A stretch of 41,480 bases of DNA, taken from IMG/VR virus record IMGVR_UViG_3300013131_000094, positions 1-41,480 of that record; one strand, 5' to 3'. Below are positions 1 to 41,480 of this stretch, one piece after another (position 1 is the first letter of the stretch; the number at the start of each line of letters is the position of its first letter). This DNA comes from a virus. Both the position numbers and the translations under genes were made by a program. Below the pieces are notes generated by a model. That model was not told the origin of the DNA, did no database searches, and saw nothing but the letters and a program-made list of their open reading frames with translations.

Positions 1-3000
1 AATTTGCTGCAGCAAATTCATTGAATCCGAAGCGAACCCGATCCTCAAATCCTGTGTTGGTGAATAGGTTGAGCGCAACAGAACCTACGACTACTTCGTC
101 AGCCAAAAGGACAACCGTGTTGGCCAAGGCATCCGCGACCATCCTGTAGGTGTGGTATTGCCCGAGCCAGTCAAACGCCCAGCTTCCCAGTACGGTAACG
201 ATGCCACCAACGTGATTGACCAAACCAAGTTGTCTGACTCCCACAACTTCATAGAAGCCCAGGGTATAGCTGCGCCCGTTTGCAGAGCCTTGGACAAACA
301 CTCCAGCATCATTCCCAGTGTACTGGGTGATTCGCATACGGGTTTCTGTCGTGCGGGATCGCAGTTCTGTGTAGGGGCGTACCCAACCCGTCTGAGATAA
401 AAAGGCAGGCGTGATGGCTGAGATCAACAGCGTCTCATCATTCAGGATATCTGTGACTCGTACAAGTGTTTGATTGACCCAGATGATGTCGTTGATGTTT
501 AGTTCAGTAAGGAATCGTGTGCCGGACCCCTTCAACTGCTTGGAAGCCCCAAAGGAACCCTGATACTCTTGGAAGTAAGAAAGGGTTGTGGGCTGCAATC
601 CTGATACGGAGGTGCACTGCACACTGAAGCCGTACCCATCGACACCCTGCGTATTGGCATAGCAGATAACCAGATTGCGGTCCTGTGCCACTTGAATATC
701 CGGGATTTCTGCAGCGATCGCCCAGTGTAGGTTGTGTGCCGTTGCAAAGATGTTCTGTGAGACAATGCTGAATTGATGGGCAGCAGGGGCACCATTTACT
801 GCCGTGAAGGTGTAGGGACCACTCGCAACGGTAATGGTGACCGTATCCCCGGCTTGAAGGGTCGGGTCCAGAGTAATGATTTGTCTTGTCTCTGGGAGCC
901 ACGTTGAGAGAGTCCCCGTAAGTTGTTTCTCATACGGTTGAATTCGATTCTCATAATAGCTTTGGCCGCCAGACAACCCTGGAGTTGTATGGAGCGTTCG
1001 TTCTGCAATGCTGGCATGGATGGTGCCATACTGTGTGCATCCTTGTTCGGTTGGCAATGTCAATCCACCAACACTAACACCGGGCATCCAAACCAATCGA
1101 CGTGGTAGGTTTCCGTTGGGTTCTTCATAGGTCAGCGTAGACATCTCAATATGCCGTTGCTGGTCTTCAATCTGAATGGTGGCTTCCCCTCGCCCGCTCT
1201 GGCGCAAGACCTTGAAGATGGCCTCGACATCAACGACCGTCTTGTCCTGTAAGAAAGGTTCTACTCGGGAGTACCCATATCCGTAAGGGATTTGCTCGCT
1301 CGCAAGCCCTGATACGATTTGAGTTCCGCCCCCAATCGTGCCAGCATGCCCAAAGGAGGACTGCAGTGACCATTGCTGCTCAGGATTTGTATTCTGATCT
1401 GGGATACCGGACACCGAAACAGTCTTGCCTTTGCTGGTTTTACGGGTCAGATCTGGGCTGATGCTGTATTGGAAGAAAGACCATGTGGCCTGACAGGCTG
1501 TCTGTCTTGATAGACAACCCCACCAGATTTGCCCTTTCTGATGTGTCTGCAACTCCAAGGCACCACTACTGGGTTCTGCTTGTGCAGAGGTCAACCGAAT
1601 CATCTCCCCCGTCAAAGACCCCGCCACAAAGAGTGTCGCTTGTTGGGTTGACGGGTTGGCCGTCAACAGATAGGTTGACAGTACAGCATGGTCGATTTCA
1701 AACAGAGCCGCTACATACTTGGCCTGGTATTCTGTGTTGGGCCTTGGAAAAGGCTGTGCAACGACAACAGTTGTTGTACCATCGGGTTGTTTGGTCACTA
1801 CGGTACAGACATACACGCCAGCTTGCGGCCCCGTGCGAATCTTGAACCGTGTCCCTGAAGCAATCCCTTGAGGAAGGGTTGCAGTGGTTGCCTTGATGGT
1901 TATTGGGTCTAACACTGTCATGCTGACGGTCGGACCCAACAGCCAAGATGCTTCAACTTGAGGTTCCTCTGGATTGAGTAAGAATCCAATTGTCTTGAAG
2001 GCCGCCTCGGTAGAGACGGGTGTCAGGTTTAGGAAGCCTACCTGATAGGTGCGTTTGTTGTCGTGTGCTCCAAAGCCGACCCCAGACCAGAGAGAAGATC
2101 CTGAGTCTACTTTGAGCCGGGTCTCTACTCGCACACTGGAAGGGTACTCAAGGTCTACGCTCTGATAGTACAGAGCCTGTTGTCCCGATTGGTAGTTTCC
2201 AGGAGTTTGTACTTTCGTTGTGTACGTGCCGTCTGTATTGAGGGTGCCTGAATCGGATCCCTGCAGTGTCCATCCTGCCAGAGTTGGGTACGTTGTGGCA
2301 TCGTAGAAGGTGCTTGCGGCTTCTGGTTCCGATACAAGGAGATCAACTGCGGTTGCATTTGGATTCTGGTTCAAAAGCAAAGACAGAGGATCATTCAGCA
2401 CTGCGCTGTAATCACGCTCTAGGCCCAAATAGCGGTAGCCGTAATGGATTGGTTCTAGAGTGCTGAGCGGCCCCAGCACAGAGCGCATCTGGAATCTACC
2501 CGAGAGCATCGAACCCAAAGGGAAGTCCGGGTCGAGGGGTTGTGACCCATGCGCAGGGGGGCAGACCAAGCCGTTGGGGGCGTCCCATTGGTTGAGAAGC
2601 AAGCCAGGGTCATTCAATCCCGCCATCTCTACAGTTGGCACAGCAATCCAGTAATAGCTAACACGAACGATTGCCCCGATAGGAGGTGCCGCTTGGAGGG
2701 TAACTTCTCCAGTATAGGGGTTGACTTCGGAGAGTAACGCAGCAACCCCATTGACTGTAACAGAGACATCGTTGATCGTAGCCGGGGAGGCATCACCCCC
2801 ATTCTTGACCAGCGGCCCTTTCAGCGTAAAGAAGTTCCGTTCCAAAGGGCGATCCACAAACTGGGCTGAGACATCCTCTAGCGAAACCTGCTGTCCGGTT
2901 TGTTTGCCAAGACGATCCAGACTTACTTTGTACGAAACACCCATACTTTGCTTGGCTCGCCTATCCAGACGAATCAAACAAGGTGCCAATCTTGCCTGAT

Positions 3001-4363
3001 GGGCTGGCCCTGTCGCGGTCAGAATAGGTCCGCCATCATTTCCTACCAGGGACTTGAATCGGTAGTTGCCAGCCAGAGGCCCAGTAGGCAGATTCAGGAC
3101 TTCGTTTTCAACAATTCCAACCCAGTCAAAGGTAGTATCAGGTACCCAACGATTCAAGCCATAGTCATAGACGACAGCCGTAACGATATCCTCTGAGCAT
3201 TGCACATAGGTGCTTTTGCCAGTAGGCAGGGTGCTGGCCAGTACAACCTCGTCAGACCCAACAGGATATACGAGAACTTCTTTGACTCGGTATTTCCCGG
3301 AATTGACCCCGCTCTCGATCCAAAGGTCTGCGTCGGGTAGAACATGCTCAAATGTCCTTGCTGTGTCTCGTAAGAGTGTTCGATCTGTAAGGATTTCCCC
3401 CGTGCTAGAGGACAACTCCTTCAAACCATTCCAATAGGAACGCAAGTCCTCATAGTCATACTTGGTATAGGTGCTTGTCTCTGTATCGACAGCCAACTCT
3501 CGGAAGGTCTCTCGGAATAGATTGTGATACCTGTAAAGGGTATGTGCCGGCTTGATCGCTTGTAGGACAATGGCGACATTCTTGAATAGCTTGGCAGGGT
3601 CTGGGTCCGCAAACGAGCTTACCAATTCGTGAGTATGCAGATTGGTAGTCTGGGGTAAGAATCCAACAATCTCGTGTTGGTGTTCGGCTCCTGCTGTGCC
3701 GGTCCAGATGGTCTTGACGGTACGCCCGGTGCCGTTGGTCTCGATTTGGATCAGGTGGTAGTGGTCTGAGACCGTCGTAGTTGTGACGATGTTGGACAGG
3801 AAAATCTCAAAGACGAACTGGTCTTGGTTTGAGTACCCAGAGTTGGTTGTGCCTCGTGCTTCGATAGCACATTCGATGATTTGCACGGAGGCATCCGTTA
3901 AGAGCGCCAACGCCTCTTGCAGAGCTTGTCGGGTGCTGCCCATGCCCAGAATGCGGACCATATCCTTGAAGAAACGCCTCTGTGCAAGATCAGACTCGAT
4001 CTCGGGGAGATTCTGGGTGTCTGGAAATAACAGGGCCCCAAGGATTTGATGGAGATACTCGGGTCTCGTGTAATCGAGATCCTGGTCAGCAAAGACTTCG
4101 GAAGCGGAGACTTGGAGCTTTGCCAACTGCTCGGCTGCTGCTTGGAACTGCAAGGTGTAAAAGGGGCTGACAACCTGACTGACATAATTGGAGGGCAGAG
4201 CGTTCAGGAAGAACGCCATAATGCGGTCTCTTTGTTGGGAGACAGCACGTAGATAGGCTTGATCCTCTTGCACGACAGCCGGATTCTGATCTACCGCATC
4301 GGGGAGAGTCTTCGTGCTTCCTGGCTGAAAGGTAGTGAGGGCTGTTTTTTCGAGCTTCGCCAT
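1..4363 (-). CDS. Very large baseplate/tail protein, C-terminus beyond the window (tail protein I position, LamG-like modules)
   Basis: The frame is open for 1454 codons from ATG at 4363 (complement) to the left edge, with no stop, so the C-terminus is missing. The start has a GAGGAG ribosome binding site just upstream and lies 1 base after the stop of the J-like gene. Residues about 20-190 look helical (motifs such as LNALPSNYVSQVVSPFYTLQ and DYTRPEYLHQILGALLFPDT). Together with the position directly after J, this suggests a tail protein I/gp53-type wedge domain. The remainder is beta-rich. Around residues 735-770, 1040-1070 and 1345-1425 there are segments resembling concanavalin/LamG jelly-rolls, for example WSGVGFGAHDNKRTYQVGF and GQYHTYRMVADALANTVVLL. 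I infer a wedge-anchored protein carrying exposed, possibly glycan-binding, domains. The open frame is certain; the function is tentative. Confidence 0.8.
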   Translation of the reverse strand, partial: MAKLEKTALTTFQPGSTKTLPDAVDQNPAVVQEDQAYLRAVSQQRDRIMAFFLNALPSNYVSQVVSPFYTLQFQAAAEQLAKLQVSASEVFADQDLDYTRPEYLHQILGALLFPDTQNLPEIESDLAQRRFFKDMVRILGMGSTRQALQEALALLTDASVQIIECAIEARGTTNSGYSNQDQFVFEIFLSNIVTTTTVSDHYHLIQIETNGTGRTVKTIWTGTAGAEHQHEIVGFLPQTTNLHTHELVSSFADPDPAKLFKNVAIVLQAIKPAHTLYRYHNLFRETFRELAVDTETSTYTKYDYEDLRSYWNGLKELSSSTGEILTDRTLLRDTARTFEHVLPDADLWIESGVNSGKYRVKEVLVYPVGSDEVVLASTLPTGKSTYVQCSEDIVTAVVYDYGLNRWVPDTTFDWVGIVENEVLNLPTGPLAGNYRFKSLVGNDGGPILTATGPAHQARLAPCLIRLDRRAKQSMGVSYKVSLDRLGKQTGQQVSLEDVSAQFVDRPLERNFFTLKGPLVKNGGDASPATINDVSVTVNGVAALLSEVNPYTGEVTLQAAPPIGAIVRVSYYWIAVPTVEMAGLNDPGLLLNQWDAPNGLVCPPAHGSQPLDPDFPLGSMLSGRFQMRSVLGPLSTLEPIHYGYRYLGLERDYSAVLNDPLSLLLNQNPNATAVDLLVSEPEAASTFYDATTYPTLAGWTLQGSDSGTLNTDGTYTTKVQTPGNYQSGQQALYYQSVDLEYPSSVRVETRLKVDSGSSLWSGVGFGAHDNKRTYQVGFLNLTPVSTEAAFKTIGFLLNPEEPQVEASWLLGPTVSMTVLDPITIKATTATLPQGIASGTRFKIRTGPQAGVYVCTVVTKQPDGTTTVVVAQPFPRPNTEYQAKYVAALFEIDHAVLSTYLLTANPSTQQATLFVAGSLTGEMIRLTSAQAEPSSGALELQTHQKGQIWWGCLSRQTACQATWSFFQYSISPDLTRKTSKGKTVSVSGIPDQNTNPEQQWSLQSSFGHAGTIGGGTQIVSGLASEQIPYGYGYSRVEPFLQDKTVVDVEAIFKVLRQSGRGEATIQIEDQQRHIEMSTLTYEEPNGNLPRRLVWMPGVSVGGLTLPTEQGCTQYGTIHASIAERTLHTTPGLSGGQSYYENRIQPYEKQLTGTLSTWLPETRQIITLDPTLQAGDTVTITVASGPYTFTAVNGAPAAHQFSIVSQNIFATAHNLHWAIAAEIPDIQVAQDRNLVICYANTQGVDGYGFSVQCTSVSGLQPTTLSYFQEYQGSFGASKQLKGSGTRFLTELNINDIIWVNQTLVRVTDILNDETLLISAITPAFLSQTGWVRPYTELRSRTTETRMRITQYTGNDAGVFVQGSANGRSYTLGFYEVVGVRQLGLVNHVGGIVTVLGSWAFDWLGQYHTYRMVADALANTVVLLADEVVVGSVALNLFTNTGFEDRVRFGFNEFAAAN

Positions 4364-4364
4364 G

Positions 4365-7300
4365 TTAGACTCCTCGACGAACTTGGGGATCTTGGTCGTA
4401 GGTCAGTGTGATGAGATTGGTTGTCAACGTATCGAACAACCCGGTCTCAATATCCTGTGCACCTGTCTCTTGGTTGACGAAATACGTCACAACCCAGGTG
4501 TAGGCAGAGGGTTTTGCATCATTTGAGCAACTGACGAGGACGCGATTGCCTGTTAGGCTTTGGCGAAGGCTTTGGACATTGTTGGCAACCTCTGCGGTGT
4601 AGTAGAGATAGCTTTGCTTCTCTTGCAGTGTCGCTGTTCCTGCCTGGACCTTCTGATCCAACGCTAGCCACTGCGGATACCCTACCACTTGCGGACGCAA
4701 CGTAGTATCGTCGGAATAACCTTGGATTGCAAGACCCTCCTTTCCGATAATGAAGGCGCTATCCACAGAGGTGCTGAGAGGCTGGCCTGTCAGATTGGGT
4801 GTCTGGGTCAATAGCTTGAGGTCTACACCAGAACGGGTCACGGCTCGGTAGAGGTTGGTTGGGCCGCCCCCATTGCTTGTGGAGTGGTTTAGAGGATCTT
4901 GAAGCAGATAGGTAGATACGGTTGCAGTGGACCATTGGGGTAACACGATGAAGTCCCCTGCTTGACTGGCTTGGAGAGACTCTTGTAGAATGTGTGCTCC
5001 GTCTGCCAATCGAAGTAGTGCCAGAGGGCTCAGGACGTAGCTGACACCCTGTACGGATTCGATCGTCTTGACAACATTGGACTGGCGTAGCGATTGGCTG
5101 TTCAGCACAAGGTTCTGAAGTGCGGCTCGGATACGGGGCTCTACGACATCGCGCACCGCCCCAGCTTGCAACAGGACGGTCGCCGTAATATCGACGGGTA
5201 GTAGGTTGCATTGCTTGACAACAACATCCGCCGTGAGGTGTCTGGATTGCTCCAAGCTGTTCTGAGCAACCCCTACGACAAGGTTGGTGCTGTATTGGAC
5301 AGTGAAGTTTTGGTTGTACTGGTAAGTAACACTTACAACTTGGCCAGAGAGAATGGTGCTGGATTCGGTGCGTTGAATCGACCATGTATCTGTTCCTGTT
5401 GGTGCAACCAAACGATAGTCTGGGTTTGCCTCGAAAGGCGAGACAGGCTTGTAGGTGGTGGTGCCGTCTGTATTGGTCACCACGATCGTCAATTCGTTGA
5501 CGCCAAGGCGGTTGAGCCGTTTTGAGTACAAGCCGATCAACGTATGCTGCTCTGTTGCTTGCGAGACCCCGCCCAAGGTTGTGTCTGAGGTGATCTGGAC
5601 GTAATCCTTTGCCATGCTCGATTCCCCCAGTAAGAAAGGGGATTCCAGCTTGTAAAGGTCGTACAGATTGGGATTGATGGTCGCCCCGGATTGATCAGTG
5701 ACTTGGAGAATCTGATCGACGGGCTGCCGTGAGAAGTAATGCCTATTGCTTGTCTGGAAGCGAAAATCCCCCTGAATGACATCGGAAATAGCGAGATCCG
5801 TAGGGTCGTTGTACCCAGAGGCAAGCTGAATCGTATCAAACGAGAGGTACTGAATTCCCGTTAGCGAGAACGTATAGCCCCGAGAGAGATTGCGGATTCC
5901 GGTGCTCAGGATCTGCGATAGAGGGGTTGCAGGCGTGACTCGACTCGTTCCATCTGGGTTAAGCGAGACGACGCGAAGGATAAGATCCTGTGCATTGCCC
6001 ACCACTTCAAAAGTAGCTCCGATGACATTCTCATACGAGAAGGCAAAGGTGTCTTGGTAGGTTGTAGGCTGCTGGCCCCGAACCCAACAATCGACTTTGC
6101 CCCCAGTGTGCTTACCTTGAGAGTCAATATCCCGTAGCATGTATGGACTGCCTGCACTGATGATCTGGCTGCTCAGGACACCTGGAATGGCAAAGGCACT
6201 ATTCTTATATCCTTGGTAGGTGCCCGTATCTGAGGTGAGACCCCCGATGCAACGCATCGCCAGATTGTAGTTGGACTCTTGGGGTGTCCCTCCAAAAGTA
6301 TCCGCCGTGTTGGTTACGAGAATCCCCGAGATGTTGGTGCGGTTGATGGCTTTCTTTGGTACATTGCCTTGGATTCCTTGGTTGACAGCCTGAACAAAGG
6401 CATTGGTGCTGTAGTAGCCTGTGGTCGGGTCGTAATAGGCCGCCATATTGTTGGCATCGAAGGAGGCATTGATCAGGGTCGTGAACTCCACCGATCCCGC
6501 ATAGACAACAGTGCCCACAGGCATGTTGATCGTTGTATTGAGCGGTTGCTTCACATAGAAGGACACTTCACCCCGAGACTGTTTGCCCGGTTCACGAACC
6601 TTGCCTTGGTTGGAAGCCAGTTTCTCAAAGGAAAGATCGATAATGGCTTGGACCTGATTCAGATTGGTCAGCCGGAATGCTTGTGCAAGAGCCAACTTGT
6701 AGGTAGACTGCCGGACAGCAACCGAAGCTCCCGTCAGGTTAGGATCGTCGATCGACAATAGCGTTGTAAAAGATTGCGCCTTGTGAATGAAATCGAGAAT
6801 GAATCCGAGACGCTCAGACTCGGAGGCCATTGGGTCGATGAACGTATCCCGCAGTACGGAACCGGGTTGTACCGCGACATCGGGTTGGGCTTCATGGATC
6901 AATCCAATCAAATCCTGAGTGACCTGTTGCCTCGTTACGGTGGGGAATGAACCGATAGCAGGGGTAATCTGCATAGGAACTCCCGAGGCATCCAAAGAAA
7001 GCGCCGTCTCCGTTTCTTGCAGCGTATCTGGGTTCCAATAGACTGCGGTAACGGCATAGTAGACGGGTTGGTTTTGAGCAACAGAAGCCAAGGTGCTGCT
7101 TGGGATGGTTGGGTACCGGGAAGCCATATCGCCGTAGCGGTCGTGGATATACTGGAAATGGCCAACATTCTGTACGGATTCAACCGAGAAGTTGTATCGG
7201 ATATGCTGGTCTCCGGGCGAAGCCTCATAGTTGAGTGACTGGTCAAAGTCATTCTGTAGGAGGGCTTGAGTATCCTGGTCTACTTGACTCCCTTGGACAC

Positions 7301-7901
7301 GAATCGCAATTGGCGGGCTGGTGTTGCTGAGGTAGCTATCGATCGACAGGTTGCCGAGCACGGTGGCTCGTTCGGTTGTGATGGAGTCTTGAGTCTGAAT
7401 CAAAGCAGGGTTGATTCTGGTGTAGCCTTCGGTGCCGCCACCGGGTTGGGATGTAGCGTAGATGTTGATCCCGAGAAGATTCTGGGTGCCCAAGGCTTCG
7501 GTTGAGACAACAATCTTGACTGCGCCATCCAAGCGTTCTACTACGATTCCCGTAGGGGGTTGATAGAGAGCCTGGTCCGTTTGGGTCGGGACATACTTGA
7601 TCTGTACCGTAGCCGGGGCAGTGGTTGTGCCCGAGGTGAGCACAGAGCGAACTTCAATAGTGTTCTGGCCAGGGACTAGTCTCAAGCCTTGTGGATAGGC
7701 CGCAGGGTTCGGGATGGTGAAAATACCCCCCTCAAAGGAGACTAGGTTGGGGTCTTGGACCCAAGCAGCGCCACGTAGGGCAATCTCCATGTAGGCAGTC
7801 TGGGCGTCACACGTTCCGGTAAGAAAACGATAACCCGCAGAGGTACTGAAAATGAAGGTGCTGCGGGCGATCCCGTCTGGACCATAGAATTGAGGATTCA
7901 T
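4365..7901 (-). CDS. Baseplate J/gp47-like wedge protein, enlarged (1178 aa)
   Basis: The J/gp47 family forms the baseplate wedge ring of contractile tails and links the hub to fibres and sheath. The core starts near residue 316 with a helical segment containing PDVAVQPGSVLRDTFIDPMA. It is followed near residues 460-475 by the beta motif MPVGTVVYAGSVEFTTL and near 510 by QGNVPKKAINRTN; both are typical of J proteins, which have a P.GT.v...g..F pattern and then GNVp. The end (LLPVDITATVLLQAGAVRDV and the following helices) also matches the J C-terminal layout. About 315 extra residues precede the core, including a beta-sandwich-like region, and the protein is about two to three times the usual J length. 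It lies 1 base upstream of the next structural gene. The start at 7901 has only a weak AGAGAC ribosome binding site. Confidence 0.85.
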   Translation of the reverse strand: MNPQFYGPDGIARSTFIFSTSAGYRFLTGTCDAQTAYMEIALRGAAWVQDPNLVSFEGGIFTIPNPAAYPQGLRLVPGQNTIEVRSVLTSGTTTAPATVQIKYVPTQTDQALYQPPTGIVVERLDGAVKIVVSTEALGTQNLLGINIYATSQPGGGTEGYTRINPALIQTQDSITTERATVLGNLSIDSYLSNTSPPIAIRVQGSQVDQDTQALLQNDFDQSLNYEASPGDQHIRYNFSVESVQNVGHFQYIHDRYGDMASRYPTIPSSTLASVAQNQPVYYAVTAVYWNPDTLQETETALSLDASGVPMQITPAIGSFPTVTRQQVTQDLIGLIHEAQPDVAVQPGSVLRDTFIDPMASESERLGFILDFIHKAQSFTTLLSIDDPNLTGASVAVRQSTYKLALAQAFRLTNLNQVQAIIDLSFEKLASNQGKVREPGKQSRGEVSFYVKQPLNTTINMPVGTVVYAGSVEFTTLINASFDANNMAAYYDPTTGYYSTNAFVQAVNQGIQGNVPKKAINRTNISGILVTNTADTFGGTPQESNYNLAMRCIGGLTSDTGTYQGYKNSAFAIPGVLSSQIISAGSPYMLRDIDSQGKHTGGKVDCWVRGQQPTTYQDTFAFSYENVIGATFEVVGNAQDLILRVVSLNPDGTSRVTPATPLSQILSTGIRNLSRGYTFSLTGIQYLSFDTIQLASGYNDPTDLAISDVIQGDFRFQTSNRHYFSRQPVDQILQVTDQSGATINPNLYDLYKLESPFLLGESSMAKDYVQITSDTTLGGVSQATEQHTLIGLYSKRLNRLGVNELTIVVTNTDGTTTYKPVSPFEANPDYRLVAPTGTDTWSIQRTESSTILSGQVVSVTYQYNQNFTVQYSTNLVVGVAQNSLEQSRHLTADVVVKQCNLLPVDITATVLLQAGAVRDVVEPRIRAALQNLVLNSQSLRQSNVVKTIESVQGVSYVLSPLALLRLADGAHILQESLQASQAGDFIVLPQWSTATVSTYLLQDPLNHSTSNGGGPTNLYRAVTRSGVDLKLLTQTPNLTGQPLSTSVDSAFIIGKEGLAIQGYSDDTTLRPQVVGYPQWLALDQKVQAGTATLQEKQSYLYYTAEVANNVQSLRQSLTGNRVLVSCSNDAKPSAYTWVVTYFVNQETGAQDIETGLFDTLTTNLITLTYDQDPQVRRGV

Positions 7902-7983
7902 TTGGTTTCGTCTCTGTGTGTTTACATCGGTTGAGTAAGGCTGAGCCCTACTCTATTGTTGGTCAAGTGATAGTCAGATTAGG

Positions 7984-8019
7984 GCAGAGAATCTGCTATT
8001 GGGTCACTAATTAGCTTAT
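7984..8019. promoter_or_regulatory. Conserved upstream block: 13-base inverted repeat plus 15-base AT-rich motif
   Basis: The block contains the perfect inverted repeat GCAGA-GAA-TCTGC (7984-7996) and the motif CACTAATTAGCTTAT (8005-8019), which includes the palindrome CTAATTAG. Both are unchanged in all three cassettes, whereas the bases between them vary. This invariance suggests a protein-binding or promoter function. The direction of action and the ligand are unknown. Confidence 0.5.
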
Positions 8020-8044
8020 GAGGGCGATAGAGGGTAGCTGTTGT

Positions 8045-8071
8045 GAGTGTTCCACAACGTGTGGAACACTC
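8045..8071 (+). promoter_or_regulatory. Hairpin in 5' leader, copy 1
   Basis: Perfect 11-bp arms, GAGTGTTCCAC and GTGGAACACTC, flank the loop AACGT. It lies 20 bases upstream of the AAAGGAG ribosome binding site of the gene at 8108. There is no U-tract after it, so it is not a standard terminator. Copy 2 keeps the pairing through paired changes in both arms. An RNA leader structure or a dimeric-protein operator would both fit. Confidence 0.75.
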
Positions 8072-8091
8072 TGTTAGATGGAACAGATGCC

Positions 8092-8098
8092 AAAGGAG
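8092..8098 (+). promoter_or_regulatory. Strong ribosome binding site AAAGGAG that sets the start at 8108
   Basis: AAAGGAG is followed by a 9-base spacer and then ATG at 8108. An in-frame ATG at 8078 lies upstream of this site and has no ribosome binding site of its own, so 8108 is preferred. The same arrangement occurs at 13235 and 14883. Confidence 0.8.
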
Positions 8099-8107
8099 AG
8101 TAAAGAA

Positions 8108-8695
8108 ATGGAAGACTTGCGTACTAAAGTAATCAAACTGGCTCATCAGAATCCAGATTTGAGGCAACACTTGTTGCCGTTGCTTCATACTGCTGCAGTC
8201 CCGGATACTCTCAGTACCGCCAAGGCAAGATTACAGGCAGCAATCAAGGCACAAGCCAAGGTGCCTGAACGCTATGCAGAGGCTCTTTACAATAGGGCTA
8301 AGATGCTGGAGACAAAACTCCGTGGTCAATTCAAGGCAAAGCAAGATGAGGTCTCCCCCGAAGATATGCGGGAGTTGCACACGTTGCAGTTGGATGTTGC
8401 AGCGCGACTCAAGGAATTGGCAGGTATCAAACTGCCTGAGAAGTGGGACTTCCCAAATACACGTCGCGACTTAGCCACCTTCTCACGCTTAGGTGAAGCC
8501 CCCCCGTTCGTGGATGAGGCATCTGGGCACGCTTCTCTTATCCAGCATGCTGCGTGGGTTGTATTGCGTAAGGCAGAAACTTTGCCAGGAATGGCAGGAT
8601 ACTACAAGGAGTATCTTGACTTCTATGCCAAACAGGGGCGTACCCCTAGCGTTTTGGAGCAAATGGCTTTTCAATTTGGGGCGTACAACAAATGA
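8108..8695 (+). CDS. Cassette-led protein with N-terminal LAHQNPxLR tag, unknown payload (195 aa)
   Basis: I do not recognise the function. Residues 1-27 carry the shared tag (KLAHQNPDLRQHLLPLL), which is encoded by the repeated cassette. The rest is mostly helical and charged: about residues 35-110 look like a long helical hairpin rich in K, E and A, and the C-terminal part has the aromatic cluster MAGYYKEYLDFYAKQ. No signal peptide, membrane segment or catalytic motif was seen. Its stop overlaps the start of the next gene (ATGA at 8692-8695), which implies translational coupling. It is transcribed opposite to the flanking tail genes. If the tag is a targeting signal, this would be a cargo protein; that is inference. 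Confidence 0.8.
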   Translation: MEDLRTKVIKLAHQNPDLRQHLLPLLHTAAVPDTLSTAKARLQAAIKAQAKVPERYAEALYNRAKMLETKLRGQFKAKQDEVSPEDMRELHTLQLDVAARLKELAGIKLPEKWDFPNTRRDLATFSRLGEAPPFVDEASGHASLIQHAAWVVLRKAETLPGMAGYYKEYLDFYAKQGRTPSVLEQMAFQFGAYNK

Positions 8696-9009
8696 AAGAC
8701 TTGAGAAAAGAAATCATCAAACTAGCACATCAGAATCCAGAACTGCGTTCTCAGTTGCTTCCGTTGGTTCACCAAGCTGCTGTAGGCCCCCGCAACCCTG
8801 CTGAGCGAAAGCTGGCCGATGAGCTTGATTCTGATCCTAGCACAACTGAATTGGTGCAGATGCTAAAGGACAAGCCATCCCAAGAAGAGTTGACCCATAG
8901 CAAGGTAGATGCTGCTGGATGGAAGCGGGCTGTCACCGAGGCTTTACGTATGTCGAGGGAGAAGTCCAAGAAGAATGCAGGACTGAAGACGGCCGCATGT
9001 CAGTCTTGA
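8692..9009 (+). CDS. Small tagged protein (105 aa), possibly truncated
   Basis: The start codon overlaps the upstream stop. Residues 1-27 (MKDLRKEIIKLAHQNPELRS, then QLLPLV) are a diverged copy of the tag. The body is a short helical, charged segment (DSDPSTTELVQMLKDKPSQE) without a known motif. The last residues may not be original: a second reading frame with protein-like sequence opens at 8987 and continues to 9331, so the original protein may have been longer and cut short by a frameshift near 8990-9010. The function is unknown. Confidence 0.7.
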   Translation: MKDLRKEIIKLAHQNPELRSQLLPLVHQAAVGPRNPAERKLADELDSDPSTTELVQMLKDKPSQEELTHSKVDAAGWKRAVTEALRMSREKSKKNAGLKTAACQS

Positions 9010-9331
9010 GTGGATCTTGCTGAAAACGCAACCCTACCCGAACGGGCATGAAGTCAGGTATGGGATTGTCAAGGCATCTGGTGTGATTCGGACTGCGCTT
9101 GGAAATATCTGAACATTTGAGCGTCCTTTTGAATGCCATCTGCAAATCGCGGAGGCCAACTCAGGCTTCGTGAATATCATTGCAATGAATGTACACCCAG
9201 TACCGTCAGACGACGTTCTGATTGACAGGGTGATCTTGAATGATGACAGCTTCAGCGACAAGCTCTTCGCGATGCTCGGCACGATCCCGGAATCCCAGGA
9301 ACTCAAGCAACTCCGTGGCAATCAAAACTAA
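8987..9331 (+). pseudogene. Decayed coding remnant with an in-frame TGA, downstream of the tagged gene
   Basis: This frame opens after a TGA at 8984-8986 and reads as plausible protein (TQPYPNGHEVRYGIVKASGV and on). It meets a TGA at 9110-9112 and continues for 72 more codons (TFERPFECHLQIAEANSGFV, later PVPSDDVLIDRVILNDDSFS) to TAA at 9329-9331. It has no clear start with a ribosome binding site. The frame differs from that of the gene at 8692. I read it as the broken C-terminal part of that gene or of a neighbour. It ends 3 bases before the convergent minus-strand gene. A sequencing error at either defect could restore a longer protein. Confidence 0.5.
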
Positions 9332-9334
9332 GCC

Positions 9335-10147
9335 CTAGAACACACCGTAGCGACCATATTGGGTTGACCAATTGAGTGTCAGGATCGTCTCGGGATTCGC
9401 CTCTTGGTACTGATAGAACTTCTCAGAAACCTGCCACTCAAACCCAATCTTGACAGATAGAATGATGCTGTCTGGGGTTGAGAAGGCATATCGGATTGCA
9501 TCATTCGGCACACTGTAACATACCCAACCAATCACTTCATTGTGAAGTCGTGCCATCCACTGGTCTTGGGTGCAAATAATTTGCTTTGAGTCAACCTGGG
9601 GGAATGTTTGGGCAATCTTCTGTGTAGCGTTCCCTATCGGTGTTGTGGGACCCACAGCAGACGCCTTGAGTTGCTCTCGCCAAACCGGGGAGCTTGCCAA
9701 AAAGTGGAAGACGCTCGCCTTCGCTTCCTTGTTGGGAATTCCCAACAACGACTCCAAAGGCTTTGGGTCGGTGCAAAGCAGGTACTTCTGTACAGGGCAT
9801 TCTTTCAGGATCAACTCATTCTTGATGAGTCTCCGGTAACTTTGAAAGTATGCTCTCCAAATTGAAATCTCACAGAACAGGTAGCCGTTTGAAGGGATGA
9901 CATTCGGAGCCTCATCCTGTTTTAGGGAGACGATGGGTGCTGTCATTACCCGGTTGCCCATAATGCGGGGTCTGACAGGCAGAATGTACCGGGCTTGTTC
10001 GGGTTGTTGCGAGAGTTGCGTTTGGCGCTTCTCGTATTCAGGGTGCTCACCTGACCACCATACAAAGCGAGTGCCGTCCGGGGCACGTTCTCCCGGATAG
10101 AGTAGAATGTCAATGGTATTCGATTTTAGGATATTCTCGATTGCCAT
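9335..10147 (-). CDS. Hypothetical tail-module protein (270 aa)
   Basis: I do not recognise this protein. It is a mixed alpha/beta, soluble-looking protein with many aromatic residues (TRFVWWSGEHPEYE near residue 26, and IGFEWQVSEKFYQYQEANPE near the end). It has no signal peptide or membrane helix. It lies between the 961-residue protein and the plus-strand island in the tail operon, 43 bases after the previous stop, with only a weak ribosome binding site. Its place among baseplate genes suggests a small baseplate component or assembly factor. That is inference from context only. Confidence 0.7.
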   Translation of the reverse strand: MAIENILKSNTIDILLYPGERAPDGTRFVWWSGEHPEYEKRQTQLSQQPEQARYILPVRPRIMGNRVMTAPIVSLKQDEAPNVIPSNGYLFCEISIWRAYFQSYRRLIKNELILKECPVQKYLLCTDPKPLESLLGIPNKEAKASVFHFLASSPVWREQLKASAVGPTTPIGNATQKIAQTFPQVDSKQIICTQDQWMARLHNEVIGWVCYSVPNDAIRYAFSTPDSIILSVKIGFEWQVSEKFYQYQEANPETILTLNWSTQYGRYGVF

Positions 10148-10190
10148 GATGGGCGTAGCTTACCCTAATTCGTCAAGGCGAGCCTGTGCG

Positions 10191-13076
10191 CTATCCTTTG
10201 GGCAACAGCAAATCCAAGACGAATTGACTTCCAGGCACGGTAGGGACGACAATACACCCGCCTGCCCCATAGGAGAGGGCGCTATCTTGCGGTTTGTTGG
10301 ATGCTCCGATGAACTTGCTGGTGATGTCGTCAGATCCTTTGGCAAAGACAACCAAAGCAGCACACTTGGGCGTTTCAAAGAAGGTCAATTGTTGGGTCAA
10401 TCTGTCAATCTGAGTCAACAGTTGCTGAATCTCTCGGATCCGAGCACTCAAGAAATCGATGTACTCTTGAAGCAGGTTCGCACTCGACCCCAACGACACA
10501 TTCGTTGCGAGCATGAACTGATTGACCCGCAGAAGCATATCGGAAAGTCCTGGCAGGCGATCTCCTAACCGTAACGCATACCAAGCACTCGTTTGGCTGG
10601 ACTTGTTCTGTACGGCAGTGATGACGTTCAAGATCAGCAAGGCTTGCTCCAATACCTTCTTACCCAAGGCGTGCTCTGTGCCGTCTGCATCCGTAAAGAG
10701 ACGCCGGAATGGTGCCGCATACAAGGTGCTCGCATCCATCGAATCCCCCGCAGCGGATCCCGCACTGTACAGCAAAGGAGGGCCATCGGGCAGGAAAGGT
10801 TGCTTGGCAATCGGGGTCTGCCTCAAATGAAGCCACTTCTTCTCAGTGCCCTTTGAGGTGGGGTCGTATTCTGATTCCGCACCATAGGTGTACTTCTCTT
10901 GGGCCATGTGTCGCTTGAAGGCAATATCAAAGGCCACAAGAGCATTGTCGGTTGTAGGTGTTCCTTTCCACCCTGTACCCATGTAGATAGCACGGGCCGT
11001 CGCATCATCAATCGATCCTACGATGGTCCATTGTGTCGTGCCATAGTACGGGAACGGGGTCAGATCCAACGTCTCCGAAGCCAAGAAATCCTCCCGATCG
11101 GACAGATCCACAAGCTGACTGATCCCCGAAGCAATCCCGGTGCCTTCGGGTGCCTGGTAGAACTTTTGAAAGAAATCTGCCAGTGTGGATTGCAGGACTG
11201 GGTTGGTGCTCAGGATGCCTGGGCTCTTGCTCAGCTTGGCAAGATCCTCTAACTTGGTCGTGCGCAACTCGACTGTACGCTCAGACAGGAACTTCTCCAA
11301 AGCAGGGTCCGAGCCTGCAACGGCATACATTTTGTCGATGATGCGCTGGATATTGGAGGTCACCTTCTTGACCCAAACGCTAGGGTCCAGATTCTTACCT
11401 GCATAGAAATCAGAGGGGGTTTGCCCTTCCAAGACGCTCAGCAGAACTTGATCCAGGCCGTTGAGCGTGCATTCTCCAAAGACACTTTCCGCGTAGGCAC
11501 CCCGAGTCATAAATTGGTGTTGCCTGATCTGTTCAAACCGGTCCTTGTCGATCGTCTTGCCTGCAATGAGAGGCTTGGTATCGATCCGCAACAGGGCGAG
11601 CAGGAATAGAGCAACCCTTACACTCTCAAGGTAGGTGTTGGTGTACTGGGTTGGGAAGGTAACGGTGGCGACTTCGGAAGGTCGGCCCCGGTTGGCTGTT
11701 AGGTTTTCCCCCCAGATGAGAGGCACCACGACTTCTTTGGATGCCGCGTGTGTAGCCGAGCAGTCAAACCGCAAAGCCCATTGCGCAGAATCGGGAGTGC
11801 CACTCTTACGGATATAGTCAGAGACGGCCGCGACACGCAAGTAATAGGTTGACGGTTGCTCCGTGTCGTTGGTGCGGACAATCCCTTTTTCAGTGGTCTC
11901 AAACGTGGCATTGTAAGGCAGGTCCTTTTGCTCTACAACAAACTCATAGGTGTTGCTGGGGCTGAGTTGAACTTGATCAATCAGGAATGTTCGCTGTAGA
12001 TAATGCCGGCCGGTCTTCGCATCATACAGTTGATCCAGAGCGATGATCTCCGTATCGGCTAAGGAGCGTTTGGCGAAATAGAAGGTAGAACCTGGCTTGA
12101 AGCTGATCTGCCCAGCCTGACTGGTTAGATTGCTGGTGGCTTGGTTCTGTTGTGGGATTTGGACGGAACCGGCACCGCCATACAGGATGATCGGAGCGTC
12201 GTCTTCCGAGCGCACAATAACTGATTCTCTTGCTTCATTCTTGGAGACATCCCGTCCATCCGATACCTTCTTACGGTTGCAGAACAAAGCCAAGCCTTGG
12301 GGCACAGTGGAGACTTCAAGAATGAAGCCATCCGCAGGGGGCATTGGGATGGTGATGCTGCCCATACGGTTGGAACGGGCGATTTGCCATTGCAACGTCA
12401 GTGCTGTAGGATTTTGATTGCCTGTCTTGAGATTGCGGTATGCTTGGGAAAGGTTGGCAAAGGAGCCGCGCACGCCCATATTCTTGTAGAGAGGCTTGAT
12501 AGGTCCGCATGCCGGCAGAGTCTCGCCCACCGTATTGATGTTGAACAGGCGCATGAACTGTTGGACAGTACGGGTGAGGTTGCTGATACCTGTCGTCTCC
12601 GCAGTGGCGTAGAAGAACACCGCCATCACCATCGTTTCAGGGGAAACGGAGGGCCTGTTGGGGTCAAGGCGATCGGTTAGCTTGCTGAGCATCCTGCGCT
12701 CATAGGCCGTGTATCCGCCAAGAACGTCAGAAAACGGATACGTCAGCAGAGGGTAGTCTGAGGTGAAATAGAGGCCGAGTTGGTCAATGTCTCGGATCGC
12801 AGATTGAACTGCTTTCAAGGTTTCCGCAATCAAGGAATTGATTGGGTTGACCAGAGAGACGGTGAAGGTTTTGGATAGCTGTAAGAATCCTTGCAGGACA
12901 GAGAGAATTTGGTTGAAATAGTCCGCGATGTTGTGTACGGTGCCTTGGAAGGTCGTCAGCACAGCGGGCTTGCCTTTGAAAAGCTGTGCCTCAAACCACC
13001 CTTGGGAGAGTTGCTGCAATTGCTGGTTGGTTTGTGCTAGAGTCTGGACTCCAGGTACTTTCGTTTCAGCGGGCAT
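10191..13076 (-). CDS. Large baseplate/tail structural protein of unknown family (961 aa)
   Basis: The start at 13076 has an AAGAGGA ribosome binding site. The N-terminal 130 residues are helical and Gln-rich (TLAQTNQQLQQLSQGWFEAQ). The middle contains beta-rich segments, one of which (YYLRVAAVSDYIRKSG) looks like part of a fibronectin-type or similar sandwich domain. Near residues 880-915 there is an amphipathic coiled-coil-like stretch (RIREIQQLLTQIDRLTQQLT), followed by a short beta C-terminus ending in VLDLLLPKG. No enzymatic motif was seen. It lies between gp25-like and J-like genes, so I infer a wedge or peripheral baseplate protein. Confidence 0.75.
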   Translation of the reverse strand: MPAETKVPGVQTLAQTNQQLQQLSQGWFEAQLFKGKPAVLTTFQGTVHNIADYFNQILSVLQGFLQLSKTFTVSLVNPINSLIAETLKAVQSAIRDIDQLGLYFTSDYPLLTYPFSDVLGGYTAYERRMLSKLTDRLDPNRPSVSPETMVMAVFFYATAETTGISNLTRTVQQFMRLFNINTVGETLPACGPIKPLYKNMGVRGSFANLSQAYRNLKTGNQNPTALTLQWQIARSNRMGSITIPMPPADGFILEVSTVPQGLALFCNRKKVSDGRDVSKNEARESVIVRSEDDAPIILYGGAGSVQIPQQNQATSNLTSQAGQISFKPGSTFYFAKRSLADTEIIALDQLYDAKTGRHYLQRTFLIDQVQLSPSNTYEFVVEQKDLPYNATFETTEKGIVRTNDTEQPSTYYLRVAAVSDYIRKSGTPDSAQWALRFDCSATHAASKEVVVPLIWGENLTANRGRPSEVATVTFPTQYTNTYLESVRVALFLLALLRIDTKPLIAGKTIDKDRFEQIRQHQFMTRGAYAESVFGECTLNGLDQVLLSVLEGQTPSDFYAGKNLDPSVWVKKVTSNIQRIIDKMYAVAGSDPALEKFLSERTVELRTTKLEDLAKLSKSPGILSTNPVLQSTLADFFQKFYQAPEGTGIASGISQLVDLSDREDFLASETLDLTPFPYYGTTQWTIVGSIDDATARAIYMGTGWKGTPTTDNALVAFDIAFKRHMAQEKYTYGAESEYDPTSKGTEKKWLHLRQTPIAKQPFLPDGPPLLYSAGSAAGDSMDASTLYAAPFRRLFTDADGTEHALGKKVLEQALLILNVITAVQNKSSQTSAWYALRLGDRLPGLSDMLLRVNQFMLATNVSLGSSANLLQEYIDFLSARIREIQQLLTQIDRLTQQLTFFETPKCAALVVFAKGSDDITSKFIGASNKPQDSALSYGAGGCIVVPTVPGSQFVLDLLLPKG

Positions 13077-13126
13077 CGTGGTTCCTCTTGGGACTATGCT
13101 GGGTGTTTTCCGATAGTCAGATTAGG

Positions 13127-13162
13127 GCAGAGAATCTGCTATCAGACCACTAATTAGCTTAT
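13127..13162. promoter_or_regulatory. Conserved upstream block, copy 2
   Basis: The inverted repeat GCAGA-GAA-TCTGC (13127-13139) and CACTAATTAGCTTAT (13148-13162) are both identical to the other copies, while the 8 bases between them differ (TATCAGAC here). Confidence 0.5.
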
Positions 13163-13187
13163 GAGGTCGATAAGGGATAGCTGTTGT

Positions 13188-13214
13188 GAGTGTTCCGCAT
13201 GTTGCGGAACACTC
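13188..13214 (+). promoter_or_regulatory. Hairpin in 5' leader, copy 2, with compensatory base pair
   Basis: The arms are GAGTGTTCCGC and GCGGAACACTC with loop ATGTT. Compared with copies 1 and 3, the second-innermost A-T pair is now G-C, because both arms changed together. This keeps all 11 pairs and shows selection for the paired structure or for dyad symmetry. Confidence 0.78.
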
Positions 13215-13250
13215 TGCTAGATGGAACAGATGCCAAAGGAGACTAAAGAA

Positions 13251-13638
13251 ATGGAAGACTTGCGTGCCAAAGTAATCAAACTGGCACATCAGAATCCAGA
13301 AACACCTGTTGCCTTTGGTACATAACGCAGGACAACCCCGGATTAATCAAAAAGAACTTGAAAAGGCCATTCTGGACGGATGGGACACTTGGTCAGATTA
13401 TGAAAATCTGATGCACGACGGTGTGGATATCCATGATTGGCGAGGCAGTAAGGTTCACATTGAAAGCACACACTTCCCCAATCCTAACATGATTGAAGTT
13501 TCCTTCAAGTTGGTCCTCTCGGATGCTTCAACTAATGTCTTGGTGGATGGTAAAAACCTTATTTTCAAGGGGGTTGTTGCGTTGCCCTCCTTTTCGATGT
13601 ACTTTGAGAAGGAGAGAAATCCTGAAATCTTCATGTAA
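13251..13638 (+). pseudogene. Frameshifted tagged gene (tag separated from its payload by an 8-bp deletion)
   Basis: From ATG 13251, preceded by AAAGGAG, the frame reads the tag up to HQNPE, then runs into a stop at 13323-13325 after 24 codons. The rest of the protein lies in another frame, starting with the tag remnant LLPLVHNAGQ near 13306 and ending with TAA at 13636-13638. It contains about 105 residues (WDTWSDYENLMHDGVDIHDW and a beta-rich second half). Removing the 8-base deletion would join the two into one protein of about 130 residues. The payload frame is intact and could still be translated from TTG at 13309, so decay may be recent. The payload is unrelated to the other tagged proteins. 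Confidence 0.7.
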
Positions 13639-13657
13639 ACTGTGTTAGTAACTGCCT

Positions 13658-14728
13658 TTACCCAAGTGTCATTCCATTGACTGTGCTGTGTACACCTTTC
13701 GTAGCATAGACAATGTTGAGTACGACAGGTTCGGATGAGGCGTTCTGCACCGTCACCTCTACAAAGAATACCGTAGGATCGTCAGCCGAAGGGAATGTCT
13801 GCACGTTCAGGATGCTGTAAAGCTGTTCCTTGAGCGTGATTCTCTGTACTTTGCCTTGCTGGCGTTGCATGGTCTGATGAGCCGTCAAAGCTCGCCGCAC
13901 TTCCGCCGAGAGGGCCGCCGCTACCGCCATTGTTGCTTTGGATCCGATCCGAGACAAGATGGTCGTACCGTACTCTGGATGGTACGGATTGGACCCCTGT
14001 TGTGTCAAGAGAATCTTCAAGCATCCCTGATAGAGTAGATCCTCATTTTGGATCATGATGAGAGAACCCGCAGGAACGGTCCCAGAGGCTTGGACCGTAA
14101 AGCGGTAGTCATTCTCGACTCCAGAGGCTTGACAACGCAAGCACCTACTTTGGTCCGTCACATAGGTGACTCGCAACTCGGGATTGGTTGGGATTGTTTG
14201 GTTGAATCGAGGATACCGGGCTGTCAACTCCAAAGGAGGTGTTACGAGAGACCATCCAGGATAAAGTTGCCTGCCTGTGGCCCCGGTTTGTTTGAAATGT
14301 AAACCGGAGACTGCACGACCCATAACTTGGATGAGAGAACGATCGCCCAAGACTTGATTGTCCGCTAAGACTAACATACCCCTCTCGACAGAAGCGAGGT
14401 TGGCTTGCCTGTTGATCCGCTGTGCAATCTGTTCGGCAAGGTAGGTTCCCGGCAATAGGGTGTATGTGTAGGTTGCGGAGGACGTAACGAGGGTGAGATC
14501 CTGTTCGTTCGTGATGATCTCGTAAGGGCCGGGGGCGAAGCTCTTGAGTCGTGCCGGGATCTGTAGCCCTGTTTGTGGGATTGTGGTAGAGTCTGCCAGG
14601 ACGGAAACCAATGTGCTACTCAGGATAGGCATGCGTGTTGGAAGGGATTGCCTATCTGAACCCAACGTGACACGCTCTTCTACGATGAGGTGATTGCAGG
14701 GCCATGCTAATTGTAGATCCTTGGACAT
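13658..14728 (-). CDS. gp25-like baseplate wedge protein with long N-terminal extension (356 aa)
   Basis: Residues about 231-345 match the gp25/W wedge fold: LKILLTQQGSNPYHPEYGT is the usual start with the PEYG signature, followed by helices and then a strand region (DDPTVFFVEVTVQNASSEPV). gp25 joins the baseplate wedge to the sheath initiation complex in contractile systems and is usually about 110-150 residues, so about 220 residues are added here. The extension contains C-x-x-C (CLRC, residues 196-199) just before GVENDYRF. I saw no second Cys pair, so zinc binding is uncertain. The start at 14728 has a GAGAGGTC ribosome binding site. Its end faces the frameshifted plus-strand gene 19 bases away. 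Confidence 0.82.
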   Translation of the reverse strand: MSKDLQLAWPCNHLIVEERVTLGSDRQSLPTRMPILSSTLVSVLADSTTIPQTGLQIPARLKSFAPGPYEIITNEQDLTLVTSSATYTYTLLPGTYLAEQIAQRINRQANLASVERGMLVLADNQVLGDRSLIQVMGRAVSGLHFKQTGATGRQLYPGWSLVTPPLELTARYPRFNQTIPTNPELRVTYVTDQSRCLRCQASGVENDYRFTVQASGTVPAGSLIMIQNEDLLYQGCLKILLTQQGSNPYHPEYGTTILSRIGSKATMAVAAALSAEVRRALTAHQTMQRQQGKVQRITLKEQLYSILNVQTFPSADDPTVFFVEVTVQNASSEPVVLNIVYATKGVHSTVNGMTLG

Positions 14729-14774
14729 TTTTCACTGACCTCTCGTTTGTTGGTTTTCTGATAGGGTTGTTAGG

Positions 14775-14810
14775 GCAGAGAATCTGCTATCGGGCCACTA
14801 ATTAGCTTAT
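14775..14810. promoter_or_regulatory. Conserved upstream block, copy 3
   Basis: The same 13-base inverted repeat (14775-14787) and 15-base motif CACTAATTAGCTTAT (14796-14810) are present without changes. Confidence 0.5.
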
Positions 14811-14835
14811 AGGGTCGATAAGGGATAGCTGTTGT

Positions 14836-14862
14836 GAGTGTTCCACACGTTGTGGAACACTC
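14836..14862 (+). promoter_or_regulatory. Hairpin in 5' leader, copy 3 (loop inverted relative to copy 1)
   Basis: The arms are the same as in copy 1 (GAGTGTTCCAC / GTGGAACACTC), but the loop is ACGTT instead of AACGT. The 27-base segment is thus the exact reverse complement of copy 1. Confidence 0.75.
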
Positions 14863-14898
14863 TGTTAGATGGAACAGATGCCAAAGGAGAGTAAAGAA

Positions 14899-15534
14899 AT
14901 GGAAGACTTGCGCACCAAAGTAATCAAACTGGCACATCAGAATCCTGATTTGAGGCCACACTTGTTGCCGTTGCTTCGCACGGCGAAGTTGTTTGAGGAT
15001 GCCATCAAAGGTAGGAAGTTCCGCAACCCTGAGACTGGCAATCAGGTTGAGTTTGGCTCTCTTCCGGCTGAGGAGCAGAAGCGCATTCGTTCGCAGTGGG
15101 TCAAGAAGAATCCTCGCGGTTCGGGCGGCAGCGGGGACGATCCCAAGCAGATGATGCAGGATGACTCGGACAAGTACTTCGCTGAGCATGTCTCGGGTGG
15201 CTTGACAAAGAAGAGCCTTTCAGATGCTTTGAAAGATACGGAATGGGCTCCCCGTGGTAAGGGTTCCTATGATAAGCAGCGGCAGTTTGTTTCTTTGCTC
15301 CTGGACCATAAGGATCACAAGAAGCTTCCGATGCATGTTGTATTCTCGGGTTCGCATTACACGAAGGGTGACAAGACAGGTTACGTTAGTGTAGAAGGTC
15401 GCCACGGCCACCACGATGATACTTTCAAGCTCTCGGGCAATCCTGAGCAGGATGCTAAGGCAATGCACAAGACTTTGAAAGAGCTGATTGACGACTACAA
15501 GACCTTTGACAAGCTGTATGACAACCCCAAGTAA
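14899..15534 (+). CDS. Tagged protein with second shared FRNPxTGNQV module and unknown payload (211 aa)
   Basis: The start is ATG 14899, 9 bases after AAAGGAG (14883-14889); an in-frame ATG at 14869 lacks a ribosome binding site. Residues 1-27 are the tag (KLAHQNPDLRPHLLPLL). Residues 32-69 hold a second module (KFRNPETGNQVEFGSLPAEE, then QKRIRSQW) that is also found in the protein at 16864. After a Gly-rich linker (about 73-80), residues 90-211 form a distinct alpha/beta payload with LPMHVVFSGSHYTKGDKTGY and a His-rich GRHGHHDD segment near 168-174. No enzyme family was recognised; the histidines might bind metal. It is the first gene of a six-gene plus-strand island. Confidence 0.82.
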   Translation: MEDLRTKVIKLAHQNPDLRPHLLPLLRTAKLFEDAIKGRKFRNPETGNQVEFGSLPAEEQKRIRSQWVKKNPRGSGGSGDDPKQMMQDDSDKYFAEHVSGGLTKKSLSDALKDTEWAPRGKGSYDKQRQFVSLLLDHKDHKKLPMHVVFSGSHYTKGDKTGYVSVEGRHGHHDDTFKLSGNPEQDAKAMHKTLKELIDDYKTFDKLYDNPK

Positions 15535-15550
15535 GAAGAGTCTCGCAATC

Positions 15551-16438
15551 ATGCCAAGCCAGAAACAAGCCAATACAGAAGCGATGTGGTCACTCCTCAA
15601 CGGATTGGTTGCCAATGCTCGTGTCGAGTCGCATCGCATGCGTCACTTGGTCAATCGTGGTTTGGCAATCATCGAAAACGACACCGAGGAACAGCGCGAG
15701 CATCTCTACCAGAAGGCTGGTGATTTGATCGTCGCGATTCCTGAGCGTCTCGGTCAGTTGGAGTCTTTGCTCGATCAAGCCAATTATGCGTTGGCTAAGT
15801 TGGAGCAGGACTTCCTCAAGTCTAGGGTCTCTCAAGGTGTCAAGAAAGAGATTGATGAGGTGATGACTCCCGCCATCCCGGTACCCGCAAAGCAGGCAGA
15901 GCTTGCCCAGAGGATTGCTTCTCGCTGGGAAGCACAAGCGGCTCCGCAGACTACGAAGCAGGCAGACTACATGCCTCCTTTGGGCAGACCGGGTGGCCCT
16001 TGCCATGTTGTCAAACGGATTGTCGATAAGGTACACAATCCAAGCATGCAACATGAGTTGGTTGACGACGTTGAACGGGGTTTGGATCTCAATAATCAAG
16101 ATGCCAGCAAGGTCTATCCGTTGGACGTAGAGATGGGGGGTGGGATTTGGCGCAAGATGTTTCTTATGAGCCACAGTCAATATCGTATGGATCTACGTGG
16201 CATTGGGGTACAGCAGATTCAGAAGTCGTTGGGGGATCTCTCTACAGAGATGCAGAGGAATCCACGTCTGATGGCAGAAGTGATGTCGAGTGGGTCGTCT
16301 TATCGGTGGGACGATCCTAAGAGAAAGTTGACTGTTGTCTTGCAATCGCAAGGGCGGGATGCAGTCCGCATCATTACAGTCTACCCAACGGGTCAGTCGG
16401 ATCCCAGAGCACCTGGAGAAGGCGGTTGTGAAGTTTAA
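15551..16438 (+). CDS. Hypothetical protein in the tagged-gene island (295 aa, no tag)
   Basis: The start at 15551 is chosen because GAAGAG lies about 10 bases upstream, 16 bases after the previous stop; the open frame extends further upstream into the preceding gene. Residues about 1-105 are strongly helical (HLVNRGLAIIENDTEEQREH, LGQLESLLDQANYALAKLEQ), like a coiled-coil bundle. Residues about 145-295 are alpha/beta (CHVVKRIVDKVHNPSM, RKLTVVLQSQGRDAVRIITV). It lacks the tag found in its neighbours. No known domain was recognised and the function is unknown. Confidence 0.75.
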   Translation: MPSQKQANTEAMWSLLNGLVANARVESHRMRHLVNRGLAIIENDTEEQREHLYQKAGDLIVAIPERLGQLESLLDQANYALAKLEQDFLKSRVSQGVKKEIDEVMTPAIPVPAKQAELAQRIASRWEAQAAPQTTKQADYMPPLGRPGGPCHVVKRIVDKVHNPSMQHELVDDVERGLDLNNQDASKVYPLDVEMGGGIWRKMFLMSHSQYRMDLRGIGVQQIQKSLGDLSTEMQRNPRLMAEVMSSGSSYRWDDPKRKLTVVLQSQGRDAVRIITVYPTGQSDPRAPGEGGCEV

Positions 16439-16453
16439 CTGAGAGGCTGTATC

Positions 16454-16858
16454 ATGAGTCAAGATTTGAGATCCCAAGTGATCAAGTTGGCCCACGCTAA
16501 CCCAGAATTGCGTCCGCACTTGCTTCCTTTGCTAGAACAAACAGAGAAGGTAGCAAGCTCTTGGGAGCCTGTAGTGGGGGCAGGGCTAGAGAAATTCCGC
16601 CGTGTGTTTGGCCAACCCGAGCGGGATCAGGTCACGGCAAAGAAGTTTGGGCGTAAGACGGTCTTCTGTGTGAACTCTGGTGTCTTGCGTTTGTATTGTG
16701 CTGGAGATGATAGAAATATCTACAGCATGAAACTGCACACAGGGTTCCCGCCTGCGGATAGGGCTTGTTTGCTCTTGGTGGATCGGGCTTCCGGTCTTTT
16801 GGATCCGCTAGAAGCCCAAAAGGAAGGTATCTATTTCAACGGTCGTTTGGGGGTATAG
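16454..16858 (+). CDS. Tagged small protein (134 aa)
   Basis: Residues 1-28 carry a tag variant (MSQDLRSQVIKLAHANPELR, then PHLLPLLE) that is diverged in DNA from the cassette copies and has no cassette upstream. Residues 35-134 form a small, mostly beta payload (GRKTVFCVNSGVLRLYCAGD, then IYSMKLHTGF). No known family was recognised. A weak AGAGG ribosome binding site precedes the ATG, 15 bases after the previous stop, so it is probably co-transcribed from the cassette at 14760. Confidence 0.78.
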   Translation: MSQDLRSQVIKLAHANPELRPHLLPLLEQTEKVASSWEPVVGAGLEKFRRVFGQPERDQVTAKKFGRKTVFCVNSGVLRLYCAGDDRNIYSMKLHTGFPPADRACLLLVDRASGLLDPLEAQKEGIYFNGRLGV

Positions 16859-16863
16859 AGAAA

Positions 16864-17805
16864 ATGAGTCAAGATTTGCGTTCCAACATTATCAAGTTAG
16901 CGTACCAGAATCCTGAGTTGCGTGATCAGTTGCTTCCTTTGGTCAGCGAGAGCCAGTCGCGTACAGCGGGTGCCTTTGAGGACGACATCAAGGGTAAGAA
17001 GTTTCGTAACCCGGCGACGGGTAATCAAGTCACCTTCAAGTCTTTGCCGGCTGAGGAGCAGACTCGTATCCGTAAGCAATGGCAATCCTCCCAGAAGGGT
17101 GAGGGTAAAGAAACGACCAATGAGAAGCCCGCTGAGGGCGTCAAGACACCCTCTTGGATGGGTGATGCTCTGGAAGGTCTGCATAAGGACTACGATCAGA
17201 CTCGGGATGCTCTTAAGCCAATCAACTATGCTTTGGCAAACGGCAAGCCGGTTACGGATAAGATGGTCAAGGAATTGGCTGATGCTGCCAATGAGGAGTA
17301 CCAGCATGTCGAGAAGAACGGGGCCACCTCTGAAGGCGCCCGTAAAGGATACGATCACCTCAAGAAGATTCTGAACTGGGCACTCGGTCAGTCGCAAGGT
17401 CACCTCCGGGAAGCACCCAAGCCGGATAAGCCTGCGAAGAAGCCTGCCAAGCCTTCAACGACCAATGAGAAGCCTGCCCCGAAGCCAAAGGCACCCAAGT
17501 CCAAGGGCCTGAATGTCCGCAACGTGATGACGCCTCGCTATGAAGGTCCCCATGCTTCGGAAGCCAAGCAGATTGCCAAGGACTACAATCTCAAGGATGA
17601 TGACTTGGACGATTTGGCCGATTGGCGGCGCGGTCGCCCCGAAGGCGGTAAGAAGTTGAGTTGGGATCGCCTCAAGTTGGAATTCCTCAAGGGAGCCAAG
17701 GATCCGAAGCAGCGTGAGCGCATGCTCAAGATGACTCCCAATGAGTTCAAAGCCATGTACTTGTCGATCGTTCACAAGGATGACATGGAAGGCGCTGAGG
17801 ACTAA
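16864..17805 (+). CDS. Tagged multi-module protein: tag, FRNPxTGNQV module, helical domain, Lys/Pro linker, C-terminal domain (313 aa)
   Basis: The start is ATG 16864, where the tag begins (MSQDLRSNIIKLAYQNPELR); the frame is open further upstream inside the preceding gene. Residues 1-27 are the tag. Residues 37-73 hold the second module (KKFRNPATGNQVTFKSLPAE), as in the protein at 14899. Residues 75-95 form a linker. Residues 96-180 are a helical bundle. Residues 183-215 form a Lys/Pro/Ala-rich linker (KPDKPAKKPAKP). Residues 216-313 form a helical charged domain ending in KMTPNEFKAMYLSIVHKDDM. The Lys/Pro linker might contact nucleic acid, but that is inference. Function unknown. Confidence 0.8.
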   Translation: MSQDLRSNIIKLAYQNPELRDQLLPLVSESQSRTAGAFEDDIKGKKFRNPATGNQVTFKSLPAEEQTRIRKQWQSSQKGEGKETTNEKPAEGVKTPSWMGDALEGLHKDYDQTRDALKPINYALANGKPVTDKMVKELADAANEEYQHVEKNGATSEGARKGYDHLKKILNWALGQSQGHLREAPKPDKPAKKPAKPSTTNEKPAPKPKAPKSKGLNVRNVMTPRYEGPHASEAKQIAKDYNLKDDDLDDLADWRRGRPEGGKKLSWDRLKLEFLKGAKDPKQRERMLKMTPNEFKAMYLSIVHKDDMEGAED

Positions 17806-18103
17806 TTGCAGTCAAACCCAACAATCCCTAGTCCAGCAGATCAAAGAAGGCAGGATGCCTGATTGGGACATTGTAGTTGCGTGTGATATCCTTGCTTCAG
17901 GGAATGCTGTTACAAGCCTCGTTATTGCTGGGCTCGCTACCGCACTAGGGCACCCAAAGGCATATGTTCGTGAATCTGCCGTTCTTGGCCTTCGACAGCA
18001 TATCGAGTTGCTTGACGTGCAACGAATTCTCCGGGATGCGTTGCTATCCGAGACATCTGTAGAAGTCAAGCTGGCGATTGAGTCTGCACTGCGTATGGCT
18101 TAG
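17780..18103 (+). CDS. Small HEAT-repeat-like protein (about 107 aa, start uncertain)
   Basis: Residues from about 45 onward look like two HEAT-type helical repeats (NAVTSLVIAGLATALGHPKA, then YVRESAVLGLRQHI, and VQRILRDALLSETSVEVKLA, then IESALRM). Such repeats mediate protein-protein contacts. The start is not clear: ATG 17780 overlaps the end of the upstream gene by 26 bases and has no well-spaced ribosome binding site, while ATG 17855 has AAGAAGG only 4 bases upstream and would give 82 residues. There is no tag. It probably belongs to the same transcript as the tagged genes. Confidence 0.6.
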   Translation: MTWKALRTNCSQTQQSLVQQIKEGRMPDWDIVVACDILASGNAVTSLVIAGLATALGHPKAYVRESAVLGLRQHIELLDVQRILRDALLSETSVEVKLAIESALRMA

Positions 18104-18165
18104 AGTCTACAATTGGTATAGTCAGAGGCGGGTTAGATTTGTTAGCCCTGCCTTTGGAGGGTACG

Positions 18166-18762
18166 ATGTCAGACACGAGCACTACAGAAACTTTGGAGCA
18201 AGAGGGCCTCAAAGAGGTAACCCTCCTTTCAGGATATCCTGAAGTTTCGGCAATCGACCTTGTGCGCTCAAATGCTTCTGAAGGTATCCGATTGTATGCG
18301 GAGTTCACGGCAACCCGCGATGGTCCAGATACCAAGATTTGTTTGCCAACAGAGACTCCCGCAGTACAAGAGCACATTTTGGAAAGTGCCGCAGACTGGT
18401 TGACGCTCCTTAAACAGAGTCAGGATGCCTGCTTAGAGCCCATTTCGGTAGATGACCCAGAATCCCGCACGATTGGGTTTTCTACCAATACCTTCCAAGT
18501 TTATTCCATTTCGGTGCAGAGCCTACAGTACGATTCTCAGAAGCGAGATCTCTCTGAGTGTGTGGCTCGGCTTTATCCTGGGCTTGACTTTCAGACTGTA
18601 ATCAGGAGTGCCAATTCCAGAATGGCCTTTATCAAGGGAATCCCTTTGAATTCTGAGCCTCTTGTTTTAGCCGAGGCTCCCAATGAAGTTATTAGCGGAA
18701 TCTGGGGAGACTCCGAGGGGAGACCCGAGGTACTTGTCTTGGATATTCCGAGGCCAATCTAA
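18166..18762 (+). CDS. Hypothetical protein, last gene of the plus-strand island (198 aa)
   Basis: GGAGG at 18156-18160, 5 bases before ATG 18166, supports this start over an upstream ATG at 18139. The first 20 residues are Thr/Glu-rich and look disordered. The rest is alpha/beta (SAIDLVRSNASEGIRLYAEF; QVYSISVQSLQYDSQKRDLS). No family was recognised and there is no tag, signal peptide or membrane segment. It is separated from the previous gene by 62 bases and ends 7 bases before a convergent minus-strand gene. Confidence 0.75.
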   Translation: MSDTSTTETLEQEGLKEVTLLSGYPEVSAIDLVRSNASEGIRLYAEFTATRDGPDTKICLPTETPAVQEHILESAADWLTLLKQSQDACLEPISVDDPESRTIGFSTNTFQVYSISVQSLQYDSQKRDLSECVARLYPGLDFQTVIRSANSRMAFIKGIPLNSEPLVLAEAPNEVISGIWGDSEGRPEVLVLDIPRPI

Positions 18763-18769
18763 CGCGGGT

Positions 18770-18973
18770 TCATGCACCCCCTTTCAGCACCCGCTCCAAT
18801 CGTTCCCTAGCCACCGCCAACTTCTCCAAATCCCCTTGCAGTTGCTGCTGTAGGATATCCCTAGCAGCCTGCAAGGCTTGGCGAATCTCTTGTTGTTGTT
18901 GCTGCTGGGGTTCTAGATTGAACCAAATCCCTTCTGGGGTACCTTCCTGGGCATCCTTCTCCGTATCCTGCAT
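18770..18973 (-). CDS. Small Gln-rich coiled-coil protein (67 aa)
   Basis: An AGAGGA ribosome binding site precedes ATG 18973, 33 bases after the stop of the giant gene, so it fits the operon. Residues 23-28 are a run of six Gln, followed by a heptad-like helix (ALQAARDILQQQLQGDLEKL, then AVARERLERVL). I read it as a small coiled-coil accessory or chaperone-like protein of the tail module. The function is not established. Confidence 0.7.
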   Translation of the reverse strand: MQDTEKDAQEGTPEGIWFNLEPQQQQQQEIRQALQAARDILQQQLQGDLEKLAVARERLERVLKGGA

Positions 18974-19006
18974 ACTTGATCCTCTCTATGCCAGAAGCTC
19001 TCTGCC

Positions 19007-22000
19007 TCAGAGACCCTTCTGCTGCATTCTAGCTTTAGTGATCTTCTGTTGCAAGCTCTGGTAGTTTTGCTCAAAGCGTTGAATCTGTACCAAGCTACCT
19101 TCGACTCGATGCACACGATAGCTGATCCAGCTATACCGAAGCTCTCTCAAGTGATCCTGGAAGTCTACCACCTGTTCGATACGATCCGGCAGCACGGGCC
19201 GCACGTCACTCCCAACGCCACTGTAGTCCGCGTAGGGAGTTCCGGGCGGTGTCAGTACCATCCCGTACCCAGAGCCGTCACTTGTCAGCCGTTCCAGTCT
19301 CTTATCCCCGATCCAAAAGCGACGGTCCAGTACGGAGAGGCAGTCTGCATCATTCAGGTAGGGCACAACGCCCACTTGGCCCTGTAGATCCTCAATCAGA
19401 GCATTGCGGAATACGCCTTGTCCCGCGGTAGCTACCGTGCTGTACCCCAGATCCCGACCATACAGTAACTCTTGGAAGTCATGGTAGTCACCCCCATGCG
19501 TACCTTCAACTGCTCCTTTGAATAGCTCGATCAGGCTCAGCATGCGCTCTCGCATCGTAAGAATCAGATTGATCGCCTTCACAGAGAGCTTACCATCTGG
19601 CCGGATAATGCGGTAACTGAAGGGCCTCAATGAGTAATGGGTATCCTGGTAGGATTGCGTAAATCCAGTCAGAGCACCATCATCATCCTTGCCTGGAAGC
19701 TGTGTGGGTCGTAAGTCACCCTGACCCTCAATCTGGTTGGTTGTGATGGCGCTATTGTGGATGGTGGGCAGGACCGTATACCCCCGCACAGCTTGCGCAG
19801 CAGGCTTACTTGGGAATACTTTGTCCGCAGTACGCGACCCCGCAAACTCCGTCATGCCACTGACCTTGAGGTAGTCTTGGTGAATCTCTTGTACCCAGAA
19901 ATGTCCTCGGTTATCATCCACTGGGGCTGGCCTGCCTGCCTGGTAATCAACGCCACGGGCCGAGATCCCAATATCGCCAAAGGGCCTCGTGCCACGCTCT
20001 GTAACGCCATCTCTTGAACCTACTACACCGGCAGGGTCAATCACGACAATATCACCAACCTGAATGCCCAGATTGCGGAAATCGGACACCGTATCGTCAC
20101 GAAGTTTATTGACCTCTGTGTCATAGGCTGCAATTCTTGCTGCACCAACCCCGGCAGGGATCGTGACGTAACCCCCTTTGAGAAGGATACGATCCGCCAC
20201 AACATCCAAGACGGTTCGACTCGTCAACAATTCACACAACTGCTCGCAGGATTGCTGGTGAGGCACGGTATGCTTGAGATAGACCTGGAACTGATAGGCT
20301 GTTGGGTTAGATAGGAACCCTGCATCCAAAACCCCAGGACTCTTGAGATACAGGGCATGTGCACTGACAACCTTCAGCACCTCTGCTCGTGCCACAACCT
20401 GTTCGCTCGGTTTCTTACTGGGGTCGATGATACGGACCTCATCGCCAGGTTGGATATTGACATCCTTGGAAGTGAATGCGCCCAGTTGAGTGCCTGAATA
20501 GATCCAACCGTTGCGGTAGTCGGGGTCGTCCGAAGCAAAGGTGTAGTTGTGGGCCGACAAAGCCCCAATCTGGTGATTGTGCCCGCCAATGATGGTTGTG
20601 TATCCAGTCACTCGGCCTCGGCGTGTCTCATAGGCATAGCGCAAGGGTTGGAAGTTGGCATCGACGGTTGCGTTGGCATCATGGAAGCGCCGAATACGCC
20701 GAACGTCAATCTGTACGGCTTGCTCGATACCACTAAAGCCTCGGACACCAACCTGACGGGCCGCCACAGGCTGACTGGAGCGGTCTACGAGTTTGGGCTG
20801 ATCCGAACCCCAAACCGAACCCCCAACACCCAGTAAACCTAACGTGTTGTCGTAGTTGATCTCAATCGTGTTGGCTGCAACGACATTGGTGACCAACCAA
20901 GAACCGTTGAGTGCTGTATTGCTATGATCTTGGATATGGATGGCGGAGCCAACATGCAAGCCATGCGCTGCATTGGTGAAGATTTTGCAGGGATTGGAAC
21001 CCGCGACACTCTGGAAAATGTCTGTCAGCCAAACACCTCCTACCATTGGTTGATTGGGTACCGGGAAGGATGGCTCTAGGAAGATACCTGCCTTGACCTC
21101 AATCGTATTGACCCCTACGGCATTGGCACTGCGTATTTGATCTCCTGGTACGAGGCACCGTGCTCCTGCGAGGGAGTGCACAGCACCCAAGTCTGCATGG
21201 TTGACAATTCCACTGAAATCGAGAATGGCTTGCACACCTGTGTAGACAGCTTCTTGCCTCGTCTCTACATAAAGTCCAGCCGTCTTTGGGATACAAAGGT
21301 TGCAACCCAGATTGCTTGCATTGGGTTGGGCATAAGCACCACTATAGACATCAATGTCCTGGAGAGCCGCGCCTGTGTATTCCACAGACCCAAAAGCAGT
21401 CTTGACCAATACGGAGCGCAATCCGCAGGTTCCCGCCGTCAGATCCACCACTACATTATCCGTAGGCAAACCGGGTACGCGGTGTAGCTGGATCGGGAGA
21501 TAGACCATCCCAGAGACAAGCAATCCTTTCTGAACGGCCAGCCAGAAATCCACATCAGCCAAGAAAGCGCCATTCTTATCCTGTGCGGATCCAGGCACCA
21601 TCAGGAATGTGTTGGTTGAGACAGTTCCTCCGATGTACTGCATGGAGACAACTTCGGTTGCTGCCCCATCCAGTTTGGTGATCAAGTAGAGACGAGGCAT
21701 CACACCATACTTGATTGCGTAGCTCACAGGCTCAGGGAAGATTCCCCAGTCTTGATTGCCAATCCAACTATGTGGGGTTGATGGCAACCCTGTATTCCCA
21801 GCCTCACCAAAGCGATACAGTGTATCAAGGGTGATTGTTCCTGTACCCACATCCCAAACTGTGACTTGTGGGAATTGTGTATTGCACCACCCAGAGTCCG
21901 AACCCAAGGTCGCCGTCACGTCCAAGCTCTCGGTTGTACCTCCCAGAACATCTGGGGTGATGGCGTGCCTGACGAGGCTCGTTCCCGTATGGTTTGCCGC

Positions 22001-25000
22001 AACATACAAAGCATCCGTTGTCGTGTGGATCGTGCAGATATCCCCCGGCTGAATCTTGTTGGCTAAGGCGGATAGGTTGGTCAGGATAGGATCCGTCTCA
22101 ACTGTGGCTGTCCCCGTGTAGATTGTGCCCGTCTCATCCTCTGGACTAGAAGGGATTGCTGAGACGGTCAAATTCTGTGCAGCCTGAATACTCTGATTGC
22201 CCGCCCAGTGTTGTACCGTGACACTTGGAGCCACAACATAGCCATTGCCAGGTAGCTTCAGAGTGACCGCAGTAATGACGCCCGAGGTGACGGTGGCGAT
22301 CGCTGTGGCAGTTCTGCCTGCAGGCGGTGCCCCCAACACCAACTCAACCGTTCCACCAACATATCCAGAACCACCAGAAACGATAGTGAACCCAGAGACT
22401 TGATCTCCAGTCAGGATGGCTTGGATATCTGCAGCATTGCCTGGAGACCCAACACCTTCCCAAGAGGGTACTTTGATCGAGCCAAACTCATCACCGGCAC
22501 CCGAGGCGCTGGCGGGGCTGAAAGTTCCGAGCGTGCCCGTACCTGTCAAATCCAAGAATGTATAAGGACATCCAATTGATCCAAAACGACCATTCAAGTT
22601 TGACCAATCTACCCAGTGCAGAACACCCCCACTGTCCTTGACTCGGATCGAATCTACCAACAGCTTGGTCTGTAAATCCCAACCGGAATCTGGGTGCCTG
22701 TACCCCCGTGGTTGTGCATGCCTCAAGTCAAAAGCATCCAAGAAGGTCAGCCTGTCCTGACCGATTCGAGCCACATCAGAGTATCCAAAGGTAGCAACGA
22801 TTGAGACACTGAAGCTGAATGAGGCATCCGTGGTCCAAACGGTTGCGGGCGCTTCTGTAATGGTTCCAAAACGGGTTGTTGCAACACTAGCGAGGTCTAC
22901 AAGACTTCCACCAGGGGCCATTGCAGTTGGGATAAAGCGTACCAACTTGTGATTGTTGTTCCAACCAAAGCTTACGGTGCCTGGAACGATAACACCGGCT
23001 ACAGTCGCAGTGCACCCGCCTTGTGCAAAGACAAACTCCTCTACAAAGTCGCCCTTCAAAAAGTCAACGCCACCTTCTGAAGTATTGGCAGTATTGTAGA
23101 GTCGAATGATGATGTTGTTGGAAGGGTGCGCTGCTAGGATAGCATTGAGGCCCCCCAACCCTGCAGCCCCGAGACCCGCGTCTTGGCCATCATCCAACGT
23201 GATACTGCCCACCCCGCCGAAGTCCAAGAGGGTGACATACTTTCCGGCTGCCCCGTTTGGGGCACCCCCAGAGCGATCTTCGATAATCTGGACGCTGCCT
23301 GCATTGGAGACGTGAACCATTGCATTGTCCAACGTATACCGGATCTCAGCACCCTTCAGAGTTCGTGACGGGAATCGTGGTACAGAGACCTGTGTCTTGC
23401 CCCCAGAAACAGCCAGATCGGCAATACTCTGGAATCCTTGTGCAGACCCCGCGATTGCGTTGGTTGTCTGGACCAGGAGTAAATCCTCGGTTTGAACGGT
23501 CCCTTTGCCAACACCCACCGGGTTGTATGGGTCCGAAACCAACAGAACGGCAGGGGGCTGCCCGCCCGTATAGGTTGTCAGCAGTTGCCCATCATTGCTA
23601 AGAATCTCATCCGGGTAGATGTAGTATTGATTCGGCAGCGGGGAACGGGCAAGCATCAAATCCGACATGGCATTGGAAATCTGGCCCATGCGTACCAATT
23701 CAGTATTGAGTACCTCTGGATAAGGCAGGGATCGATCCCCCGAGTCCAACAGACTCTTGCCTTGTAGGGCAGGGAAAACAGTCGGCTCAGTCGTTGTGTT
23801 TCCAAAGCTTACTTGTGCTTCCAAATACTCCATCGGCTGCGGAGGACGTTGCTTCAGAATGTCTCGTAAGAATTCTGGCAAGGTCAGGTCCAGCAGTTGT
23901 CCATCGCTGGATCGGGTGTAGGTGTCGAAGTAGTTGCGGTAGTTCTGGGTCTGGTAGAGATCCTCAGTCACATCCTTGCGGACATAGACGGTGATCGTAT
24001 CACCCTGGCTCAGGCTGAGGGTCGTACCTGTCTTGTCTGACGACATGCGCAGGATATGCTCCGCAGTGGGGGTTGCTCCAGAGAGATCCTTGAAGGTTAC
24101 GACACAGCCATAAAGCACTTCTTTGACGTAAAGACCTGTTAGTGCACCACTTGGGTACCTTGTGTCCGCAGAAGCGCCAAAGAGCGTCCCATCTGGAGAA
24201 CCAAACTGAACGGCAAGACTATTGCCCGCCGCGAACCATCCAAAGGTAGTCTGCTTCCAATAGGGGCTCAGTTGCTCAAAGTCGCCCGTAGACAAATCAA
24301 ACAGATCGCCGCCTTGGGAAATGAACTGGGTACAATCGGGGAATCCTGTTACAGGGGACACGGGCACCTGATTCAGATCTACAACGACACTGATGCAGCA
24401 AGGCTCATTGATAGCAGGCTGCCCCGCCTTGAGCATGTTGGCTGGGATGCCTGTTGGATAGTAACCCCAGACTCGTGCTCTGGGCATACGTGCTCGAATG
24501 CTGATGCTCGTGATAGAGGTCAGATTCTCCAATACTGGGTTGGAGACTTGTGCAATAGGTGTTAGGAATGTTGATTCAACGGTCCCATTATGGTATCGGA
24601 AAGGGGTGTACTCTCCCACTACACCATTCGCCAAATCGGCACCCAACCCAGGTTGAGTCATGAAGATGCCTTTGGTACGTTCTGGGTACAGCCTGGAATA
24701 CTGACTGGCTTGCCAAAGTTGTTTGTAATCCCCCAAACGGTAAAGATGAAACAACAATTCCAAGTGCAGTCGCTTTGTCCCTACTAGAACGATATCGTCG
24801 ATGTCGTTTTGGATCAAACCTCGTTGATCCTCCAACATGGCTGCTAATAGACTACTGTCTGGAGTGTCGCCATCCAACAAACCTGCACTGAGGGTTACGG
24901 TTGTCGGGTCTACGATTCGGTCTCCAAGCAGAACAGGGTAGACAATCTGAGCGAGGCGTTGAAACACCTCATTGTAGACATTGCGTGGAATGATCGTCCC

Positions 25001-28000
25001 TGTCACGGGATCCTCAGACCCTGGCTGAACCGTATCCACATAGCCTTCAGGAACAGAGAAGCGGAACTTGCCGTCCCGGTCGCCCACAAGCAATCCATTC
25101 ATCATCTCTGTGGATTGCTCAAAGCCAACGATCAAGCCGTTATAGAAGGAGAGCAAGCGACGTGCCATGCGATCCTTGACTTGCATCTCTTGCCATTGAG
25201 TCAAGGCAGATTTGACACCCATCTGATTCAGCGGGAGCTTGGCTCCGCGATATTGCAATCCTGTTTGACTCTGTGCCTGTCTCGTAACATCCTGAAGGAA
25301 AGTTGCTTCGTAGCTCGCCAAAGGCTCTACAGAGCCGTAGAAGCTATCTGGAGCATGGAAGGTGTATTTCCCTTCCAGCACCGCTCCCTTGAGGCCATTC
25401 TCTGCGGAGGGGATGGTTCGGTACCTGTATTGGGTTTGATAGATTGGGGAGATCGTCTGGCCGTTGTGGTTCCAAGGGTACAGCGTGCACAAGCGAGTCC
25501 AACGTGCCTCGAAACGCTCCCGAGCCAGCAAAGCAGGTTGCACCGAATTGATCTGCACAACACCTGTCTGCGGGTCCAGAGTCCAATCTACGCCATTCCG
25601 TAAGGTCTGTCCAGGCTGGCCGTCTGCATAGCGGATAAGCTCTACAGGATTCGTTTGTACAACACCGCCCAGAGGCAACAGCACCCGAGCACCTGTAGGA
25701 TAGATGGGTCGTGCAGATACTTGAACCGTCTCTGTCGCATCATAACCTCGGATGCACTCCGAAGCCAGCGTAAGAATGGTTTTGTCGCCTACTGTTTGAC
25801 TGGCTTGGATCAGATAGGGCTCTCCGCCAAGATTCAGAAGCATCCCCGCAACAAAATTGAAGCGCGAGACTCCCGTCAAAGGATCGGTTGTTCCTGCAAC
25901 CTCAATCGGAACACCTCGAAATACAATCTGAGTGTCTCCGCGATTGACAGGCTGGAAGGGAGTCTGCACACTCAGCAGGAATCCAGCATGCGCAGCTTGG
26001 GTGGTTTGTCCGTCCACTGTCTGCGTCAGAGGGCGATCAGACAACACGCAGAGGGCTTGTTGGGCAGGATTCTTAGAGCCTACCGGGTGGTTGGTCTCCG
26101 GGTAGATCGTGATGGTCGTTTGTCCAAGCACATTGAAGCCCGCGTAAGGAGTTGTTGCAGAGGAACGTACTGCTCTGCCTACTACAAAGTTGGATTGCTT
26201 GACCCAGAATAGCTGATTATTGAGCCGCAGCAGAGTGCCTGTGGTGAAATCCTGTGTGCGGTCGCCGTCCAAGCTAAAGGTTGACACTTTGGTCCCAAGC
26301 CAAAACGGAGGATTCCACAAAGGAGCATTCGGAATCGTCAGAGACTGCTCACCCCCAAAGGCTCCCTTGACCGCATAGGAGACCAGGACAGGTTCCAAAA
26401 TCGGTTGGTTGAATGTGATGATCCCAGCCTGAAGATCCCAAGCAGCAGTCTGCTCTGAGTAGTTCTGGACTACAGCACCAACCCATACGGTAGGCTCTAC
26501 GGTGGGGTCGATCGTATGGGTTCCTTTGTCAATCTGGTAATGCCTGTCGTCAATCTGGATAGCTGGTTGCCGGGTCTGGTAGAAGGGGATGTTCTGGATG
26601 TATTCCGTACCGCTGGATTCCCCGCTCAGGCCCGCCGAAATGTAGTTGACCTCTAGGACTTGGCCCGCCCGTAGACCTCGCCTGAGAGTCACGGCACCTG
26701 CTACAGGATTGACGGAGTATTCTTGGGTTGTCAGTTCCTCGCACAAATAGCAAAGAGTCGTCTGCACGATGTCTGCTTGTGCAAGTTGAATCAAACCTGT
26801 GGCATCATACTCGGCCGTACCTGTTGTGATGGAGGATGCGGGCAGGAATGTCTCTACCTGATAGACTGTTTGGCCGGCAAGATTCTTGAGAAGGTTGGCC
26901 CCGAACCGCAGTTCACCCGTTTGAAGATGATACTCTGCCGTATTGACAGGTGTTGGATTCGTAAAGGTATAGACACCTACCAGATCAATGCCTTGGGTAA
27001 GAAGGGTTGTCCCGATCTGGAGCGTGAATGCCGTCTCCAGATAATGCTGGCTGGTCAAATCTTGCAGATATAGTTGGTTCTTGAGTGTCCCTAGAGTTGA
27101 TTCTTTGAGGCGCACGAGTTGGGCTGAATGTGCTGAGATGCTCTGTTGCCATTCTGCTATTGTGGCACCAGAGAGTAGCCCAAAGCGTACAGTCAGAGTG
27201 CCGTTGCTTTGGATCACACTAGACAATCTACCATTGGCAGGGATCTTCCCCAGTAGGCTGATCTGACGGACCTTGAGTGGGTTTTCCGGCAAGGGGTTGA
27301 ACGGCACATAGGCCGCATCGAAAAGGATGGCTTGATCGTATTGTGCAAAGGTGTCTCCTTTGTAGATGGCCCAAACAACCCCAGTCGCGATCCTAGTAAA
27401 GGCAGGGCTAACTCGAATCTGAGATGCTGAGATGACTTCCGTGATGACACGGTGTTCTGTGCCGATAAGTAGGCGATCTCCTACAGAGATGGTGCTGAAG
27501 TCAGGGTACCCAGCAGGGAATGTGTTGCTCAGGATATCCCCAGTGTAGCTACCTGCAAAACCCGAGAGCAAGGTTGCGCCCACCGTCTCTACCAGTTGTG
27601 CTGAACCCGGACCTTCGGATAGGAAATAGTCTGTACCTTGCGTCAGTTGCTGAAAGGCTTTGCCATCCAACGAAACTGCCAGAGAGGAATCTGGGTTGGG
27701 CTCACAGCCCAGTAGTGTTTCGGCTACGATCTGAGGCTGCCCCAGATTGAGCGTCTGGGTTGGCTGTGTGATCGTCCCAGTAACACTTTCCTGGCTCAAC
27801 CAATTGAAGCGGTCTGACTCAAAGCCATACTCCACATCGACATAGTTGGTGAGGTACTGATAGCGGGTCTGCCCAGCAGCCTGTGCCGTGAGTCGAAAGA
27901 ACTGATCTGGCCCATATCCAGGACGATCCCGCAAAGGAGCATAATCCAAGGATTGGAAAGGGAACCCTTGTACGGAATCGGTAATGACACGAGAGAGTTG

Positions 28001-30382
28001 TACCGTATCCTGATAATCGGGGGTGCTCGCGGTTTGGTCCAGGTTGTTTGGGCTACGGGGCATACCAAAGGAATAGCCCGTATCGCGGCACCACCAATCG
28101 GAGCCGACATCCATGCGCCAACCTGGCATAAATCCCAGGGCAGTATTCCCGCTCAGATTCTTGGTCTGCTTTCCAAAGCCAATCTGCACGGTTTGTAGGG
28201 CCTTGATGCAAAGGTAATCTCGGTCGATCAAAACAAGATCCGTGCCTAGATCCCGCAAGCGGTACCCCGTACCATCGGGATTGCCCGCACCATTGATGCG
28301 CAAGGCGTCCAACAGGCTTTGGCGCACACCTTCCAACGTCCAAGTGCCTTGGGTGCTGGTCCAGCGGAAAGGAACGGTATCGACACAGAAGTACAACACC
28401 TCAGAACCGTCGAAGGTCCAACGATTGCCTCGCAACATAGAGACAAGTTTACCATTGCCACTTACTTGAGAAGGGGTCAGCAAGGTATCCCGGTAGTACC
28501 CTGGGCCTGAGTTGCGCAAGTCATCATGGATCTTGACTGCCGAGCCATACGCACCCGATCCCAACAGACTCCCTTCCCGAGCAATGTATGCCGTATCAAT
28601 GTTGGTTGTAAAAGACCAGCCTGGCAAATCGGCTTCATACGGAACAATCTCCGTCTTAGGTAGAGCTTGTGCTGTGGTCCTCACAACATTCTCGCCCAAC
28701 TGGAATTGATTGATGTAAGAACCAATCTGACGAATCAAACCGACCGCATCTTGGTTGCTATCTTCACCGCCCGGCCGAACAGGCGGGTTGTTTGTCCAAA
28801 CAGGCACGGCACCCGTCTTATCGGGCACAAACAGAACCCCGGACATGCCGAGGCCCTGGTTCGCGAAAGGATCCGCAGCCAACAGATAGAGATCATCGCC
28901 CGCCGAGAGATCCTGTACGACTGCTCCCGTACTGTCAACCAACTGCTGTGCTCCACAGAGAGGTTGTGGTTTCTGATTGAGCGCAACCCCATCGTAAAAG
29001 AGATTCTCGCCCAAATAGGCAGGATCGAAGGTAGGAGATGTCGGCGTTGCTTTGGCAATGGCAATCGAACTGATGCGAACACGCCCCGTGCTCAATGAAA
29101 CATACACCTCTTGCTCTGCAGGGTCCGAGGCCGCCAACAACTCTGTGTCGGTGTCGAATACGGTGCAGGTTAGGTACGAGCGAGAACCAATCCGTAAGAA
29201 AGGATACTGGTTTGGTCCTGGTACGGGCGCAACATAGAGAGGTTGCAGAATCGAGGCTACCAAGCCGTTCTGGCCACTAAACCGAACCGGGGAATACCAT
29301 AGCGATTCGCCTGCATGTGCTGTTACGAAGGCAGGGTTTAGAATCAATTGCCCCGAGACAGCGCCCACGATGCCAGCAAGATCTGGCTGTGCCGTGAAGT
29401 CAAAACCTGAAATCGAGTCTTCTGCCACCACCACAACGCCACTGAACTGACCCGGCCCTGGTGCAGCATCGTAGGCAATCGGCAGACTGTCTTTGTTTGG
29501 CTCAGCCCCGAGACGCAAACAACTAAAGGCGTCCTGATGCAGGGCATCTCCAAACAAGTAGTCTCCTACTGCGAACGTCGAGGGTGCTGGGGACAACTGA
29601 TAATCAATGCCGCTCTGTACGGTCCCAACTGAGATGACAGAACCGCCCTTCAAGGGCTCCCAGCGTTGCAGTTTGCTGTTGTAATCAAATCTCTTTTCAT
29701 AAGGATCGTTGCGTGTCCACCAGAAGGTCTGCTCTGAGAGGTTTACCCAGACTTGCAAAACGGTATCCCCACGTTGCAGGCTAAGCGAGCCTCCAAAGAG
29801 GGTGTTGAGTGTGGTCGTTGATACCGTAATGATTCCCGTTTGAGGATTCAGGCAAGTAATCGAGGAGGGTACGGTTGTGACTGCAATCGCATTTCCTTCC
29901 GAGTCAGTCAGATTGCCAACAGGTGGAACGGTGCCAAATGCACACAGAAGGTAGTGGCTCCCAGTACCCCCATGCTTGACCAAACAGGACAGAACATTCT
30001 TGATGCTCTTCTCCGAAGTTGCAGCTAGTTTGGTGCTACCATCCTTGTATCCCCCAACTGTCCGGGTCCCTACCAATACAGTGCCCAGAACGGTGCGCAC
30101 CAAGAGGTCGTTCGCATTCAGGGTGTTGCCTGTCAGGCTCGTAGCGTGCGCTTGATTGGCTGCCCAAATCAAATACTCCACCGCTTGCGTCGATTGATCG
30201 AGCACGGCCGCCTCGTAGGTAGAGGCCGCGAGATCAATACCGTCCGGGGAAATGGCCCGCAACGTGGCATTCCAACTAGAAGGCAGTGCCTTGAAGTCTC
30301 TGCTGATTCCTCCAGATGGAAGGGCTGTTTGTGGGGCATTGCCGGAAGCGCCTTGTGCACCCCAAACGATGTATTTGTTCAT
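19007..30382 (-). CDS. Giant virion structural protein (3791 aa), baseplate/tail associated
   Basis: This is one uninterrupted frame of 11.4 kb, larger than any other gene in the window. It is beta-rich and lacks a recognised enzyme motif. The N-terminus starts MNKYIVWGAQGASG without a signal peptide. Many segments look like repeated small beta domains (VNPVAGAVTLRRGLRAGQVL, WDLQAGIITFNQPILEPVLV). Near residues 2660-2720 it has the Gly-Tyr repeat type common in phage virion proteins (FTIVSGGSGYVGGTVELVL, then LPGNGYVVAPSVTV). Residues about 3585-3625 hold a helical segment (YRIIRPDGKLSVKAINLILT) and the C-terminus is helical and Gln-rich. Its ATG overlaps the stop of the upstream gene by 4 bases. 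Its place between spike and gp25-like genes suggests a baseplate scaffold or very long appendage. Confidence 0.85.
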   Translation of the reverse strand: MNKYIVWGAQGASGNAPQTALPSGGISRDFKALPSSWNATLRAISPDGIDLAASTYEAAVLDQSTQAVEYLIWAANQAHATSLTGNTLNANDLLVRTVLGTVLVGTRTVGGYKDGSTKLAATSEKSIKNVLSCLVKHGGTGSHYLLCAFGTVPPVGNLTDSEGNAIAVTTVPSSITCLNPQTGIITVSTTTLNTLFGGSLSLQRGDTVLQVWVNLSEQTFWWTRNDPYEKRFDYNSKLQRWEPLKGGSVISVGTVQSGIDYQLSPAPSTFAVGDYLFGDALHQDAFSCLRLGAEPNKDSLPIAYDAAPGPGQFSGVVVVAEDSISGFDFTAQPDLAGIVGAVSGQLILNPAFVTAHAGESLWYSPVRFSGQNGLVASILQPLYVAPVPGPNQYPFLRIGSRSYLTCTVFDTDTELLAASDPAEQEVYVSLSTGRVRISSIAIAKATPTSPTFDPAYLGENLFYDGVALNQKPQPLCGAQQLVDSTGAVVQDLSAGDDLYLLAADPFANQGLGMSGVLFVPDKTGAVPVWTNNPPVRPGGEDSNQDAVGLIRQIGSYINQFQLGENVVRTTAQALPKTEIVPYEADLPGWSFTTNIDTAYIAREGSLLGSGAYGSAVKIHDDLRNSGPGYYRDTLLTPSQVSGNGKLVSMLRGNRWTFDGSEVLYFCVDTVPFRWTSTQGTWTLEGVRQSLLDALRINGAGNPDGTGYRLRDLGTDLVLIDRDYLCIKALQTVQIGFGKQTKNLSGNTALGFMPGWRMDVGSDWWCRDTGYSFGMPRSPNNLDQTASTPDYQDTVQLSRVITDSVQGFPFQSLDYAPLRDRPGYGPDQFFRLTAQAAGQTRYQYLTNYVDVEYGFESDRFNWLSQESVTGTITQPTQTLNLGQPQIVAETLLGCEPNPDSSLAVSLDGKAFQQLTQGTDYFLSEGPGSAQLVETVGATLLSGFAGSYTGDILSNTFPAGYPDFSTISVGDRLLIGTEHRVITEVISASQIRVSPAFTRIATGVVWAIYKGDTFAQYDQAILFDAAYVPFNPLPENPLKVRQISLLGKIPANGRLSSVIQSNGTLTVRFGLLSGATIAEWQQSISAHSAQLVRLKESTLGTLKNQLYLQDLTSQHYLETAFTLQIGTTLLTQGIDLVGVYTFTNPTPVNTAEYHLQTGELRFGANLLKNLAGQTVYQVETFLPASSITTGTAEYDATGLIQLAQADIVQTTLCYLCEELTTQEYSVNPVAGAVTLRRGLRAGQVLEVNYISAGLSGESSGTEYIQNIPFYQTRQPAIQIDDRHYQIDKGTHTIDPTVEPTVWVGAVVQNYSEQTAAWDLQAGIITFNQPILEPVLVSYAVKGAFGGEQSLTIPNAPLWNPPFWLGTKVSTFSLDGDRTQDFTTGTLLRLNNQLFWVKQSNFVVGRAVRSSATTPYAGFNVLGQTTITIYPETNHPVGSKNPAQQALCVLSDRPLTQTVDGQTTQAAHAGFLLSVQTPFQPVNRGDTQIVFRGVPIEVAGTTDPLTGVSRFNFVAGMLLNLGGEPYLIQASQTVGDKTILTLASECIRGYDATETVQVSARPIYPTGARVLLPLGGVVQTNPVELIRYADGQPGQTLRNGVDWTLDPQTGVVQINSVQPALLARERFEARWTRLCTLYPWNHNGQTISPIYQTQYRYRTIPSAENGLKGAVLEGKYTFHAPDSFYGSVEPLASYEATFLQDVTRQAQSQTGLQYRGAKLPLNQMGVKSALTQWQEMQVKDRMARRLLSFYNGLIVGFEQSTEMMNGLLVGDRDGKFRFSVPEGYVDTVQPGSEDPVTGTIIPRNVYNEVFQRLAQIVYPVLLGDRIVDPTTVTLSAGLLDGDTPDSSLLAAMLEDQRGLIQNDIDDIVLVGTKRLHLELLFHLYRLGDYKQLWQASQYSRLYPERTKGIFMTQPGLGADLANGVVGEYTPFRYHNGTVESTFLTPIAQVSNPVLENLTSITSISIRARMPRARVWGYYPTGIPANMLKAGQPAINEPCCISVVVDLNQVPVSPVTGFPDCTQFISQGGDLFDLSTGDFEQLSPYWKQTTFGWFAAGNSLAVQFGSPDGTLFGASADTRYPSGALTGLYVKEVLYGCVVTFKDLSGATPTAEHILRMSSDKTGTTLSLSQGDTITVYVRKDVTEDLYQTQNYRNYFDTYTRSSDGQLLDLTLPEFLRDILKQRPPQPMEYLEAQVSFGNTTTEPTVFPALQGKSLLDSGDRSLPYPEVLNTELVRMGQISNAMSDLMLARSPLPNQYYIYPDEILSNDGQLLTTYTGGQPPAVLLVSDPYNPVGVGKGTVQTEDLLLVQTTNAIAGSAQGFQSIADLAVSGGKTQVSVPRFPSRTLKGAEIRYTLDNAMVHVSNAGSVQIIEDRSGGAPNGAAGKYVTLLDFGGVGSITLDDGQDAGLGAAGLGGLNAILAAHPSNNIIIRLYNTANTSEGGVDFLKGDFVEEFVFAQGGCTATVAGVIVPGTVSFGWNNNHKLVRFIPTAMAPGGSLVDLASVATTRFGTITEAPATVWTTDASFSFSVSIVATFGYSDVARIGQDRLTFLDAFDLRHAQPRGYRHPDSGWDLQTKLLVDSIRVKDSGGVLHWVDWSNLNGRFGSIGCPYTFLDLTGTGTLGTFSPASASGAGDEFGSIKVPSWEGVGSPGNAADIQAILTGDQVSGFTIVSGGSGYVGGTVELVLGAPPAGRTATAIATVTSGVITAVTLKLPGNGYVVAPSVTVQHWAGNQSIQAAQNLTVSAIPSSPEDETGTIYTGTATVETDPILTNLSALANKIQPGDICTIHTTTDALYVAANHTGTSLVRHAITPDVLGGTTESLDVTATLGSDSGWCNTQFPQVTVWDVGTGTITLDTLYRFGEAGNTGLPSTPHSWIGNQDWGIFPEPVSYAIKYGVMPRLYLITKLDGAATEVVSMQYIGGTVSTNTFLMVPGSAQDKNGAFLADVDFWLAVQKGLLVSGMVYLPIQLHRVPGLPTDNVVVDLTAGTCGLRSVLVKTAFGSVEYTGAALQDIDVYSGAYAQPNASNLGCNLCIPKTAGLYVETRQEAVYTGVQAILDFSGIVNHADLGAVHSLAGARCLVPGDQIRSANAVGVNTIEVKAGIFLEPSFPVPNQPMVGGVWLTDIFQSVAGSNPCKIFTNAAHGLHVGSAIHIQDHSNTALNGSWLVTNVVAANTIEINYDNTLGLLGVGGSVWGSDQPKLVDRSSQPVAARQVGVRGFSGIEQAVQIDVRRIRRFHDANATVDANFQPLRYAYETRRGRVTGYTTIIGGHNHQIGALSAHNYTFASDDPDYRNGWIYSGTQLGAFTSKDVNIQPGDEVRIIDPSKKPSEQVVARAEVLKVVSAHALYLKSPGVLDAGFLSNPTAYQFQVYLKHTVPHQQSCEQLCELLTSRTVLDVVADRILLKGGYVTIPAGVGAARIAAYDTEVNKLRDDTVSDFRNLGIQVGDIVVIDPAGVVGSRDGVTERGTRPFGDIGISARGVDYQAGRPAPVDDNRGHFWVQEIHQDYLKVSGMTEFAGSRTADKVFPSKPAAQAVRGYTVLPTIHNSAITTNQIEGQGDLRPTQLPGKDDDGALTGFTQSYQDTHYSLRPFSYRIIRPDGKLSVKAINLILTMRERMLSLIELFKGAVEGTHGGDYHDFQELLYGRDLGYSTVATAGQGVFRNALIEDLQGQVGVVPYLNDADCLSVLDRRFWIGDKRLERLTSDGSGYGMVLTPPGTPYADYSGVGSDVRPVLPDRIEQVVDFQDHLRELRYSWISYRVHRVEGSLVQIQRFEQNYQSLQQKITKARMQQKGL

Positions 30383-30954
30383 GCCAGTTTACCACTGCTC
30401 GTGCCGGTTGCGCCTGTTGTGGATGAGGCACCCGTTACAGTACCCTGTCCACTCCCTAGAGATGTTTGCTGTTGGATCAATACTCCGAGCGCAATGGCCA
30501 GTTTGTTTTGTGTGTCTGTCTGTACCTGTGACTGAAAGTGCGCAGGTAAGTAGTTTTGTAGCAAAGTTGTCAGAGGTTGCAGCAGTGCTGTCTGCACAGT
30601 GCATAGTTCGGTGCCTACCCCAACAGTAGGACACGCTCCTGTATATGGTACTCCCATAAGGGCGATAGCGAGACCTTGGGATGTAGCATTTGCCAACAAG
30701 GCCCCCGACATGGTATTGAAGCCATACAGAGCAAAGATACTTGCAGGTTGTGGGTGCTTGGGAATCTTGAAGATCCCCGAGACAACTCCAACCCCTGCAG
30801 TCCCCGCAGCATTCCCCTGCACCGTAACCGTGCCCAGCCATTCGGAGACGGCTTGGCCTATCGCCTTCGCAATTGGAGGCATCGCCACCCCATTCAGTTC
30901 TAGTCCGGGAGCTACGGTAAGAATAGCTTGACTGATGGCTTGTGCTGGAATCAT
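30379..30954 (-). CDS. Small virion-type protein beside the spike (191 aa)
   Basis: It is Gly/Ala-rich with helical N-terminal and middle segments (AIGQAVSEWLGTVTVQGNAA; ALLANATSQGLAIALMGVPY), the motif CPTVGVGTELC with two Cys 10 residues apart, and a Thr/Ser/Gly-rich tail. Proteins of this composition occur near spike genes in some large myophages, from memory and not checked. It overlaps both neighbours by 4 bases (30951-30954 and 30379-30382), so it is translated with them. A role in completing the spike tip or hub is inference. Confidence 0.65.
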   Translation of the reverse strand: MIPAQAISQAILTVAPGLELNGVAMPPIAKAIGQAVSEWLGTVTVQGNAAGTAGVGVVSGIFKIPKHPQPASIFALYGFNTMSGALLANATSQGLAIALMGVPYTGACPTVGVGTELCTVQTALLQPLTTLLQNYLPAHFQSQVQTDTQNKLAIALGVLIQQQTSLGSGQGTVTGASSTTGATGTSSGKLA

Positions 30955-33383
30955 GTTGCCGACAAGAGGTGCTTAGGGCTACCTAAGCCGAGTGTTTGGA
31001 GAGGTAGGCCCGTCAACGGGTCAATATCGGCCCCACTGACAATCCCACCCACTTTACCCCCTGTACTGGATAAGTAAACTGCGGAGGATCCTCGCACTAC
31101 AACAGAGCCAGACTCGGAATTGACCCGTATGTTGCCATTAGCCGATAGAGTTCCTGAACCTGTTGTTTGGAGTAGTATGTCTCCTGTTTGGACATTCGCA
31201 GACAATCCCGAGTTGGAATCGAGAGTCACTTGGTTGGTCCCTGCTTTCAGTGTTGCATTGCCTTGCTGTGTCTGGAAGGTGAGATTTCCAACCTGGATGC
31301 TGGTCTGATGAGAGCCGACGTTGATTTCCTCTAGGCGATCCCCTACTTGGGGAATGCTGTAGTGGTCGATAACACCAGTGCTGGACGTGGCAAAGACAGT
31401 CTCTCGCAGAGCCCCGTTGCTTGGATCATTGTGCAGAGGCCCCGAGATAGTCTGATAGAGCTTACCCGAGGCATGTACAGAGACTTCTTCCGCAATGAGA
31501 GCAGCCTTCTGCCCACCGGATAGACGCAGATATTGATTGCCAGATACGTCAACAGAGTTCGGGCTGTTGACGGTTACAGCGGAGGCTGCTGTGACCTTTA
31601 CGAAGTCACTGGATTGGACCTCTACACCATCACCACCCAACTGAAGGCCGGGTTGTCGCTCCGGGTTTAGATCTGCATCTGGCCCTTTGAGCTTACCTCC
31701 ACCATAGAGGCTGACGGCCCCGTTCTGAGCATGCAGTTGCACGGCTGTATTGGTTACGCGATCTCCCTCTTGGGTTTGGATGTGTACGCCCCGATTTGCC
31801 CTCAGGGTTAGAGTGCCCCCAGCCTGAGCCAACACATTTCCCGTCGTTGCAAGTTCAATTGAGTTCTCTGTACTATCGCCACTGACAAAGGCTCGGAATT
31901 GTCCATTCTTCTTGACAGACCAAAACGTATTGGGTTCCTGGTGTGTCGAGAAAGGTTGTAGGCTAAACAGCGTGGCCGCCTGCTCCCCCAAATCCTTACC
32001 GACCGCCGTCTCTAGTCCAGCTTGGGCACCATTGCTCCTAAAGATAATCGGGGATAACGGAAGTCCATATTGCTGTAGTCCTGCCTCACTGAAAGGATCG
32101 TTGCCTACAACCGTTCCCAACACCCATTGGATATACGGCTTACCAGGAGCATCCTGACTCTTGCCTTTGGTTGAGTCAGGTGTCGAGTCAGGAAGCCTGT
32201 CTGCATCAAAGCCATCGGTTTGTTCCGTGACCGGCAGTGTGCCGTCACTTGAATGTGTCACCTCAATTCGGTACTCTGTGAACGAGTTGACGTTGGTGTC
32301 GTTGGCTCCGTTGTGGATCGTAGGATCCGCTTGGTTTAGCTGTGCAATTCGATAGAAGCGTTTGCCGCCATAAGTAGAGCCTGCATCAAACGGGATCTGG
32401 GAATTGGAGAGCACAAAGCCTTTGTCATCAATGAAAAGACCTTGCTGTAAGAAACAGTACGGATCTAGATTAGGTGAGATCCTCTGAAACTCAGGCTTAC
32501 CCAATTCCCCATTCTTGGTCGGTCTGGCAAGGATACGGGCCGGTAATAGCTTCCCCTTCGGGTATTCTAGGTTCTCTGGCAACCCCTCACTAAAGAGGTC
32601 GCTCCCTTCTAAGAGATGTCCTGTGTAGAGTGGCTTACCATCCTGGCTGAATTGCTTCAATCCATCCCAGAGCAACCCGTCACTCACAATCGCTTGGCTC
32701 AGAAGGGTGGCATCTCTTTGGACCATGCCGCCGTAGATGCGCGTTCCTGCCATTGCATGAAACTGTTGCAAAGACCTCGATACGAAGGCTTGATCTTGAT
32801 CTCGTAGCCGAATCTCATTGCCTCGTCGATTGGTCAACAAGACAGATTCATCCAAAACCACATCAGAGCCTTGTGCCGAAGATGCAACAATGTTGCCGGG
32901 TTGCATGTGTCGCAACTTATGCCGGGTACGCCCAAAGATTCCCTTTGTCTTTAGCTCTTCACGGGGGATACCTGAGTCATGCTCATCTGGGGCAAAGTCT
33001 TGGGTTGGTACCCAATCGCGACCCGTCCAGGTTCCTTTGGGCATCCAAGCATTGATAACAGGAATCCGAGTACCTGTCTTGCCACCCACGCCAGAGGAAT
33101 CTTGAGGGATCCAACTGCAAATGCAGTAATCCCCCACTTCAGGCATTGCACCTAGGAAATGTCTGGCACCGGCACCTGGGAATGTCAACGGAACGGGGGT
33201 GCGTAAGAATTGTTGGGAGGTGCCCCCCACCGTTTGTAGTGTGACGAGAAACTCCTCATACGAGACATGCACAACTTGGCAAAGTCCTTGTGCCCACGGG
33301 GTGCCCGTGTCTGGGTTGGATTGAACCCCTTGCTGCTCAATACCAATCTGCCGCAGTTCTGCTTTTAGCTTTGGATCACCCAT
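30951..33383 (-). CDS. Baseplate spike / gp5-like puncturing protein (810 aa)
   Basis: The N-terminal part (about 1-110) looks like the OB-fold region of spike/Vgr-type proteins (FPGAGARHFLGAMPEVGDYC). The C-terminal third (about residues 540-800) consists of short repeating beta-strands (LTLRANRGVHIQTQEGDRVT, then NPNSVDV- and LKAGTNQVTLDSNSG-type repeats), as expected for a trimeric beta-prism needle. No lysozyme domain was seen here; the cell-wall enzyme is in the adjacent hub gene. The end (GLGSPKHLLSAT) lacks an obvious HxH metal-binding tip, so the tip may be a separate protein. AGAGG precedes the start, 6 bases after the hub stop. Confidence 0.82.
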   Translation of the reverse strand: MGDPKLKAELRQIGIEQQGVQSNPDTGTPWAQGLCQVVHVSYEEFLVTLQTVGGTSQQFLRTPVPLTFPGAGARHFLGAMPEVGDYCICSWIPQDSSGVGGKTGTRIPVINAWMPKGTWTGRDWVPTQDFAPDEHDSGIPREELKTKGIFGRTRHKLRHMQPGNIVASSAQGSDVVLDESVLLTNRRGNEIRLRDQDQAFVSRSLQQFHAMAGTRIYGGMVQRDATLLSQAIVSDGLLWDGLKQFSQDGKPLYTGHLLEGSDLFSEGLPENLEYPKGKLLPARILARPTKNGELGKPEFQRISPNLDPYCFLQQGLFIDDKGFVLSNSQIPFDAGSTYGGKRFYRIAQLNQADPTIHNGANDTNVNSFTEYRIEVTHSSDGTLPVTEQTDGFDADRLPDSTPDSTKGKSQDAPGKPYIQWVLGTVVGNDPFSEAGLQQYGLPLSPIIFRSNGAQAGLETAVGKDLGEQAATLFSLQPFSTHQEPNTFWSVKKNGQFRAFVSGDSTENSIELATTGNVLAQAGGTLTLRANRGVHIQTQEGDRVTNTAVQLHAQNGAVSLYGGGKLKGPDADLNPERQPGLQLGGDGVEVQSSDFVKVTAASAVTVNSPNSVDVSGNQYLRLSGGQKAALIAEEVSVHASGKLYQTISGPLHNDPSNGALRETVFATSSTGVIDHYSIPQVGDRLEEINVGSHQTSIQVGNLTFQTQQGNATLKAGTNQVTLDSNSGLSANVQTGDILLQTTGSGTLSANGNIRVNSESGSVVVRGSSAVYLSSTGGKVGGIVSGADIDPLTGLPLQTLGLGSPKHLLSAT

Positions 33384-33389
33384 AACGAA

Positions 33390-36300
33390 TTACCTCTTGA
33401 AGAGATCCCGAATGCGATCAATCTGCTCCGATACCACACGTCCCGAACTTAGGTTATTGGAGACGGTCCCACGCAGGATGTCCTGCCGCAACTTCCAGTC
33501 AAAAGCCTTCTGTCCCATACGCAAAGCCTGCTCTTGCGAGACCACGTCCACAGTGGGATTGCCCTCTTGATCTTTGGGCAATGCCGCATAGGTATCGGCA
33601 TAGGCTTTGATATTTCCGTAGTCCTGACTCTTGACAACCTCTACGAAGTTTTGAGAGAATGCTTGTAACAGCACATCTGCTTCTGCACCTCGGGTTGACG
33701 AGACCTCAGGCAACTGGTTATGAAAGTTGAGATCCGCCAACGAATAGGCAATGTTGGCTGAAGGCACCTTCTGTGTGGAGTCTTTGGAATCCGCGATGAA
33801 GTTGGCAAAGCCGTTTTCATTGACAGTGCCGTCTTGGTTGAGTGCGCTACGGTCAATCAGAAATTGCTTGGAGAAGCCCGCCTGTTCCAACTCACGGGCG
33901 ACTTGTTGGAGCACACCCTCCTTAGAGACTTCCTTTTTGGTATGGATCACTTTGCCATTCTTAGACGTTGTTGTCGTCTCATAGGTCGGCTTACCCATCA
34001 GAATGGCATCGGAGACTCTCTGCATGGTTGCAGGCGTCAATACGGATAGTGGATCCAATGCCGCAATCTGGTCTAGGATGCTGTCTGGTGCCATCTGAAT
34101 CCCTCGGCCATAGCGGTAGGTTCCCGTGACACGGTATCCGTTGTGGTCTGAGACTGGGAATACAGGTGAATGCACTACTGTACTGGCCTGTTTGCCTGTC
34201 ACTTTACGCAGGAACTTGGCAGGTTGAGGTTTGAACGGTGCTTGTGGCATCCCCGCATCCTCACAGCAAATGGCTGTAATCGTCTTGGACATGATGTCCT
34301 TGAGTGCATTGATCTGTGCCAGCTTCTCTGCATCCTGCACCTTCTTCTGCTTCCGCAGCTTCTGAATGGTCTGCTCATAGAGAGATTGAATCTGAGCCGC
34401 GTACCAGTAGCAAATGTTCTCAACGATTCGATTCGCTGTTTCAATTGTAAGCACAGTATCTAGTTTGACTTGATCCGCTTTGCTGAACTGTTCGGTTGTC
34501 TTTGCATCTACAGCGGGGATGGGGAATGAGACATACTTCTTTGTCTGCTGATTGATATCATCCACTACGTCTGCCAGAATAGACAGGGTAGTGTCTAGGA
34601 ACGCTGCAAATGCAGTGGTGTAGTCGGCTACGGTGGTGCGCCGCTTCACAATCAGTAAGAATGCTTGCACCAGGGGGTCTTTGAACGACTCTGTAGTGAT
34701 CTTATCGATGGTATAGCTGCCTTTGGATCGTTTCGTTACCACCTCGGTTGCAGCAAACGAAAGACTCTGAATGGCATAAGTAGGTAATGGGAGCATGAAA
34801 GTACCCCCTTTACCGCCAATCCTTACCGCCTTCTTTGACTCCCCTCCGGGCATCGGCAACTCCACATCTGCACTGGGGACCATGATAGGCAACCCTTTCT
34901 TACAGAAGTTCTCTTGATTTGCCAACTCGGCTTCTGGCAGAACTTCCAGCGGGTCTTGCTTGACAATCTTGCTGCTCGGTTTGAACCCTTTGGCTCGCAG
35001 GCCGGGCGTAAAGGCTGATGCGTTGGTAGCCACGCCGTTGGATGAGAAGCTGTAGGCCGCCCCTTGCTGCTTCGCATCTGGGTGCGCTGAACTGAAGTAC
35101 CTGTAGAAGCCCGGCGTCGAGCCTGTAGTGAATGTTGCTTTCTTTTCAGACAGCAACTCCAGAAGGTTCTGGCTCGTATTGAGATCTCCCCAGATTTTGT
35201 GGGCGTCTTGCTTCAAATACCGATCCCCGACAGAACGTAACAAGAGAAGCACGATCTGAGCATCCGAACTCTTGGAGACCTTCTGGTCCAATCGTGCTTG
35301 CAAGTCCTCAGGTGAAGTGAATGCTTTTTCCTTCTGCCTGAGGATGTTCTGCATCTCAGCATATTTGGCTGCAATCTTCTGCTGAACTGCCTCATCGTTG
35401 GCGTTCTTCTGCCCCTTCAGCTTGGCAATTTCGGTTTGCTTGGCTGAGATTTGCTTGTCATAGGATTTGGAGATGGTCTTGTCTGAACTTTCCACTTTCT
35501 TGAGGAAGTCCGTTTGAATCTTCTGGTACTCTTTGGCAGCAGCCTGTAGCGAGATTACTCCCGCCGCAGGAGATTCCCCAATCACAAACCGGCGATCCTC
35601 TGTCTCCGATACCTTCATACGGTAAATACCCGTGGTGTCCTGAGGATCCTCCGTTTCTGCCGTATAGGGCTCACGCTCCACTACAGGCGGAGATTGCGCT
35701 GAGGCCACTCGGATCAAGTTAGCCAAGACTTGGGGGTTCGAGAGGTCCGCGATGTTGTCCCCCGCTAAGAAGAACAATGGATTGATGCCTTCTGGGTCCA
35801 ACGCCATCACTACGTCAGGGAACCCCGACAAGCGATTGTAACCCTCTTTGTCCCGAACTTCAATTGGGGTCGGCGGAAGCAGTGTGTTGGATAGATCAAT
35901 CTTCTCAATACCTGATTTGTTGGGGTCTCCGGGGGCGTAGAACTTGGAACGCTTTCCGATCAGTTGGAGAGAAGTTGTGCATTGCCCGCCTGCGCTCCAG
36001 GAGTGCTGAAAGCTGTTGCAGTAATAGTAGCAATCCGAGAACTCGATGTAGAATGGGTACCCACAACGGATTTCGGGCCGCAAGGGGATTTGTGCTGAAG
36101 CTGTGGTAGACTCGGCATTCTGAATGTCTAGTTTGTTGATCGAGGCATAGAAGATGGCTCGGGGATCGGTGTAGTAGCTTGCTTCAAAAGAGAGCGGCTT
36201 CCAACCGTATTGGGCTACCAATCGGAAGTCGATGTAGGTGCCAGCAACACCGAACTCACCTTCAGGCCCGACGTTGGCGAAATTCTTGAACCAAGACCCT

Positions 36301-38516
36301 GTGCCTTTGACATAGGTGTACTGAGGCTCACGCTCTGTTTGATTGAGTGAGATGATGTCGATGTCTTTGAGTGTATAGATCCTTGACTGCGAGGTATCAA
36401 GGTTGTAGAATGGCGGCTTGAATACAATATCCCCGTCTACGTCCTGGAAGAATTCAAACCCAGTGACTTCGCAAACCTTGTTGGCAGCATCCAGTTTCGA
36501 CTCATAGGTTGTTTCCCAGAGGTTCGCTTGTCCGATCTGCTGTAGATCGGAGACAAAGGGGATCATGTCCTGTAGGGATAGATAAGGGCCTTTGGCGTAC
36601 TCTTGACCCCACTCCAAGGCATCCTTGGCGCTGTTGGTGCTTTGAATCGAGACAGGGATATCTTGTTCCTCTGTGCCTTGGCGGATCTTCTGATTGCCAA
36701 CACCAAAAAGTTTGGCAGCCGTCGTCAGGGCTGGGGTTCCTTGGGCACTGCCTACCGAATTGAACTTGGCTCGTAAGACCTGAGACAACTCACTGGTTGA
36801 GAGTCTACCCAGGAAAGCAGACTGTGCCGAGTTGAAGAGCATACCATTGACACCATAGAGACGCAAGCGCATCATACGGCCATTGGAGAATCTCTTTTGC
36901 CAGTAACGAATGTTCAGGCTAAAGAGGCTTTCCCCGCCAATCTGAGCCGTTTGGTTGGTTTTCTGTGCCAAGGCAAAGCCAACACCACCCGCCTGTCCCG
37001 CTGTGTCGTGAAAGAGCGTGTAGATGATCTCGTAAGGGTGCTTCCCGGTAAAGATACGCCCTACCAGAGAGGATTGCAATTTGCTATTGTTGGGCCTGCT
37101 ACCAAAGAAAGAGGCGTTGAGGCCCAACTGATGGAACTGCCAGAAGTGCAGCATAGAGGCCAAGGCCAAGCTAGCTGTTTGGAAGCCACCTGAGTACGAT
37201 ACGTCCGCATTGGTCACAACACCGTGAAACACCATGTAGTATGGATAGGCAATGATGTCGTCCAAAGGTGACTTCTCCCGAACGTCCAAAGGATGCTGCG
37301 TAACCAAAGCCTGTTGCTGTTGCTTGGAAATACCCTCGTTCTTAGGCGGGAAACGATCGTCTCCAGGTTGCCCTTGTGCTGGCTTGTTCTGTTTCTTGGC
37401 AGCCTCCACTTTCGCCTTTGTGGTATTGATCAAAGCTTGTACACGATCCAACTTTGCCTTCTGAGCCTCAAGCTCTTCAATGCGCTCTTTTTTAGCACCC
37501 TCCGCCTTGGCTTTCGCGAGTGCACCATCCACATTCTTTACGCGCTTCTGATAATCCGCGTAGTCGGATTTACCTGCCCAGTAGGCCCCGATGTCCTCTG
37601 CGGATTGCTTCTTACCTAGGCGATCCCGCTGCTGCTTGAGGTGATAGGCAGCGGTCCAAATGGAGAGCTTTGGGTCGATTAGATCTGAGTGAGGCCACCA
37701 CGCATCTTGGCCCTGCTTCTTCATGTATTTCTGAGCACTCTCATAAGGGCCAATCTGCATCTGGGAGATACCCAAGCCAGTATCCCAGTTGTCATCTGTC
37801 ATACCACGATACTTGGACCCTTTGCCACTAACAACACTAGGCCCAACAAAGAATTTCCCCCCACTTTCACGATCCAAAGTGGCCCAAATGTACTCGAAAG
37901 GAACACCTGTCTTTTCAGCGGCAGCTTGAGCGATCGCCTGCAGTCGTTCTCTGGAATAAGCTTCTTTGATCTGATCCTTGAATTGAAGCCACTCATCAAT
38001 TTGTTCTCGCTTGATTGCGTTGGCATTGCCTCTGTTGTTGTATTCTTCAGGCAGACCCATCTGAGCACGGAAACTGTGCAAGGCACCCGTCTTACCTGGA
38101 ACTTGCTGCCCAGAATCCGGGAGCTGCTCCTCCACTTGAGGCCCTTCTAGGTTCTCTTGGTACTCAGGGGAATCCCGAAACAACCCTCTGGTTGGGAAAT
38201 AACCACGCATGTAGATATGCACTTCCAAGCCTGGCCGTAGCACGAAGTTGGCATCTCGGATTACGGCGTCATGGTGATGCAGTGGAATGGCGAGACTTAG
38301 ATTCCCCGACATACTTCCTGGCTGAGTGCCCCCATCCACAGAGACTTGAGTGATGTAGGGCTGGAAGTTGATCCGCTTCTGCTTGCCATCATGCGAGGTC
38401 ATGTTGGGAATTGTCACGTCTCCATTGATGTAAACGAGGCAATCGGGGACGGATTGTATGACACTCTTATTATTCAGTTTCCAAGTGCCGATGTAGGGTC
38501 GCTTTGTGAGACTCAT
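33390..38516 (-). CDS. Baseplate hub protein with embedded lytic transglycosylase domain (1708 aa)
   Basis: Residues 1-120 look like the first hub domain (SGNLSLAIPLHHHDAVIRDA, LRPGLEVHIYMRGYF) and the hub fold resumes after residue 425 (YYMVFHGVVTNADVSYSGGF). In between, residues about 190-325 form an SLT-type transglycosylase: LDRESGGKFF with the probable catalytic Glu217, GLGISQMQIGPYESA at 247-261 and WTAAYHLKQQ at 287-296. Coiled coils follow at about 326-377 and again at about 985-1065. This enzyme would cut peptidoglycan as the tail penetrates the cell wall. The order tape measure, hub, spike supports the hub role. The start has an AAGAAGG site and lies 3 bases after the previous stop. 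Confidence 0.87.
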   Translation of the reverse strand: MSLTKRPYIGTWKLNNKSVIQSVPDCLVYINGDVTIPNMTSHDGKQKRINFQPYITQVSVDGGTQPGSMSGNLSLAIPLHHHDAVIRDANFVLRPGLEVHIYMRGYFPTRGLFRDSPEYQENLEGPQVEEQLPDSGQQVPGKTGALHSFRAQMGLPEEYNNRGNANAIKREQIDEWLQFKDQIKEAYSRERLQAIAQAAAEKTGVPFEYIWATLDRESGGKFFVGPSVVSGKGSKYRGMTDDNWDTGLGISQMQIGPYESAQKYMKKQGQDAWWPHSDLIDPKLSIWTAAYHLKQQRDRLGKKQSAEDIGAYWAGKSDYADYQKRVKNVDGALAKAKAEGAKKERIEELEAQKAKLDRVQALINTTKAKVEAAKKQNKPAQGQPGDDRFPPKNEGISKQQQQALVTQHPLDVREKSPLDDIIAYPYYMVFHGVVTNADVSYSGGFQTASLALASMLHFWQFHQLGLNASFFGSRPNNSKLQSSLVGRIFTGKHPYEIIYTLFHDTAGQAGGVGFALAQKTNQTAQIGGESLFSLNIRYWQKRFSNGRMMRLRLYGVNGMLFNSAQSAFLGRLSTSELSQVLRAKFNSVGSAQGTPALTTAAKLFGVGNQKIRQGTEEQDIPVSIQSTNSAKDALEWGQEYAKGPYLSLQDMIPFVSDLQQIGQANLWETTYESKLDAANKVCEVTGFEFFQDVDGDIVFKPPFYNLDTSQSRIYTLKDIDIISLNQTEREPQYTYVKGTGSWFKNFANVGPEGEFGVAGTYIDFRLVAQYGWKPLSFEASYYTDPRAIFYASINKLDIQNAESTTASAQIPLRPEIRCGYPFYIEFSDCYYYCNSFQHSWSAGGQCTTSLQLIGKRSKFYAPGDPNKSGIEKIDLSNTLLPPTPIEVRDKEGYNRLSGFPDVVMALDPEGINPLFFLAGDNIADLSNPQVLANLIRVASAQSPPVVEREPYTAETEDPQDTTGIYRMKVSETEDRRFVIGESPAAGVISLQAAAKEYQKIQTDFLKKVESSDKTISKSYDKQISAKQTEIAKLKGQKNANDEAVQQKIAAKYAEMQNILRQKEKAFTSPEDLQARLDQKVSKSSDAQIVLLLLRSVGDRYLKQDAHKIWGDLNTSQNLLELLSEKKATFTTGSTPGFYRYFSSAHPDAKQQGAAYSFSSNGVATNASAFTPGLRAKGFKPSSKIVKQDPLEVLPEAELANQENFCKKGLPIMVPSADVELPMPGGESKKAVRIGGKGGTFMLPLPTYAIQSLSFAATEVVTKRSKGSYTIDKITTESFKDPLVQAFLLIVKRRTTVADYTTAFAAFLDTTLSILADVVDDINQQTKKYVSFPIPAVDAKTTEQFSKADQVKLDTVLTIETANRIVENICYWYAAQIQSLYEQTIQKLRKQKKVQDAEKLAQINALKDIMSKTITAICCEDAGMPQAPFKPQPAKFLRKVTGKQASTVVHSPVFPVSDHNGYRVTGTYRYGRGIQMAPDSILDQIAALDPLSVLTPATMQRVSDAILMGKPTYETTTTSKNGKVIHTKKEVSKEGVLQQVARELEQAGFSKQFLIDRSALNQDGTVNENGFANFIADSKDSTQKVPSANIAYSLADLNFHNQLPEVSSTRGAEADVLLQAFSQNFVEVVKSQDYGNIKAYADTYAALPKDQEGNPTVDVVSQEQALRMGQKAFDWKLRQDILRGTVSNNLSSGRVVSEQIDRIRDLFKR

Positions 38517-38519
38517 CCT

Positions 38520-39779
38520 TTAGACCTTCTTTGGATTGAAAAACGCTTGCATCGGGACTGTATTCGTAGGAGCCGGCGTAGCCGGTACAGGCTTCTTGAA
38601 TGCTTTACCGGGCAGGGACGGTGCTGCGACCGGATTTGCTGGTAGGTTAGGTGCTTGGTTACTCTGAAAGGTCAAACCTGCAACAGAACGTCCCGGCAAA
38701 GGTTGCATCGGGGAGTCTTGGTTGGCAAACCGCATATCGGAAGGGTTGGGTGTAGGGGATTGTAGAATCCGCACAGGCCCAACCCCTTCGTGCAAGTCAT
38801 ACATCTGGCTGACCGTAAACTCAAAGTCAAACTCCATGCCCCCGTTCTGATGCTGTTCATCATAACGCCAGTTGAAGGATTGGAAATTGCCAATGTAGAC
38901 GAAGTGGTCGTAAGAAATCTCCACAACACCTACGAGGTGATGGGCATTGGTACGGCCGATCGTGTCGTAGATGTAGCCATTGTTCTTATAGAAGGAAAGC
39001 ACCGACATAAACTGCTGGAAGGCTGCACTGTCTCGCTTGGAAGCATGCTGCACACCTTGAGGTGCGGAGGTTGTTTGCTGGGATCCGCTCGGCTGAACTG
39101 CACCCGCAATGAAAGCACCAATCTTTGCAGAGACAGAGAGTTTGGGTTGTTCTTCACCCCAAGTCTGATAGATGATCTGAGACCGGCTGCGTTGCGAATA
39201 CTCTTGCACCTTATTGTACGAAATGCTCATCTGCGTTGGATTGATGTAGAGGATCAAAGGAGGCATATTGAGGATTCGACGCAATTGGATGGCGATGTCC
39301 TGTGCCACTTCCATATCGGTAATGGCAGGATTGACGCGACTGCTCTGCTCGATGGAAGATCGGTTGGAGGATCCGGTTGGCCTGGCTTGGCTCTTACCTT
39401 TGACGTAAGAAGGTGTCGGGGTATCCGGCTTGGAATCCAACAAGCCACTGAATGCTGTGTCACGAGCTTGCTTGGCCGCATTGAGCGTTTGCTTGAAATC
39501 GGAGAAGTTCCCGATCGCCGCATTGGTGGTGTAGCCAAGCTGAATTGGGTTTTTCTTTGTGCCCTTCTCGGTCCCGGCGAGGATTCCTGGATTGTCGAGG
39601 TAGATGAGCGGAGGCAAGATACGGAAAGTGAAGGGGCTGAGTTGAGGTGCCAACGCATCGCTTCCGATGATCGGTTGGTTCCCGACTTGCTGCACAAACG
39701 TGAAGTCCGTATCGGGGCCAGAAGGCACCTGATAGACCTGCGCTGCAGGGGCATCGTAGGCTGTGGCACGATTCTTCAT
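38520..39779 (-). CDS. Baseplate/tail protein, paralogue of the 208-aa protein (419 aa)
   Basis: Residues 178-350 are homologous to the neighbouring 208-residue protein: YINPTQMSISYNKVQEYSQR, WGEEQPKLSVS, FKNNG-like FYKNNGYIYD and YIGNFQSFNWR align with its counterparts. About 150 extra residues precede this domain, and a Pro-rich tail of about 65 residues follows (NLPANPVAAPSLPGKAFKKP). Position between tape measure and hub fits a tail-tube initiator or hub-adaptor protein, like the tube-like gp48/gp54 pair of T4, but I cannot show this from sequence alone. Its start overlaps the stop of the paralogue by 4 bases (39776-39779). Confidence 0.72.
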   Translation of the reverse strand: MKNRATAYDAPAAQVYQVPSGPDTDFTFVQQVGNQPIIGSDALAPQLSPFTFRILPPLIYLDNPGILAGTEKGTKKNPIQLGYTTNAAIGNFSDFKQTLNAAKQARDTAFSGLLDSKPDTPTPSYVKGKSQARPTGSSNRSSIEQSSRVNPAITDMEVAQDIAIQLRRILNMPPLILYINPTQMSISYNKVQEYSQRSRSQIIYQTWGEEQPKLSVSAKIGAFIAGAVQPSGSQQTTSAPQGVQHASKRDSAAFQQFMSVLSFYKNNGYIYDTIGRTNAHHLVGVVEISYDHFVYIGNFQSFNWRYDEQHQNGGMEFDFEFTVSQMYDLHEGVGPVRILQSPTPNPSDMRFANQDSPMQPLPGRSVAGLTFQSNQAPNLPANPVAAPSLPGKAFKKPVPATPAPTNTVPMQAFFNPKKV

Positions 39780-40402
39780 CCTAACCCCCGCAGTGCATTG
39801 AGTTGGGTGGACCGGAGTTCAAAACGCTCACGGCGAATCTGAAAAGACCCCGACAAGGCAAACTGATAGGGCTTATCGGAGGACTCGGTTACGGTAAAGG
39901 AGGTGAAGTTACCGTAGTAGGTGCCCTCATCGTAAGTGACTCGAATCATACCCGTAAAGGCAATCGTGCCTCTTTGATCGTAGACAGAGCCATTGTTGTG
40001 AAACAGGGCCAGCATATCGAGGTACTTGTCATACGCAATGGTGTCACGGCGGGTTCCCCCAAGGTCGATTCCGACATCGGGGTCAGTGGTGCCTGTGATG
40101 TTGGAAAGGCCCGTGTAGAGGCGCATAAAGCCCCCTGTAGTCATTTCAAAGCTCATTGTACTGGGACCGTCACCCCAGTGCTGCTCGACATATCCGCCAC
40201 GGGTCTGAATACGTTCAATCACCTTTTGGTATTGGATCGACATACTGGTTGGATTGGCATGCAAAACCATCTTGAGGTGGTCGGGCAATAGGCTTGTCTC
40301 CCCATCTGTAGCGAGAATGTCAAAGACAACAGGACGCACTCCGGTGCCGTTGTAGGCATCGTTGGGAGATTGGAAGGCAGAACGGAATACAGGCTGTGTC
40401 AT
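39776..40402 (-). CDS. Baseplate/tail protein, short paralogue (208 aa)
   Basis: It contains the domain shared with the 419-residue neighbour: HANPTSMSIQYQKV (residues 48-61), then QHWGDGPSTMSFEMTTGGF, LALFHNNGSVYDQRG and YYGNFTSFTV. The fold looks beta-rich, ending in a helix. A minimal single-domain protein next to a longer copy suggests duplication, with each copy forming one ring of a tube-hub junction. The ribosome binding site is AAGG, 4 bases separate it from the tape-measure stop, and its stop is translationally coupled to the next gene. Function from context only. Confidence 0.75.
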   Translation of the reverse strand: MTQPVFRSAFQSPNDAYNGTGVRPVVFDILATDGETSLLPDHLKMVLHANPTSMSIQYQKVIERIQTRGGYVEQHWGDGPSTMSFEMTTGGFMRLYTGLSNITGTTDPDVGIDLGGTRRDTIAYDKYLDMLALFHNNGSVYDQRGTIAFTGMIRVTYDEGTYYGNFTSFTVTESSDKPYQFALSGSFQIRRERFELRSTQLNALRGLG

Positions 40403-40406
40403 TCAG

Positions 40407-41480
40407 TTACCTTGATTGCGTTGCCGCAGTGCCTGAGATTTGACCATAGAACTGCTTGAGAGCATCGACGGTGGCGTTACGGACAGTCGGGGCGTCCGCA
40501 GGGCCGTTGAATGTCATGTTGATCTGTACCGACGCAGCGCCGCCCCCACGACCCGCCTTTTCATTCACAATCGCGACAGCATCACCAGCGGATAGGCGTA
40601 GGTTTGCACCGCCCCCTGGGCCATTGTAAGAAAGGTAGTTTGCAGAACCGGATGGGATGTAGGCATCCTGGACGAGCTGGGCATCCTTCAGGATCTGTTG
40701 TCTATCCCCTTCACTCTTGGCCCCCATGATAGCGGCTGCAACTTCGGGATCCAGTTTGACCCCTTGCGCTTGCAAGGATTGCAGTAACAAACTGTTCTTT
40801 GACGCTTCTGCCTGCTCTTTACTGAGTTGAAATGTCTGAGTCAAGATATCTAAGATTCCCTTAGTACGTTGAGTACTCTCTTTCTGAGCTTTAGTCTCAC
40901 CCTTTTCCTCTTTTTCTGCTATCTTGGCAGCTTTGTCTGCCGCTTCGGCGGCAATATCGGATTTGCCTTTGTAAAGACCCCCTGTAGCGCCAATAGCAAT
41001 ACCTTCTAAGAAGGAACCCCCCAAAGATTGATTGCTTGCGGCATTTCTTGTTTCTTGAGCATATTGCTTAGCTGCTTCGGATTCTGACATTGCTGAGACT
41101 TTTTGGAAAGCCTCGGGGGTCTCACCCAATTGCTCAAAAAGCTTCTTTTGTGCCTCCGTCTTCCAAGAGGTAGTCCCCTGTAGACGTTTCTTCTCTGCTG
41201 TTTCGCTAGCCTCTTTGTCTTGTGCCTTCTCCAGATTCTCCTTAGCTTCTTGAATCAGGGGCGCAAGACGCAATTTTTCATCATCACTTGCAGTTGTGAA
41301 ATCCCCCTGTAGACGATGGAGCCTATCACTTGCCCCTCGTGTAGTTTGTTGGCTGCGCTGCAACTTGGTCTCTTGCATTCGGAGAGCACTGTCTCTGGCA
41401 GAGCCTCCTGAACTACCAAGACCATCCTTTATGTGCAAAGCCACGAGAATGTCACTGACATATCCTGCAATCGTATTCAA
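40407..41480 (-). CDS. Probable tail tape-measure protein, C-terminal part (at least 358 codons)
   Basis: The frame is open to the right edge, so the N-terminus is missing; the apparent start at the edge is not real. It is Ala/Lys/Glu/Gln-rich with long helical segments (PLIQEAKENLEKAQDKEASE; AADKAAKIAEKEEKGETKAQ). The C-terminal part LSAGDAVAIVNEKAG followed by SVQINMTFNGPADAPTVRN resembles the end of many tape-measure proteins. Tape-measure proteins set tail length and usually lie just before the hub genes, as here. A different tail or hub protein cannot be excluded without the rest. Confidence 0.7.
   Translation of the reverse strand: MNTIAGYVSDILVALHIKDGLGSSGGSARDSALRMQETKLQRSQQTTRGASDRLHRLQGDFTTASDDEKLRLAPLIQEAKENLEKAQDKEASETAEKKRLQGTTSWKTEAQKKLFEQLGETPEAFQKVSAMSESEAAKQYAQETRNAASNQSLGGSFLEGIAIGATGGLYKGKSDIAAEAADKAAKIAEKEEKGETKAQKESTQRTKGILDILTQTFQLSKEQAEASKNSLLLQSLQAQGVKLDPEVAAAIMGAKSEGDRQQILKDAQLVQDAYIPSGSANYLSYNGPGGGANLRLSAGDAVAIVNEKAGRGGGAASVQINMTFNGPADAPTVRNATVDALKQFYGQISGTAATQSR

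Follow-up and report, generated by a model that had tools for sequence, protein, structure and literature searches.

A ~26-residue peptide tag that may sort injected virion cargo in a clade of uncultured huge myoviruses

We propose that a peptide of ~26 residues, with the consensus M-x-LRSKLIRLAHENPELRPHLLPLLKxA, sorts virion-packaged and injected cargo in a clade of uncultured huge myoviruses, a reading of our analysis to which we give about even chances. The peptide, or tag, occurs six times in the window, by which we mean the whole stretch analysed (IMGVR_UViG_3300013131_000094, positions 1 to 41,480). The original prediction had described a plug-in system built on a 218-bp cassette; the unrelated payloads, the abrupt break behind the tag and recombinants inside it bear out the plug-in aspect, but since the upstream block is missing from three tagged genes of the window (8692, 16454 and 16864, named by their first position), the general unit is the tag peptide and not the cassette.

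Results

The repeated block of the window is a direct repeat (D1) of 243 nt in three copies (Table 1), of which copy 2 is 77% and copy 3 88% identical to copy 1. Each runs from an upstream region through a hairpin, a ribosome binding site (RBS) and an ATG as far as codon ~27 of a gene, as had been predicted, and homology ends at the LLPLL codons and a few bases, behind which an unrelated payload follows each copy. The three copies anticipated at 7969, 13112 and 14760 are therefore real, but they extend over ~243 rather than ~218 bp. Each copy heads a plus-strand gene island 5′ of a minus-strand baseplate gene, whose start codon is ~14-50 bp away, in keeping with the predicted placement. The expectation of a leader peptide before a payload holds for copies 1 and 3 but not for copy 2, where 8 nt are missing after the NP codons, so that the reading frame of the tag stops after 24 aa and LLPL is encoded in the payload's frame instead of the tag's; the deletion has thus shifted the tag away from its payload. 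No block devoid of a tagged gene was seen, although copy 2 has a broken tag.

Table 1. Positions of the repeated block, the hairpins and the genes of the window
Feature	Coordinates	Strand	Remarks
Block copy 1	7951..8193	+	repeat D1 and alignment; heads island A
Block copy 2	13094..13336	+	repeat D1 and alignment; heads island B; tag broken by 8-nt deletion
Block copy 3	14742..14984	+	repeat D1 and alignment; heads island C
Hairpin copy 1	8045..8071	+	candidate 5′ leader or promoter element
Hairpin copy 2	13188..13214	+	carries compensatory base-pair change
Hairpin copy 3	14836..14862	+	pattern and alignment
RBS AAAGGAG	8092..8098	+	from sequence; 9 nt ahead of ATG 8108
Tagged gene 1	8108..8695	+	195 aa; tag 8108-8197; payload without family match
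Tagged gene 2	8692..9009	+	105 aa; tag 8692-8781; no upstream block; start overlaps gene 1 stop
Truncated tag ORF of copy 2	13251..13325	+	24 aa
Payload frame of island B	13309..13638	+	out of frame with its tag
Tagged gene 4	14899..15534	+	211 aa; second module 14992-15099 behind tag
Untagged gene of island C	15551..16438	+	RIASRW motif 15911-15928; family conserved in clade
Tagged gene 5	16454..16858	+	134 aa; no upstream block
Tagged gene 6	16864..17805	+	313 aa; no upstream block; second module 16975-17082
Baseplate-type gene, start flanks copy 1	4365..7901	-	PHROG 4226, E 0.0012; clade-conserved
Baseplate-cluster gene, start flanks copy 2	10191..13076	-	clade-conserved
gp25-like / sheath-initiator baseplate gene, start flanks copy 3	13658..14728	-	PF10934 E 9e-7; PHROG 2669, 975

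The hairpin has a stem of 12 bp and a loop of 3 nt, and its pattern GAGTGTTCCNCANNNTGNGGAACACTC is found exactly three times in the window, where shuffled sequences are expected to give none. A compensatory A-T to G-C change in copy 2, together with 3-nt loops that all differ, suggests from these three copies only that the hairpin is held by pairing. A role as intrinsic terminator was ruled out by the absence of a T run on both strands, and an Rfam search returned no match. Tagged genes of other phages were preceded by a hairpin in 2 cases beyond the window's 3, against a random expectation of 2.3, so that a hairpin does not as a rule accompany the tag. The block as a whole was searched for beyond its three window copies and no relative was recovered: exact scans of IMG/VR with two block patterns, one for the upstream part and one for the hairpin, gave 0 matches, a distant blastn of phage records gave just 26-nt chance-level matches (E about 0.8), and the block aligned to none of the fetched loci. 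The upstream block thus appears peculiar to this phage, a local add-on comparable to the T4 PeSL cassettes.

T4 PeSL elements are mobile regulatory cassettes, as Arbiol 2010 and Comeau 2014 are said to have described. That such a cassette is the essential element here, with the common N-terminus as a mere margin of the recombining homology, would suit the reach of the block to -161 at 89% identity and its place at the head of all three islands; we hold it to be very improbable, as the tag stands without the block in the three window genes and in nearly all genes of the other phages, and is conserved by amino acid even where it is internal or at the end of a protein. For the tag, this reading is already largely refuted.

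Read directly from the sequence, the tags of 8108 and 14899 are separated in their conserved part by four silent substitutions and a single further one, at a variable site, so the tag is kept as protein. Matches to the core number 79, compared with 1.0 in shuffled and 0 in reversed sequences, and the third residue after LLPLL is alanine in 57% of cases against a background of 9.5%, giving the tag a sharp end at K-x-A. AlphaFold predicts a helix-break-helix, or helical hairpin (pLDDT 89), which we read as two amphipathic helices broken at N-P. A fold search with the 40-residue hairpin gave nothing significant (best E 2.1), as is to be expected of a helical hairpin this short, and a profile search of the PDB found no credible one. 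Of 117 tags, 100 are N-terminal, 13 internal and 4 C-terminal, and one large protein bears several.

The distribution of the tag is virus-only. Each of 30 long IMG/VR contigs holds 1-15 tags and the huge phage LR745208.1 (485 kb) holds 11, while none was confirmed across 84,980 prokaryote genomes and none was found in an annotated isolate. For these scans an alignment of 48 tags proved too diverse and a narrower alignment worked. Queried alone, the gp25-like protein retrieved no relative from IMG/VR, but relatives did turn up in a local tblastn against tag-bearing loci. A description of the tag, by sequence, was not found in the literature searched, including passages of PMC5512222. Similarity between tags is 71.0% within a genome and 67.1% between genomes, a difference that exceeds all 300 label shuffles; common ancestry or gene conversion, instead of a cognate receptor, may lie behind it.

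Recombination within the tag is seen when genes are compared. Across 274 within-genome pairs the median homology extends from 0 to 71, counted from the first LR codon, across phages 20-40 nt around the RBS are sometimes included, and at the tag end identity falls abruptly to background. A crossover inside the tag is visible between G003:19090 and both G004:48721 and G004:47331, and the payload of G009:20805 starts directly behind the tag end of its orthologue. In related phages, natural recombinants have swapped either the payload or the tag, with the switch lying within the tag. Ordinary gene duplication with later divergence of the payload part would account for the second module that 14899 and 16864 have in common behind the tag, and for payloads related within a genome; it is the least probable of the readings considered, given the abrupt fall in identity, the exchange of tags between orthologous payloads and the wholly different known domains of payloads, and whole genes duplicated and then gradually diverged were not what the comparisons returned.

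The 96 payloads fall into 58 clusters, mostly unrelated, with some related within one genome. The minority with assignable domains includes an ADP-ribosyltransferase (ART-PolyVal), RelA_SpoT, RNA ligase, DUF2958, DUF5710 and DUF3846, domain sets of a kind described for phage-injected proteins (PMC5512222), and YdcK/beta-solenoid and pentapeptide families, which are repeat folds, also occur; NCBIfam matches of the tagged proteins were to repeat or solenoid proteins and little informative, and PADLOC returned nothing on 135 tagged proteins. Multidomain proteins with effector domains are seen among a few large tagged ORFs and the topoisomerase IB proteins; the bulk of the tagged proteins are small and without domain assignment.

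These payloads bear on two further readings. It is quite unlikely that the tag serves in assembly or decoration and that the tagged proteins are minor structural parts fixed by the common helical hairpin to the outside of the virion, at the baseplate or capsid surface: in G006, G012, G021, L121 and the window, tagged genes do adjoin baseplate genes, and the repeat folds would suit such parts, but none of the payloads matches a known family of virion structural proteins, many tagged genes are remote from structural genes, and enzymatic domains hardly make sense as decoration. More weight, though still well short of even, goes to a docking or localisation peptide for a site inside the infected cell, such as a hub for replication or assembly, a phage compartment or a scaffold of several proteins, which is consistent with the position-independent use of the tag, the helical-hairpin fold typical of docking peptides, the large protein with several tags, and the companion proteins with related short motifs that contain topoisomerase IB and RNA-repair domains. 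The injected-effector flavour of the assigned payloads suits the virion better. Nucleus-forming phages of the phiKZ type have PhuZ and a multisubunit viral RNA polymerase; neither PhuZ tubulin nor the polymerase beta subunit was found in any of 13 records including LR745208.1, with controls positive in 13 and 14 genomes, so a nucleus of that type is unlikely.

Discussion

In the model that we favor, the tag would mark many unrelated accessory proteins as cargo and dock them into the assembling virion, probably the head, for delivery alongside the DNA, after recognition by a dedicated phage-encoded receptor and possibly with cleavage behind LLPLLKxA; virion destination, cleavage and receptor are what we infer. 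Cargo would be swapped by recombination inside the tag. In the window a recently duplicated upstream block with hairpin and RBS, plausibly a promoter and 5′ leader and perhaps divergent, would head each of three plus-strand cargo islands set in a minus-strand baseplate operon, with the remaining tagged genes riding downstream within the islands. In favor of the model we count the tagged genes beside baseplate genes in several phages and the closer likeness among tags of one genome; against it, the many tagged genes remote from structural ones and the small share of payloads with assignable domains. A signal that is purely N-terminal and cleaved is also at odds with the 17 of 117 tags that are internal or C-terminal. 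An S78 prohead protease was not detected, and searches for an S77 protease and T4 gp23 detected nothing, with their controls silent too. More tentatively, at somewhat under even chances, there may be a general sorting code in which one or perhaps two motifs (the tag and RVASRYL) label a large and fluid cargo for the virion and for injection, and recombination in the tag adds effectors in a single step. If the model is true, the tag alone would reveal the probable injected-effector repertoire of a large uncultured and mostly unannotated phage group and reduce effector discovery there to a simple search, payload gene swapping would be explained, and injection of large protein cargo by huge phages would become directly testable. 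Even without a virion destination, one short peptide on dozens of unrelated proteins per virus would be an unusual organising principle.

It had been supposed that no named mobile element has this layout, yet T4 PeSL cassettes and capsid-targeting sequences (CTS) offer close functional parallels. The T4 CTS is a short N-terminal peptide on the otherwise different proteins IPI, IPII, IPIII and Alt, whose payloads vary between related phages and include an ADP-ribosyltransferase (PMC9026906). The tag is likewise one short, chiefly N-terminal peptide common to otherwise unrelated phage proteins, but it has ~26 residues in an N-P-broken helical hairpin against ~10 and no sequence resemblance, is not strictly N-terminal, reaches up to 15 copies per contig, and its packaging and cleavage are conjectural. 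In P1, ~30 N-terminal residues of DarB suffice for head loading of a cargo that counters host defence, and the Dar proteins have no common N-terminal consensus (PMC9024508), whereas that of the tag is strong; we likened the DarB N-terminus to the tag in working, and the two are unrelated in sequence. PeSL cassettes, as cited in PMC4503421, combine a promoter and stem-loop and allow homology-driven shuffling of genes. The window block resembles these accounts as a unit with a stem-loop and a putative promoter, repeated in one phage before different genes, and gene shuffling by homologous recombination is found for the tag in related phages, the block itself having no relative; it differs in that homology runs on into codons and encodes a protein tag, and in that sigma-70-like promoter sites in the block are not above chance. 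Polyvalent proteins of phages and conjugative elements (Iyer 2017, PMC5512222) have several of the domain families of our payloads and companions and are expected to be injected. Most tagged proteins differ from the polyvalent proteins so described in being small and single-payload, with a 26-residue tag as common header. Phage morons, too, are gene islands that stand on their own, each under a separate control region, on the opposite strand inside a structural operon. The window islands resemble them in this, but several of them have a common 5′ unit and protein tag. The untagged gene of island C belongs to a family that lies 1-5 kb from tags in several genomes and 17-27 kb in others, a co-location that is suggestive only.

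A peptide tag on unrelated payloads

The original prediction held that a triplicate block of about 218 bp equips unrelated genes with a ready-made expression and tagging unit. The block is real, as a 243-nt direct repeat at 7951, 13094 and 14742 (77% and 88% identity to copy 1 within the window), and every copy runs through an upstream region, a hairpin and AAAGGAG into the opening ~27 codons of a gene. The plug-in idea proved right in essence; the unit, however, is a protein tag rather than the 218-bp cassette, as the peptide (M-x-LRSKLIRLAHENPELRPHLLPLLKxA) is encoded without the upstream block in three further window genes (8692, 16454 and 16864). A regular expression for the tag core gave 79 matches; shuffled proteins gave 1.0 and reversed ones 0. 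In 13 records 117 tags were counted: 100 lie at the N-terminus, 13 are internal and 4 are C-terminal. The 96 payloads, the remainders of the tagged proteins, fall into 58 clusters, 49 of them singletons. Conservation ends sharply: at the third residue after LLPLL alanine reaches 57%, where the background is 9.5%, and composition is background-like a few residues further on. AlphaFold predicts helices at 4-14 and 16-39 with a break at N-P (pLDDT 89). Tags are somewhat more alike within one genome than between genomes (71.0% vs 67.1%, exceeding all 300 label shuffles), a difference consistent with a cognate receptor or with gene conversion.

In a related phage trio the tagged genes are arranged as an array. 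The tagged gene G003:19090 is 96% identical to G004:48721 from -29 to +80, with no match beyond. From +41 on it agrees with the payload gene G004:47331 (98% across +12 to +368, with no difference in the stretch shown), a natural crossover inside the tag. The G003:20021 payload recurs at 97% identity in G009:20805, where it starts just past the tag's LLPLLKT and is joined to a different tag and an extra domain. Homology between tagged genes within genomes typically spans 0 to +71 (median, 274 pairs) and seldom reaches upstream of -20; the sole pair extending past -100 is that of the window, to -161.

The repeat block and its genomic setting

The hairpin, a perfect 12-bp stem with a 3-nt loop, occurs three times in the window vs none expected by chance. 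One stem pair of copy 2 shows a compensatory change from A-T to G-C, and the loops differ in all three copies, which argues, from these three copies, that pairing is kept rather than loop sequence. The RNA is more stably folded than its shuffled versions (z about -3 to -4). An intrinsic terminator is ruled out, as no T run lies 3' of the hairpin on either strand, and sigma-70-like sites are at chance level. Copy 2 has lost 8 nt following the NP codons (window 13300-13330), through either gene decay or an error in assembly; its tag frame stops after 24 aa, with the payload in a different frame.

Three plus-strand islands are set inside a minus-strand baseplate operon with a gp25-like sheath-initiator gene and further, weak baseplate matches. 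The simplest reading is that each island is driven by its block. Each block also lies directly 5' of a minus-strand gene, which it may drive as well. In the G006 genome (locus L044), as in the window, the gp25-like gene has directly upstream of it a tagged gene on the opposite strand, with a different payload. In G012 a tagged gene, again on the opposite strand, follows the m4 homologue, and in loci L049 and L121 the tagged genes lie upstream of the gp25-like gene and share its strand. Sites therefore recur while payloads differ. A minus-strand ORF of 3791 aa is also present in the window; pieces of it are conserved in the clade, where they lie upstream of the m4/gp25-like genes.

Features of the window and of tag-bearing loci
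Feature	Position	Strand	Remark
Island A	7951-9009	+	starts with one block
Island B	13094-13638	+	starts with one block
Island C	14742 to about 18762	+	starts with one block
gp25-like gene	13658-14728	-	
3791-aa ORF	19007-30382	-	
RVASRYL-type motif	15911-15928		
Third module	14992-15099, 16975-17082		
Topoisomerase IB fusion proteins	L152:9755-13555, L174:9741-12977, L135:13585-16962, L161:13922-17932, L190:13139-16801		
Tags followed by (Y/L)LxxHPxADxxxHxV	L013:10001, L013:10946, L024:11734, L030:5294, L038:8687, L038:9644		

Putative role of the tag

The majority of payloads have no domain match; the domains found include ART-PolyVal, RelA_SpoT, RNA ligase, WGR, DUF2958, DUF5710, DUF3846 and pentapeptide repeats, each in 1-3 of 135 proteins. 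Polyvalent proteins predicted to be injected have been described with ART and RelA/SpoT domains (PMC5512222). T4 internal proteins enter the head via a common N-terminal capsid-targeting sequence (CTS) (PMC9026906), and 30 N-terminal residues of P1 DarB are enough to bring a reporter inside P1 heads (PMC9024508). By analogy with both, the most likely role of the tag is to bring cargo into the virion, and it probably works like a CTS. Unlike the T4-type CTS it is not strictly N-terminal, and it differs in sequence and length, so we do not claim membership of that family. Import into a phage nucleus is disfavoured, as neither the tubulin PhuZ nor a multisubunit polymerase was found in 13 records in which the controls were detected. 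Cleavage of the tag stays a guess, because no S78 family prohead protease was detected.

Distribution and companion motifs

The 485-kb uncultured huge phage LR745208.1 carries 11 copies of the peptide. Two IMG/VR scans that overlap in some contigs placed it at 49 and 62 loci, and each of 30 long contigs has 1-15 copies. Among 84,980 prokaryote genomes pattern-matching stretches are present and none encodes the peptide, and 50,697 phage records held no convincing instance outside LR745208.1. No Pfam or PHROG model spans it in the window proteins searched, and literature searched by sequence yielded no mention of the tag core. Baseplate proteins are common to the window and several tag-bearing contigs (about 25-60% identity) and topoisomerase IB is encoded in 12/13 records tested; the bearers probably form a single diverse clade of uncultured huge myoviruses.

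A second short motif, [RK][VI]A[ASR]R[YWF] (RVASRYL type), occurs 23 times in the same phages' proteins, in the window and in G003, G004, G009, G010, G011, G012, G025 and G027; shuffles yield 0.6 and reversed proteins 0. It sits at protein ends and between modules, mostly in proteins other than the tagged ones, including large topoisomerase IB proteins and the untagged island C gene 15551-16438. The latter belongs to a clade-conserved family that forms two separate genes in other phages, with an RVASR-type motif at the joint where it is split. In two genes of the window and one of G027 the tag is followed by a third module, FEDxxKGxKFxNPxTxNxVxFxSLPxxEQxxIRxxW, which is also present in G003, G012 and G025 and turns up again in large topoisomerase IB proteins that have no tag. 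Together, the second motif and third module suggest a labelling scheme wider than the tag.

Tag-bearing phages encode proteins of >1000 aa in which topoisomerase IB is fused to other domains, HAD_SAK or 2'-5' RNA ligase. Another short module, (Y/L)LxxHPxADxxxHxV, comes after several tags.
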